From the NCBI GenBank assembly GCA_905221605.1, contig CAJNDS010002535.1, positions 1,152,001-1,216,000 on the forward strand: a stretch of 64,000 nt of DNA, in the 5' to 3' direction. The translations under genes were made by a program, and so were the position numbers. This document shows, piece after piece, positions 1-64,000 of the stretch. The first letter of the stretch is position 1, and each line of letters starts with the position of its first letter. The notes under the pieces were generated by a model, which was given only the letters and a program-made list of their open reading frames with translations, had not been told where the DNA came from and ran no database searches. The DNA is from Symbiodinium natans. Its lineage: Eukaryota > Sar > Dinophyceae > Suessiales > Symbiodiniaceae.

Positions 1-867
1 GACACAGAGACCTGTCCACCTCGGTAGTAGCGGAACAAACTAGTAGAACTAGGGAACCAAACTGCCCCCACAGGCCTTCGAGCCAGCAGCGTACCGTCTT
101 CGGTTCTCAGCTCGTCTTCTGCGAAGCGGAGGAGATCGTTGCTTGTGGGCGGCAGAACCTGCCAAGGTCGAACGGCAGCGGAAGACCATCCCCCAAGCAT
201 CCCCCAGCTGAGGAGCCTCCTCGGTCACCTCCGGGAGAGCAGGTCTTTTGCTTGCGGCCTTTCAGCGCAAGACCCGCACATCAACAGCCGCTTCCGGTGA
301 ACAAAGACAAGAGCGCTTCCATCCCTCTTGCAAGTGCCGCAGCCACCCACCGCTGCATGTGAAGCATGATGATGATCAAAACTCTCCCAGACATTGCAAC
401 CAGTTTAGCCGGCACAGCGAAGGCATGATCGTCAACGAGCAGAAGTGCCATGAATTGAATTCCATTGTTCTGTGTTCCTCGTGTCACCTGATGGATCTGA
501 CAGCAATTGCTCTACAAGTGAAGTTTCACAAACTTACTGTCTCCTGCCAATTCTTGTGACAGCAGGCCATTCAGGCCAAGCAATAACTCGCCTCTACGGC
601 CACCACAAGCTCCAAACAGCGGGAGCCTCAGAATTCTGTTGATATGCCATATGTTTCATTACGCGGGGTCTTCATGGTCTTTCTGCGATGTTGGCACACA
701 ATAAAGATGTTCACTGCCTGCCAAGTCCCAGGAGCATTGCGCATCCAACTGCTCTGCTCGTTCACAGCCTTTGGCTATTTGCTGCACCGCTATGAATGCC
801 GCCTGCATCATCCTGGCCAGGCAACAGTAACTTGCAGAAGGTGCTCGTGACCGAATTGAACTGACGT

Positions 868-990
868 GTGATGCGCAATAATAAAACCGAAAATAATAAT
901 AAGAAGAAGAATGATAATAATAGCAATAATAATAGAAAGAACAATAATGACAGTAAAATAGTATTGAGAATAATAATAATGCAGTTTCGG
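868..990. repeat. AAT/AAG-rich imperfect trinucleotide repeat
   Basis: The tract is a run of aat, aag and ata triplets with scattered substitutions. It gives purely low-complexity reading frames (Asn/Lys-rich on the plus strand, Tyr/Leu-rich on the minus strand), so frames across it are not genes. Confidence 0.8.
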
Positions 991-2417
991 AGAGGTCAAA
1001 GAGGATGCATGCATTCAGATAAGTTGACAGCATGTGCAAACTGGACACATGCGCTGCCTGTCGAAGAGAAATGCAGCACCTTGGCCAGTGTAGCACGGAG
1101 TTTGCTGTGACAAGTTCTCCCATGGTACTTCTTCTGAGTGCAGCGCACATGACCTCCGCTGAGGCAGCCCCAGTTTGTGCGCAGGGGTTGGAAAACTTCA
1201 CTGAGAAAAGAAGCAGCGCCAGCAGGCGGACCACACAGGACCTGGCGTGCACGTGCAACATACTGGTTGTGTGAGCAGCGTGTGGCGTCTGGCACCCTGA
1301 TCCGAGGTTCGAACGGCATCTGTCGAAAATCTGCCACACAGGTATAGGCAATGTGCTTCAACAGGTCGAGAATCGGCACGTCCAAGCCCTGCTGAGCTAG
1401 CTCCTCAGGAATCTTGTGGCATCTGAAACTGTTGGTTCAGGAATGTTCAGGATGTCGTGCTAGTAGATTGAAGAGGACCAGCACGACATCCACGCCTCGA
1501 ACTCATCTTCCAGGTGCTGCTGCTCTGCAATACTCCTACAGGACAAAGCCAGGGCCTCTGCCCTTTCTCGCAGTCCTAGGCTGTCATTGAAGATGCTCAG
1601 TCGATACAGGCAGTTACAAGAACTGTTCCTTGCCAAGGCTCTGCAGTGCTGTGCCTTCCAGCGCCGTGAGATGTTTATTCACGAAGCAGTTGGACATGCC
1701 AGGCATGACTCCAAAGTCCATAGAATCAGCAATATCTCATGGCACCTGGTGGTCCCTGCCTCTTCCGGGTTTAACTAAAGACCCTTGCATCCAGTGCAAC
1801 GGCATCCGCCTGGAAGTGCGTCTCACGCTCCGCAGCCTTTTGCTGCCCAGCCTTTCAAGGGATTTCGAGGTGACAGGTGGTGATGAGCGGGATTGACCTT
1901 TCAATTCCTGAATCTGGCCGTTACCTTAGGCTTTGCGCAAGCTCGACGCCTCCAGGATGTGTTGCAGCCATCGGAGTAGTAAAAGCTGCACTGGTAAAAC
2001 CAGCGACCAAGCTTTGAGACTCCGAACCTGCAGCACTGCAGCATCACCGTGACCCTGTTCTGCAACCGCTTCACCCTCAGCCCAGATTCACTCAGATTCA
2101 CTTTAAAGCCTCTGAGGTTGGGACCAAAACAGGTGCGACGAACGCGAGTTGGGCCAAGGACGGCAAGGAGTCGCAGCCAGCGGCGCCAAGGCCCTGATGC
2201 AGAGTCAAAGTCGCTGAGAAAACGTTGTCATGTGTCCACCTCACTAGCCCGGAGTGAATCTGTTGAGTCCTGAAGGCAACGAGAATGAGGGTGCAAAGGG
2301 CCTTTATTATGAGAACTTTATTGGGCCCTTTTCCACAGCCTCGTTCACCTTGAAAGCACAACGCTTTCAAAAGCTCCGTCAAGCGACGATCAGAACTCCA
2401 CTTGGTGCAAATGGCGC

Positions 2418-2490
2418 GTGATCGCCCGCTGAACTCTCTGAAGGGGAAGCCTAAGCTTCCCCTTTCGGGCGCGGCTCATCTCCCGATCAC
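2418..2490. repeat. Long hairpin (inverted repeat)
   Basis: A perfect 10-bp stem, AAGGGGAAGC (2441-2450) against GCTTCCCCTT (2455-2464), closes a CTAA loop. Further out, GTGATCG (2418-2424) pairs with CGATCAC (2484-2490). No coding role is apparent. It could be a small miniature inverted-repeat relic or a structured RNA. Confidence 0.6.
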
Positions 2491-3884
2491 ATGTGGAGAT
2501 GCTCACGCGTTGAATCACCGTATATCACCGTAGAGCGTCTGCCTTTCAAGCCCTGCCCACCCCCTTTTAGTGTGCACCAAGCATGGCGAACACAACATAC
2601 AGGAAATCGTGATGACGAATGATGAAAAGAGGAAAATGATAAGACACCTCTCGGACTCAAAACCAACCTGAGTCCTACGGGCTCGTTTTCTGTTTGCCTG
2701 TGCCCGGCGGTGCCGCAATGTTTTCCCGAACCATTTGTCAACCCATTCAGCCACCACCACCCGACCCGCCAAAATGGGCTGCACCTGCAATGAGGATCGC
2801 ACACAGGCATGGGTTGAGGGTCGGGCTGTTGAGTGGCCCAGACGCACGCTGAGCTGCTCAGAAACACGCCAACAAAGTGTGCAAGGTATGATGACCCTTT
2901 GCTGGCACCCCCTTCTCCGACTGATTCATCTGCTGCAGGCTACGGAAGTAGCTGGAAACCCCGAAACAAGTGTCACCGCAAAGGGGCCTCAAAGAGGCTT
3001 CGAACCTCTGCCAAGCGCTGGAAAGGTTCAGACACCTGAGCCCGTTTGACGTTTCATGGCTGTGAACATTGAAGCAGACAAATGGAAACCTTGTGCTGTT
3101 CCCGCGCCTCCTCGCTAACACGCATCAATGTCAGCTCGCGAAGCAGCTTCCGCTGCAGATGTGTGATTGCCCCGCTCCAGAGTTCCACAGTGGTGAGATT
3201 CACCTGATACCTCCACAAGGCCGCAAATCCAAACAATTAATACATGAAAGCTATTCTTAAAATATATCTAAATACATCTTCCCGTGATCAGCTGTTTCGT
3301 TCAACAGCCGAATCTCGGGTTCAAAGGCTCAAAGACTCGTTACACATAGGAAAACCACCCGTCTCTCGACAACAGCCCTGAAACAAAGCTTGGAAGCGTT
3401 GCATGTGATTCCTAGAACATTCGAAAAGGACTCACAGCTTTTGCTGCATTTTGCTCGTTTGACTTGCACAGCACGGTCCGCACTGGAGCAACACCACCCC
3501 CCTGGATGCAAGTTGATGAAGCCTTTCAAACTTTACCTCCCGACCACAGATCTACGCAATCTGTGCAAAAGCGCAGTCTGTGCAGAGCGCTGAACATTGT
3601 CTGAACATTCGGGTGAGCATGAGCCTGAGGAGCTGATCAGCCACACCACCACCAAGGACCATCAGGAAACCCAGGCAAACCTCCTTGAGCGCTGCAAGTT
3701 TGGCGAAGAAGTGAAGGCGAATAATGCATCAAAATTGCAGATGTTTTCAAGGACTTTGCAGCCGAGGATCCCGCACCAGACCACCCACATCTCTCGTCAA
3801 AGATGCACGGATGCTGCCTTCAACTGGCTTAGCGACTGAGACCCACTAGGTCGGTCAGCAGCGGATTGGGAAACTGAAGGCCCT

Positions 3885-4022
3885 AAATCGCGGCTTCCTG
3901 AATCGCGTGAAGCCGGTTTCCCGAATCGCATACTTTCTTGAACTGTCTAGTTTTCTTGAGCCGAGGCCAACGGAGATTCCTGAATCCCTGGTTTCCTGAA
4001 TCCCAGTGTCCGAATCGCGCAC
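3885..4022. repeat. Degenerate short repeats (tgaatcgcg/tcctgaatc)
   Basis: The words 'ttcctgaatcgcg', 'ttcccgaatcgc', 'attcctgaatccc' and 'tttcctgaatccc' recur at irregular 30-60 bp spacing. This is a decayed tandem array, and nothing in it suggests coding. Confidence 0.4.
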
Positions 4023-6394
4023 GCGCGCGTCCGGTTTTTAGTGCGTCGCTCCACCGCATATTGCTCTGCAAGGTGCCCTGTCTGTGTGTCGATGTCGGTT
4101 TCAGCGCCGAGGGCGTGCGAGCTCTTCTTCTTGTGTTTCTTTCCCCATTGCTGCTGCCAACACTTTTACACTAGGCCATACTAGGCCGCATTCGTTGATA
4201 GAAAGGGCTGAATGTATAGTCTGGTACAAAAGCACTCTATGGCCGCTCGTTCAGCTAATGGCAGCTGATGGGACTCCAATGATGATGTCACTGCCATGCA
4301 CTGCCTGCGAGAGCTCGACAGAATCTCCAGTACAGCTTGGTTCGCGTGTGCAGCAGAAGCAATATCCTCAGATATGCAAAGATTCCACACAATGTGTTGC
4401 TTGGTTTTCATCTCTGCCACCTCCCCGCCTTCCTTGACCTAGGGAAGGCACCTCGCATCCAAGCAACAAGCCAACTTTTTGTAAGATGGTTCTCCTTCTG
4501 CCAGATGTGAGCAGGCCAAGCCTTCAGAGATGAAAAAGCACAGAACGGAAAAAGAAAAGATAGAATCACGTGGAAAATCGTGGAACCACGCCCAGGAACT
4601 GAAGAGTTGCCCAAAGGCGCGACGCACGTGTCCTGCACATGAGCATCACTGAAGTCAACTAACTGCACCATGCTGCTTCACACTGTCCAGTGAATTGTCT
4701 GGATGGTGGTCGTTTGGTAGCCGTCTGCACTGTTTCAACTGCTCCTCCAGCGCTTTGTCACTGTCTCGAGTGCCGACACTCGCCGTGGAGAGCGACCTCT
4801 CACGAGTCAAGCCTCAATCCTAGTACACCCGTGCCTCAGTCGTTGAAACTGGCCACGTGCCTAACATGACAACACAACAAACTAGAAACGTAGATCCTGT
4901 GTTAGCCAAGCGGCTTCGAGGAGAAGTTGAACTCGTCGAAGGGTGGTTCGGCACGTCTGCCAATTGGTGCTCGTGCGGTGCCTCGAAATCCTCGAAAAAA
5001 GCCTGTGGTGGGCACGGTGCTTTGCTTGGTTCTGCTCAACGTAACAAGGCCTGTCAGGGCCTCGCTTAGCCAATTTTTGTCTATCTGGCTGCGACAAAGA
5101 AACATCCAGACGCTGGAAAGCTTCGGCAGACGAGCGTACTCGTGGCCTTATCGCCACCTGTCAATGCTCTGAACAAGACAAAAAGTCCGAGAACGGCCGT
5201 CTACCTTCGCATCCTTCTTCATCGGGGATTAAGGGTGCAAGGAGCGTGGACATGGCAGGGCGGCACAAAGCCTCAGCGACTCTCACAAGAAGCGTGTGAC
5301 GCCGGCCTCACGTTTTGCTTGGAGATCGAAAAGCTTCCAGCCTGTGGCAGAATCTGTGCCCAAGACATCCCTGGACGCATCTGCCCACCCTTACTTTCCC
5401 GCAGGCCTCTGGTATCCTCACCATGTGCCCCATGCACTACCAGCATCCGTGTGTGCTCGTCTTTCAAGCTCTGAGTTGGACGCCGAGCTATGGTGATATA
5501 GCACACGCCTTGCTTTGGAAGCACAAAGAGGCACAAAGGCACATTGATGCGTTTTGCTTTTCATACTCTGAAATTGTTGAACTCTGCAAACTTATGCAGC
5601 CTAGCGACCCAATTCTCGGGCCAATCGCAGAAATCGACGCTCCAAGGGCTGAGGCATGGCGCTTGTGCTCTCATCCAGCACAGCAAAACGGGGTCGGTGG
5701 AACAACAGCCTCAAGTGACTCAAGTGATCGTGTGAGGCGAGGCCAGGTGCAAAAGACTTTTGATGCCCACGGTGTGCCCGGTGTGCACAAGACTGCGCAA
5801 GCATGAATCACATGGAGCTATGCTATCCGCTACGAAAAAGCCGTGCAGCCTCGCAAAGCCAAGAGCCTGTCGCTCCTGCAAGGAAAGACCCTGTAGATCT
5901 GCGGACACTTCCAGATGATCCTCAGAAGCAACAACGACATCCAATCCAGGTTATACTTAGGCTTGCATCTTTGAGCCCCATCAAAGACTGCAAGTTATCT
6001 TGCGGCTCTGGCTTCAAGACCCACGTAGCTCAGCCACTTCCGCTGTTCACCAGCAGGCAAGCCAACAGGGAGAGGCCTGCAAGGTTAAAGGCACCAATAA
6101 CGTCAAAAAGGTTGACGGTAAAATGCCCGCCGACTTGTCTTAGTTGCAGGAGTTCATCTGAAAATATTTTCAACAGGCAGAAAACATCAATTGATCAGGA
6201 CACCAAAACAAAATGCTTCTGGTAAACACATGACATTTGCGCAAGCGAACGCCACCATTTTATTTTGGTCAAGCGACTGGGTTCTGTTGACTGCTCCAGC
6301 GACCCCCAAAACTACCCACAAGGATTTTCCCCGGCTGCTTCTGGCCGATGGTGTAGCACCGCCACGCAACTGTCCCGAGGTCATCGCCGTAATA

Positions 6395-6516
6395 GGGAGG
6401 AGTACTAGCACTAGCAATGCAGTGGCAATAGCAGTAACAGCAGCAATAGCGATGTAGCAGCACCACTGCCACTACCTCTGCCCCTACCGCTACCGCGACA
6501 GATATCGCTCCCTCGA
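6395..6516. repeat. Degenerate trinucleotide tract left of the LTR element
   Basis: Imperfect agc, agt, gca, tac and ccg triplets run up to the edge of the LTR. The other side of the element also begins in trinucleotide repeats (TAC/GCT types), which suggests the retrotransposon landed inside a trinucleotide locus. Confidence 0.6.
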
Positions 6517-6518
6517 CA

Positions 6519-6812
6519 TGTGAAGTCGACCAGCACTGGACTTGCACTAAGCCAATGCAATCACAGCCCGGTCACGCTGTTTTACGACTTCGCGAGTTCA
6601 AGCACTTGTGCGGCTACGCCTGAGTGCGTCCGGTCGGACCGCACAGCAACCTAAGAGCTACTGTACGAAACTACCGTGCTCAAAGGCACAAGCTCGGTAC
6701 TTGAGCCAAAACATTGGCATTGTTGCGAATTGCAAAACTACACATGCAAGGGAAAACTACAAGCTGCACTAGCACTAAGCAAGCACTCCATGCATGCTTT
6801 GACCTGCTCACA
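6519..6812 (-). repeat. 3' LTR
   Basis: 294 bp with TGTGA/TCACA ends. It differs from the 5' LTR only at two bases (a G in this copy and an A in the other, within 'tgc[g/a]gctacg' and 'attgtt[g/a]cgaat'). In the element sense it lies after the PLD ORF and is preceded by a purine-rich stretch. It contains a spliced-leader-like sequence and a GTCCG-AC-CGGAC hairpin. Confidence 0.93.
6700..6718 (-). promoter_or_regulatory. Spliced-leader-like sequence in the 3' LTR
   Basis: On the element's sense strand this reads GCCA-ATG-TTTTGGCTCAAG. The 22-nt dinoflagellate spliced leader, as I know it from the literature, ends GCCA-TTTTGGCTCAAG. The last 12 nt match exactly and GCCA matches after a 3-nt insertion. 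The orientation is that of a leader on the element's own transcript. It may be a captured leader or a chance match. Confidence 0.5.
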
Positions 6813-6823
6813 TTCGCCCCTCA
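6813..6823 (-). promoter_or_regulatory. Candidate polypurine tract
   Basis: The element-sense sequence just upstream of the 3' LTR is TGAGGGGCGAA, ten purines or near-purines ending at the LTR edge. This is the expected place for plus-strand priming. It is short and interrupted by one C, so the call rests mainly on position. Confidence 0.45.
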
Positions 6824-7503
6824 GCCGAGGCTTCCGGCTCACCAAGAGCTCATAGTGCGTCAAGCACTTCAGCAACGCGGCAAATGGGGTAGGGCGAGGG
6901 TGTCGCGTGCGACTCTGGTAGAGCCCGCACATCATGAGCATTGGCATGCGGCTTGGGCGACAGCCCGCACTACCAAACGGACGCACGACGACAGCAGCCC
7001 TCAACGACCCTAAACCACCCCAAGTCGCGAGCGCTCACCTTTATGCAGGCAGGCGAGGCTCCAGAGTACTGGGCAGGTCTTTATGCTGCTAGTGCAAAGC
7101 TATGGTACAAATGGTACACTGTACAAACTACCGGCCCTAAGCTACGGCTACGGCTACTCACCTATCCAGAACTACCCTACGGGCTACCGGACTCAGCGAG
7201 AGCCGCGCACATCGCTTGTGCCGCAGCCAGTGCAACTCGCACGCGCTTCGGCGAGCGCACTGCCGCGACCAGGGCACGGTCCGCAGCACCTGCAAAAGAG
7301 CACCCTCGACAAGAGGGGCCACAGGCAGGGCGGAGAAGAAAAGTGCGGGGAATGCAAAATGGGCAGGCTTCCAACCTGCCGCGGCTTTTCGCCCGCAGTC
7401 ACGCAAAAGAAAGTGCAAAAGGTTGGCGAAGCAACGTGCCGTGCTGCGACGCCTGCTCTGATAATGCGTGGATATATACCACGCCGCGCCAACTGGCCGC
7501 AGC
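6824..7503 (-). other. 3' untranslated stretch of the LTR element
   Basis: Between the PLD ORF stop and the 3' LTR are about 680 bp with no long minus-strand frame continuing the element's genes. It holds one copy (7262-7287) of the 25-bp palindromic motif that recurs through the element. The plus-strand frames here are GC-rich shadows. Confidence 0.5.
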
Positions 7504-10500
7504 CTACTCGATACCCTGTGGAGCAGTGTTGGGGGCACGAGTGGCGTTGCCAGCAACGTTGGAGCTACTGGCTCGCTCCAACTGAGGGCGCTTCGCAACC
7601 GCCTCATCGAGGGAGAATGCCTCAGCCGACACCCTCTGGAAATCCTCGACGTAGGACTGCGCGACTGGGTGCGTCTTGGGGACCTCAAGCTTAAGCCCTG
7701 CCTCCGCATTGGCTTTGCTGCTTGTGGTAAAATTGAGGCTCCCAATCAGCACCACCGCGCCGTCAGGCCGCAGTAGGCAAAGGGCCTTGGCATGGTGCAG
7801 CCCTTGAATCCCGGTGCCTACCTTAGCCCCGCGGCCGTCGCGAGCATAGGCGTCGCGCAAGGATGTGCCGCAACCCACCTTCACCTCGGCACCTGCGGCC
7901 GCCAAGCGTTTCAACGCTTGCCACTGAAGCTTGGTGCGGTGGCATTGTCCCATGTCGGCGACAATCCTAACGCTTGCGCCCTTGCCAAGCGACGCTTCGA
8001 TTGCCTCGATGCAGGATGGGCAATCTAAGCTGTAAGCCCGGATGTAGATCACATCCTCTGCTGCTCCGGACCCAAGCAGCGTTTGGGCGGCCTGAATGTA
8101 TGGCCCGCCCGCAAGGAATTCCGCTTCTTTGACTGGAGAACTCCTAGCGGGGGCTGGGCCCTTGTTCCTCCGGCCTGGCGTGCGCGCCACCGTGGCAGTG
8201 GCGGCACGTTGCACGGAGCCGGAATGTGCGTGGGCTGCGCTCGCTCCATCTGCTGGGGCCGCGGCCAGGTCACGACCCGCGAGCCCCTGAAAGCAGGAGA
8301 GCCCGCGGCTCTTGGCCGCGAGTTGGGAGAAACACCCTTCACTGTTCCCCAAACCCAACACCACCTTACCCTTAGCTAGGGCATCGGAGGCGGTACTCCG
8401 AATGGAGTCTGTGAGCGCAGGACCCGCGCCTCGCTGGGCCGCGTGCAAAAACCCTAAGGAACGAGCGGTGTCCATTGCGGCATCGCAATGCCCGCAGCGT
8501 CCTTCTGCCAGGTAAGCACGACAGCCACAGGCAGCTGTCTCCTCCTTGAGATGCACCCAAACTTTATGGGTCACCCCTTTCTTGGTGCTCGCGACTTCAA
8601 ACGTCGCCTCGGAGCCAAGGAGCTGAGACAGCCGCGCCTCAGGGGCCGCGGTGTTGCCATGTCGCAAATGCGCAATGCGATTGGCAACGGCACGACTCAC
8701 GTACCACAGAACAGCACCGCACAAGATCACTACCAGAGTGATGGCTGTTCCGGCGACCCACACGGTCCGCCTGGCCCCATGGCCGATTTCCTCAACAACG
8801 TCGGCCGAAACCGTTGCAACCGCGTGCATGGAGTCCTCGACGACATGCACGACTCCGCGGTGCAACTGCAAGGCAATCGGCGCCGACGCTGCAGCCGCCA
8901 GGCCCCACCAGCCGTTGATGTTCCCGTTGAGGGCGTGCATCAACCGATTGAGGAGCCCGCGACCCAGGAAAAAAGGGGTCCGCGGCGGAAGCGGAACACT
9001 CGGCGGCGGTCGGGCCGACCCGCACGGGAAAGCTGGGACCCAGCTTGTGCTTGGGCGGGGTTGGAGCGCGGCAACAATGCCCGCGGCGAAAGCGCCCCAG
9101 GCGTACTTGCCCCTACCCTTGGGCTTGCCCTTGGCATCGGACTTGCCTCTGCCCTTCGGCTTGCCCTGGCCCTTGCCACGGGCATCTGCCCAAGCACCCC
9201 ACGGGTCGCGGCCCTTGCCGTGCGTCGCCTCCTCGCGACGTCTCTTGCCGCCCCTCTTCTTGTGTTTGCTTCTAAGAAGAGGCTGGATCGTTTCCTGATC
9301 CATCGCGCGATTGGCCAGAAGGATCTCGTACTCCAGCTCATCTTGGCTGCTCTCGGAGCCCGAGTCCCTCTGTTCGCCGCGCCGCGGATCCGGGATCCCG
9401 CGGGACACGACCTCTGCCAAGCGGAGGGGTGTGCTGCACCTAAAGCACAGCTGCCTGAATGAAAGGTTCCATTCATAGCAGTTAGGGCACTGCCACCCTG
9501 CTATGCGGAGCGCTTCGCTGATGTGATCATCGCGCTCCGCCTTCTCCGCCTGGCGCCGCTCCCGCTTCTTGGCGCGCTCGGCCGCCTGCGCCTCCTCGGC
9601 CGCCTGGAGGGCTTCAGCGAGTTCCTCATCGCTGAGGAGCCTCGCGGCATCTGCCCGCGCTTGTTGGTCTTCAAGCTCTTCGGCAGAAAACCTCCGCCGC
9701 CATTGCTCCGGCGCGGTTTGGGGATCCACCTCCCACCACCCGATGTCGATCCCATTGATCCATCGGCCGTCGCACGGGGCGCCCGCATTCGGGCCGCCCG
9801 CGTGCGTGGTGAGGCACTGGTCCTCGGTCACCGGGTTAATGGCTTCGCAGAAGAAGCACCGCCAGCTGCCGTAGGGGTAAAAGCGGCCTTCGACGTAGGC
9901 TCGGTTGGCTGGGAGGGCGACCTCGTCCGCCTCATCCGCGGTGGCAGCCTCCATCTCAACCGAGACCTCTTCGTCCTTGACGACCTCAGCCTCCTCCTCC
10001 TGTTCCTCCTTGAGGGGCTCTTCCTCCTCCCGGCCAACCTTGAGGTGGGACTCAGTGCGAACCTCGGCGCGCATCAAAATGACGTCAAGGCTATCCGCGG
10101 CTGGGTCGCCCGCGAAGAAGGAGTCGATCTCCTTGGCATGGAGATCGTCAAGAGGCGTCACCAGGTCCGGCGAGTAATCTCGCTTGGAGCGACGCTCGGC
10201 CAGGCGTCGCTGGACGTCGCCCTTCGGCGGCTCGAGGGCCCGCCCGCGCGGAGCGGCCTTCCGCGGAGGCTCGGGCACGGCCTCCTCCGTGGGCTCGCTC
10301 TTGGGCGTGGACCCTCCATCGCTTCCCTCTGGAGCACCAGGGGGGTCCAGCTCGGGGTCGTCGCGAAGCCACCCCGGCGGATGGCTACCACCATAGATGT
10401 GGTGCGATCCATCCTCAAGCTGGATTCGGTCCCCTCGCCTCAGGAGCGGGACTCTCGAGTGATCGTACCCGTTGGCTTTGTGGTACCTAATCACTCGGAG

Positions 10501-10689
10501 CATGGGCACCTCCCCATACCCACCGTCCTTTCCTCGGCGGAACAGCCGTCCCCGCCAGTCCTGACGAAAAGGGTCAAGAGGTGCGGAGGGGCTGATCCTC
10601 AGGTTGGGCGGAAGAGAGGCGCCATGGCAGGCCGCCTGATGCAAGTGGTACTGCACCAGCGACTCAAAAGCTAGCCCGCATCCGAACAT
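7504..10689 (-). CDS. RanBP2-finger / transmembrane / SWIM / phospholipase D-like protein
   Basis: 1061 codons from ATG 10687-10689, overlapping the end of the Tpt1 ORF by 19 nt. Visible parts, in order: acidic and Arg/Lys-rich linkers; a CxxC...C finger at residues 276-306; a RanBP2-type finger at 399-418 (WQCPNCYEWN...LCFRC), a fold known to bind single-stranded RNA; a Lys/Gly-rich basic stretch at 470-530; a probable membrane segment at 642-664; a SWIM-type CxC...CxxC cluster at 721-735; and a PLD-family phosphodiesterase at 855-1020. The last has one HKD motif (H966, K968, D976, then GSLNF at 983-987). Single-HKD enzymes normally act as dimers on phosphodiester bonds. Substrate and role in the element are unknown; an RNA or DNA nuclease or end-processing role is inference. 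The domain calls are confident, the biology is not. Confidence 0.75.
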   Translation of the reverse strand: MFGCGLAFESLVQYHLHQAACHGASLPPNLRISPSAPLDPFRQDWRGRLFRRGKDGGYGEVPMLRVIRYHKANGYDHSRVPLLRRGDRIQLEDGSHHIYGGSHPPGWLRDDPELDPPGAPEGSDGGSTPKSEPTEEAVPEPPRKAAPRGRALEPPKGDVQRRLAERRSKRDYSPDLVTPLDDLHAKEIDSFFAGDPAADSLDVILMRAEVRTESHLKVGREEEEPLKEEQEEEAEVVKDEEVSVEMEAATADEADEVALPANRAYVEGRFYPYGSWRCFFCEAINPVTEDQCLTTHAGGPNAGAPCDGRWINGIDIGWWEVDPQTAPEQWRRRFSAEELEDQQARADAARLLSDEELAEALQAAEEAQAAERAKKRERRQAEKAERDDHISEALRIAGWQCPNCYEWNLSFRQLCFRCSTPLRLAEVVSRGIPDPRRGEQRDSGSESSQDELEYEILLANRAMDQETIQPLLRSKHKKRGGKRRREEATHGKGRDPWGAWADARGKGQGKPKGRGKSDAKGKPKGRGKYAWGAFAAGIVAALQPRPSTSWVPAFPCGSARPPPSVPLPPRTPFFLGRGLLNRLMHALNGNINGWWGLAAAASAPIALQLHRGVVHVVEDSMHAVATVSADVVEEIGHGARRTVWVAGTAITLVVILCGAVLWYVSRAVANRIAHLRHGNTAAPEARLSQLLGSEATFEVASTKKGVTHKVWVHLKEETAACGCRAYLAEGRCGHCDAAMDTARSLGFLHAAQRGAGPALTDSIRSTASDALAKGKVVLGLGNSEGCFSQLAAKSRGLSCFQGLAGRDLAAAPADGASAAHAHSGSVQRAATATVARTPGRRNKGPAPARSSPVKEAEFLAGGPYIQAAQTLLGSGAAEDVIYIRAYSLDCPSCIEAIEASLGKGASVRIVADMGQCHRTKLQWQALKRLAAAGAEVKVGCGTSLRDAYARDGRGAKVGTGIQGLHHAKALCLLRPDGAVVLIGSLNFTTSSKANAEAGLKLEVPKTHPVAQSYVEDFQRVSAEAFSLDEAVAKRPQLERASSSNVAGNATRAPNTAPQGIE

Positions 10690-13600
10690 CCGTAGTGGCC
10701 GTCAGCGTTGGGGCGAGGCTCCTCTGAGGCTGAGGCGGACTGGGCAGTCCCGCCTCCCGAAGGCCTGGCGGAAGTGCTCGACCCCGCAGCCCCGGGGGCG
10801 TCCTGACCATCGTCAGACACCTCTTCCCCGTCGGCGCCTTCCCCGGCCGCCCGACTCTCTCCCTCTCGGCGCAGCGTTTTGAGGGACTCCTCACGCTTGG
10901 TGATCTTCTCCAGCTTCACCATCGCAGTTCCCGCAACCTCCAGTATTCTCGACTGGAGCTTCTGCGCTCTAAGAAGAGCTTCGGACCGCGCGAGGTATTC
11001 CTTCGCGCTGGTGACCACAGACTGGCCGAGCACGAGGACTCCTTCCTCTGTGCTCTCGGCCTGGGCCCCACTAGCGGGCTCCTCGTCCTCCTTCACTCTG
11101 ACCGCGGCTGGAGGCGCCCGCGTGTCGGGAAGATCCGAGCTGGAACTATCTTCCTCGACACCTTCAGCTGCTTGGGCTGCCTCTTCCTCGAGCGAGTCCT
11201 CGGGCTCGAGGACATTGGGGCCCGGGATGTTGCGCCTAGGGTACACCTTGGGCTTCGCTGGCACGATCGAAGTCCTAGGAGTCCCTAGGGGACGCCCTTT
11301 GGCCTTAGGCGCGGCCTTAGGAGGGGTAACAGGTTGGGCGGCCCCCGCGGCCATGACACGACCCGCAGGGGCCAGCACAACCGTCGAGGAGCTCGCCGCG
11401 CCACTGCTGGCCGCAGCAGCTTGGGACGCTTGGACCGTGCCCAGTTTCGGTCCTCGCCCCAACGGCGGGTTGGGGCCCGCACTGGAGTCGCCTAAACTCT
11501 TTAGGTCGACACGCAAGACCAACCTATCCACTTCCAACTCAGCTATCAAGTCTGAGTAGACAGGCGAGCCCCTGGGGAGTGCCCAGATGCGGGAAATGCC
11601 GGTGGCCCTAATCTGGCCAGTGAGGGCCACCCCATCCGCTCCTGCATAGATGGGCACTCCGGCGTCCCGCAGGACCGCCAGTCGGACCTCGACTATGCAA
11701 GTCGATCCGCGGCGGAACCCGCGCCTTCCGTCCTCCCACTGCGTGGGGCAGTGTCCTAGGACGTAGTGAACCCCGAGGCGGCCTCCCGGCCCGCCGCCGG
11801 GGATCAGGCCGTTCTGCAACAGGCTTGGCACGACATGCAAGTCCGTGCCGTGCCACATGGCCGGGCCATACTGACGGATGAGGTCGTCGATGGCCGTCTC
11901 ACTTAGGCCCTCCATCATGAACCCCATCGGATGGCCGCAATCGGCAGAGTGGCCTTGGAAGGCACGAAGGAAACCAGCGTGCGAGGTATCCAACCTCGGT
12001 TTCCGCTGGCTGGCGTCGTGCGCGACCGCCTGGTTGTACTGGTTGATGGTGATCCCGAGTTGCTCGATCAACTCATCAACCGGGTAGAGGCCGCCCGGAC
12101 CGAACCGGCCTCTGCAGCCACCTTCGCCGTGCCGCATGCATCGGACTAGCAGGCGCTGCACGTCGTCTATCGTGGGCGGGCCCTTCCGGCCCTTAGGGCC
12201 TGGGCTCTTGCTTTTGCCCCTGCCCTTAGACCCTCCTCCACCCATCGCGGCACTGAGGCCCGCGGCTTTGCTGGACCTCCGATGGGCGAGGGAAACCTGA
12301 CACGCCCTTGAGCGGCCAGGACACGGCCCGCTGCAAGGGGCCGGTGTGCAGTAGTGGTAGGCAGCCGCTCCCGCGCGGCCAGGGCACGGCCCGCAGCGGG
12401 GCCTTGTGGTTGACCACGAAGGTCCGGGCGACCGGTCGGTCGCTCCCGCGCGGTCTGGTCGCGACCCGCAGCGGGGCGCAGTGCACAGGCACGAACGCGG
12501 GGAGGGACTACCTACCCTAGGCTCTACAACACACTTGAACCGCTGCGGCGGGGGGTTGGGGAGTTTCTTTAAGGTCGGGGCTTTAGGGCTTCTACGGCTT
12601 CTGCTTCGACCTTGGACCGAACCTCTAGGCCTGCTTCCTAAACACTGGCTGCGAGACAAACGAACGAAGCTGCACGCGACGAACGACGAAAAATCCTTCT
12701 GCCCGCAGACCGGCGACCTGGGAAACGGCCCGCCCCAAAAACACCCGCCCTGAACACAGAAACACCCGAACAGCCCCAACATCCTGAGCATCAGAACGCG
12801 CGTGGGGTGATTCTGGTCCGAGCGCGCCGCGTCATGGTTCGCGCGCTTGGAGTTGTGCGCACCGCGAACGCCTAAGGCTTCAAGAGCAGACGACGCGCTC
12901 TGAGGAGCCGCGACTGCCCCCTTGGCGCACGCTTCGCGCACCGCCCCCTCGGCTTGGGCATCAGTGAAAAACTGCCCATCAATGACCCTACCCGTCCTAA
13001 CAGTAAGATCATCCACGTAGGCAATCCACTCCTTAGTATACTTAAGGCGCCTACCTCTGCCGGGGGCATAGGCCCTATCAACCACAAAGTTGAAATCATC
13101 TGGGCCGTTAATCGGGCCAAAGGTGAGGCCGACAGGGAGATATTTCCCTGATCTTGCCACAATGGCCAACACCTCGCGAGCACGCTTGGTGTTCCTAATC
13201 TGATTAAACCCACTAACCGCATCCACGAAGGTATACCAAACCGAACCTACTGCGGCGGCGAGCACATCGCTGCCCCGCCGACAATAGTACGTGGAGCGCT
13301 TAATTCGGGCATTCACGCGGCGGTAGTCAACCACCAAGCGTCGCTTCCTATGCCGCTTGTAGCTGGGCATTTCCTTGGTCGGAAACGGCGCAGATCCCCA
13401 AGCCGAGCTGCCGCGGATCAACTGACCCCGCTTGCATTCTTCTTCAAGCTTGTCGTCGACCCATTGCGCGGACTCGCCCCTCAGACTGTGAGGCTGGGAC
13501 GAGACCGGCGGCCCGGTGGGGATGCAGTCATGGGCGAACTTCCTGACCGTGGTCCTGGTGGTGTCCTCCACCCAGAACCCAGCGGCCTTTCGCCGTATGA

Positions 13601-13823
13601 CCTCCCTGACGGCTGCGATATCAGCATCGGTCAGCCCGGGTCTGGTTGGTCCAGGCTCGATCTTCAAACCCGACCATACGAGGTCTCTATAGGCCTCGGT
13701 GCGCCTAGGATCCTCCGCGACCTTCTCGCCCGCAAGAGCATAGACCTCAAGGTCAGCCCGGACGGAATCCCAGTCCTTGGCGTCCGCCTTGGTCCGCCAA
13801 AACGCTTCCCTTCTCCGCGGCAT
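10671..13823 (-). CDS. RT fingers/palm - linker - Tpt1-like ORF
   Basis: The open frame runs 13967 to 10671. The first useful ATG is 13821-13823, and sequence upstream of it overlaps the integrase ORF end. Using frame numbering from 13967, residues 165-345 are Ty3-type RT fingers and palm (LVVDYRRVN at 211, FVDAVSGFNQI at 247, YVDD at 317). No thumb follows. Residues about 385-574 are GC-rich, contain three copies of a palindromic motif and look like spacer. ATG 12243-12245 (Met575) could start a separate protein: a basic Gly/Lys/Arg leader, the Tpt1-like domain (600-800), then Pro/Ala/Glu-rich tail and a coiled coil (986-1040). The +1 step from the upstream ORF suggests a frameshifted polyprotein. 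The order RT-palm after integrase is anomalous. Confidence 0.8.
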   Translation of the reverse strand: MPRRREAFWRTKADAKDWDSVRADLEVYALAGEKVAEDPRRTEAYRDLVWSGLKIEPGPTRPGLTDADIAAVREVIRRKAAGFWVEDTTRTTVRKFAHDCIPTGPPVSSQPHSLRGESAQWVDDKLEEECKRGQLIRGSSAWGSAPFPTKEMPSYKRHRKRRLVVDYRRVNARIKRSTYYCRRGSDVLAAAVGSVWYTFVDAVSGFNQIRNTKRAREVLAIVARSGKYLPVGLTFGPINGPDDFNFVVDRAYAPGRGRRLKYTKEWIAYVDDLTVRTGRVIDGQFFTDAQAEGAVREACAKGAVAAPQSASSALEALGVRGAHNSKRANHDAARSDQNHPTRVLMLRMLGLFGCFCVQGGCFWGGPFPRSPVCGQKDFSSFVACSFVRLSRSQCLGSRPRGSVQGRSRSRRSPKAPTLKKLPNPPPQRFKCVVEPRVGSPSPRSCLCTAPRCGSRPDRAGATDRSPGPSWSTTRPRCGPCPGRAGAAAYHYCTPAPCSGPCPGRSRACQVSLAHRRSSKAAGLSAAMGGGGSKGRGKSKSPGPKGRKGPPTIDDVQRLLVRCMRHGEGGCRGRFGPGGLYPVDELIEQLGITINQYNQAVAHDASQRKPRLDTSHAGFLRAFQGHSADCGHPMGFMMEGLSETAIDDLIRQYGPAMWHGTDLHVVPSLLQNGLIPGGGPGGRLGVHYVLGHCPTQWEDGRRGFRRGSTCIVEVRLAVLRDAGVPIYAGADGVALTGQIRATGISRIWALPRGSPVYSDLIAELEVDRLVLRVDLKSLGDSSAGPNPPLGRGPKLGTVQASQAAAASSGAASSSTVVLAPAGRVMAAGAAQPVTPPKAAPKAKGRPLGTPRTSIVPAKPKVYPRRNIPGPNVLEPEDSLEEEAAQAAEGVEEDSSSSDLPDTRAPPAAVRVKEDEEPASGAQAESTEEGVLVLGQSVVTSAKEYLARSEALLRAQKLQSRILEVAGTAMVKLEKITKREESLKTLRREGESRAAGEGADGEEVSDDGQDAPGAAGSSTSARPSGGGTAQSASASEEPRPNADGHYGCSDAG
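11570..12245 (-). CDS. Tpt1/KptA-like RNA 2'-phosphotransferase domain
   Basis: Coordinates cover Met575 to about residue 800 of the long frame. Tpt1/KptA enzymes use NAD+ to remove an internal RNA 2'-phosphate, classically after tRNA splicing, through an ADP-ribosyl-RNA intermediate. The family signatures are all visible in order: RCMRHG (Arg612-His613), LRAFQGHS (Arg668, Gln671-Gly-His-Ser), WHGT at 705, GVHYVLG at 732, GFRRGS (Arg752/753), and a GADGVALTG version of the usual NGV-LT segment at 777. The four residues expected to be catalytic (R, H, R, R) are therefore present. A related ADP-ribosyltransferase activity on nucleic-acid ends is an alternative. Its presence inside a retrotransposon is the notable point. 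Confidence 0.8.
12310..12472 (-). repeat. Cluster of a 25-bp palindromic motif repeated through the LTR element
   Basis: Plus-strand consensus core GCGGCCAGGNCACGRCCCGC. Three copies lie here (12310-12334, 12372-12397, 12445-12472). Others are at 7262-7287, 8258-8283, 11344-11369, 18233-18258, 19866-19893, 22330-22352 and 23385-23407. All ten have the same orientation, and the arms (GCGG/CCGC) can pair. They fall in different reading frames and in spacers, so selection is on nucleic acid rather than protein. I saw none outside the element. Function unknown. Confidence 0.7.
12935..13475 (-). other. RT fingers/palm domain, 3' of integrase
   Basis: The motif order is that of a Ty3/gypsy polymerase: an entry segment with EEECKRGQLIRGSSAWGSAP, the VDYR finger motif, the first catalytic Asp in FVDA, the LTFGP-type motif and the YVDD box at 13008-13019. 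The polymerase thumb and connection that should follow are missing here and lie about 5.5 kb upstream in the element, before the integrase. Confidence 0.85.
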
Positions 13824-16800
13824 ACTTATCCACCTCCTTATCCAGCTCCGCACGCTCTGCTGGCGTGAGGTCCTCGCCCGACCGCACGTCCGGGAGGGGA
13901 ACGACTGGAGAGGGCTGTGGCGCAGCCGCGGCGCTATCTGCACCCGCAGTGGCTGGAAAGCTTTCAACTGCAGCGGTGCACAGCTCTTCTGCGCCCCTCA
14001 GACCAAGGTCCTGGAGCGAGGCGCAGAAAGCCGCCCCTATGAGGTTGTAGTCGGATTGCGCGCGCTCAACGTGCTTGTGCTGCGCTGCGCCTAGCGCATC
14101 CGGCCTACTACACCTCAACCCTACCGATTCTAAGCTGAAATCGGCGAGCCACAGGGCCCCGCTCTCAACGAGGTTGCTGCGGCCGCTGGCCCGCGCGAAC
14201 TGGCACATGTCAGCCCGCACGAAAGCCCAAGGCCAGCGTGGCTCAGCGAGCGTCCCAAACAAGGCGCCCCACTCCTCTAGCCGCCAAGGTTCCCACTCGC
14301 CTTTTTGCGCCTGCAAACGCAGCGCGACGTGGGCGCCCGCGCGTGTGCGTTCCTGCGCACACCGGACGACTAGCTGGAGGAAAGCCCGGGGCACATTCTT
14401 GCCCTCAAGCCCAATTACGAGCACCTTCGGCTCTGTGCGCAGAACAGCGCCGCTAATGGCCTCCAAGTGCTCTTCTGCGGCCAGGTTCCAGGTGATCCCG
14501 TAGGCCTGCTTGCCTTGCACAAAAGCGGGAACAACCCTGTACCCGTGCCTCCTAGCCGCGTCGGAAACGACCGCGTCACCCCAAGCAACCTCTAAGACAT
14601 CAGCAACCCCACCAAGGAAATACTGCCGGAACCAACTCTCGACAGCACCCGACTCTGGGGAAGCCCTAGGTTGCAACGCGCGGGGTTCCGCGACCAGGAG
14701 GTCCGCGAGGGCCTCTCGGATCGAGAGCACACTCGTGCCGGCACGAGACGCTCGCTCGAGGGTCCTGTCCTGCAACGAATACGCCCCCTTGTCCAACTTT
14801 CTGGCCGAGGCTGCAGCAAGCACGCCGTCGCGGTTTAGGTCGATTTTGGAAATGATTTCCTTCACAGAAACCGCTTCATGGGCCGGACGGGTCCCTTCTG
14901 AAAGCGTGAGCGCTCCGTCCTCGGCGATATATGCAAGCCGCCATTTGACCCGAACCCCGCTGGCGTCGGGGAGATAGCGATGGACGCCGACCTGCGCACG
15001 GGCCGCATCCACCTGCGTGACCCGTCCTAACCTGCACACCTTCGGGCCTCCACCTACGCCCCGATAGGCAATGCGGTCGCCAAGGCGGAGGACGAAGTCC
15101 CTCCCGCGCCTGGTCAGCGTGAACTCCACCTGCTTGGCGTCGCCTTGAACCTGTTGCCCTAAGCTGGGGCGAGACGAGCCGTCCCCGCCGGTTTCATCGT
15201 CTTCAAAGACGACCGGCTCGCGGGATTCCGCGCCATCTGCATCCGCAGGAACAAGAATGCAGTCTTCTGCGTGCGCCTCCATCGGGCCGCGCCGGGCGGA
15301 AGAAGTACCCCCCGACTCCATCGACACGGGCTCCAAGGTGAGCCTGTGGCCCTTGACTTCCAACACGCGCCAGGGGCCGGTCAGACCCGGTTTCCAAGGC
15401 ACACGCCCCGCCCCCTCTGAACGGGCCCTCGGAGCGTTCCAGACCACTCGGTCGCCTGGTTTAAGGTCCACAGTGCGCCTATGACGGTTTGCAAGTTTCG
15501 CCCGCGCTTCTGAAGACCGCGTCCAGTGCTCTCGGACCGCAGCAGCTAGCTCCGAGAACTGTTTGAACTGGCTCCGAGCCCAATCAGAGATGGGTTCAAA
15601 CTGCAAGGCGTCTCGCAGGACGTCCTTTTCAAGTGGTAGAGCGAGCGACCAGCTCCGCTCTAGGTCCCTCGGGGTATACCCGTGGGGTCCCGGAGTGTTG
15701 TCTATGACGTACTCCGCCACCACGAGCCAATCCGACCAAGCTTCGGAAAGGGAGGCGCCGACTTGTCTGACGACCGCCCCCAGCACCTTTTGAACTTCTT
15801 GGTGGACTCGCTCGTTTGCGCCCAACTCACAAGGCCTCAAGGGCGCGCTGAACCGCCACTCGGTCCCAAGCATAGCGCTGAGTTCTGCCATGAGCGCGTT
15901 CTTGAACTCTGGCCCTCTGTCCGACCTGATGAGGCTCGGGATCGTCCTGCTGCGAAGCACACAGCGCACGAACGCCCTCCTGACTTCCGCATGAGTCAGA
16001 GACCTCATAGGCTCGAGGAGGACAGCATGACTGAGGCAATCAAAGTACGTAAGCGAGTACCTATGCCCCTCCCTGTCCTCTCGGTTCGGACCCTCACAGT
16101 CCACGCTGACTTCCTGCCAGCAAGTCTCGGCGCCACACTTGACCGCACGAGCTTCAACCTTCGTCGGTCGAGAGCGGCCTTTAATGCAGGCGAGACACTT
16201 GGCGACCCAGGTCCGCACATCTTTCTCCAAATCGGGCCACCAGACTGCCCTCTCCAACAGTTTGATGGTAACCTCGGCAGACCTATGGGCCCCAAGGACT
16301 CCACAGTGGACTGAATTGTAACAGGCGCGGCGCCAGGTCACCCCGTTCGCGCCCGCAGCCCCGTTGGGAACCACTGGGACGACGACGGTTTGACCCGTCC
16401 TGAGGGTCACCTCGCGCTCCAGCAACCCGTCTCCGGACATCACCATCGGCGGCTCCGGCTTGCGAATCGACCCCGCCAATGAGGGATCGCGCCGCTGACC
16501 CTCGTACCACGCCGTACGAAGGGATCCCGTGACTCGGAACTCCGAAATGTTCGCCGCGTCCCTCGCCTCGACCGCAAGCTGTTCGCGACGATTTTCGTCC
16601 TCCCCCGCGGCCAGGCTCAAAGACGGAACTCCGCCCTTAAACTCGACCTTGACCTTGGTTGAGGAATGGTCCCAAATGCACAGGATGGGGCTATGGCTGA
16701 CGAGCTCCAGAACCACAGCAGGGCCCTTGTGCTCCTCACCCATAAACGCCAAAACTCTACCCTTCAGCTTGCACTCATTGGCATTCTTCCCGCGACTGAT

Positions 16801-19710
16801 AGCGCCCGCGGTCCAATGCCCTTCTACGCCCTCATTGGACGCAGAGAATAGAGCAAGGACCCTTGACGCCTGCCGGGTAGAACTGCGGGGATCCGAGGCT
16901 TCTCCGGTTGCCCGCCAGCCAATGACCTGAGTAACCCTACCCCAAAGGGCTATCAGCTTGCCGAAGGAGGGGTCTAAGGCAACCTCTTTGCCCTTAGACC
17001 TCCAGAGCACTTCGCACTGCTCATTCACGACATGTCTGTGGCCGTGCCAGTTCACCACTGACGACCAATGCACGACGATGTCGCCCTGAACCGCATCCAG
17101 GGGCGAGCAGTTGTGCCCCGCCACCACAGCACCATCTTCTCTAACCACCCATGTGGTCCAGTAAGGCTTCACATCGCCCCACTTGGAAAGATCCTTGTGC
17201 TGGGAGCCGAGGCTGAGCTTCATGGAATGGCCCTTCTTCCATATCTTCCCACTCAGCATGCCATATGCTGTGGGAACTGGAGCATCCTTGGGCGTAGTCC
17301 TGAACCCTACCGCCCATTGCTGGATGGTTGAGGACCTAACCCTAAACAAGCCTCCTGTCCTATCCAAGGTCGCAAGGACGGAGTTGACCTCTAGGCCCAC
17401 CTCATGGGCCTCAAGGTCGCCCTCAAGCGGAGGTTCGAGCTCCTCCCGCTCGGCTATCTCCACCGAGGTATCGACCGCCTCTTTCTCGATGCAGGCGGGG
17501 CAGCGAGAAAACAGGTAGGTCCGCTTGCCGCAGATGCATAGACCCTCGTGGTCCCAGAGGGGTCGCGACGGTTCGTCCAGCATCCCTCTAATGCTGGCAT
17601 CATCGATGGAACGAACCGCGTCCAGCCTCAAGGACCGCAGAACCTCCGCCCCCAATGCCTGCTTCCCTACGATCCCAAAACCTCGCAGGGGAGGCTCCGG
17701 AAAATCCTTCTTGAGTTCCGGACAAGCCTCGGCCACTTCCAAGTGGCCTTGCTGCGTGCGCCAAAGGCGTGGCCGCACCGCCCAGATAGCCTTGATACCT
17801 GCCCAAGCCTCTCCTACAGCCCTAGCTTCTTTGCGCTGCAGGTTCCTTGCTTGGAGCGTGAGCTCAACAACCAAAGGCCACCTAAGGACGGCTGTGACCA
17901 GCCCGCCTTGTCCAAGTCCTACAAGGAACTGCGGACGAAACCCCGAAGCTTCCCTAAGAACCTTGGCACACGAAGTGAGCAAGTCGACCCTGATCCGCTT
18001 GATCTTCTTGGTCCCTGCGAGCCTGCCGGCCCCGCAATCAAAATGCGAGGCAAGCCCGTCGGTATCCTCAAACGGACCCCAACAACCCCTGACAGCCACA
18101 GAAACTCCAGGGAGGCTCGCTTGGAAAACGCGCCTGATCTCAGTCAGCTCTGCGTCCTGCTCTTTCCAACGCGCGTAGTCAAATACAACCATGACGCGCA
18201 CCGGAAGGGCTGCGACGACGCACATCGGCACAGCCGCGGCCTGGACACGGCCCGCAGGCTCTGGGACGGCGTCGTTGCCGACCGCCCAGGGCACTGGTCC
18301 GTCACCCTCAGTACCCTCTCCGAGGTACTGGTCCAGGTCGAATCCTCGGAGTTGGCCCGAAAGGCCCTCGAGGTCTTTCGTCCTCGCCGCAAGGAGCGCA
18401 TCCCGATCCTTGGGATTGCGGCTAAAACTGTCACCCAGCGTCGCTGAGCGACCGCTAAGGCTCCTTATTTCAGACCCATCCATAAGGATTTCTGCAACCC
18501 ACCGGACGAGCTTCGGATCCATTCCGATGTCCGATGTTTGCGCTCGGGTAAGGTTGGCATGATCTGTCCAACACAGAGTCCGAATAGAGCCAAACATGCG
18601 GCGTGTCGCCCGCTTTACCTCGAGCTGGGCAAACGCCTCCTGTATCAAGGGCGGCCAGTTCTGCTGCGCGGGGGTCAAGCTCTTCGAGTGCGTCATAAGC
18701 ACTTTGAGCTGACTCAAGTCACGCGTCATCTGCACGACGCTGCCCCCTACCGCGATGCCCGACGCATCCGCGATCTGCTCAAGGGGACACGACCCATCCG
18801 CAGCAGAGGCCTCATCGAAGGTAGCCAAATTGATGCGGTTCTGCATCATGCGCTTAATCGCTTTAAAGGCTTTGCAACCCTCGGTGGCGGCTGAGCCCAG
18901 CCCGCCTTCAGGAAAGACGGCGCCTGGCTTCTGCCACTGCCCTAAAATCTTGGCTGCGTGCCCATACTCAACAGGCAGGTAGCCGCGCAACCAGTTTGCG
19001 CAACCCAAAAATTGCTGAATGTGAAGCTTCTCCCAGAGCGGGGGAAAGTCAATCACCGCCTGACAACGCTCTTCGTCAGGCGAACTCCCGCCCCGCCCAA
19101 TGTTGTGTCCCAGGAGCTTGCCTTTGGAGACACAAACTTCGGCCTTGCTGATTCCAAAGGAGAACCCAAACAAGATTGACTTATCTAGGAAACCCTCTAA
19201 GGAAACGAGGTGGTCGAGGAGGTGCGGGCACGCTTTAGGGTGCCGGGCGCGCATATCTGCCGCGAGCTTCTCATAATAGTAGTCCGTTGGAGGCTCTTCG
19301 ATCATCTTCTCGATGTCCCAGCTCTCCACGATATGATAGCTCGGGCAGCGCGCCGTATCGACCGCGTCTGCTGGGCGAACAGCGTCACTTGCGCCTCTCC
19401 CAGCAGTGGCCGATCCTTCACGCCAGCCAGCCCAGCGTGGCCCCTTGCGCGTCCTAAAAACCGCGAGGCGTTCGGTGACGGGAACTTCATCGCTACACGC
19501 AACGCTTTCCGCCACACGTAAATCCCTCGTGTCCCAGAGACGCCACGCCTCACCCACGCGCTGAAGCAAGCACGTTTCGTAAGGCGCCTTCTCGACCGCC
19601 AGGGTCCCAAGGTCCTGCTGCGCAGGGCGCCTACCCCACACAGACGCGTAACCACCTGGCGCCTCCCACCAGTTGTCGACGCTTGGAAGGTGGTCCAAGC
19701 AAGAAAGCAC
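13753..19710 (-). CDS. RT thumb - RNase H - Ty3-type integrase - methyltransferase-like ORF
   Basis: 1985 codons. Residues 145-245 resemble the Ty3 RT thumb/connection (AEVCVSKGKLLGHNIG, HIQQFLGCANWLRGYLP), but no polymerase palm precedes them. Residues 290-430 form an RNase H with all four acidic positions (D315 in ADASG, E358, D383 in CWTDHANL, D427 in GDSFSRN). The integrase has its zinc domain (H1135, H1142, C1172, C1175), catalytic D1204, D1264 and E1300 with exactly 35 residues between the last two, and a GPY/F-type tail near 1440-1462 (KPGLTGPWRVLEVKGHRLTL). Residues 450-1050 between RNase H and integrase are unassigned; a GLGQGG loop at 599 is visible. Residues 1700-1900 resemble a degenerate methyltransferase-like domain seen after the integrase in other dinoflagellate elements (PKVLVIG, FVRADMCQF), with its usual PPC lost. 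The C-terminus runs into the RT ORF with a +1 change of frame. Confidence 0.85.
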   Translation of the reverse strand: MLSCLDHLPSVDNWWEAPGGYASVWGRRPAQQDLGTLAVEKAPYETCLLQRVGEAWRLWDTRDLRVAESVACSDEVPVTERLAVFRTRKGPRWAGWREGSATAGRGASDAVRPADAVDTARCPSYHIVESWDIEKMIEEPPTDYYYEKLAADMRARHPKACPHLLDHLVSLEGFLDKSILFGFSFGISKAEVCVSKGKLLGHNIGRGGSSPDEERCQAVIDFPPLWEKLHIQQFLGCANWLRGYLPVEYGHAAKILGQWQKPGAVFPEGGLGSAATEGCKAFKAIKRMMQNRINLATFDEASAADGSCPLEQIADASGIAVGGSVVQMTRDLSQLKVLMTHSKSLTPAQQNWPPLIQEAFAQLEVKRATRRMFGSIRTLCWTDHANLTRAQTSDIGMDPKLVRWVAEILMDGSEIRSLSGRSATLGDSFSRNPKDRDALLAARTKDLEGLSGQLRGFDLDQYLGEGTEGDGPVPWAVGNDAVPEPAGRVQAAAVPMCVVAALPVRVMVVFDYARWKEQDAELTEIRRVFQASLPGVSVAVRGCWGPFEDTDGLASHFDCGAGRLAGTKKIKRIRVDLLTSCAKVLREASGFRPQFLVGLGQGGLVTAVLRWPLVVELTLQARNLQRKEARAVGEAWAGIKAIWAVRPRLWRTQQGHLEVAEACPELKKDFPEPPLRGFGIVGKQALGAEVLRSLRLDAVRSIDDASIRGMLDEPSRPLWDHEGLCICGKRTYLFSRCPACIEKEAVDTSVEIAEREELEPPLEGDLEAHEVGLEVNSVLATLDRTGGLFRVRSSTIQQWAVGFRTTPKDAPVPTAYGMLSGKIWKKGHSMKLSLGSQHKDLSKWGDVKPYWTTWVVREDGAVVAGHNCSPLDAVQGDIVVHWSSVVNWHGHRHVVNEQCEVLWRSKGKEVALDPSFGKLIALWGRVTQVIGWRATGEASDPRSSTRQASRVLALFSASNEGVEGHWTAGAISRGKNANECKLKGRVLAFMGEEHKGPAVVLELVSHSPILCIWDHSSTKVKVEFKGGVPSLSLAAGEDENRREQLAVEARDAANISEFRVTGSLRTAWYEGQRRDPSLAGSIRKPEPPMVMSGDGLLEREVTLRTGQTVVVPVVPNGAAGANGVTWRRACYNSVHCGVLGAHRSAEVTIKLLERAVWWPDLEKDVRTWVAKCLACIKGRSRPTKVEARAVKCGAETCWQEVSVDCEGPNREDREGHRYSLTYFDCLSHAVLLEPMRSLTHAEVRRAFVRCVLRSRTIPSLIRSDRGPEFKNALMAELSAMLGTEWRFSAPLRPCELGANERVHQEVQKVLGAVVRQVGASLSEAWSDWLVVAEYVIDNTPGPHGYTPRDLERSWSLALPLEKDVLRDALQFEPISDWARSQFKQFSELAAAVREHWTRSSEARAKLANRHRRTVDLKPGDRVVWNAPRARSEGAGRVPWKPGLTGPWRVLEVKGHRLTLEPVSMESGGTSSARRGPMEAHAEDCILVPADADGAESREPVVFEDDETGGDGSSRPSLGQQVQGDAKQVEFTLTRRGRDFVLRLGDRIAYRGVGGGPKVCRLGRVTQVDAARAQVGVHRYLPDASGVRVKWRLAYIAEDGALTLSEGTRPAHEAVSVKEIISKIDLNRDGVLAAASARKLDKGAYSLQDRTLERASRAGTSVLSIREALADLLVAEPRALQPRASPESGAVESWFRQYFLGGVADVLEVAWGDAVVSDAARRHGYRVVPAFVQGKQAYGITWNLAAEEHLEAISGAVLRTEPKVLVIGLEGKNVPRAFLQLVVRCAQERTRAGAHVALRLQAQKGEWEPWRLEEWGALFGTLAEPRWPWAFVRADMCQFARASGRSNLVESGALWLADFSLESVGLRCSRPDALGAAQHKHVERAQSDYNLIGAAFCASLQDLGLRGAEELCTAAVESFPATAGADSAAAAPQPSPVVPLPDVRSGEDLTPAERAELDKEVDKYAAEKGSVLADQGGRQGLGFRPG

Positions 19711-19720
19711 TCCAGGCTCC

Positions 19721-20752
19721 TCAACAGGGCGCCCAACTGGGCCGCTCCCGCCACACCGAAGCGAGAACAGTCACCGCAGCAAGGACCGATAGCACACCGA
19801 TCCTGGCGCCGGTACGCAGCCGCCCAAAGGACCGCGCACACGAGGAACAACCTTGGAAGCTTCTTGCCGCGGCCCTGGACGCGGACCCGCAAGCAAAGCA
19901 CGGGTCGTGGTCAACCGAGGCAACGGCGACCCCACAATCCGCACATGCCTGCGGAGACGGCTCCGACTCGAACACCGTCTCAACCGCGCCACAACCACAG
20001 GCCGCAGTGCTAACGAGGCCGGAACGCACTTCCGCAACAACCTCGCCCGGCTGGAGAGAGTGATCGCACTCTTGGGCTGCGAGCAACACAAACCCCTTTC
20101 CCTCTCCTGTGGGCCAAAGGCCTGGTACGGCCTCGACCCCGCACTCCACCGGAAGCACTACCTCGGACAGGGATCCCTCTGCGGAGACTCCTTGCTCCCG
20201 CACGACAGGCACCAGCACCCCGTCGCCTGGCGAGAGCTCGAGAGGCTCTTCCCCGTCGTAGCGGAGGAGCTCCCGACTTCCGCCCCCAGGCTCGGTGCAT
20301 GACGCGTCGTCCAGGCTCGACAACCGCGCCTCGAAGGCGTAGGCCCTGTCCTTCCGGGTCTTGCTGTGATCCTCGCACCTGGGCATTCTGATTCCCAGCG
20401 TGTCGAGGACGTGAAAGTCGGGACCCGGCCTGAAGCCCAGGCCCATCCTTCCGGCGCAGTCCAACGCTCTGCCGCCGAGGATCAGTCCGTGCCAATCGGA
20501 CGTTCCCCTAGCTGCGATTTTGCATCGCACGAAAATTTCAGTGTTGGGGCGACAGTCGTCCGCCGTCCTGCCTTCCAGCAGCGTGACGCGCAAGACTGCT
20601 GCCCCCTTCAGAGGAACGGGGGCTCCCGAAGCAATGCCATGCACATATTCGGGGTGGACCCGCTTCTCGAGTCTCACGACCGGGAAGCCGGGATCTTCGG
20701 TACCGATCCCCAGCTCTGCAGCCCGGTTCATCATGCCCACCACAAGTTCCTG
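19721..20752 (-). pseudogene. Retropepsin-like protease remnant and cysteine-cluster region
   Basis: The open frame extends upstream to 21106, but only from about 20752 does it resemble protein: ELVVGMMNRAAELG continues the Gag-end reading in the -1 frame. The segment keeps the flap-like GIASGAPVPLKGAAVL and the LILGGRALD motif near the C-terminus of retropepsins. The expected N-terminal catalytic D-S/T-G turn is absent: Gag ends YRTVVQVLD and the next recognisable residues are already past the active site. A small deletion plus frame change therefore seems to have removed it. The C-terminal part has four CxC/CxxC pairs (roughly residues 390-440 of the frame) and a hydrophobic end, possibly a zinc ribbon plus membrane segment. 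Probably not an active protease in this copy. Confidence 0.6.
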
Positions 20753-23298
20753 TCGAGCACCTGGACTACCGTTCTGTACTGGTAGCCTCCTGGCTCGTTG
20801 TCCGCCAGGTTCCACCAGTCCTTCGGCAGATCGTCCAGGGTGGCGAACTTGTCCCGCCCACCCTTGCCCAACGGAAGCGCGTGCTGCTGCACCGCGGCGC
20901 GTCCTGCGGCTCCTGAGACGCCTGCCTGGACGCCTGAGCTGCCTATCTGGACGCTGAACGCGGCGAAGGGGTTGGACATGGAAGCCCCGGAGGGCGCGGC
21001 CCAGTTGGCAGGCAAGGCCGGCGTCCCTCCTGAGGTCGTCAGGTTGTGGACCATGTCGCAGCTGGCTCCTTTCTTGCACGACCCATTCTTGGAGAAAAAG
21101 GGGCAAACAGTGCCTGGTGGCTTTGCCGCGCCTTTGGCCGCAGCCTTAGGCTTAGCGCTGGCCTTTGCCTTGCCACCTCCCTTCCCTTTGCCCTTGCCTT
21201 TCGCCGTGGCAAAGGTTTGGTCACCCTTCTTAGCCGCGAGAGCTTTTCTGCGAAGCTCCTTGTCGTGGCTGAACGGGCAGGCATCCCCTTTCGGGCAATT
21301 CCCGTGGTCGCGAAAGTGGAAGCAGATCTTCTTGTCCGCCCCCTTGCCAGCTCCCTTCGACGCAGCGGCAAACGTCTGATCCGCGCCAGCCTTGGCCGCG
21401 GCAGCTGCTCCCTTCGCAGCGGCCTTAGCGGCGGCCTTGAGGCTCCGAATCTCCTTCTGAGCCTCGGCTAGCGCGACCGACGGGTCCGCGCTTGGAGAGC
21501 CGGTCGTGGAGTACACAGAGTGGGAAACAGCACGGTGCGCTGCTTCCCTCTGTTCGTACTCCAAGACGACCTTGTGGCTCTCCTCCCAAGTCTGCGGCCC
21601 TCTCAGCCCGCCATCCTTGGGATCGCCGGGCCACAACCGCTTGTCGTTACGTATCTCCTTTTGGAGATACGGGGGCATCTTGCGGAGGTACGAGAGATAC
21701 AACTCTCGTGGGGTCTTCCCAAGACCCACCGCCTCAAGGTCCGCGATCGATGCCTCAAACAAAGGCTCGAATTGGTGGCCTGTGAGCTTGCCCTTAGCGA
21801 GGGAGGCATGCTCACCATCCACGCGGACTTCTCTTTCCTCCCGCGATTCCCCGAACATCAAGTGCTTGTTCTTGATGCGGTCGTACACCGCCTGTGGGTC
21901 GGAGAGAACCTCTCCCGACTTCCACGCTGCGCGGTAGGCGTTCGTGTACGTCTTCATGCGCGAGCCGCGGCAGCGCCCGCGTAGCGCTAGCAGCTTCTCG
22001 CGCGCACTCATACCGCGACAGTTGTTGGCGAGCGCGCAGACGTCCTCGAACTCCTCGTAGAACAGGACAACGTCTCGCGCGTCCGCCTTGTCGTCGGTCA
22101 GCGTCGGCCACGTGAGGTCAGTTTTGACCGTCGTTATGGAGCTTTGCCCGCCCCTCTGCGCTAACGCTTCTTTCAGCGCTTCAGTTTGGGCGGCGAGTGC
22201 GGCGGCGAAATCGCCCGCCGGGTTTTGGGACCCGGTCTGCGAACCTCCGCCGTCTGAACCTCGCTTCAGGGCTTCTATCTCCATCTCCAGCGCCGCGAGC
22301 TTTGCGCGCAAAGGGGAATCGCCGTCCGTCGCGCCCAGGTCACGGGCCGCGGAAGGACCACCTGCAACCTCGGCAGTGTGCAAACCTCCACGGTCCAAAC
22401 CTACCCCCAACCCACTTGCAGTCGCAGGCTGTGGGAGCCCTGGGGAACGCGGCCCCACGGCTTCAACTGGCACATCGGACGGGGAGCTCCAAACCTTCTC
22501 TTGGCTCGAGCTTTCTTTTCCCCCTAGCGCGAGGATAAGCTCCCCGATGCATTGGATTTCACGCTGAATCTCCTCTGCGTCTTCGGGGTCCTCGCCACCG
22601 CGCAAAGCCGCGACCGAGAACCTGGTCCGCAGCCGACGGACCATCTTTGTCGGATGCCAGTTCCCGCCTATCTTCGAGAACTCATCCGCAAGGAGGGTGG
22701 CTTTGGTGCTCAAGGCGTCGAGGTCACGGGAGCTCACCGTGACTCCATGCGCTTTGAGCGCGAGGACAATCCGCGAAACGCGCGTCAAGTAGTCCGCGAC
22801 CGGTTCCTGGTCTGGACGGAAAATCGCGCGCAGCTCCGCCTGTAAGCCCTCTGCGGTGCCTGGCACTGAACCTGCTGTCGACGGCGGACCGGACGGCCCC
22901 GCCGGGCGGGACCCTGGTGCCGTAGCAGGGACATAGGCAGCACCGGTAGGGACCATGGCCAGCTCCCTTGCCGCGGCGCCGACATCCACCCGCGGCGGAC
23001 TGTCGCCTCCAGCGCCCGAGGCCTCAGGGACTAGCTCGGAGTCCTCTTCTTCTTCCTCTTCCTCCTCGTCCTCGCCTTCGGCGTCGTGGAGGAACTTCAT
23101 GACCTTTCGCCAGAGAGCCGCCTCCTGCTCTGGCGTTGTGCTAACCCCATCCCGCTTGGACAACGGACGACTGCCGGTCTCCCTACGCCACTTAAGCCAA
23201 GCGACGTAGCTCATCCGCTCGGGATAGGGAACGTCGCCACCCTCGATCGCTTCGAGGAGGGTGACGCCCTCGGCCTGACCTGCAACCTCTGCGGACAT
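20731..23298 (-). CDS. Gag-like protein with two CCCH zinc fingers
   Basis: Start chosen at ATG 23296-23298, because the extra upstream codons only translate a tandem repeat. 855 residues: an acidic Glu run at 73-88; a long Ala/Gly/Pro-rich part; a helical capsid-like region around 370-580 (FYEEFEDVCAL, GHQFEPLFEASIADLEAVGL, LRKMPPYLQKEI) of the kind found in Ty3-type Gag; then a Lys/Ala/Gly-rich tail with two CCCH fingers, C-x8-C-x5-C-x3-H, at 659-678 and 732-751. CCCH fingers here replace the usual CCHC knuckle and presumably package the RNA. Ends TGA at 20731-20733, where the protease reading continues in the -1 frame. Intact and long; Gag identity is by position and composition. Confidence 0.8.
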   Translation of the reverse strand: MSAEVAGQAEGVTLLEAIEGGDVPYPERMSYVAWLKWRRETGSRPLSKRDGVSTTPEQEAALWRKVMKFLHDAEGEDEEEEEEEEDSELVPEASGAGGDSPPRVDVGAAARELAMVPTGAAYVPATAPGSRPAGPSGPPSTAGSVPGTAEGLQAELRAIFRPDQEPVADYLTRVSRIVLALKAHGVTVSSRDLDALSTKATLLADEFSKIGGNWHPTKMVRRLRTRFSVAALRGGEDPEDAEEIQREIQCIGELILALGGKESSSQEKVWSSPSDVPVEAVGPRSPGLPQPATASGLGVGLDRGGLHTAEVAGGPSAARDLGATDGDSPLRAKLAALEMEIEALKRGSDGGGSQTGSQNPAGDFAAALAAQTEALKEALAQRGGQSSITTVKTDLTWPTLTDDKADARDVVLFYEEFEDVCALANNCRGMSAREKLLALRGRCRGSRMKTYTNAYRAAWKSGEVLSDPQAVYDRIKNKHLMFGESREEREVRVDGEHASLAKGKLTGHQFEPLFEASIADLEAVGLGKTPRELYLSYLRKMPPYLQKEIRNDKRLWPGDPKDGGLRGPQTWEESHKVVLEYEQREAAHRAVSHSVYSTTGSPSADPSVALAEAQKEIRSLKAAAKAAAKGAAAAAKAGADQTFAAASKGAGKGADKKICFHFRDHGNCPKGDACPFSHDKELRRKALAAKKGDQTFATAKGKGKGKGGGKAKASAKPKAAAKGAAKPPGTVCPFFSKNGSCKKGASCDMVHNLTTSGGTPALPANWAAPSGASMSNPFAAFSVQIGSSGVQAGVSGAAGRAAVQQHALPLGKGGRDKFATLDDLPKDWWNLADNEPGGYQYRTVVQVLDRNLWWA

Positions 23299-23378
23299 CG
23301 CCGCGCCTTGGTTAGCAGGCCGCAGGCGTGGCACACGAAGCGCCGCGCCTTGGTTAACAGGCCGCAAGCGTGGCACAC
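23299..23378 (-). repeat. Two-copy ~40-bp tandem repeat before gag
   Basis: The unit 'cgccgcgccttggttarcag' plus 'gccgcargcgtggcacac' occurs twice (23299-23339 and 23340-23378) with one or two differences. It lies in the leader just ahead of the gag start and next to a copy (23385-23407) of the element's palindromic motif. Confidence 0.7.
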
Positions 23379-23463
23379 AGTCCACGCGTCCAGGTCACGG
23401 ACCGCGACAGACAAGCAAAGCAATGCTTGCCCACTCGGGCCGTAGGCACAAGAGCTGTACCTT

Positions 23464-23479
23464 CCCAGAACAGCCCCCA
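23464..23479 (-). promoter_or_regulatory. Candidate primer binding site
   Basis: In element sense the 5' LTR is followed by AT and then TGGGGGCTGTTCTGG. A TGG two bases from the LTR is where a tRNA 3' CCA would pair. The implied tRNA end (...CAGCCCCCA) is unusual at the discriminator base and I cannot name the tRNA, so this is positional evidence only. Confidence 0.35.
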
Positions 23480-23481
23480 AT

Positions 23482-23775
23482 TGTGAAGTCGACCAGCACT
23501 GGACTTGCACTAAGCCAATGCAATCACAGCCCGGTCACGCTGTTTTACGACTTCGCGAGTTCAAGCACTTGTGCAGCTACGCCTGAGTGCGTCCGGTCGG
23601 ACCGCACAGCAACCTAAGAGCTACTGTACGAAACTACCGTGCTCAAAGGCACAAGCTCGGTACTTGAGCCAAAACATTGGCATTGTTACGAATTGCAAAA
23701 CTACACATGCAAGGGAAAACTACAAGCTGCACTAGCACTAAGCAAGCACTCCATGCATGCTTTGACCTGCTCACA
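23482..23775 (-). repeat. 5' LTR
   Basis: 294 bp, collinear with the 3' LTR without indels. Its outer edge (TCACA on the plus strand) directly abuts the TAC microsatellite. By position it should hold the promoter for the element. Confidence 0.93.
23663..23681 (-). promoter_or_regulatory. Spliced-leader-like sequence in the 5' LTR
   Basis: Identical to the copy in the 3' LTR: GCCA, a 3-nt insert, then TTTTGGCTCAAG on the sense strand, about 95-113 nt into the LTR. If transcription starts near here, the RNA would begin with leader-like sequence. Confidence 0.5.
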
Positions 23776-24897
<1,122 letters not shown>

Positions 24898-27800
24898 CTA
24901 CCTGGCGTTTCAGGGAGTAACTAACTGTTACGACCACCTGTGGAGTGGCAACAAAAGTGCGTGGAGCGATGCGGAGCGCCAAGTGTTGCAGGATGTCACA
25001 AGGTCTTTCGCCTTGCACCGACGCACTTTAAACATCTTGAAACCTGTCAAGGCTTGGACGGCACTCGCCGTCTTCAGAAGGCCCACCAATCAGCTCCGTG
25101 GGCGGGTAATTTGTGCCACGGGACTTATGATGCCTCGGCGCCCCAGCTTCAGCCCCTGCTCTACACCCCGGAATTCTGAACCTCAGTTTGCTTCTCATAG
25201 ATTGCGACCTTCACTCAAGCCCAACCGTTGCAGCGTGAGGGGTTTGACACCCCGTTTCGCAGCCCAGGATACAACGGTTGGAGCTTGCACGATCGCGCTG
25301 TGCTTCTCAAAGAGTGTATTGAATCTTGCAGTGCCCGGTTGGCCCTGCTTTTCGTTCTGCGGGTGCACCTTCGGCTGCCGCCGTCCCCTTCATAGATCTC
25401 GAGCTTCTTCGAGCCGGCTCGCAAAACTACAATTCCCAGACTCGAGTCGACCCGACAAACCAAAGCACAAATTGGCAGGACGCAGGGCTGGTGGGCGACA
25501 GTTTCAGGAAAAGGACAACAAACAGCGTGCAACTTCGCAGAGCAATCCAAAAGATCTTCGCAGGCATTCAAAATCACTAGCCGAACAGCAGGTACCTGGG
25601 GAAAGTGATCTCGTCCGACATGGATGTCATGCTAAGGATCGGCCACTCCTCGGTCTCGTGAGAATCCATTTTCCAAACATTGCAAACATTGGTCACCGCC
25701 CAACATCGCCCAACAGTCCAAACAATGTAAACGCATAAGTCAAGTGCAAGCCCCACTCCATGACCGTACATAGGCCTTGCTTTTTCATATGGACCTGGAA
25801 GCCCAAATTAATCCCACACCATCCTACGCCTTCCCTTACACCCCCCCTGTTTCCATGACTTTGCAAACACCCAATGCTTAACAAGCATCTGGCATGTAGA
25901 GGATATCCTCTGGGTATGGAATTCCTTCCGCCTAGGAGAGAGGTGTATCAATGCAGCATCTCATGATGGACATGCAAACGACGGGAAGAAAAGGTCCGCG
26001 CGCTGCGAGCAGAACCTCGGGCGCAACAGTGCTGCTGTTGGCCATGTTTAGGTATGAGCACCTTTTGCTGTACCGACTTGTAAGAAAAGCGAGTGACCAC
26101 CAGGGCGTACCACGGTGCCACCAGTCACCGGCCAGCCCGGCAGAGAGAAAAGGCATCGTGCAATGGCTGACTTGCCAGCCTTTGCCAGGACTGCCCACGC
26201 AACTACCATGTCAGATTGGCATCCTCACAATTGAGTTGACACTGCTTGACCCCTCCAGCACCAAGTTCCTGTAAAATCCTTCCCGACGCAACTACCCATT
26301 GTCCGTTGCAAGATGCCCGCGCATGACCACATATCAGAAGCGGCGAGCCACTGGACACGCCTCGGTTCGCCCCTAGTGACCGAGTGGTGCCATTATCAAG
26401 CCGTCGAAGCAAAAGGTCAACTGCAATGTATAGAGTCATAAAGCCATCGCAAGATGTAAGCGAAGAGCTTCCTGCCTTTTCCCTGCTACAAAACCAATTC
26501 AGCACAGGCAAATGTTGAGGAGAAAGACCGTGTCCTCTTCACGGGAAACCGTGCAAATGCTAAGGGCGTGGGCAGAGCGTGGGTGGTCCAAAAAGGTACG
26601 AATTGGTGCGCATCATATCTTAACTGCCGCACGGTAAGACCCTCGGTCCTTAGCTTCTTCACTCCCACCACAAGACGACGATCCAAGCGCCGCAAATGAA
26701 CAACAATCAGGCAAGAATATGGCCAGAATTATCGCAAGAGCATCAAGTGCAAAAACCCTCAATAGGAACACGTGCGGAAGTCAGAAGTTTGCATGCCCGC
26801 TCCATCGCACTTCACCCAAATAGCTTTGTACCTCCCCGGATGACTCCCTTGTAGCTGCTTGGCAGCAACACCTCGCCCGATTTTTTGCCGGCACAGGCCA
26901 TCTGCTTCCTGCCGTGCGTTACTGCTAGTCCTGCTTCCACAAGAACGAGAAGCCGACACATTGTGGTGCAAGGACTCTGATGTTTTGTTTGGTCTGGCAC
27001 GGAACAAAAAAAAACATGTGGCACGTCAAACAAAACCAGAACACGACAAGATCTTGTCTCTGTTAACCGCAAGCTTACACAAACTTCAGAACACCGAAAA
27101 GAATTGCAGAATTACGCGGCACTTCAATTTGCGAATGCAAGCCGAAGCTACTGAAAGTGAGATCACGTAGGAGCGCATGCTTCGAAGGTGTTTGAATCGT
27201 CACTGATTGGAAGGACACAATCTCACCCTGCCAAGAACTTAATGTGATCCAATGTTCGTGGGCAAGCTTGACACACACAGCATGGCACAGCATGGTGCAG
27301 CACACTCCACACAACTATGCACAGTTTGCCTTGTCCACAAAAACTTCGGGCGCAGCATCCTTGGCAGAACGCCTCTTCGGCCTCGCCTGAAGGATCGCCC
27401 GTTTCCCTGTGTACTGTAATCAAGAGCTCTCGGATGCTTTCAAATGCTTTCAGCAGTTGTGCATTTTGCCTCGCATGCGAAAATGTAAGTGCCCCTTGCT
27501 TCTCTGTAGAGGTCCCACGATGTCCGCATACAAATCCAGTTGCGTCAAATGCGGGCATGCCTGGATGTTGCCGCAAGCTACACATGACAGTTCGGTTCGG
27601 CACCCTTCTAAACCGATTTGCAGAGCTGGCCTTCATTTGCAGCTGATCGCAGCGCTCTAGCCTGTCAAGTTCACATCTAGCATCTCGAGGCTTCATCAAG
27701 CCTTGTGTACTGTACGGCACACTCCAGAAGTCTACAGAGTCTACGGCGTCTCCAGAGTCTACACCACAACCTCGCACACATGACAGTTCGGTTCGGACGG

Positions 27801-27939
27801 TGTCCGAGGTCACGTGTTGCTGCTGGTAGTGAAGCGGGTCATGATGTGGTCTGTATCTATCCGAAAGAGGTCTTACGGGGGGGAGCGGGGGGGGCGGGGG
27901 GTGGCAAACCAAACAAAAACACATGTTTATGCATTTACC
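24898..27939. other. Host DNA, no recognisable gene
   Basis: Only short frames without family resemblance. A minus-strand frame at 27223-27924 is the longest, but its composition is uneven and it matches nothing I know. Short exons could be present. Confidence 0.4.
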
Positions 27940-28400
27940 TGTTTAGGGCTTAGGGAATAGAATCCAAGAAGTAAAATTCATGGAATAAGATATAGGGATC
28001 CCGCTCTTTCGGATATAGCGACAAGATTTCGCGAGCAAGGCTTGCGTTTTGTGATTTAGGGGGGGGAGGGGTCTTTTTCCAAATTGATCCCCCTCTTTCG
28101 GATTTAGAGTTCCTCTCCCCTCTGTAGGGTTTAGGGAATTGGATATGGGGAGAAAAATTCTACGCGTCCCATTCTAAGCGATAAGATTTAGGGAATAGGG
28201 TTCATGTTGTAGGATGAAGGGGCTCGCCTCTCTCGGATTTAAGGACCTTTTTTAACTCGGGCCCCTCTACAAGATTCAGGTGGTGTTCTCTCCGTGCGCA
28301 TGGCAGGGACCCCCCCCCCCCTCTTTAAGGCTTAGGGAATAGGATTTAGGGAGTAAAATTAAGGGTGTGTTTTTTTCAGGGATCCCGCTCCTCAGAATTT
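27940..28400. repeat. Degenerate TTTAGGG-like repeat patch with G and C runs
   Basis: Variants of 'ttagggaatag' and 'gcttagggaataggattta' recur at 27946, 28132, 28187 and 28330, interspersed with G8 and C11 runs. The word TTTAGGG is the plant-type telomere repeat also used by dinoflagellates, so this may be a very decayed telomere-like array. It might also be an unrelated satellite. Confidence 0.4.
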
Positions 28401-28900
28401 CGCCTACGCACAAAAGTAGCATGCCCTTCCTGCTTCTTTGTGATATGTTAGACAGAATGTTGTAGTGTGGTGTTGCAAGGTATGGAGGGGTGCTATTGCT
28501 CTGAGAGGTTTGGGTCGAATTTTACATTGGAGTGAACGGAATTCCGAAGATGTTCGGGTAAAGCGTTTTGCTGTCACAAAGTGGTATTTTTGAGTTGGGG
28601 GGGGGGGGGGTAGCAGCTTGCTCATCTAAGATTCAACCATCGACTTAAGAACTTGTCCAGTTAGGTGCGCCTTTGCATGATGCTGCAAAGACAAAGTAAG
28701 AGCCCGCCTGGTGTACAATTGCTTCACCCGATTTGAGGCTGCAGTGGAGCTCATCAATAGTGTTCTGGATCCAAGAAAGGCGTTCCAACCTGAACAAGCC
28801 TTGTCACAAGAAGACAATCAGACGCGGAACATGCCAGAACCCATCACGCCATCGCAGATTCTTCGTGCCGAGCCTTTAAATTCAAAACATATTTCAAATG

Positions 28901-29758
28901 TCAGGCCTCCATGTGCTCGTTACGTTTTCCGCACAAAGAAGCATAAAACATCGTAAACATCTGCTTGCGATTCCAGGCAGCATTGAAAAAATGTTGAACA
29001 TTGCATAGATACCGTCCGGCTGCGTGCGAATGCTGGTCAAACGAACCATCAATCGAACCATATCGCATGCCAAGGCTGGCGGCAGAAACAAAGGCCATAA
29101 GCTCCAGGACGGTCGCTGCTTGTGTCGAATGCAAGCACATCCACTCTGCCATCTCTAAGGGAAACATGACGTCATACATCTTTCTCGCCATAGCGGAAAC
29201 GTCCCGCAAGGACTTGTGCAGCAAGTCCAACTCAAAAGCCTCTCCCTGCAGCATGAGAATACTGCCGCATCGAGATTGCAGTCTTCCAAAGTGCTGTCTC
29301 AAGCGGCTTTCAAAGTGCTGCAGCGATGTCTGCACAGTGTTACCATGATTGGGCTGCACACCCAAAACGAACTTTACCACCACTACGAAAAACAAAGAGG
29401 GAAGAAAACCCCAAAGCCAGTGGCGCTGTACCAGAGACACACCAGTGAAAATGCAAGTTTTCACCATGGCTTCTATGCCTGCAACCGCAACCTCCGACGT
29501 CGCATAAGCCATGTCATGAACATCACGGCAAATCCTTACATCCGCATCAACAATCATCTGCTCCCGCACATCGGCCTGAAGTCGATAGAAGCGCTGCTTC
29601 TGGAAATACAGCTTGTGCAGCTTTCGAGTCATATTCCGTCTCCATTTCAAGGCAATGCGCTGGCGCAAGCAACTTGTCAAATCTATTGCTGCTGCATGAA
29701 GCAAAACGAAGATGGGATAGCGCAGCCTGAAGTTAGAGCAGCTGTGAGAATTCGTCAA
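28901..29758 (-). CDS. ABC transporter subfamily D-like membrane domain (exon or fragment)
   Basis: 285 codons, with no ATG at the left end of the protein and no nucleotide-binding domain, so this is an exon or a fragment. The order of features follows the membrane domain of peroxisomal ABCD half-transporters: LRQRIALKWRRNMTRKLHK followed by YFQKQRFYRL (residues 31-60); a DADVRICRDV segment at 71-80 like their NPDQR-T-DV motif; a hydrophobic segment at 112-134; the HFGRLQSRCGSILMLQGEA segment at 156-174 like the conserved F--H-RL----E-IAF--GE; and a final helix region at 236-270. The Walker motifs expected next were not found downstream on this strand within about 3 kb. If real, the product would import fatty-acyl substrates into peroxisomes, but sequence divergence is high. 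Could be a pseudogene. Confidence 0.45.
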   Translation of the reverse strand: MTNSHSCSNFRLRYPIFVLLHAAAIDLTSCLRQRIALKWRRNMTRKLHKLYFQKQRFYRLQADVREQMIVDADVRICRDVHDMAYATSEVAVAGIEAMVKTCIFTGVSLVQRHWLWGFLPSLFFVVVVKFVLGVQPNHGNTVQTSLQHFESRLRQHFGRLQSRCGSILMLQGEAFELDLLHKSLRDVSAMARKMYDVMFPLEMAEWMCLHSTQAATVLELMAFVSAASLGMRYGSIDGSFDQHSHAAGRYLCNVQHFFNAAWNRKQMFTMFYASLCGKRNEHMEA

Positions 29759-32700
29759 GCAACAGGTTCACGGTTCAAGATCTATTCGACAACACGTGGC
29801 ACCGCTGCTCTTTGAAACCCATTTATGCCGCTTGCAAGGAAGGAGAATGTGGCAAAAACTGAAAGCTAGGCACCGCCCAAAACAGCAACAGCTACGAAAG
29901 CGCAAGACGACAACCATTGCAATACCGTGCGGCCCATTTGCTCAGATATGTTGTCGACATTGCAAACCATCTTACCAAAATCACGACTTGCCAAGCGGCG
30001 CCAGGAGCCACCAGGACTGTCGTGATCCGAGGCCCTGCAGTGTGAAAAGTGAGCCCTGTAACGAAGCCTTGCGCAGCATGGCAGTGCACCCTGCCATCCA
30101 GACCAACGCCACGCCTGAGGCAGAAATGAAACCCCATTTCGACCTAGGGCGCTAAACAAGCCGAACACAGAGCACCAAATCATGGACTCATGGACCTGCA
30201 AGTTCAGCAACGCCCGAGTCACTGCTTCTGCTCCCCAGTAGCCTGCGAAACATTTCAACGATTCAAGCCGACACATCGGCATATCATGACCTACGGCTTT
30301 TATAGATGGTTTTAACAACCTGCCATAAACTTGCTGCTGGTCTTCCTTGCTTCAGATCAACTTTCAAGATCCCCAATTTGTAGCTTCTAGCTTTGTTTGA
30401 CGAGAGACATCTCAAGCGTCGCAGGCAGCCGTGCAGCTGCAGCTCGGGGAACGGACTCCATGGCTTGTCAGCCAAAAGTCCCAAGTAATAAGGAACGGAT
30501 TCTTAGGGCTGCTAGTGTGCAGAAGATAGCACAACAGCACCGGGAATGATCAGCAGATCACCCCCTATTTCGGGTCAAGGCTGGCATTGACGGAATGAAG
30601 CGAATGTCTGAAAGCGTCTGAAAGCGCTCTTTGAATCTCTGTGCTTTCCATCTTCTAGTGGCTAGACGCTGTTCGGAGTGAAGGGATGCAAGAAAAGCAC
30701 CATCACAAGTGCCCGGGGTCAAAGGAAATGAGGCGCTCGTTTGTCGTATCGGCTCCTCAAACTCAGCATTACTCAGCCGGCTTTGACGCTTGTCCACACC
30801 GCGGTTGACATGTAAACCTTTTGATTTACGAGGAAGCTCCATGCGCCCAAGCGCCGTGCTCCCAGAGAGCTTCTGCAAGGAAGGGGTCGATCAAGTCCGT
30901 CCACATCATATTCAGAACCTCTTAATTACACTTTGCGTACAGCATTCCCACAGTACTGCGGGCAATTTCAAGCCGTATCTCACGAATCTATCTCATGCAC
31001 TGAGTGTGGCACGCGGTGTCTGTTCTGAAGGCTGAACCCCTGGGACTCAGCAAACTCGACGATCTTTGCGCACCTTACTATTATCTATTAAGGTCAAGCA
31101 AGCTTGTATTGACGTGTTCATGCAGTTCGGGCTGCCAAGCCTAGTACACATGATGAATGGACTAGTCAGCGCCATGCCTCACACCGATAGCCTGTCACAA
31201 GAGCCCCGCTCTTTCCGTGACAAGAAGTTTGGAATGCCGACCTGGCACACAACGCAAAGGAATAGCATAAGATGGAAGACCGGTGGAAATAGTATGCGGT
31301 AGATGCGAAACAAAGGCAGCAGCAATAGAATTCTAATCATGGCGCGCTGACACAGTCAACACTTTGAAAGTACACAGGCCTGGACTGTCGCAAGATCCAG
31401 TGAATCCAGCGTAGAGAGCATGGAATCCAATGGACAAGTGTGAACTTTGTGATCTGTCTCAGCACCGAGCTCTGGATACTTTTGCTCTGAGAAGAAGCTA
31501 CTCAAAGAGCCCGTGAAAGATGTCCTGCATACAGCATCTTACAAGAGTTGGAGAAAATTGGTCCGGGGAAAAGAACCGATTGCTAGACTGGACGAGCAAA
31601 ACTGTCAACACCGTGCAATCTTCGACGTTACTAGTTCTGTTAGCAGTTGCGCATTAAGAAGGCAGGAAGAAATCCCCGTGCGACAACGCCTTCCAACGCT
31701 GCCCGGCCCAGCATCTCTAGTTTATCAGTAGTTTTTCAGTGGCTTTTCAAAGTCCTCCATCATGACTTCTCAGTTGTTAATTCCCGAGCCTGTTCTCCAG
31801 CTTCTTCCGAACTTTCTTCTCCTGTCGAAAAAAAACTAGAAAACACGTCCTCTCGTGGACTGCAGGTCGCAACGTCATGACAGTACCTCTCCAAAGCTGC
31901 CAACATCCTCCTAAAACCGATATGTTTTGACAGTTTGACAGTGCATGCGTCCTTCTTCGGGAACTTAATTTCCATGTCAATGCGGAGGCTGTCCTTCCAG
32001 TCTATGCAGTACGGTGCTTTTCAAGGACCATTGAAAGAACCTTCGGACCTTCGGTATACCCTGCCAAGCAATCGGATGTTCGTTTGCCGCAGCATGCTCC
32101 AAGCCGAACTGAGAAAAGGACTTTGCTGACATGTGCCATCGGCCTTGCTGTATGTTCTTCTTGTCGAGGCATATACATGGCCTATAACAAACTGAGAATT
32201 CTTGGTTTCTGGCAGTACACCCTCAGCGTGGTCAGCACAAGGAAGTACGACCTCACGCACTCTACAAAACCCTTCAGTTGGCATTGCCGAGGGGGAAGCA
32301 CTAAGCATCAAGACGACGCCCGAAGAGCCGTTCTTAAACACCTGTCTCTGCTGAAATGTCCTCCACAACCCATGATTGTTCGCGAATGCCCTCGTCTCTT
32401 CGCAAGCTGTGATTGAGGTCTATTTTCACAGTGTGACCTTCACTTCGTCACTATTGAATGCCTCCCCCTCCAGGCGCAATGCAAACATAAATGCAACATG
32501 CTACTGTCAATCTGAAAATAAAACAAACCCGCCCCGACTATTCAAACAACGATGATGTGAGGCAGAACACCGTTCTTCCTGAAGGCGCCAACCTTAGGGA
32601 GTCGGGTGTGCAACAATAGATGATGTCCCCTGCACTTTCCTGTCAGAAACGTTCCTGACCTTCATGATCCCATAAGTGCCCAACGACTCGGGTGCAGCAG

Positions 32701-35700
32701 CATGGATCGATGGCAACATGTTGTTACTCGATGCTGCTTGGAAAGGCAAGACGTGGCTTGAAACGAGTCTTTCCTGAAGAGTGTCCATGAGCTCTGAAAA
32801 ATGATCGAAACAGGATTTTGGCTGCGGGTCACATGAAGACCATAATGAGCATCCAACAGCTTAAACAATCTCAGCAGTCATGTATGCCCCTAATTAGGCA
32901 TGCACATGCATGCACCCGCTCGCAACTTTATCTCATTCATGTTGCTGCTGGAGGGACAGTATTTGAAGCCTTTCTATCACACTCCCTGAAGAGGATTCTT
33001 CACGAATCACCGCCGGACGTTTTCACAGCTGAGAACTCCCCTCCTCCGGGCCGTGGCTTTTGAGCAAACATGACCACTGGGGGTCACTGGAGGGTCACAC
33101 AATCAGTAACCTCCAGCACCGCCGCTCGAGTGTCATTTCTTACACCGATAAAACGTGAGAATGAGCCAACAGGGTCTTTAGCTTAAACAAATTTGAGCTA
33201 GCTCGGCATTTGCAAACCTCGGGGTCGAAATTGGTGTATACTCGCGCAGCGTCGCTCGGCACTCGCAAACAGTTTCCAAACCAGTATGTTGCAACATGTG
33301 CTAGTAACACATGCACCAGGAAGCGCATCGACAAGTCCAAGGCAGGAGCACAGGCATGAATTAATACGTTTTAATATACCCATGTTAATGCAAGGCTTGG
33401 AAGGCACTCCCCATGCAGGCTCGCTTCCCTTCATGCGACCCTGCCTCTCGCCATCGCTTCACTTCAATTAAAGCAGCGCGTAGCAGCGAATGAGCATATC
33501 AGTTTGGGGACGAAGGCACAGGTGCTGAAGTGACTCGCTAATCTGAAGGGATGCTCTTTTTTTGCTCTGGCCAGTTGGGTTTGTTTCGCCTTTTGTCCGT
33601 GCCAACCCGAAACCGTCCCAGGCATTGATTGACAGAACAGGCAAGAACAACAGCCTGCACTTGCTATCTGCAGAATGATCCCGATTCGTGGTTCGCCCCG
33701 TCCCGCCCCACCAGCCTAAAACCTGGGAACGCCCTGATCATACACACACACACACACTCATCAGTACTAATGAGAAACCCTATACATGCTCAGGGAAGAC
33801 CACCTCAGTGAAGACCACAATAGAAGCCCTGCCTCACACGATCTTATGTGTATCACAAATGTTTTCTGGTCCTCTGGCTGCCTTGGTCTGTGTGAAAGCA
33901 GTGGCTCTGTGAACCTCTGTGAATGAGTGCAGCGCATGGACATTTTGCCATCATGCTTGTAAAGGAGAACAAACACACATCCCGACGGTTGCGCTCCTCT
34001 CCCTGTTTCTGGAAACATAACCCCATCAGCCTTTTGCGATGCACTTTCCACATGTGTGGAAGGCTCAAACAGAACACCAAGGTGCCTTGTAAGGCTCAGC
34101 CAGGGCCAACCTGGACACAAAGACCAAACACTGCCAAACACTCATCCGGGATTCCGGGCAGACCGGCGGTGCCTTTGGGATGTCGAAGTGTTCGGACAGG
34201 CTTCCCAAATGAGCGTTGAGCTTGTCCATGCGCTGCCGATGTCTCAGCCAAGAGCCACCACAATGATGGAGCAAGTGCTGCAGAGATGACGAAGCGCCTA
34301 CGCAACATTCACTTGAAAGGACTTGTCAAATGTTGCCAACTCAATTTTGACCAAGGTGCGTGTACTGAATCGCCTGCCAATGGTGGCGAAAACTTGCCAA
34401 ATACACGAACGCTTGCCAAAGGCTCTGAACTCACTGGCCAGCACCCACATTCGTTCAGTTTGATTGCAGCACTAGCCATCACCTGAAGCAACTTCGAGTT
34501 CTTAGACATTTGCAAACATCAAGGGGAAATATGTGAATAAAGTGCGAATGTCATGCGCACAACAGAAATCACAAGAAGGCCTCGTTTACACGCTGGTTTG
34601 TTCGCTTCTCCCTGGGTCAGCATGAGGGAACACGCTTATGGCACTCGATTCGAACAGAACAGATCCACCACACCTTAACCAGACAAACTGGGGCCCCCGG
34701 CCTAGCCAGCTGAAACGTCTTCTGAGTTGTTGTGGGCCCCTGGGTGGCTCCCTTCATCAGCTCGGACTGCTCCTGCAAGATGCAACAAACTCTCGAGAAA
34801 CCACAGTCGGCCCAACATGAACCTCCATGCCGATGATGGAAGATATACTGTATTTGACTGGACATCTTGGCGGTATGAAAACGCGGGCATCGGTGACAAT
34901 GCTACGTCATCATGAATTTCATCAAGCTTGCGAACAACAAAAGAACATTGCTCTCGATGGCCTGCAGCTCTAGCTCTGCGTTGGCCTCGTTTACACATCT
35001 TCGGGGCCCAAGGACACAAACGCAACACCACTTCCATGAGTCACCACAAAACAAGCATGCTTGTTGTCACATGCCTGGAGTTGCTCTGTCAAAATGTCTT
35101 CTTGAGACTTTTTCTTCCTGAGCAAACTGCCGCAGATCAGCCTTGAATCTCACATGGGATCTTTGCTTGCATGCGTCAAGCGCCGGGCTTTTTTGTAGCC
35201 TTCACGCCGACTTCCCTTGCACACGTGCAACATGTATGGAGTAACAGCCAGAGTCCTCTGCCTGCTTTTGTCACCGCCTTTGAGCTTCAATCCGGACTTG
35301 ATGACCGAGTCCTCGGCTGAGTTCAAAAACAACTAGAGCTGGGCACATGCTTGACAGCTGGAGTTTGTTAACCACGTGCGTTGAGGCAACATATTTCCCC
35401 GATGACGATGAAGCCATGCGGCACAAACCCCTCACTGCTTTGCTTCAACACGACCTTGTTGGTTACCAAAGCTTGCAACGACCTTGCGCAAATGGCATTG
35501 CAGCACGCCCTGTGCTAGCCTAAAACACCTCTGAGCCCACGGTTCATGCATATACACATGGATTAGACAGCGAATGTTTTTCCACTGGCTTTTGTTCAGA
35601 CATTAATCATGTGATTCGTTTTGGATCTTCTTGGCATATTCAAAAACTCAGCGGCTGTCTGTAGTTTGTGCCTGAACTCTTGGCGCTATCATTTGCGCAA

Positions 35701-37497
35701 CCGGCTGTAGCCGCACCGCTTTTCGTTTTTATGCAGCATCACAACGCTGGGAAACACACGCATTGATCACTTTCACTTCATAAGCAAATAGAAAACAAGG
35801 CCTGTACTGACACTGTTCGCCGCCTCCCCCCTGCCCCCTTCCGCTTTTCGCTTTTGTACATGGGCAGCAGTGTAGCATTTCAGCCGCAAATGGGTGGAGC
35901 CCCCCCTCGCCCCCTTTTGGCCAAGCCCAAAACTATTTCTTTACGAAGGTCAGACAGGTTTGCCTCCGCCTGAAACCAACAGCCCAGCCAAAGCCCGCCC
36001 TTCGCTTCACAAACAAAACCTTTGAATGCAATACAGGACTCGGCCAGGCCAAGCTAAAGGCAAATTTTGTAAGGCCAGGTATCCTTTCATCAGCCCTGCC
36101 AAAATTCCTTGACCAAGCCTTCGAATCCAATTGTTGCCCTTACCTGTTCTCAGTGTCGTCCCCTCGAACCCGCCCCCCCCCTTTTTTGCTGACACAAAAA
36201 GATGCCTCTCAAGACCACCTACTGGTATCACAACGCCTTGTTTCAGGTTGGATTCCAAGTGGTGGGCTTCCCAACCGAGTCAGCGAATGCCTGGCCAGCC
36301 AAACGCAACAAGAACCTGCAAGTCCTCATCCCCGTTCGTGGTTTGATTGCTCCTGCGAAGCTTTCCGACTTTTCTCTTCAGTACAAATCGACGCTTTAAG
36401 AGTCAGCGCTGCACGGGGAAACCGTGGTATCGGAACCCAAATTTGTATACTCGCTTGACATTGTTTCGGGTCAGCAGTGCCAAAAAACTTAACTGAAGAC
36501 ATCGGCAAGCGGGTTCACCATCCTTGTATTTGTCGTCGTTTTTAGTTTGAACTTGTCTTCGAATGTCAAATGTCCTGGCAGTTGCAGGGACCGGTCGTGT
36601 CTGGTCAAGATCCTGGCCGGCGTCTTGGCTTTGAGAGCCGAACTTGTCGCCGTGTGTCTATATGAAGTGCTGGAGGTTACAGGGATCCGGGTGACGGTTT
36701 GGCCCCTCCTGACTCAACACTGGGGGAAGTTATTTGCAGGTCCTTGAGCTTACAGGCCACAGGCTTGAAGGCTGGAGACTTTAGGTCTGTGAGCTTCGGG
36801 CTACGGCCTTGAAGGTTTGAAGCGTAAAAGCCTCAATGCATGGACTCAGCGTTTGGAATCCGGTCTCCCAGGGCAGTGTTCTATGCTGGACCACTTTTCA
36901 ATGGAGTTAGTCGGGGTCAAACATAGAGCCATCGTAGACTGCCCCCCTTTGAAAGTTTGATCGCCTTGCTGCTTCACACAGGGTTTAAAAGGGGATCCTT
37001 GCTTGGTTTGAGGGCCAGGACAAATTCAATTCGAGTTTCAGAGACCAGGACCTTGGGGGAGAGTGCGGGTCAACGCTGTTCAGCTTTTCCGTGGCCACAA
37101 GAAAGACTTGAAACCACATGAAGATGCTCAGCACGTTTGAAGTGTTGGTCGCGCGCGCGCTAAACATGCCATTCCATCCCACAACTAACCCAACGTATCT
37201 AGCCTAAGTCCGGACAATAGCATGCTGCTTGAATGACCTTTTTTTTGCGGTTCCATTGAAGATTGTCAAGGTATTGTCGGACATGAATATGGCACCACAA
37301 CCGACAATTGCACCAAAAACCACTGCACATGCGGAACACCTCTTTTCACAAAAGCTCAAAACTACTGATGGTTTGCGCTAAAATGTCAATCATCCACGTG
37401 GGGAGGTATACACATCAAAAATTACATTTGTCACTTTAGCAGGCTCTGCTTACAAGTTCGGAAACCCAAGAAGTTTGGGCGGGGGGCCGGGGTGGAG
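29759..37497. other. Host DNA, no recognisable gene
   Basis: Short frames only, with no family I can name. There is a small (CA)n tract near 33741, and several GC-skewed or T-rich patches. Upstream exons of the ABCD-like segment would be expected in the first few kilobases on the minus strand, but I could not identify them. Confidence 0.4.
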
Positions 37498-37632
37498 GGG
37501 GAAAACAGCAGAAGCGGACGAGACCGTGACAGCCAAAAACCGTACAAGCGGATGAGACCGCGACAGCAGAAAAACCGTAAACGCGGACGAGACCGTGACA
37601 GCCAGAAACAGCAGACGGACGGGACCATGACA
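37498..37632. repeat. Degenerate tandem repeat (~36 bp unit)
   Basis: 'gcggacgagaccgtgacagc' and variants occur four times at about 36-bp spacing. The Arg/Asp/Gln-rich frame across it is a repeat product. Confidence 0.7.
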
Positions 37633-38216
37633 GCCATCTGCTGGCTAAAGAAATTTTGGTTTTTTAGTCAGCGCACGTGCCCGTGGCGAAGCTGTGATTG
37701 GCCTGTGGTCAACCGCAGAGCAAGCGATAAGGCTGGGTTTAGGCTGCGATACCGCTTGCTATGCAACATGCTACAAGACGTTTTTCACCATCCAGTTGCA
37801 GTTTGAATGAACTGCTCTGTCTCATTGAAGGCGTGTTGAATCAGCACGTCCATACAAAATATAAGCGTCACACTATGGACCTGTGTTTTTTCGGTTAAAA
37901 CACTGCTATTCTCGAATTTACCATGTTTTTTAGCGACTTTTTTGAGAATTACAATGAATTTAAAGCCGATCTGGTTTTAAAGATTTGAAAAGAGGCCGGA
38001 GATTTGAAAATTACATGGGCCCCAATTAATTTTTGGAAAGATTTTAATGGTTTTAATTACACCAGCGAAAACCCCAAACAGAATCTATCGAATCATACCG
38101 GTTCAAGTTGGAATTTGTTGGAACCCAATGGCTTAGCTTACAAATTATATTAAATTATATGGGCTTTTAGTATTCTCTCTTGGTGATGTGACCGCTTAGA
38201 GAATGAGTGAACAGAA

Positions 38217-38269
38217 CCCCATAATTTAATACTATTCGTGCACCAGTTTACAATAGTATTATTATGGGG
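38217..38269. repeat. Mitochondrial-type stem-loop
   Basis: CCCCATAATttAATACTATT (38217-38236) pairs with AATAGTATTATTATGGGG (38252-38269) around a 15-nt loop, with a two-base bulge. Confidence 0.75.
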
Positions 38270-38707
38270 GTCTTTTCACCCTCATTCTCCCATCCTGGCT
38301 GTTACCTTCACGACTCAACAGATTAACTCCTAGAGACAGTAGTTGAGGTGTTAAAAACAGTGGGCTTTTGGGAACAACAGATCAAGATTAACCGTTCACA
38401 CCCTTGGAATCGCATGCCAGGTTAACCGTTTAAAAGGCTGAGTTTGTACCACAGACTGAATCCTAGACCAAACAAAGGCTAACGGATCACCCAGTCAAGA
38501 TGTACACTGTAACCGCGGTGAAGCATGAATACAACTACGCAGAGAATATTATAACAAGCGAACGAATAAAAGAATTAAGTGAGTTCGCGAGATTATAATA
38601 TGAACCAAGTGCACCTGTCATCTAATGATATCTAATGCGGCACGACGGTACGATGTGAAGAGAACAGTAATAATACTATGAATGAAGCATTATAAGTTAG
38701 CGCATGA

Positions 38708-39018
38708 ATGCTGAATTCGTATTATTATTTATTACGTGAACGAAACCACGAAATGAAGGAAATACCATTACAAGAACTGTATGGTGAATCTATAGCTCTT
38801 CATATGGGTACTTCCTCGGCTATCTTCCTATCTTTTGCTTGTTTCGTTTCATTTTTCTTTTCATTTTTATCTTTTCTATCACTAGTTAGAAATTGTAATT
38901 ATAAATAAAGGCTTAGGAATTTATTATTCATTTTTTGGATTCATCTTTGGAATCTCCGGAACATTAATATCAGTCCTTATAAGAATAAAAATATATTCAT
39001 CAGGAAATAGGATGATTT
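38708..39018 (+). pseudogene. cox1 5' end (mitochondrial copy), frameshifted and truncated
   Basis: The frame from 38708 encodes a hydrophobic N-terminus ending LSLVRNCNYK. After a one-base change of frame near 38905 the reading continues KGLGIYYSFFGFIFG, then ISGTLISVLIRIKIYSSGN, which is the start of cytochrome c oxidase subunit I in dinoflagellate and apicomplexan mitochondria. The match stops at TAA 39016-39018, where nuclear-looking sequence begins. It cannot make a functional protein: cox1 should run for some 500 residues. RNA editing in the organelle could explain some differences. Confidence 0.75.
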
Positions 39019-39131
39019 AATTTCTTGTTCTCATTGTCGAGCCAAAAAACTGCCTTACCAAACGTCCCGCAACCAGTGGCTACAGGGGAATCACTCAAGC
39101 TGACGATACTTTTCCTGGAGTCGTCGGGCAT

Positions 39132-39255
39132 GGTTGATATCCAAACTGGCGGCAGGGTGACAACTGCTGCGTCCCGCTCATAGCTAAGATTTCTGGTTGA
39201 TATCCAAACTGGCGGCAGGGTGACAACTGCTGCGTCAGTCCCGCTCATAGCTAAG
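39132..39255. repeat. Tandem duplication, ~60-bp unit
   Basis: The 57-bp unit starting 'ggttgatatccaaactggcg' at 39132 is repeated at 39195, the second copy with a 4-bp insertion (agtc). Confidence 0.9.
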
Positions 39256-40383
39256 TTTTCCAACTGTGAACAGTCTATGCTGGCCAGACGGACCAACCCA
39301 AACACCAAACGACCAACTGCTCTTTACGCCAGAGCTATCTATCAGATGATTGTAAGAACTTGAGTTGAACAATGTTTGTTGTTGCGAATGGAGCGCGAAA
39401 ACCGAAGCTAGAGGTTCAAAAACTCATGCTTCTGTCTTTACATGCACCCTAAAGAAAAGTTCCCAAATAAAAATGCAAATCTAGAGAGCGGCGACGTCCC
39501 GATCTTTGGAAAGAACAAGGCTACAAGAGTAAGACAGCGAACGCAGATACTAGCGCAGCTTCTTAAAGGCGCAAAAACAGCTCCACTGCGCAAGCAAGAG
39601 TCAGTGACTGCAAGCCAGAGGCAACTTTCAGAACTGCGCAATGCTAGAAGCCCCAGCTACAAAAACCCTGTTCCAATCTACGAATCGGTTCCAAAAGCCA
39701 GGGCTTGAGCTGCGGTTCCACCCTTCCACGGACTTCCTGGTGGCTTGACCACTCGATCAGACGCGGTTTTGTCTTGAGTCAGAAAAGGCGACCTTGGACT
39801 CCAGATTGTTTTGGCAGATGTTGGCGCCTCCGTGCGCGTAGATATTTGCAATTGTGATGGACGCAAGGAAGCATCTATGTAGCGTGGGTGCATCTTGGTG
39901 GAGGGTGAATCACTGCGTGCGGAGATTTGATTAAAATGAAGGGAGGTGCGCCTCCCAACCTCCCCCAACTTCAGTCTCATCAACTCCTCTGATTTTCAAA
40001 CAACAAAAAGACGCAAACCAACACAAAAATGGCAGTGGCAAGTTGCGCGGTTTAAAGCAACCTTTGGCCCTGCCTGCACCAACTTGCGTTTGCGCTACGA
40101 AAAAAACAAAGAAACGCGGGCGCCAGGTCATTAATCTCTCTAAAGAGATTGTAGAAAGGCTCCACTGAGCATCTTTAACGCCACGAGGCCTCTCCCGTTC
40201 GTCCTTGCCTTGAAGCTCTCGAAGCCTCTTCGCTCTCACCTTTTGAAGTCTGAGAAGCTTTTTGAAACCATCGCTTCTGAGGCTTTTTTTGGAGGTGAAG
40301 GTCTGAGAAGGCTGGTGAGGGTGAGACATAAGTCATGAGGGGCGGCTGGCAGGTCATAGGACATAGGACCTTGAATGGACCCT

Positions 40384-40583
40384 GGGTCCCACAAGGCCAA
40401 GAGGCCTGAAGAAGGTAGAAGCCACGCGGTGCAGATTCGGCTGGGCGGTGGGAGAAAATTCCCAAACCTGCGATAGAGCGACATGTTGGCCCTGCGCCGA
40501 GCCAAGAGTGAAAGACTCTGGGTTCCACAAAGGCCAAGGAGGCCTGCAGTGGGCGGAAGCCACGCGGTGCAGACTCGGCTGAG
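40384..40583. repeat. Two diverged copies of a ~63-bp sequence
   Basis: 'agccacgcggtgcaga' and its flanks (ggtc/ttccacaaggccaag...cggct) occur at 40384-40446 and 40519-40583 with about 80 percent identity. Non-coding as far as I can tell. Confidence 0.7.
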
Positions 40584-40603
40584 TCGAAGGGTGGGCGGGC
40601 GGG

Positions 40604-40801
40604 ACAAAATTTGACGCCGAAAACTGACATGCCAATCTTCAGTGCTGCGCTGAGGAGCTGCTGTGTTGCGTGATGACTGCACTCTTGTCTGCGATCGCTT
40701 CAGCATCTTGAACCGGCGCGGACTGATTCTCACGCAAGCTGTGTCATCAAGGCGCGGTTTAAAGTATGGCTTGAGGATGTTTTTCTTGGGCTCGCAGAAA
40801 A
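40604..40801 (-). repeat. Dispersed repeat R, copy 1
   Basis: The reverse complement of these 198 bp matches 56599-56798 at roughly 90 percent. Both copies can be read as MRISPRRFKM-KRSQ... but differ by frameshifts, so it is probably not protein-coding. No poly-A tail or target duplication was evident. Confidence 0.8.
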
Positions 40802-41057
40802 TGTCCGAGCATTTTCAAAAATCGACCTTCACTATCAACACGTTGCTTCAGCGCTTGAAAGCTGTTCAGGGTTGTTGCATGTCGCTTCGCCCGGCCCCTG
40901 CGGACAGGACCGGAACCCACACCATACGCAGACCAAACTAGGTGTATAATCTTGAAGGCTGTAGAGATATCTGCTGCGACCCCGGACTTGGGACCGGGCC
41001 GGCTCTTTTGTATTTGGCTGACACCCATCATCCAGCAAGTACCACTTTGACGATAAC

Positions 41058-41705
41058 ACTTCCTGTCCTGCATCAGAGCGCCGTCGGCACGACCCCATGT
41101 TCCGAGAACAGAGGAGGCCCCCGTTGCTCATCCCACGCATGATCCAGAAATAAAGCGGCGCCATTCTGCCTAGCAGCCTCTTGGCAAATTGCGCAACGCT
41201 CGGCTACCCAAAATGGAGCCGTTTTGCACAAGCCAAGGGCCGAGAAGTACTTTCGGCTTTGGATGGACCCTTGCACAGCACCGTCGGCACGATGTCGAGA
41301 GCACTTCCTGTCCTGCGTCAGAGCGCCGTCGGCACGACCCATGCTCTCAGAGCAGAGGAGGCCCCCGTTGCTCATCCCTTGCATGACCCAGAGATAAAGC
41401 AGCGCCATTCTGTGGAGCCCTCTTGGCACATTGCTCAACGCATCGACTTTTTTCAATGGGGCCGTTTTGCACAAGCCAGGGGCCGAGAAGTACTTTCGGC
41501 TTGGCCCTGCACAACTTCGTCGGCACGATGACGAAAACACTTCCTGTCCTGCATCAGAGCGCCGTCGGCACGACCCCATGTTCCAAGAACAGAGGAGCAC
41601 AAGCCTGGGGCCGAGGAGTACCTTCGGCAATGGGCTGCCTTGCATCACAGCTCCGTCGGCACGACCCCATGTTCGAAGAACGCGGAGGCCCCCGTTGCTG
41701 ATCAA
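41058..41705. repeat. ~240-bp tandem repeat, three copies
   Basis: Units begin 'acttcctgtcctgc' at 41058, 41303 and 41539 (periods 245 and 236), with a partial fourth copy carrying 'ccgtcggcacgaccccatgtt'. Each contains 'ccgttttgcacaagcc' and 'gaagtactttcggct'. Long frames on both strands across it repeat themselves and are artefacts. Confidence 0.85.
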
Positions 41706-44026
41706 CTGCATGGCCAATTGTCCAGCTGTATCGCTGCGGTGGGAAAGTTTATGGATGTGTACAACTGCCTTCCCACGAGCAATCAACACCTCCTCTAGCG
41801 AGCTAATCCGTACCTCCATGTAGCTAGAATCCGTGAGCATTGCAAAGGAGGCAAGAGCCATAGAAGCGGTCAGAGCCATCGCGCAGCAGGAGGCGCCAGC
41901 TATCACCCAAAAAAAGGTGCCCCGCTATCGGGACAAGTCAGAGCCGTGGTGCTTAACTACTTCCACTCCTACAACTCCCTTCTACAACTGTTGCTCCTCC
42001 TGCGACCTGAAAATCCTGCGACACCAACAACAACCACAAACAACAACCACAACCCAGCAAAACTTCTTTCACAGTACCAGCATTTTCTGCAACTACAAGA
42101 GTTTTGGATGTTTTTCGCTAGCGGTCAAAAAAATGTTTCAAAAGCGTTTTAGGGTCAGAACAACTTTTTTGAATACATGTTTCATTTTTTATCAAGGAAA
42201 AAAGATACTGAAAACACAAGGATAGATAAATTTGATCAGTCAATACGAGGCATTGACGATCACTGAAAAAAAGTGAATGAGCTTTTTTGATTTTTTTGGA
42301 AAATGCCTTTTTCATGTTTTTGACAAAAATCAATGAAAAAAAGATGCTGGAAAGACAAGAAAACATTGACTTCATGAATTTTACAATTCCAGACACACTG
42401 TAACACACAAAAAGTACAGACTTTTTTCAAATAAATCGAAAAAATGCAAAATCCAGTTTTTCTTGTTTGATGAACATTCTTGACGAAATTTGCCAAAAAC
42501 AGGAGGAGCCTTGCTAACTTTTTGCAACCAAATCAGCCAAACTGATCTGGCTGAAAATCAAAAAATCAATGTGTCCACAAAACACCATAACACCATACAA
42601 AAATATCACGGCCAACGTGAAAAAAACAAAGTTTTTGTTGCGAAAATTCTTTCAAAAGTTGCTGATTTTAAAATTCATGCGTGCCATCTTGTCCGGCGCA
42701 AGGTATCTGCACTATAGCTTCCGCGTAAGGTATCTGCACTATGTCGCAAGATCGTATTAGTTCCATTGATGGCAGTGCGTTTCAGTGCTACGCTGACTTT
42801 ATGTCAGACCATCTTACGGAGTTTGATGCGCTTTTTGCCAGAACACCATCTACGCACTTAGTTGAATATCTTAGGGATGGCTGCACCGTGTCTACGCAAA
42901 CTATGCAAGAGTTGCGTCAGGTGCAAGGACGGGAGCTCTGTCTTGCTAGTTAATCCTAGCAAGAGTTTTCTTCAAAACTTGAAGAAAAACATCACGCCAC
43001 AAGCGAAACGATACTGAGCAACTTGCACAGCTCTCTGTCGGTTTCGGATCTTCCTTGTGTGCTCTTCCGAAACTATGACAGAGAATTCTTGCATCAAGTC
43101 TGCGGCCTCACTGTTATGGAGCCATTGAAGTTCAAGGCGAAAGAGAGTCAGAATGGAAGTTAAAAATATTTTTCAAGAAGAAAAAACAACAAATCACGGC
43201 GCTTTTAAAAAAACTAAAAATCAATTTTCAAAGTCTTTGAAAAAACTCTGAGAAAACCTGCGTTTTGGAAAATGTGAAAAAAAGTGCGTGGGAGAGTACT
43301 TCGCACCAAGAAGAGGAAGAGTGTGGCGCGAGCCGTCTTTCAGGCACGCAGAAGTACGGCACTGAAGGTTGAGAAAGGTTCCAAGTCATGGAAGAGCGAA
43401 TGGGTAATACTTTTAGGTCATGAGCTCAGCAATGATTTTCACATTTTCGTAGTATCAAGGTTTGACATCCGGGCCCAACATAAGGGCAAGCTGAGCGGGC
43501 GCCGCTCTGGTGAGCGAAGGTTATGAGACGTGGTCGTCTCTCAAGGATTATACGAGGTCAATTCGCATTTTTGGTGTCTTGTGCGGTTGTTTGCTTCCTT
43601 TGGTAAATCCTGCAAGGCACGTACCGACAATCCGCAGACTGAAATCCTGTTCCAAACTGCACTGTTGAGCGAGTTCTGTTCAAGTAGATTACATCTGTCA
43701 GTGACAGACCCCACACCAGGTGCAAATTTTGCCCCCTCTGGGCAACCCGCATGCGCAGGTAATCTGCCATCCGTCAGTCAACTTTAGGCCGACACAACCA
43801 GAATGCATGTCGCGCAACAGGGCGCTAGCATCGAAAGCGCAGCGCAGGCTCTCATAAGCCTTGGAGGTTTTCAATTACGGCCTTGTCAACCAGCTCAGAC
43901 AACAGCTTCCAAAAGGAGGACATCTCATATGGCTTCAAGAGGCTTCAAGACCGATCCGAACGCAACAGTTCGCGTCGAGCACCACCAGGTAGATGTTTCC
44001 AAGGGCCAAATCATTTTACGCCGCAC
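41706..44026. other. AT-rich host DNA, no confident gene
   Basis: A 70-codon plus-strand frame at 42741-42953 starts right after a duplicated 'gtaaggtatctgcactat' and has unremarkable composition; I cannot assign it. The rest is A/T-rich with long poly-A or poly-T patches. Confidence 0.35.
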
Positions 44027-44117
44027 GCATATCACCCTCCTCCGACTCCACCCACGACCTACTGTGCTGCTGACGTAGTAAAGCGCCCGTTTCAAAAAAA
44101 AGCATGCATATCACCCT
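44027..44117 (+). mobile_element. SINE-like insert with 12-bp target duplication
   Basis: A short sequence ending 'gcgcccgtttc' plus A8 lies between two copies of GCATATCACCCT (44027-44038 and 44106-44117). An A-tail plus a perfect direct repeat is the mark of LINE-driven retroposition. The body (cgacctactgtgctgctgac) is a variant of the sequence flanking the tyrosine-recombinase element. Confidence 0.7.
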
Positions 44118-44662
44118 GAGGCACTTGTGCGCGATCATGGCTTGTGTTCTTTAAGTTGGCCGGACTGCAGTGTGCATTGAAGATTCATGATTTCCAAGCC
44201 GAATGGCGACAAAACCACTGAAGAAGCTCTGGACCACTCGTCCTATTGAGACCGCGGCTTGCAGCTGCCACCTTGCTTGTTGTTTTCCAGATGCATGATC
44301 TGCCCTTGCGGCAGCTTTGGTTCATTGCACAGAGCGTTCTCTTCTCTATCTGGATGATCACGCCCTTTGCCAGTCTTTTGCTTGCATGCCTCCGCCCATC
44401 TGCGCCCGCCATGAATTGGCTCCGAGCTTGAAACTGTGCACCCTTTGACCAAGCACGATTTGCATCCGCGACGCACTTGCCTGCCACGCTTTGTGCTGCC
44501 GGGTTCTCTACTTCGTCCTCGTCGTGAACTGAGAGGGGCCTGTTTCACCCTGAGGGATTAGGACGTCCTTTGCTTTGTTGTTTGGTTGTTTCGCGCTGCT
44601 GGCGTTTTTGTGTTGCGTTGCTTGTTTGCAGTAGTATGTCTCACTTCCGCTCGTCCCACAAG
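44118..44662. other. Spacer without a recognisable gene
   Basis: Short frames only. The end of the stretch (cttccgctcgtcccacaag) may be the 5' part of the next SINE-like copy. Confidence 0.4.
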
Positions 44663-44713
44663 ACCGACCTACTGAGCTGCTGACTCAAGCGGCGCCCACT
44701 TCAAAAAAAAAGT
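44663..44713 (+). repeat. SINE-like 3' end, copy abutting the left end of the YR element
   Basis: 51 bp, 'accgacctactgagctgctg' through 'cccacttc', A9 and gt. It ends exactly where terminal repeat B2 begins and matches 55997-56046 with one substitution and one A fewer there. Confidence 0.85.
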
Positions 44714-44989
44714 CCTACTGTCCGTATACGTTCATGCTCGATTCCCAATACTAGTAAGGAAAAGATATCCATCAATCAATCACGAATATCCAAACGTATC
44801 AGTGAAAAAGGGGTTTCCCGAAAAGATGAATCCTTCACTCCTTTTATTCAACGCGAGTCGAACTGGCGAGTAAACCAAATCGGTGCCGACCCGAAGGCAA
44901 CGGGGAACGACAACGGACGCAGCCCGAAACAGCGGTCCCGGGCTACCCGATAAGTCGGACCCAAACCCGAAACGGGGTCGAAAGCACAC
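44714..44989 (-). repeat. Terminal repeat B2
   Basis: 276 bp, identical by eye to 45270-45545 (offset 556). Followed on its inner side by a 58-bp spacer with a short (CA)n run. Confidence 0.93.
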
Positions 44990-45047
44990 AGATTGAGCAC
45001 ACACACACACACAACCGCCAAGGCAGGTGCAAGGGGATGGTGGTGGG

Positions 45048-45261
45048 TAAGACAAAACTGCGAGGTCAAGACCTCCCGGGATCAGTCGAGCAAGAAACTG
45101 CCGGGCCAAAAAGATTGGAAAACATGCCAAGCAAAATGTGAAATCCTCAAGAGAAAATCTTCATGTCATGCACCGAGAAAATTCTCAAGAGGAAAACATA
45201 AGCTAGGCATGCCGGCCGGGCAGGGCGGGGGGGCAAACACCCTGGTTTAAAACCGTGTCCG
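45048..45261 (-). repeat. Internal repeat A2
   Basis: 214 bp, matching 55783-55996 at an exact offset of 10735. Separated from B1 by only 8 bp (tttgcacc). Confidence 0.93.
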
Positions 45262-45269
45262 TTTGCACC

Positions 45270-45545
45270 CCTACTGTCCGTATACGTTCATGCTCGATTC
45301 CCAATACTAGTAAGGAAAAGATATCCATCAATCAATCACGAATATCCAAACGTATCAGTGAAAAAGGGGTTTCCCGAAAAGATGAATCCTTCACTCCTTT
45401 TATTCAACGCGAGTCGAACTGGCGAGTAAACCAAATCGGTGCCGACCCGAAGGCAACGGGGAACGACAACGGACGCAGCCCGAAACAGCGGTCCCGGGCT
45501 ACCCGATAAGTCGGACCCAAACCCGAAACGGGGTCGAAAGCACAC
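45270..45545 (-). repeat. Repeat B1
   Basis: Inner copy of the 276-bp B repeat. It begins about 145 bp after the RNase H stop, so it lies in the element's 3' non-coding part. Confidence 0.93.
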
Positions 45546-45688
45546 CGACAAAGAAATCGTTTCACGACCCGCCAGGGGAAGACCCCGAAGAAAGGCAAGA
45601 AGGAAAAAAATCGGGAAACCAAAATGCACGGACTCCCAGGTCCGAATATACGGCACTCTTTTCAATCACCCGCGGAATCTGGATCAGA

Positions 45689-46786
45689 CTACGCCAGCTG
45701 CTCGATGTAGGAAGGCCAGCGAGCAGATGAGGGCGGAGGGCCCAGCCGGAGCTGAGTGGGGGCACGCAGCAGCTCTGTGAGTGGTGGAGCATAACGGTCC
45801 TCAAGCGCCAAAGGAGGAGTCGAAGTGCCGAGGCGGCTCAGCTCGTCGGCCAGCGCATTACGGTAACCCGGGATATGTTCTGGAGCAGCTCGAATGTTGA
45901 AGCTTTGCTCGCAAGCGCAGAACCTGCGGAGAACCCAGGCCAGAGAACGAACTGACGACAACCCTTTGTGAGCAGCTGCTTCAGCTGCAGAATTATCGCA
46001 GCGCAGCGCGACCTCCAATGCCGTGCGGCACCCAGGAAGAGTAGCATGAGTGACCCACAAGAGACAAAGCTGAGCCAGCAGTTCTAAGGCGGCAATGTGC
46101 GATTGCAAAGGGGGAGGCATGACATCGCACAGTCGCGCCACGTCCTCAGACGTCAAGGTGACACTAAACCAGGAACATTTCCCGGAGGGCCAAGAGATGT
46201 ACCCGCCGAGGCCGCACAAGGACGCATCCGCAAATGCATCAGCTTCGGCAATGAGTAGAAGCGGTGTCGGACGCAGCAAGGAGCAGGATAGGGGTGCACT
46301 CTCCAATGCCATCACCCAAGCACGGACAGCTTCGCGAGCCGGTTCGTCAACCACACGATAGGGATGATCGGCATCTTGCACGGTAACCCAAAGACGGTGC
46401 TTGCGAAATGGAGTATCAAGGAGCTGCTGCTTGGAAGTGACGAAAGTGTGAGCGACGCGGATCACCCACGCCGATTGCGGGAGGGACGCGTGGCCCGTGG
46501 GCTGCCGGAGCACGCACTTGTCGTCGCAAGCAGCCAAGAGCCGATCCCAGAGTGCTGGTGACACAGCAACGGAGGTGGAGGGCAACAGGGTGAGGACCTT
46601 GTACACCGGTGAGAGAAGAGGCCGCATCCAGACCAGCAGGCCAGAGAGCCACAGCAACCGACCTAACGCGGACTCCAGGTCACGCACCCGAATGCGACTG
46701 CAGGAAAGCAAGCTGGTCAAGGATGCGTACACGTTTCTCCCACGGAAGCTCGGCAGTCCAAACGTCGAAGCGAAGATCCCAGCCAA
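45689..46786 (-). CDS. RNase H domain of the YR element
   Basis: The frame has no ATG at its open end; it continues the RT reading after a +1 step near 46700, where RT ...LDQLAFL meets LSCSRIRVRDLESALGRLL. Residues 180-320 form a DIRS-type RNase H: D187 in FADASLCGLGG, E235 in AALELLAQL, D264 in LRCDNSAAE and D314 in HIPGYRNALADELSR, so the catalytic acids are complete. It degrades RNA in RNA/DNA hybrids during cDNA synthesis. Residues 30-70 match the connection segment following RT. The stop at 45689 is close to B1. Confidence 0.82.
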   Translation of the reverse strand: MAGIFASTFGLPSFRGRNVYASLTSLLSCSRIRVRDLESALGRLLWLSGLLVWMRPLLSPVYKVLTLLPSTSVAVSPALWDRLLAACDDKCVLRQPTGHASLPQSAWVIRVAHTFVTSKQQLLDTPFRKHRLWVTVQDADHPYRVVDEPAREAVRAWVMALESAPLSCSLLRPTPLLLIAEADAFADASLCGLGGYISWPSGKCSWFSVTLTSEDVARLCDVMPPPLQSHIAALELLAQLCLLWVTHATLPGCRTALEVALRCDNSAAEAAAHKGLSSVRSLAWVLRRFCACEQSFNIRAAPEHIPGYRNALADELSRLGTSTPPLALEDRYAPPLTELLRAPTQLRLGPPPSSARWPSYIEQLA

Positions 46787-48212
46787 TCCAACGAATCGAC
46801 TCGCCCCAGGTGCACTTGTTCCAACTCAGTGGAACCTCCAGCGACATGAAGAGAATGAGCCAGAGGCTGGCATGGAGTGGGGCCGTAGAAGAGCGGAATG
46901 CCGCTAAAAAATCGTCGACATAATCCCACATCAAGTGAGGAAGCCACACGACTGCATGCGACAGACGCATGAGCATACCAGCGATTCGACCCCACCAGAA
47001 AGCCGATGCCCTGGCTCCAAAATTCAGGTTGTTGGAGACAAAGAAGCGCCCCAGAAAGGAAAAGGCGAGTAGAGCACGATCCACCCAGGCCAGCAAAACC
47101 CGCCGGTGCGCTTTGCGAACGTCCAGAGAGACTCCCACCCACGGCTCGGAAGGAACCTGCTCTGGAGCGCAAGCAGCGATGTCGCAGAGCCTCGGATTCA
47201 GCATGTGATTCGGGATCTGGCAGGAACTCGTAACCCCACTAATCGAACTATCAACCACCAAGCGGGCCGAGCGGCCCTCGGCCTGGACAAACCCTAGCTT
47301 ACCGCAGGCGACCTGCGGAAAGGTGGCCTGGATGGCCTGCAGCGAGGGGTACTCAGAAATCCAACCTTCCTCCAGCTCATCTTCGAGCATCTGCAAGACC
47401 TCTTGGGGATGATCAGAAGCAGACTTCCAGGAGCCGTCGCAGATCAACAGTTCTGTAAGGGGATGCGCCTCATCCCGCTTGGGCCAGTGAACCGAAGGCT
47501 CCAGCGTGCAATCAACTCCCAAACGAACGCCCGACGCCAGTTCCGGGCAGACGCGGGCCTCCGGGTCCTGACAGCACTCCAAGAGACGTTGCAGTAGATG
47601 CAGACGAAAAGGCTGGCCCTCCGGAACCTCCAAGACAGCTGGGCGCTCCAAGGTGGGAACTTCGAGGAAATCGCACAAATCGTCCAAGAACGGCGCAAGC
47701 TCAGCCGGAGACAAGGGAGCTGCATCACAGCCTACCCGCAGGGCAGCTGAAATTTGCAGGCAAAGGCCAGAATCAAAAAGCCTCTGCGTCCAGGCCAGAC
47801 GGAGGCGCCGAAGGTAGTCAGGGCCAGACGGAGACAACCAGGCCGCCGTGCTACGAAGACCGCCACCATCCTCTACCCGAAGGCGCGGCTGTGGCCAAAC
47901 GGGCGCCGCCGGGAGCACCGAACGCCATGCATCCAGAGGAACCACCCGATTGGAACGGGTCACAAAGCGACTGACGAGCGAAGCTAGGGACTGAGCCAAT
48001 GCGGGAGGGTATTCCGCCGTCAAGCGGGATGCAAAAGAACCATCAGCCAGGCGGCCCCGTGGCAAGGGCTCATGCGAGGAGTGCCCGTGATCGCAAACGG
48101 ACGCGATCTCCAAAATCTCGGCCCGGTTAGACACAAAGAGCCAGCGCTTTGCCCAAGGACGGCCAACTTTGCAAGCGGCCACCTGGGCCGCGAACGGGGC
48201 TACCGACTGCAA
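46680..48212 (-). CDS. Reverse transcriptase domain of the YR element
   Basis: 510 codons with a TTG at the annotated edge and no ATG; the reading enters by +1 shift from the methyltransferase ORF. The first part (SVAPFAAQVAACK, PWAKRWLFVSN) looks like the end of the methyltransferase domain. RT motifs follow: ARLVVDSSISGVT at 316, LDVRKAHRRVLL at 363, NNLNFGARASAFWWGR at 394 and YVDDFLAAF at 431, then LSWNKCTWGESIRWIGWDL at 462. The arrangement is that of DIRS/PAT-group RTs rather than Ty3. It ends out of frame just before the RNase H. Confidence 0.82.
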   Translation of the reverse strand: MQSVAPFAAQVAACKVGRPWAKRWLFVSNRAEILEIASVCDHGHSSHEPLPRGRLADGSFASRLTAEYPPALAQSLASLVSRFVTRSNRVVPLDAWRSVLPAAPVWPQPRLRVEDGGGLRSTAAWLSPSGPDYLRRLRLAWTQRLFDSGLCLQISAALRVGCDAAPLSPAELAPFLDDLCDFLEVPTLERPAVLEVPEGQPFRLHLLQRLLECCQDPEARVCPELASGVRLGVDCTLEPSVHWPKRDEAHPLTELLICDGSWKSASDHPQEVLQMLEDELEEGWISEYPSLQAIQATFPQVACGKLGFVQAEGRSARLVVDSSISGVTSSCQIPNHMLNPRLCDIAACAPEQVPSEPWVGVSLDVRKAHRRVLLAWVDRALLAFSFLGRFFVSNNLNFGARASAFWWGRIAGMLMRLSHAVVWLPHLMWDYVDDFLAAFRSSTAPLHASLWLILFMSLEVPLSWNKCTWGESIRWIGWDLRFDVWTAELPWEKRVRILDQLAFLQSHSGA

Positions 48213-49572
48213 CCAGCATGAGTGGATCCTGAAAAGTCAGCGAGGAAACGGGGTTCTCGAGAACGATGAAACCACCCGAAGCAGCCACACAGCTCAGAAC
48301 CTCCCTAGTGCGGTCGTGCAACAACGAACTCTCTTGGGCGGAGAGGGTCGCCGACCAAGAGTTGTTCAAGCACCCATCGAGTTCAGAAGGAGTACGAACC
48401 GGCGGAGGTCCCCCTGGTTTGAGGCGCAGAACCGAATGGTCAGAGCACACCGGGGCCGCACTAGCTGCCCCGACAAGGCCGGAATCTGCAACCCGGCATA
48501 GCAGCTCGAACCTATCGTCCCGAAGAAGATCAAACTCAGGGCCAAAGATGATATCAACAGGCTCAAAGCGGTCGGCCAGAAACGTAGCCATTGCCTCCGA
48601 AATCGGAGCACGAGCCCCAGCGAAGAGATCCAGGAACAAGCGTGGGCCAGCTGGACCTGGGAAATCCGAGCCATCCAAGCATGGCGAGGCCAGGGAAGAG
48701 GCTGGGCCCTGACACGGCAGGGAGTTGCAGCCAACCTCGACCCTGTTTTCGGCACCCGCAAACGGAGGAGGGCAAGGGGGTGAATCTGGCATTAGCCTCC
48801 ACTGATGGGGAGCAAGTGGAAGATGATGAGGTTCCAGGGCAGACACCAAGGCCGTGTCGGAAGAGGTGGGAAGCCGGAAGCCGAGCTCGCAGAGTCGAGG
48901 CGCCATTTGCGCGATCTGCTCAGGCTCTGCAACACAGACTTGCAGGGTATAGGCAGCCACCACCACACGGCGGTCTTGTGCGGCAGCGACGGTGTGGAAA
49001 CAGTCCCGAGCATTGAACACAACGGGTCCCTGAGAAGGAGAAAGGCGACGGGCAGCAAGAGGACCGCCGGGGCACTCGATGACAGCCGGACCGTCCTGGC
49101 ACTCAATAAGCAGCTCACCGCCGCGGAAGCGGCTGATGGGAAGGACAATGTTCGGGATTGCTGCGTTGAGGCGATCACGATGAGGAGCGGACTCTACTCC
49201 ATCGATGATCACAAAACTGCTGTGCAAAAAGGAGGGTGAGAGCAGGGAGATGAAACGATTAACGAGTCTCACGGACTGGGGATGGGAGACTGTTGCAGGA
49301 CGAAGATGTGCGCCCTTGCGAATCGCCAAGCCTGCAGAAACGGATTTGCCCACAGCAAACCTGGCGTCACGGTCAGAGCACTCGGCCAACAGCAAGTCAG
49401 CTAGCTGCAAAATTGTAGAGGCGCAGGGTGCCTCTTCACGGAGAAAGAATTGGGAAGCAAAATCTTCGGCTGAACCAGGCAAAGGAGCCCCAACGTCGGG
49501 CAGGCAGACACCGGGCGAATCCCCACCTTCATCCAAGGGTGGCCCGAGAGCCCCAGTGACCCCCGAAGCCAC
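48127..49572 (-). CDS. 2OG-Fe(II) dioxygenase-like plus C5-methyltransferase-like ORF
   Basis: 481 codons in the same frame as gag, three codons after its TGA; the frame-edge start is GTG, so expression probably needs readthrough or the copy is mutated. Residues 118-210 carry a 2-oxoglutarate/iron oxygenase pattern: H131-R-D133, GGELLIE at 151, VVFNARDCFHTV with H193, and RRVVVAAYTL with R201/202. These are the two-His-one-Asp iron site and the 2OG-binding Arg. Residues 311-445 resemble a C5-type methyltransferase: LDLFAGA (motif I), AAPVCSDHS where PPC-x-x-x-S is usual, and LENPVSS. The catalytic PC is therefore altered to VC, so methyl transfer is doubtful. DIRS-group elements often carry a methyltransferase; the oxygenase partner is the unusual part. 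Enzymatic roles are inference. Confidence 0.65.
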   Translation of the reverse strand: MASGVTGALGPPLDEGGDSPGVCLPDVGAPLPGSAEDFASQFFLREEAPCASTILQLADLLLAECSDRDARFAVGKSVSAGLAIRKGAHLRPATVSHPQSVRLVNRFISLLSPSFLHSSFVIIDGVESAPHRDRLNAAIPNIVLPISRFRGGELLIECQDGPAVIECPGGPLAARRLSPSQGPVVFNARDCFHTVAAAQDRRVVVAAYTLQVCVAEPEQIAQMAPRLCELGFRLPTSSDTALVSALEPHHLPLAPHQWRLMPDSPPCPPPFAGAENRVEVGCNSLPCQGPASSLASPCLDGSDFPGPAGPRLFLDLFAGARAPISEAMATFLADRFEPVDIIFGPEFDLLRDDRFELLCRVADSGLVGAASAAPVCSDHSVLRLKPGGPPPVRTPSELDGCLNNSWSATLSAQESSLLHDRTREVLSCVAASGGFIVLENPVSSLTFQDPLMLVAVGSPVRGPGGRLQSWPSLGKALALCV

Positions 49573-49581
49573 CCCGCCCTG

Positions 49582-50829
49582 TCAATGGGCTGCCGCACTG
49601 TGAGCACTGGCTGCATGGTCCGCGCCACACGGTGCACCATTGGCCATCAAGATGGGACACTTATGCGAGTAGCGGCAAGACTTGTTCTTGCATTTGGAAG
49701 TGTGGAAGCGAATGCAGACCCCTTTGCCAGAGATATGCCGAGCCCAATTGGTAGGCCAGCGAGACGGTGTCACCTTTTCCTTGGCAGCCGACGAGGGAGA
49801 GGATTTGTTCTTCTGGGCTTTGGCCTTTGGCTGTCTGTGCGACCCGTCACGACTGGCCGCACGTTTGCGTGAAGATCGCTCAGACGCAGGTGCATGAGGT
49901 GACGCCGCCTTCACCCGGGGTGCCAAGGCTGCATGCATGTCCGGGCGAATGTGCGTCATCTCGGCAATCGCATCAGCCAAAGACCATGCGTTCTCCTGTT
50001 GCAAAGCGGATACACCAAGCCAGACAACGCGATCCGCTTCCATCACCTCCAGAAGGGAGGGAGAACGAAGACTCTTGTCGACAGGCTGCGCAACCGCCAG
50101 CCCCACGAACTTCTCCATCAGCTTGCGAAGTGGAAGCAAATGCACCGAATCCAGCAACGCAAGCCCGTTGCACATGAGACCAAAGAAGCGACGCACAATT
50201 GGCTCCACTGGTCCTTGATTCGGAATCGGAGCCTGCAAATCATCATCCGAAGACCCTTGGAGCAAAGTGAGCAACATAGCGTTGTCGGTGCGAGGCTTGC
50301 GACGTTCGGTGAACGCCACAGCGTCAGCCTCGCTGGTGCGAGAGCACCAGGGGACCCAGGGGAGTTGCTTGGCATCAAGTCCTTCCTTCAAGAGCATCAG
50401 AAAGGGAAGCGACGGTGTCAGCTCCGCTGTGAGGAGCTCGGAAGGGTACTTGGTCTGGAAGGCAGTCTTAAGCTGGGACACGTCGGCGGCTGAAAGGCGT
50501 GTCGTCTTGGATGACGACAACTGCTGCAGAGGAGATGTTGGATCAGGACTACCAGACACACCAACCATGTCCTGGCACGCCTTCACAACACGTCGCAGCC
50601 CTGAAGCAGCAGGGGAGAAAAGTGCTTCCCCGGGGATGTGGTTAGCCGGGCGGCCCAAAACGGCAAGGAGAAAGGGCTCGAGCGCATCCGGCTCGGGCAG
50701 TGCGTGAGCAACCAGCGCAACTGTCGTGTAACCCTTGCCCGTCAGTGCCTGTTGGACGTCATCAGGAGTGCCCCATTCCTTCATGGATGCGAGGAGGTAG
50801 CTGGGGTCATCCACTCGAGCGCCTGCCAT
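49582..50829 (-). CDS. Gag-like protein of the YR element
   Basis: Start at ATG 50827-50829 (MAGARVDD); the open frame extends a few codons upstream to 50847. About 415 residues: a helical region (around 30-320), then a basic Ser/Lys/Arg stretch (SERSSRKRAASRDG, KAKAQKNK) and a CCCH-type finger, C-x7-C-x4-C-x3-H, near the end (GVCIRFHTSKCKNKSCRYSH), followed by a second Cys/His-rich tail. Location before pol and the RNA-binding tail suggest Gag. It ends TGA-C (49584-49581) with the oxygenase ORF open in the same frame. Confidence 0.7.
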   Translation of the reverse strand: MAGARVDDPSYLLASMKEWGTPDDVQQALTGKGYTTVALVAHALPEPDALEPFLLAVLGRPANHIPGEALFSPAASGLRRVVKACQDMVGVSGSPDPTSPLQQLSSSKTTRLSAADVSQLKTAFQTKYPSELLTAELTPSLPFLMLLKEGLDAKQLPWVPWCSRTSEADAVAFTERRKPRTDNAMLLTLLQGSSDDDLQAPIPNQGPVEPIVRRFFGLMCNGLALLDSVHLLPLRKLMEKFVGLAVAQPVDKSLRSPSLLEVMEADRVVWLGVSALQQENAWSLADAIAEMTHIRPDMHAALAPRVKAASPHAPASERSSRKRAASRDGSHRQPKAKAQKNKSSPSSAAKEKVTPSRWPTNWARHISGKGVCIRFHTSKCKNKSCRYSHKCPILMANGAPCGADHAASAHSAAAH

Positions 50830-51509
50830 GACAGCTCCTACCGCCACGGGGCAAGATACCCGGAACTAGCACACCAAAACTGAGCCAATGCACGTGCGAG
50901 TGGCAGAGAAGCACAGACACAGCATGTGCTTAGGCTGGTGAAGATGGCAACGCCTGGGCAAGCTGCAGAGACAGGACATGCATGTTCCACTTTAGCCCAA
51001 CCTGTGCACGACTGAGAACAGTCGGAAAATGAAACACCAGCTTGAGCACCTGAGGTCCCGCCGACCCACCGCGGGTGGGCCGCTGGGGGGCACAAGAAGA
51101 AACACAAGCTTGCTCGAAAAATGCTGCAAGGCAGAGGAAGCCCGACAAGCGTGTCGAGCAGCCCTCGTCTGTACGCCCGCAGAGGGACGAATCCCGAAGT
51201 TGAGGAGCAAGCAAGTGTTGCATAGTTGGAGCATCAAAGACAAGCGTGTCTTCAGTCCAACCAGGCAGGGCCAGATCACGGAGCAAGGCAGAGGCGTAAG
51301 ACGGCTGGCACAACCATCACGCAGCCAAGGCTCTCTGGACAGATTGCTCACGGCAGCAGCCATGTTTCAAACAAAGCCTGCTACCTGCTGGTACTTCGGA
51401 ACAGCGCACCAAATGACCTTCGGCCAAGCAACCGCGAATCCCACAGCCTGTGCGGAGAGGATGCTCCCCACGCTGTGTCGGTCGAAATTGGCACGCTGGA
51501 TGGTTAGAA
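50830..51509. other. Non-coding gap between recombinase and gag in the YR element
   Basis: About 680 bp with no minus-strand frame that resembles an element gene. It may hold an internal promoter or leader for gag. Confidence 0.4.
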
Positions 51510-53048
51510 TCACAGGGTCTTGGCTAGGTGCAGAACATGCCTGACTGGGTTGAAAAGGAACTCGAATTCCTCCGCATCCTCGGCTGCCTGCCAAGCTGCA
51601 CTAAGAGCCGAATCTGGAGAACTGGAAGAAGTCACCTCGTCCGAAGGAACCGCTGGGAGAGGTACGCAGGTAGAAGCGGGGGCACCATCCGGAGCGAACG
51701 AGACCAGGTCGAAGGTGCCAGAGGTCGAAGAAGAAGCCGCTGCACGCACCAGCCCAGCACCAGGATCATCGTCCTCAGAATCGCTCGAGGAGTCCACGTC
51801 CAGCTCCGCTGGCGGTCTGGCACTCAAGGCCGGAATTTCACCACTTGGCTCGGCCGGGGCGAGGGCAGGCACTGTGAACGGCACATCGGGCAAGGGTGGC
51901 CGAGAACCACGAGCACTAGGACGTAGAGGGCGAAAGCCAGATGCCACGGCCCTCACCACTTGCTGCTGCAACTCCAAGGGACCGGCGATGTCATCACGCC
52001 CATACAACTCTGGCATCGCCCCGGAAACCGAGCGATGATGACCTTGCTGACGACGAAGATTATCATCGAGCAGAAGCTGTTTAGCCACGGAGAGGAGGGT
52101 GACCTTCAGAGAGTGGACTCCGATAAGGTCCAAATCTGGACGCTTCTCTGCCGGCGTAGAAGAATAGCAATCCCGAAGCAATGACCGCAGGAGCAGAATA
52201 CCTCGGTGTCGAGAGAGAGGACCCAGTAACTGAGGTCGCCAGGGGTCGTCGCCGAGCTCCGCCAGAAGAAAATCCGGCTCGAAGTTGGGGTGCAAAGAGG
52301 TAGTCGTATGAACCGCTTCTTGCAAGAGCTGCACGAACACCTGGCCCCAACCCGGGCCGCCCACCGGGCGGGATGTAAAGCCGCTGGCCAGAGCGGCCCA
52401 AGGCATGGAACGCGATGTCGTCTTGGTTCGCATAGCACAACCCAGGACAGCGGATTCCACGGCGTGAACCTTGGCCGGCGATGACCAAAGAGCATCCGAC
52501 CAGCGCAAGCTAGCCAAAATGCAGGTCAGAAAAGCCCCACACTGCAAACGTCGAGCGGGAGAGAGGGTCACATCGAGGATCTGAACCTCCAGCCAGATGA
52601 CAAAAGACAATGGTAGAGGGGCAGTCTCAAGCCGTTGTGTTGCCACCGCCGCTCGAGCATAAGAGGACACCGCCGATGTTGCCAGTGCTGAAATCAGCGA
52701 GGGAATCTCGAGGCGGCGTGCCACAAAGCGGAGACCCTTAATCCAACCAACTGCTGATTGCGACGTACCCCGTGCATGAACCTGGAGGAAGTCGAGCAGC
52801 ACACGCAGGCTGGGCGAAAACTGGGACTCTGACAGAACCGCGCAGAAGGAGACCCACTGATCCCAGCAGTTGAAGTAGGCACTCAGAGTTGCAGGTGCAT
52901 AAGACACAACCAGACGCACCATATGTGTCTCGCCCCCAGGCTGACGGAGAAGATCCGAGATCACGTCACTGTCCTTGCGTGCAGAGCATGCTATGCCCAG
53001 CCAACGGTCCAGCTGCGAATTGCGAGCATTGCGAAAAGCTTCCTGCAT
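51510..53048 (-). CDS. Tyrosine recombinase
   Basis: The frame opens at 53648, but recognisable protein starts near Met201 (MQEAFRNARNSQLDRWLG, ATG near 53048); before that the composition is unlike protein. Numbering from the frame start, residues 245-330 are the N-terminal SAM-like DNA-binding domain (TLSAYFNCWDQWVSFC, QSAVGWIKGLRFVARRL). The catalytic domain follows: R382 in LRWSDALW, K409, H512-S-L-K515, H537-H-R539 and nucleophile Y549 in PELYGRDD. This R-H-x-x-K-H-Y set is that of the DIRS/PAT recombinases which insert the circular cDNA. The Ser/Asp/Pro-rich C-tail to the stop is presumably disordered. It appears intact. Confidence 0.85.
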   Translation of the reverse strand: MQEAFRNARNSQLDRWLGIACSARKDSDVISDLLRQPGGETHMVRLVVSYAPATLSAYFNCWDQWVSFCAVLSESQFSPSLRVLLDFLQVHARGTSQSAVGWIKGLRFVARRLEIPSLISALATSAVSSYARAAVATQRLETAPLPLSFVIWLEVQILDVTLSPARRLQCGAFLTCILASLRWSDALWSSPAKVHAVESAVLGCAMRTKTTSRSMPWAALASGFTSRPVGGPGWGQVFVQLLQEAVHTTTSLHPNFEPDFLLAELGDDPWRPQLLGPLSRHRGILLLRSLLRDCYSSTPAEKRPDLDLIGVHSLKVTLLSVAKQLLLDDNLRRQQGHHRSVSGAMPELYGRDDIAGPLELQQQVVRAVASGFRPLRPSARGSRPPLPDVPFTVPALAPAEPSGEIPALSARPPAELDVDSSSDSEDDDPGAGLVRAAASSSTSGTFDLVSFAPDGAPASTCVPLPAVPSDEVTSSSSPDSALSAAWQAAEDAEEFEFLFNPVRHVLHLAKTL

Positions 53049-53789
53049 AGTTGAGACCGATCGAATGCCCAGATTTGCAAAGGGAGGAGCCGGGGGAAAG
53101 CAAGGGCTCGGTGTGTGAAGCGGTCCTGAAGTTGGAGTAGTCCAAGATGGCCGAAGGTACGGTGACATAGGAGTCCGTAGCCGAGGACGCAGAACCGGAG
53201 CCGCGCAAGCAGATGTAGGAGTCGCCTGCAAGGGGGCTCGCACCCGCGGAAAAAGAAATGGGGCCCGACTCGGTACTGCCACAGGTAGGCGAATCCGAAC
53301 AGGACGGTACGACTCCGAGAGCTTTCCATCAGTCCAGCGAGATGGTCGAGGCAGCATGACGTAGTCAGCAGGCGTATGGGACCACCATGCAAAATGGGAT
53401 GAGGAGGGGGGGACCACTAACTTCCCGAAAACTAAGGAAAAACTCCAAAGTGAAGCAGCGGGAACAAGCACGTGAACGGTGGCAACAACCGGCGTGCAAA
53501 AAGGCACTATCGAAGAAGGCGCAAACCTTTGGGAGCTGAAGCACGGCACCCGTTCACGAACTGTACAGGCCCGAAGGCAGTGGTTCCTGAGAGGCACAGG
53601 AAGCCCTGGTATAAAAAACCCTTGTTGCAAAGGCCAAAACAACCCCAAGGAATCAACCGGAACCTAAAGCCGAAGAAACCGGAGAAACCCTGAAGGGAAG
53701 GCCAACGGTGTGCATATGGAAAAGTCGCACGCCGTGGCCGACCTCCGAGGAGAGCTGCCTCGCACAAAAGGAAGCAGACGCCGTCGAGA

Positions 53790-54590
53790 TCACGACATGG
53801 GCTCAGCAGAGGAAGTGTCGTGAGGAGCTGCCATAGAGTGCTGCAGTGCCGCCAGTTGAGCTTCCAGACGTGAGAGCCGCGATGTCACTGAACTAGAAGC
53901 TGTGGAAGAGGATTCGGAAGGTGTCACACCACCCAAAGCTGCTTCGAGAACGGCGATGCGATAGGTCGTCCCCACAGCCCACGTATCTGGTGGAGGGTCG
54001 ACAGGGCAGGGAGACAGAGGGATCCAACCAGCCAGGCCGTTCAAGAGCCGCTGATGGGTGTCAACCATCGCGGACAAGGCTCGAACCTGATTTCGAAGGT
54101 CCAAAATCCAAGGAGCAGGAGGCACCACGGGAGCATTCGGATCAAGGCGGGTCGGCCCGCACATCAAGCGCGCCTCCAGTGATTCCAAAGCTGAGCCAAG
54201 GGCTGCACAGCAAGCGTCAGTCTCTTGCAAGGCGAGGATGACAGCGACATCCAACGGCGGCATTCCCGAACCTTCCAGCAATGGTAGAGGTGACTCGTAG
54301 ACAAACTGGCGAAGCTGGTTGAACCAAGCGCGGGCTGAACCACCAGCAGCAGGGAGAACGTCTCGAGCACGAAGCTGATTCTCCAGTGCCTGTACCCGGA
54401 GGCGCAAGGAGGTGAGCTCGTCCGGCATGCGGTAGGGAGCAGAGGCAGAAGGCATTGCTGGCGATGTCGATGCCCTGAGTGCCGGAATGTCATCATCACT
54501 GCTAAAACTGACCACCGGATCATCTGGTAAAGGGGCCTGATGGCGAAGGCAGACATTGTGTCTCACATGGCGGCGCGAGCGGGGCGGCAT
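53790..54590 (-). CDS. Unknown ORF of the YR element (coiled coil)
   Basis: Start at ATG 54588-54590 (MPPRSRRHVRHN); the frame is open from 54773. About 266 residues with an Arg/His-rich start, an acidic Ser/Asp patch and two stretches with heptad-like Leu/Ala/Gln spacing (ELTSLRLRVQALENQLRA; SRLSRLEAQLAALQHSM). No catalytic motif seen. Self-assembly, perhaps a second structural protein, is a guess from the coiled coils. Confidence 0.5.
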   Translation of the reverse strand: MPPRSRRHVRHNVCLRHQAPLPDDPVVSFSSDDDIPALRASTSPAMPSASAPYRMPDELTSLRLRVQALENQLRARDVLPAAGGSARAWFNQLRQFVYESPLPLLEGSGMPPLDVAVILALQETDACCAALGSALESLEARLMCGPTRLDPNAPVVPPAPWILDLRNQVRALSAMVDTHQRLLNGLAGWIPLSPCPVDPPPDTWAVGTTYRIAVLEAALGGVTPSESSSTASSSVTSRLSRLEAQLAALQHSMAAPHDTSSAEPMS

Positions 54591-55077
54591 GAGAATAACG
54601 CACTCAACTCTAAGTAGACCCCGACAAGGTCGCAAAAGCACAGGTCCCCCAAGCCCTGAACATGCGTGAAGGACAGGCCGTCCACTAGCGGCGCCCTCAC
54701 CGATCGAGCCAAGCCGAGCGCGGCAAGGCAGAAGATGCACACAGACAGTAACGTGCCTTACTGCAAAGCTCACGAGATGAGCAGCACGTCAAAAGCAAGG
54801 GGAGCATGAACGTGCCATCACAAATTGCCAGCGTGGCCGGATGACAAGGCAACCCAAGACCGCGACGGCAATTTTGCAAGCGAGTGCACCAACTGAAGGC
54901 TGGGTACCAAAACTCATCGCTGAAAAAATGCGACCTGTACAGAGTACCTGGTGAGAACTAAAGCAAAAGATTTGCCCAACCAAGATCCAGTAGCCATACT
55001 GAGGAACAAGGAGCCAAAGGCCAGAACTGGCCACAGCAAAGTCCCAGCCGATGTCGAGGTTCGCCAGTAAGAGAAAT

Positions 55078-55773
55078 TCAAGACAAACGACGTCGAGCAC
55101 GTGGTGGGCTGCCAGATGCCGATGAAGGACGGTCTGGGACCATAAGAGCCGAGGCCTCATCCTGACATACCACCGCAGCTGCATCGGACTCGGGCGCTGC
55201 AGCCGGCAGTGGGCTATCATCAAGTTCCCGAAGATGACACATGAAGCGAGCAAACACCTGCAGAAGAACCTGGATTGGCCAAGGGGCGCCAGGAAGATTC
55301 GAATCTTGCACTGGAAGAGGCACCTCCCGCAGTCGAGTGTACAAATAATTGCAGACCTCCAGAGCAGCAGGATGATGAAGTGTCAATCCCGAGAGAGCAG
55401 TACGAAAAGGCGCGTGAAAAAGCGCCGCGGCCTCCGTATGACTCTGCAAGAGATCCACCAGGTGATCGGCCAGCTCAAAGTCCGGAGTCGGGTCCGAGGC
55501 AGAAGCTGCAGCCTGAGACTGGGGTTGCGAAGCCACGCCAGCATCAGGCCCGCAAGCAGCCACCGGGGAGCCTCCAGCAGGTTGTACACTGTGTGATGAA
55601 GCCGACGACGGAAAGTCCCGCTCGGCCCTGGACCAAGCATCTAACGCCGGGTGCTGCACAGCTGGTGGGACTTCCACCGTATCCGGCCAAAGGCGGCGAC
55701 GCCGACGCGTGACCCCAGCAGTGGCCAAATGGAAGCCATGGCACCAAAGGAGCACCAGAACAAGGGCTCGCAT
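55078..55773 (-). CDS. Unknown first ORF of the YR element
   Basis: 231 codons from ATG 55771-55773, only 9 bp inside repeat A1. The start MRALVLVLLWCHGFHLATAG resembles a signal peptide or membrane anchor and is followed by RRRRR. The middle (residues 95-190) is helical and Leu-rich, the rest Ala/Ser/Pro-rich. I do not recognise the family. The position suggests it is the first gene of the genomic RNA. Confidence 0.5.
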   Translation of the reverse strand: MRALVLVLLWCHGFHLATAGVTRRRRRLWPDTVEVPPAVQHPALDAWSRAERDFPSSASSHSVQPAGGSPVAACGPDAGVASQPQSQAAASASDPTPDFELADHLVDLLQSHTEAAALFHAPFRTALSGLTLHHPAALEVCNYLYTRLREVPLPVQDSNLPGAPWPIQVLLQVFARFMCHLRELDDSPLPAAAPESDAAAVVCQDEASALMVPDRPSSASGSPPRARRRLS

Positions 55774-55782
55774 GTGTCTAGT

Positions 55783-55996
55783 TAAGACAAAACTGCGAGG
55801 TCAAGACCTCCCGGGATCAGTCGAGCAAGAAACTGCCGGGCCAAAAAGATTGGAAAACATGCCAAGCAAAATGTGAAATCCTCAAGAGAAAATCTTCATG
55901 TCATGCACCGAGAAAATTCTCAAGAGGAAAACATAAGCTAGGCATGCCGGCCGGGCAGGGCGGGGGGGCAAACACCCTGGTTTAAAACCGTGTCCG
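55783..55996 (-). repeat. Terminal repeat A1
   Basis: 214 bp, matching 45048-45261. Its outer edge meets the second 50-bp SINE-like flank without any intervening base. Confidence 0.93.
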
Positions 55997-56046
55997 ACCG
56001 ACCTACTGAGCTGCTGACTAAAGCGGCGCCCACTTCAAAAAAAAGT
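55997..56046 (+). repeat. SINE-like 3' end, copy abutting the right end of the YR element
   Basis: 50 bp matching 44663-44713 apart from one substitution (c to a) and one A fewer. Together with the left copy it makes a direct duplication around the element. Confidence 0.85.
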
Positions 56047-56165
56047 TGTAGGCCTGGGATGCAACGTCGAGGCTTCAATAGTTACGCTTTCAAAGCTCAG
56101 AGAGCTAGTTTGGGCCTACAATGACAGGGTGGATTTTGCCGGCCCGCTTTATATCTACGGAGAGA

Positions 56166-56545
56166 ACCCCAAACAGGAAAGACCAAGGAAATGATGGGAT
56201 CGTCTTAATGTCAGATAATCAGATCTCAGATTTAGAACTGTTCAAAAGTTAAGAGATGTAAGACATGAAGATATGCCAGAGATTAATAGTCCAAATATAA
56301 GATTTCCTGTATTTGAAGGTGATTAAGTCATAACAGAAGTGGATAACGGGAAAAATGTTCATCCTGTGCCATCCAAATTCTGAGATGACAGAAAGGATTT
56401 GGAAAAGATATGAAAGTAAAAGAGTTAAGAAAGAAAAATTATTGACTCTAGGATATACTACTTCTGGAGACCCTTGAAAGATGGGTACAAAATAATTTCC
56501 AAATCCTCCAAACAAGCCAGGCAGTACTTAAAAAAGATCATACGA
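56166..56545 (-). pseudogene. Mitochondrial cox1 internal fragment (NUMT 2)
   Basis: Minus-strand reading gives PGLFGGFGNYFVPIFQGSPE, then VVYPRVNNFSFL and LSVISEFG. After a small deletion that changes frame it gives GWTFFPLSTSVMTLSPSNTG, NLIFGLLISGISSCLTSLNF and, past a TGA, TVLNLRSDYLTLRR. This is the central part of cytochrome c oxidase subunit I, decayed by an indel and a stop. The flank at 56546-56598 contains a CAATGTAA/TTACATTG stem-loop of mitochondrial type. It is in the opposite orientation to NUMT 1 and covers a different part of the gene. Confidence 0.85.
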
Positions 56546-56598
56546 AAGCCATGCAATGTAATGCTTACTTACATTGTAGAAGTTCTGGTATTCTGGAG

Positions 56599-56798
56599 TT
56601 TTCTGTCGAGCCTAGGAAAAACATCCTTGAGTCATACTTTAAACCGCGCCTTGATGACACAGCTTGCATGAGAATCAGTCCGCGCCGGTTCAAGATGCCG
56701 AAGCGATCGCAGCACAAGAGTGCAGTCATCATGCAACACAGCAGCTCCCTCAGCGCAGCACTGAAGATTGGCATGTCAGTTTCGGCGTAAAATTTTGT
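56599..56798 (+). repeat. Dispersed repeat R, copy 2
   Basis: 200 bp matching the reverse complement of 40604-40801, starting within about 50 bp of the cox1 fragment. Differences are mostly single bases and one-base indels. Confidence 0.8.
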
Positions 56799-57604
56799 TG
56801 CCCTTAGGGCCTTATGCTAAATTACAAAGCCGGTCTCCCCGAATAATACCAATACTGCATTACGAAGCCGGCTCCGTCCAAACCCAAAAGCTCTCACGCA
56901 AATGAATTTTCAAAAATTAGCAAAACAAAAATTGTTTTTCACGTTGTATGGCATTTTGGACATGCGCTGGACTTCGAATAGACTGCGGTCATCAAAGGCG
57001 ACCAAGGCAGAAAACTTCCAAGTACTCCACAGTCGATCGATTTCGAATGCCTGCCTTTTTCAACAGCGACATTATCTAAGATATATCTGCTGCGTGCTGA
57101 TGTGTTGCCGCGCTGCTGCTACAGTGTCTGCACCAAAACATGCGACTCCAAAGCTGGTTGCGCTGCTGCAGTGTCGAGCACGTTTTTTTGTCATTTGTCG
57201 ATCCCCTTGAAAAAAGTTGTGCTTGTTCGGGGTCTGCCTGGAAGTTTATCTCAAAACCCGCAAGCCCTAATCCTACGCCCAGACTATTAACCCTAAGTTT
57301 TTAACCTTGGAACCCTACGTTGCCAAGCAACAAAATGCGAACATCAATGGAATGCCACATAACATGGGCAAAATATTCAAATGTAACACAAAAATGCACA
57401 AAACACACACCATGGATGTGTGGGCGTGGTGTTTCCAAAGCCGCCAAACTTATGTTTTTGCTCGAATTCAGGGTTTTTGAAAGCCCAAAATGGTCAAAAA
57501 TCGCAAAAATTGGCTTTTTTGGGGGTTTTCAGGGCCGCGAAACTTACATTTTGGCCTTAATTCAGGGCTTGTGAACGCCCAAAATGGTCAAAAATCCCTT
57601 TCTT
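56799..57604. other. Spacer, no recognisable gene
   Basis: Short frames without resemblance. A patch near 57260-57320 has CCCTAA-like words (gccctaatcctacgcc, aaccctaag) but no clear array. Confidence 0.4.
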
Positions 57605-58088
57605 TGCCATTCTGGTAGTTCCCGGTCCCTCCCGTGTTCTCCCCTTGTCCCTTCCTGTCCCTCCCTGTCCCTCCCGTCTCCCTCCCGTCTCCCTCCCACA
57701 TCCCTCCCATGACCCTTTTCCCTCCCCCTGCAGTGTTTTTCCCATGTCCCTCCCTTGTCCCTCCCGCGTCCCTCCCTTGTCCCTCCCATGTCCCTCCCTT
57801 GTCCCTGCCGTGTCCCTCCCTTGTCCCTCCCTTGTCCCTCCCTTGTCCCTTTTGTCCCTCCCTTGTCCCTCCCTTGTCCCTCCCGCGTCCTTCCCGTGTC
57901 CCGCCCGTGTCCCGCCCGTGTCCCGCCCTGTCCCGCCCTGTCCCGCCCTTGTCCCGCCCATGTCCCGCCCGTGTCGCGCCGTGTCCCGCCCTTGTCCCGC
58001 CCTTGTTCCGCCTGTGTCCCGCCCTTGTCCGGCCATGTCCCACCCTTGTCCCGCCCTTGTCCCGCCATGTCCCGCCCTTGTCCCGCCT
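57605..58088. repeat. G/C-rich minisatellite (tgtccctccc / tgtcccgccc)
   Basis: About 480 bp of 9-19 bp units built on 'cccttgtccctc' that shift to 'cccttgtcccgc' in the right half. On the minus strand this yields a Gly/Arg/Asp/Lys repeat frame, on the plus strand Pro/Ser/Leu repeats; both are artefacts. Confidence 0.9.
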
Positions 58089-58258
58089 TTTTTTTTTCAA
58101 GTGCCACGAGCGGCTCAGTTCCGTAGCTTCTGCTGTAGTGCTTTTATGGTTTCGGCAGCTGGCGTTGGCAAAAACTCCACAGCTGTCTGATTCTTCGACA
58201 AGCTGAAGCAAGGGCATCACAATAACTGCTCGACTCGGTCCCAAGTCCGAGCGCTGCG

Positions 58259-59053
58259 ATGCATCGTTTGATCTTACCCATTTTGGTTTTGATTTTGACG
58301 CATTGCAGTGGGCACGAGGGTTGCATCTCTACCATGGGGGATGCTGGAGCAACACCAGACAACGGCCTAGCTATGCCTTCGAAGGTTGCAAAGCTTAATG
58401 GTGTATGGGCCTATGGGGACTTCGGTCTAGTTGCTTCGAAGAACACGCAGAACATCTTGAAGCGAAGCTTTCGGAGGGCATGCAGGAGGGCCTTGGTCGA
58501 GGGCCAGACTTCGTACAAGGGCAGAGTCCTTTGTTCGCAGGATGTGCCAAAAGACCTGCAGCTCAAACTGCAAGCTCACATGAAGCATTCGACTCCTTCC
58601 ACGTCACAGTCTTCCACAGCCTTGGACTCTAGGATTGATTTGGGTCGCAAGGTCAGCCCTTCTAAACCCAGACTTCGATATTTGGTTTGGAATGCCGGGG
58701 GTCTTCCTTACGATGAGTGGATGATTTGGGCCTCTTCTGCAGCTTATGACTTAATAGTCGCCACCGAAACCCGAATGCGCTTTACCTCTGAATGGCAAGT
58801 TCCAGGGTGGACCTGCGTGCACAGTGGACATCCGAATGCTGGAATACTCGTGATGGTTGCTTGCAAGTTCTGTGCTTCGGATGGACTGTCTTGGAGGGAG
58901 GTGCTCCCGGGGAGACTGGTTCACCTGCGACTCTTTGGTCGCACCGCTGTGGGTGTTATTGTTAAGACGTCGAGGCATATGGAAATGCTTAAAAAGCTTG
59001 AATATTTAACTTACGGAAAAAATAGGGAAAAAATAGGAAAACAGGAAAAATGA
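58259..59053 (+). pseudogene. LINE fragment: start of the endonuclease domain
   Basis: 264 codons from ATG 58259. Residues 139-240 resemble the APE-type endonuclease/exonuclease/phosphatase fold of non-LTR retrotransposons: RLRYLVWNAGGL with N145, DLIVATETRMR with E170, and a GILVMVACKF strand. The resemblance stops near residue 240 where the frame runs into A-rich sequence. The rest of the endonuclease and all of the RT are missing. The first 130 residues have no known domain. It is best read as a truncated element. Confidence 0.6.
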
Positions 59054-59470
59054 AATTAAAAAAAAAAAAAAAGTAAAAAAAAATTACTAAAAATAAATAG
59101 GAATGGAAGTTTCAGTGTGTGTTCCAAAAAAATAGGAAAAAATAGGAAAAATAGGAAAAATAGGAACCGAAATAAGGGAAAACACATGACACATAAAAAA
59201 TAGGAAAAAAGTATGAAAAAACACGAAAAAAATATGAAAAATATAGGGAAAACACATGAAACACAAAAAAATAAGAAAAATATAGAAGACATAGGAAAAA
59301 TAGGAAAAATGATAAGAATTGGAACAAATAGTAGAAAAAAAAAGTAATTGACAATAGGTCATGGCAACAAGATAAAATTAGCAAAGCAAAGCAATCGTAA
59401 CTACATGGGGAAATAGTAAAACAAAGCAAAAAAAAGGTAGGAAAATCACAAGCAACCATAGGGAACATTA
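59054..59470. repeat. A-rich low-complexity tract (aggaaaaat)
   Basis: Repeats of 'ataggaaaa' with poly-A runs. The Phe/Ile/Tyr-rich minus-strand frames are artefacts of it. Confidence 0.85.
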
Positions 59471-59596
59471 CAAAAGCACATCACACACAGCTCCTTTAGG
59501 ATTGAAAAACCTGTAAACCCTTTTGTTAAACATACTGCAGCCTCAAAAACCTAGGAAACATAGAAAATACATCGAAACCATAGGCCTGCACTTTTG

Positions 59597-59761
59597 ATGT
59601 CAGCTCCAAATGCTGGGGCCGTTGGTGGGGGATACCATGCCTTTGCTCCTTTGCTGGATGTTATGGCTGTGGCTACGGTGGCCACCGAGACTGCTGAAAG
59701 TGCCGAAAGCGCTGAGGCTGCTGAGGCCGAAAATCCCGACCTGCCCGGGTTTTCTAAATGA
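59597..59761 (+). CDS. Possible 54-residue ORF
   Basis: ATG 59597 to TGA 59761. The product is Ala/Glu-rich toward the end (TETAESAESAEAAEAE) and unlike the low-complexity neighbours. There is no homology I can name. It could equally be an exon piece or chance. Confidence 0.15.
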   Translation: MSAPNAGAVGGGYHAFAPLLDVMAVATVATETAESAESAEAAEAENPDLPGFSK

Positions 59762-59795
59762 GTGAGGTGCCTTTGCGTGGCAAGAAGAAGACATA

Positions 59796-59992
59796 AGACT
59801 TAAGACTTAAGACTTAAGACTTAAGACTTAAGACTTAAGACGTAAGACGTAAGACGTAAGACGTAAGACGTAAGACTCAAGACTTAAGACTTAAGACTTA
59901 AGACTTAAGATTTAAGACTTAAGACTTAAGACTTAAACTTAAGACTTAAGACTTAAGACCTAAGACTTAAGACTTCAGACTTAAGATTGCAA
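59796..59992. repeat. (TTAAGAC)n heptanucleotide array
   Basis: About 27 units of a 7-bp repeat, with a central block of GTAAGAC variants and a few single-base changes toward the right end. Confidence 0.95.
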
Positions 59993-61908
59993 GCTCACAT
60001 AGACGTAGAATCTGATGTGGGATGCTCTGGCCCGATGCTGCTGGTTCTCCTGTTGCTGGGGCGGGATCTCTGCGGCCCACTCGGCCGCTCTGACTGGCAC
60101 AAATCCCAACTGTAGCTTGGAGAGGGTGTCAAATTTGAGAAGCATCATGCCCGGCCCTTCTGTTGACTAGTGACTAGGCCCAAGCTTCGGCCAGTAGGTC
60201 TTTCCCACTGTTGTCTAGTCTCCTTATGGTCTAGAGCCTAGTTCGCACTTTTTCGGAGTTTTGCTTCGGGGCCCACGCTTTGCACAGGCACTTTTGACCC
60301 ATGCTTTGCACGGACCTCTTCCCGGAAACACGTTTGAACCATTGTCCTATGGTCCCTGTATGCCTAGGCTCTGAGGCTCAGAGCCTTCGGAAGGAAAAGA
60401 GCTGCTCTGTGGCCCCTGTCCAAATCGGCGTCGCTTGCAGCAGAGCCAGGCATCGCTTGCAGCAGAGCCAGGCACCAGCATGGTCAACAGCAGCAGGCAA
60501 AACAGAAGGCTGTGCCTCTGGTCGGAGGAACGAGCCAAGCAGTCGAAAGGTGTTCCAGCGAATACCAGTGAGCGCTGAAATCGGTGCTCTGAAGGCTGCT
60601 TCGATCCACAGGCCCCAGGCAGGTCCACAAAGCTTGGCAAGGGCCTGAATACTGGAACAAATCGACGAGGTCCAAAGCAGGATTGACAAATATCCAGCCG
60701 GCAGCAGCCATGGAAGCACAGGCACGGGTAACAAAATATGACGCTGTCTCCTTCAAAGCTCAGTGAGTCAGTGGGGTGTTGGCTGCCCCTTTTCAGGCCG
60801 CTGAAGGCACCCAACGAGGTCAAGTTAGGGCACGCTGGAGGGATTTCTCTTGTCGTGTTGCAATGTTGGAGTGATTGTACAGATGAGCTATTGAATCCAA
60901 GAGTTCAGAGGCGATCTGTATAGGCAGTGTGTGGCTTTTGATCCTGCAGCTTGCATGTTTCTCGCTCTGTCCTTGGGATGGGCAGTCAAGTGTTTCATTG
61001 TTTGCTGTCGGCGCGCTTTGACTCGTAAGGATGCCTGGATCCTAGATCAAGAAAAGCCCACAAGATGGCGATCCAGTATCCACATTGTTGTCCCCAGTAA
61101 ATATCGGCCTGGACTAGAACAAAATCAAGTCACCCGCAAGAAGGTGCCAGGTCGAGTAGCTTGTCGGCTAGTATAGCGTGCTTCTCTTTTGCAAACATAC
61201 TGTGGTGAGTGTATCGCCACGATATGCCTCAACTCATACAGCTGGGTCAATGATGCATGGACTCCCTCTTTGCCTGGTCGCTGCTTCTTTTGATCGAGCT
61301 TTTGTCTTCCGGCTATAGAAGCTGGTTGGCTCAATATACCCGAAGCTTTGCAATCTCACTTTGGGCAATTCGTTTTGAATTCGTTTGGAACTCGTTTTTC
61401 GTCATCTTTCAAATTCTTTTTGGTGCCACAACCTCCCTCTTTTCTCTTTTCAACCTCTACAGATGGGGTCGCTAACGAATTTGCAGTCGGAAGACACTTT
61501 CAGGTACCTCGGTACACAGTCTTCCTTTTGTACATACTTTTACATATTTTCGTTCTGCGTGTCTTCGAGGCTTTGTTCGTCTTCAAGACGACCGGCACTA
61601 ACAAACCTGTGCTGTGGCCCACACTAGACTGAGTCCACCTCAGCTGTGTTGCAAAGCAAAAAGCCTTTTTTTCGCCCTGGTCCCGCCCTTGTCCCATCCA
61701 TGTTCCACCCTACAGGGCCTAATTTTCAAATCAGAAAAAGCAAACACCACTCGTTTCTTGTGTTTCCATATTTCCGAGGCAGACACAACCCCTTGTTAGG
61801 CCCCCGTCTCTCCTGAAGCACCAGCTGAAGTTTTGTTTAAGGCCGCCTTCCCTTTAGGCTCCCCTAAAGCCTCAAGCTCCCCTTAAACCCCAAACTCTAG
61901 ACCTTAAT
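59993..61908. other. Spacer, no confident gene
   Basis: It includes a 22-bp tandem duplication (tcgcttgcagcagagccagg at about 60431 and 60453) and several medium frames on both strands (for example minus 60378-60734) that I cannot assign. The last part (61859-61908) begins a run of degenerate cctaaa words. Confidence 0.35.
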
Positions 61909-61963
61909 CCCTAAACCTAAACCCTAAACCCTAAACCCTAAACCCTCAACCCTAAACCCGAAA
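61909..61963. repeat. Interstitial telomere-like tract (CCCTAAA)n
   Basis: Six to seven units of CCCTAAA with variants (CCCTCAA, CCCGAAA). The complement TTTAGGG is the telomere repeat reported for dinoflagellates and plants. It may be an internal relic or a subtelomeric position. Confidence 0.8.
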
Positions 61964-61984
61964 CCAAAACGTGAAGACACCTTT

Positions 61985-62038
61985 GAAGCTAAGCTTCTTG
62001 AGGCCCTTAAGTCTCTAAGCGTTTTGAGGCCACTAAAC
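61985..62038. repeat. Minisatellite left of the second split-repeat element
   Basis: Units like 'cttgaggcccttaagtctct' plus 'aagcgttttgaggccactaaa'. The same family continues on the other side of the element at 63785-63905, so the element sits inside this array. Confidence 0.75.
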
Positions 62039-62192
62039 TCCAACCCTAATCCTATGTCCCAAAAGGGAGGGGCTTAGGGTACCAACAACTCGCTCTCCTG
62101 TTTTCAGCGGTGCTGCTCTGGGCGAAAGAGTGGAATGCTTCGTGGGAAAGGCTGGGCAAGATCCCACGAGCATGTAAGGCCATCACACCCCC
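62039..62192 (-). repeat. Terminal repeat B2 of the small element
   Basis: 154 bp identical to 62542-62695 (offset 503). The following spacer has a 23-bp tandem duplication (ggggctactccactttggga). Confidence 0.9.
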
Positions 62193-62353
62193 TGTTGAGG
62201 TGAGATGAGGTCCCGAGGCGGGACCGGGGCTACTCCACTTTGGGAGGCAAGTGGGCATTTCTGAGGGGCTACTCCACTTTGGGAGGCGGGATCCGGACGG
62301 ATCCAGGCTTTTGGCTGATATGCTTTGAGTGCGCAAGGGCAGTGGTGGGTGGG

Positions 62354-62494
62354 CGAAAAGCAGAAAGCCCCACCTAGGGGTTAGGTCAAGGCCAGCTGTG
62401 AGCCGGAGATGCTCCAGCTGTGCAAGGCTTGTTTAGGCGTGCGGTGCATGATTCACTTGTGGGAAAACACACGGGAACCAAAAAACCCGAAGCG
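62354..62494 (-). repeat. Internal repeat A2 of the small element
   Basis: 141 bp matching 63634-63784; separated from B1 by 47 bp. Confidence 0.9.
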
Positions 62495-62541
62495 TTCTCC
62501 CAACAAGCACTGCATGACCTAACCCTAGTTGGGGAGAGGAG

Positions 62542-62695
62542 TCCAACCCTAATCCTATGTCCCAAAAGGGAGGGGCTTAGGGTACCAACAACTCGCTCTC
62601 CTGTTTTCAGCGGTGCTGCTCTGGGCGAAAGAGTGGAATGCTTCGTGGGAAAGGCTGGGCAAGATCCCACGAGCATGTAAGGCCATCACACCCCC
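62542..62695 (-). repeat. Repeat B1 of the small element
   Basis: Inner copy of the 154-bp B repeat, directly after the RNase H fragment in element sense. Confidence 0.9.
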
Positions 62696-63207
62696 ACTTC
62701 CGGGGCCCAGGGCAGACCGGTGAATGCATCAGGCCTCTCTACCCCCACCGCGGGCGGTCTGGCTGGTGCCCGGGGCACTAGGCTGAATGCGTCCGAGGGC
62801 CATAGGCTGACCTCGTGCTCCGACCGTGCTAGGTCTTGCAGATGGACGTGGAATCTCTTGGATTTGGTCGTGCCGGTGAACTTCTGTAGGCGGTTTCGGC
62901 TGAGGTCATCCGCGTCCGTGTTTTTTACCCCCGGTATGTGGCCCACTTCTAGGCTTAGACCCTTAGCGTGGGCCCAAGAGGCCACCTTCTGCAGGAAGAG
63001 GCAGAGGGGAAAGGCTGTGGTAAACAGCTTATTGACTGAAGCTTGTGTGGGGCTGTTGTCACTGAGAGTGGGCAAGCAAAAGCGAAGGCTGGAGCAACCG
63101 GTGGCCGCGTAGGCCATCTGCAATAGGACCCACTGGGCGATTGTTTCGAAGCAGGCAATATATTGCTGGGCGTCCTTCGTGAGGAAAGAGTAGATCTCGT
63201 AGCTCCA
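62686..63207 (-). pseudogene. RNase H C-terminal fragment
   Basis: Reading from about 63207: WSYEIYSFLTKDAQQYIACF, then FETIAQWVLL (catalytic-type Glu), LSDNSPTQASVNKLFTT (Asp of the DN motif) and HIPGVKNTDADDLSRNRL (final Asp region). These are the second to fourth acidic motifs of a retroelement RNase H. The first motif and the whole RT are missing. The frame runs into repeat B1 and stops. Confidence 0.7.
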
Positions 63208-63215
63208 GGATGGGG

Positions 63216-63542
63216 CTCGGCGGGGCCCATGTGCGCATCCATTGTAGTAGGCAAGCCAGAGGCTCCAAGAGGAGTGTGCATCACCGATTCAGGCGTGGAG
63301 ATCTGTGCAGTAGTAGGCGCTGTGCGGGTCCTGAAGCGGACCGGAGGGGTGGTGTCCTCTGGGCCTGGTTCGTAGCCAGAACAAGGCGTGGTGTAGTCGT
63401 CTTGGGCAGGTTGTGCAAACAGGGCCAGTCTGCCCTCATGCAAGTAGACCAGATCATCCCAAGTGAGGACGTAGTCGTAGCGTCCGCCATCTGAAGAGCT
63501 GCGAACTTCTGTGCGGATGGGCATGTTTGCACGGTAGGCCAT
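63216..63542 (-). pseudogene. Possible 5' ORF remnant of the small element
   Basis: ATG 63540-63542 opens a frame (MAYRANMPIRTEVRSSSDGG, YDYVLTWDDLVYLHEGRL) that looks like ordinary protein for about 110 codons, then loses character where the RNase H fragment begins in another frame. This is probably the start of the element's first ORF joined to the end of pol by deletion near 63215. Confidence 0.45.
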
Positions 63543-63633
63543 GGCTGGGCGTGCAAGCTACAAAAACACCAGGATTACGAGGCCTGGAGGCTCTAGAAAG
63601 AACTAAGAGCGTAGAAGGCCTTGACCGAAAAGC

Positions 63634-63784
63634 CGAAAAGCAGAAAGCCCCACCTAGGGGTTAGGTCAAGGCCAGCTGTGAGCCGGAGATGCTCCAGCTG
63701 TGCAAGGCTTGTTTAGGCGTAATGCGAATAGCGGTGCATGATTCACTTGTGGGAAAACACACGGGAACCAAAAAACCCGAAGCG
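63634..63784 (-). repeat. Terminal repeat A1 of the small element
   Basis: 151 bp; equals A2 plus a 10-bp insertion (aatgcgaata). Confidence 0.9.
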
Positions 63785-63905
63785 GCCCTAAACTCCCTGA
63801 GTCTCTAAACGTTTTGAGGCCCCTAAGCTCTCTTAAAGTTTCTAAGCTTCTCGAGGCCCCTAAACTCCCTTAAAGTCTCTGAGCATTTTGAGGCCCTTCA
63901 ACCAT
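63785..63905. repeat. Minisatellite right of the second split-repeat element
   Basis: Three units of about 37 bp built on 'ttttgaggcccctaaactcc' and 'ttaaagtctctgagc'. It continues the array left of the element. Confidence 0.75.
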
Positions 63906-63971
63906 GCTTTGAGTTGTTGGTGTTTAGCTTGCAGGGTCCAACCCTGCAGGCTCATTGCTTCTTCGACTTAA

Positions 63972-63987
63972 AACGGTTCGAACCGTT
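63972..63987. repeat. 16-bp perfect palindrome
   Basis: AACGGTTCGAACCGTT near the window end. It may be part of a longer structure cut off by the window edge. Confidence 0.6.
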
Positions 63988-64000
63988 CGTCGGTTTTGTA

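Follow-up and report, generated by a model that had tools for sequence, protein, structure and literature searches.

A Tpt1/KptA RNA 2'-phosphotransferase-family domain in an LTR element of Symbiodinium natans

Enzymes of the Tpt1 family remove 2'-phosphates at rejoined RNA junctions, and the question raised by this locus is what such an enzyme would do inside an LTR retrotransposon. The window, i.e. the whole stretch of 64,000 nucleotides of Symbiodinium natans DNA analyzed here, had been read in a first-pass annotation as containing a Tpt1/KptA-like gene at 11570..12245, in a long intact frame within a 17-kb LTR retrotransposon. For enzymes of this family a natural role beyond tRNA splicing is still being sought, and a Tpt1 encoded by a retroelement would offer one. 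Moreover, the accessory enzymes of retroelements show what hosts do to these elements.

Identity and conservation of the Tpt1 domain

The minus strand of window positions 12245-11570 encodes a domain of the Tpt1/KptA RNA 2'-phosphotransferase family, as had been proposed. It is an open frame of 225 amino acids (AA) within a 1098-AA ORF (10671-13967, minus strand), and the Pfam profile PTS_2-RNA (PF01885) matches it at 11619..12158 on the same strand with 40.2 bits against a cut-off of 26 (E 4.8e-10; profile positions 7-175 of 177). The score for the narrower NCBIfam equivalog is 30.3 bits, below the cut-off of 239. A phmmer search of the PDB with the single domain gave no match, and solved Tpt1s were reached only with a profile built from seven element domains, which matched 13 distinct sequences at E <= 0.01, every one of them named as an RNA or tRNA 2'-phosphotransferase, with 6e3a as the best solved match (E 3.1e-11).

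The structure prediction that the first-pass annotation had called for points the same way. The predicted model (mean pLDDT 73.6) contains a winged-helix RNA lobe and an ADP-ribosyltransferase lobe, and all 21 PDB fold matches at E <= 0.001 are Tpt1/KptA structures; in the structural matches, the window's domain shares 19-25 % identity with the solved members. A close fit to solved structures is obtained for single lobes but not for both together (2.0 Å over 70 and 2.5 Å over 92 residues), and the mutual placement of the lobes is unsure, with pLDDT values below 50 at model residues 129-136, around the third tetrad arginine. A chance or misread motif is ruled out by the Pfam match, the profile matches to solved Tpt1s and the fold matches. 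The domain is like Tpt1, KptA and TRPT1 (PF01885) in its profile, two-lobed fold, R-H-R-R tetrad and K-x-R motif, and it differs from them in being a domain of a retroelement polyprotein, with a predicted activity.

The tetrad positions were assigned by aligning the domain with the enzyme of PMC6333775 and correspond to R38, H39, R84 (within K-x-R) and R156 of the protein starting at 12245. Within the signature order pointed out in the first-pass annotation, the arginine of R-x-x-QGHS (R94) marks the family but lies outside the tetrad. The tetrad has been described as essential for Tpt1 activity (PMC6333775), and any single tetrad mutation in TRPT1 is reported to abolish 5'-phosphate ADP-ribosylation of RNA (PMC6582358). 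Searching the genome with the window's domain yielded 356 candidates, and no stop was found inside the match in 147 of the 150 best-scoring places that were scored. A loss of R/H/R/R from most copies had been considered beforehand as grounds for rejection; the full tetrad is present in all 28 DNA copies examined (24 distinct Tpt1 sequences), a sample of the 8 best-scoring copies, including the window's own, and 20 chosen copies mostly with long open frames, which is biased against decayed copies by this choice. Among protein rows, the tetrad is intact in nine of the ten covering all four positions, P0065 being the exception, and tyrosine replaces the histidine beside the third tetrad arginine in 6 of 26 rows.

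Selection on the copies was estimated as pN/pS by uncorrected codon counting, with ranges from a codon bootstrap. The value for Tpt1 is 0.158 (0.088-0.263; n = 28), that for the reverse transcriptase (RT) palm 0.046 (0.011-0.110; n = 24), that for the linker between RT palm and Tpt1 0.492 (0.246-0.992; n = 23) and that for the region after Tpt1 0.342 (0.247-0.480; n = 25), where the upper end of the Tpt1 range and the lower end of the linker range touch. For the palm, the linker and the region after Tpt1, 4, 5 and 3 copies were omitted, of which 3, 4 and 2 had a coverage below 90 % and one each had no match. Judging by tetrad, fold and constraint, the domain is probably an enzyme.

The surrounding LTR element and its relatives

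The 17-kb LTR element was confirmed. It spans 6519-23775 on the minus strand (17,257 bp) and is bounded by direct repeats of 294 bp with TG...CA ends, the 5' LTR at 23482..23775 and the 3' LTR at 6519..6812 (both minus strand), which differ at 2 of 294 positions. The 5-mers flanking the element differ, so that no target-site duplication was seen by eye at this one copy, and the 5' LTR adjoins a TAG microsatellite. No tRNA could be assigned as primer to the site following the 5' LTR, and ARAGORN found no tRNA within the window.

From 5' to 3', the element comprises a gag-like CCCH region, a region at the place of the protease, RT thumb with RNase H, the integrase, an extended conserved region, the fingers/palm part of the RT with YVDD, Tpt1, C2H2-, RanBP2- and SWIM-like zinc motifs, and a PLD-like domain, all on the minus strand. 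The gag-like ORF (20731..23385, 884 AA) holds two CCCH zinc-finger stretches (Pfam zf-CCCH, E 3.3e-7). It is followed by an ORF of 461 AA (19721..21106) at the protease place, which includes a stretch conserved in relatives and in which Pfam gave no significant match for a protease. RT thumb/connection and RNase H lie at 18409..19347 (RT_RNaseH, E 6.9e-9; profile A3), the integrase with its H2C2 zinc-binding part and rve core at 15832..16332 (Pfam E 3.3e-10 and 6.7e-8), and RT fingers/palm at 12798..13754 (RVT_1, E 8.1e-7, with 29.4 bits marginally below the cut-off of 29.6; profile A2). The 3' ORF (7504..10689) contains a C2H2-like, two RanBP2-like and a SWIM-like Cys/His motif and, last before the 3' LTR, the PLD-like domain (7633..8061; PLDc_2, E 2.1e-9). 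Only PLDc_2 reached Pfam significance in this ORF and the remaining zinc motifs were read by eye; in the relative P0041, Zn_ribbon_RanBP matches with E 1.5e-7. In an alignment read by eye, the PLD-like domain keeps HxK and GSxN, and the aspartate of HxKxxxxD is off its usual place. The 3' ORF (minus strand) also shows, by eye, a hydrophobic stretch before the SWIM-like motif, a possible membrane anchor for the PLD-like domain.

The element is Ty3-related, judging by its LTRs, its gag-like ORF and an RT, RNase H and integrase that are closest to Ty3 among solved structures. The order RT-RNase H-integrase of a standard Ty3 element is not found. The long intact frame reported for the locus applies to Tpt1, whose frame is open; in the window's copy, the frame of the polyprotein is interrupted at two places, near 13.8 kb and near 10.7 kb. 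The gene models P0008 and P0009 read through both breaks and P0010 through the second, and frames of up to 5,309 AA surround Tpt1 in other copies.

The relatives of the element are gene models, unlike the window. Those with an organism name (P0040, P0044, P0045 and P0047) are all from Durusdinium trenchii, and scans of IMG/VR gave no relatives. The RT palm precedes Tpt1 in all nine relatives holding both. In the divergent elements P0022, P0032, P0041 and P0047, Tpt1 is 30-35 % identical to that of the window. The identities of RT and Tpt1 drop in parallel (85/47, 69/35 and 67/30 %), and distances rising together are as expected for a joint descent of Tpt1 with the element. One relative, P0042, has the RT palm and the PLD-like domain and no Tpt1 match, so Tpt1 is not indispensable; in the gene models P0011 and P0012 it is truncated. 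In P0040 (2784 AA), the SWIM/PLD end of one element is followed by gag and RNase H from another, which may reflect elements arranged in tandem or the fusion of gene models.

Tpt1 beside other retroelements and its proposed role

The 759-Mb assembly (2,543 contigs) was also searched with PF01885. The best 150 of 474 candidates were scored, all 150 lie above the family cut-off, and they form several score groups from 182 bits down. Surroundings were viewed at 11 representatives of the 150 scored places, which stand for groups that were not classified copy by copy, and retroelement domains were found with six of them. Three encode in one frame with Tpt1 a LINE-type endonuclease and RVT_1, namely C345 (E 5e-8 and 7.7e-20, with UCH slightly below its cut-off), C891 (7.3e-6 and 5e-20, with C2H2 and a terminal UCH at 6.1e-9) and C2444 (1e-10 and 1e-20); at C1889, a separate Tpt1 ORF of 656 AA is followed by an endonuclease ORF. 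Among these LINE-type stretches (L040/L041, L043/L044, L045/L046 and L042), Tpt1 precedes endonuclease and RT at C345, C891 and C2444. The copia-type stretches (L047/L048 and L049/L050) are C2410, with RVT_2 (5.3e-9) in one frame with Tpt1 and a CCCH gag-like ORF upstream, and C1557, where RVT_2 (3.4e-5, below cut-off) shares a frame with a weak Tpt1 match (45.2 bits). At C92, C2202, C778 and C1899, the scanned ORFs showed no retroelement domain, and the stretch of C2098 has no ORF of at least 250 AA. The complete tetrad is present at 9 of the 11 representatives; C1557 is without some tetrad residues and C2098 without the RH part, and at C2410 a glycine is, by eye, inserted between the tetrad arginine and histidine.

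The best PF01885 score of the genome belongs to C92 (L037, 4769-5737, minus strand), a Tpt1 ORF of 323 AA (E 3.8e-53) and a possible host gene. In an IQ-TREE phylogeny of 28 rows, seven Ty3-related Tpt1 domains form one clade (100/99) apart from C92, and the two copia-type domains form another (100/99). The LINE-type Tpt1s fall on separate branches of this tree, in which the deep forks are not fixed and several rows are long. As far as these sequences go, the simplest reading would be a repeated uptake of Tpt1 by retroelements, and there may have been old exchange of Tpt1 between elements. The C92 ORF might also suggest that the window holds a host Tpt1 gene with elements inserted in or beside it by chance. 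This extremely improbable explanation is ruled out by the LTRs enclosing Tpt1, the constant order of RT palm and Tpt1 in the relatives, the at least 150 scored matches in the genome, and the Ty3-related clade.

For the activity, substrate, place of action and benefit of the element's Tpt1, we infer the following. With a probability of roughly 55 %, the domain would be an active, NAD+-dependent ADP-ribosyltransferase of the Tpt1/KptA type that works on RNA ends or junctions of the element or on its primer. Kept for long in the 3' polyprotein of a Ty3-related element, it would act on this RNA, or on the primer, inside the element's particle, either stripping 2'-phosphates where cleaved RNA was rejoined or ADP-ribosylating 5'-phosphate ends. 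RNA treated in this way would stay usable for reverse transcription, or escape degradation or recognition. That a host response which cleaves RNA is evaded in this way, as suggested in the first-pass annotation, is a possibility. The zinc fingers would serve to bind the RNA, and the PLD-like domain may trim or cut it. The action is placed at the RNA intermediate because this stage is common to the three retroelement classes. A role there is more likely than hitch-hiking because the pN/pS of Tpt1 is lower than that of linkers and because Tpt1 also neighbours LINE- and copia-type RTs. The occurrence of Tpt1 in these elements suggests that, in this genome, their RNA copies depend on a repair or masking of ends or junctions. 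In yeast, a 2'-phosphate has been reported to inhibit Xrn1 (PMC6456296), so its removal or retention would alter the fate of the RNA. A block of reverse transcription by the 2'-phosphate was set aside as the benefit, since for yeast HAC1 a longer primer-extension product extending past the 2'-phosphorylated junction is described (PMC6456296).

The removal of 2'-phosphates is preferred over end capping as a first choice. The reverse, that the main function is to cap or tag element RNA or cDNA by ADP-ribosylating 5'-phosphate ends, is possible yet rather unlikely. PLD-type nucleases leave 5'-phosphates, and a PLD-like domain is encoded in the same element, in line with such a function. TRPT1 and KptA are also reported to ADP-ribosylate 5'-phosphate ends in vitro, for which the same tetrad is required (PMC6582358). 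However, because both reactions use one tetrad, sequence cannot tell them apart, and Pfam matches in the element ORFs did not include an ADP-ribose hydrolase (macro domain). A little less probable still is that Tpt1 targets host RNAs or defence signals instead of element RNA, for example by repairing cut host tRNAs. The KptA of phages and RNA viruses has been suggested to undo tRNA cleavage or to act in RNA-end processing (PMC9503650), but the location in one frame with RT, and in LINE-type elements with endonuclease and RT, points to the replication complex without being decisive. That the domain was captured as a non-catalytic one, retained for winged-helix RNA binding only or as a relic, is improbable: the relative without a Tpt1 match and the incomplete tetrad of C1557 would agree with it, but the tetrad is kept at 30-35 % identity and the pN/pS is 0.16.

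Tpt1 domains on selfish elements have been described in viruses, namely in polyproteins of Beihai picorna-like virus and a Botrylloides nidovirus, in Bodo saltans virus and in sawfly baculoviruses (PMC9503650), and several viral KptA domains are among the fold matches of the window's Tpt1 model. Those carriers are viruses, whereas the carriers here are retroelements; in the main text of that source, the words retrotransposon and retroelement do not occur. Other enzymes are known from retroelements. A giant 25 kb Gypsy-type LTR element of orchids has fixed an AlkB m6A RNA demethylase (PMC9289625), which likewise is an RNA-modifying enzyme in a giant LTR element and differs from Tpt1. LINE and DIRS elements of Symbiodinium carry DNMTs (PMC5890265), and bdelloid LTR elements carry ORFs for a GDSL esterase or a DEDDy exonuclease (PMC5408684), so that accessory enzymes occur in several retroelement classes there too, but not Tpt1. 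Among the matches listed in a search of the openly licensed PMC literature, none reports a Tpt1/KptA domain carried by a retroelement. That retroelements of three classes carry Tpt1 in a single genome points to RNA ends with 2'- or 5'-phosphates as a battleground of retroelements, a link so far proposed for some viruses and phages.

Arrangement of the reverse transcriptase

The reverse TRANSCRIPTASE in the window's family consists of two pieces, with thumb and RNase H before the integrase and fingers/palm after it. The break lies just after YVDD, and the pieces are ~1,550 AA apart in reversed order. The palm profile A2 matches residues 108-198 of the Ty3 RT 4ol8 (E 4.8e-4), tied among the PDB matches with the caulimovirus-type RT 8r0s, and the thumb/RNase H profile A3 matches residues 248-475 of 4ol8 (E 1.4e-7). 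Unlike in Ty3, the two pieces are apart and reversed here, and the family departs from the standard Ty3/gypsy order, in which contiguous RT and RNase H are followed by the integrase.

The palm follows the integrase in all 10 relatives with both (P0017, P0019, P0022, P0025, P0027, P0032, P0033, P0041, P0042 and P0044), and in none of 18 relatives does a palm match lie between the protease region and the thumb. By Pfam, P0019 and P0022 show this order and P0041 has the integrase before RVT_1, with RVT_1 scores below cut-off. In the controls P0048 and P0051, the two RT pieces are 4 and 2 residues apart and the integrase follows, and in the controls P0050 and P0052 the integrase is followed by a contiguous RT-RNase H. 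A complete RT upstream of RNase H was considered and rejected, as no RVT_1 was found in six further ORFs and four other element ORFs; among the element ORFs scanned, only the ORF 10671-13967 has it. Both pieces have been kept, because each is 65-85 % identical to that of the window across the aligned relatives. The predicted structure of the palm has a mean pLDDT of 43.5.

The order of Pol domains is reported to differ between two types of SymbioDIRS-Dnmt3 (PMC5890265), and the accessible parts of the sources on the DNMT and GDSL/DEDDy elements describe no RT cut in two. None of the matches listed from the openly licensed PMC literature describes an LTR element whose RT is split. If functional, the split and permuted RT would show that two widely separated coding pieces can together yield an RT able to replicate the element. 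A tentative proposal, which may well prove wrong, combines both parts of this study: in dinoflagellate-type genomes, a strong host RNA reaction, i.e. cleavage with rejoining or the marking of ends, would have driven the separate uptake of Tpt1 by LINE-type, copia-type and Ty3-related elements, and the Ty3-related RT would be made as two pieces, circularly permuted around the integrase, that reassemble.

Elsewhere in the window, a second LTR-like pair of 214 bp and 100 % identity (45048-55996) surrounds minus-strand ORFs, which contain a partial RVT_1 below its cut-off. The left copy of this pair is flanked by a direct repeat of 279 bp (44714-44992 and 45270-45548).
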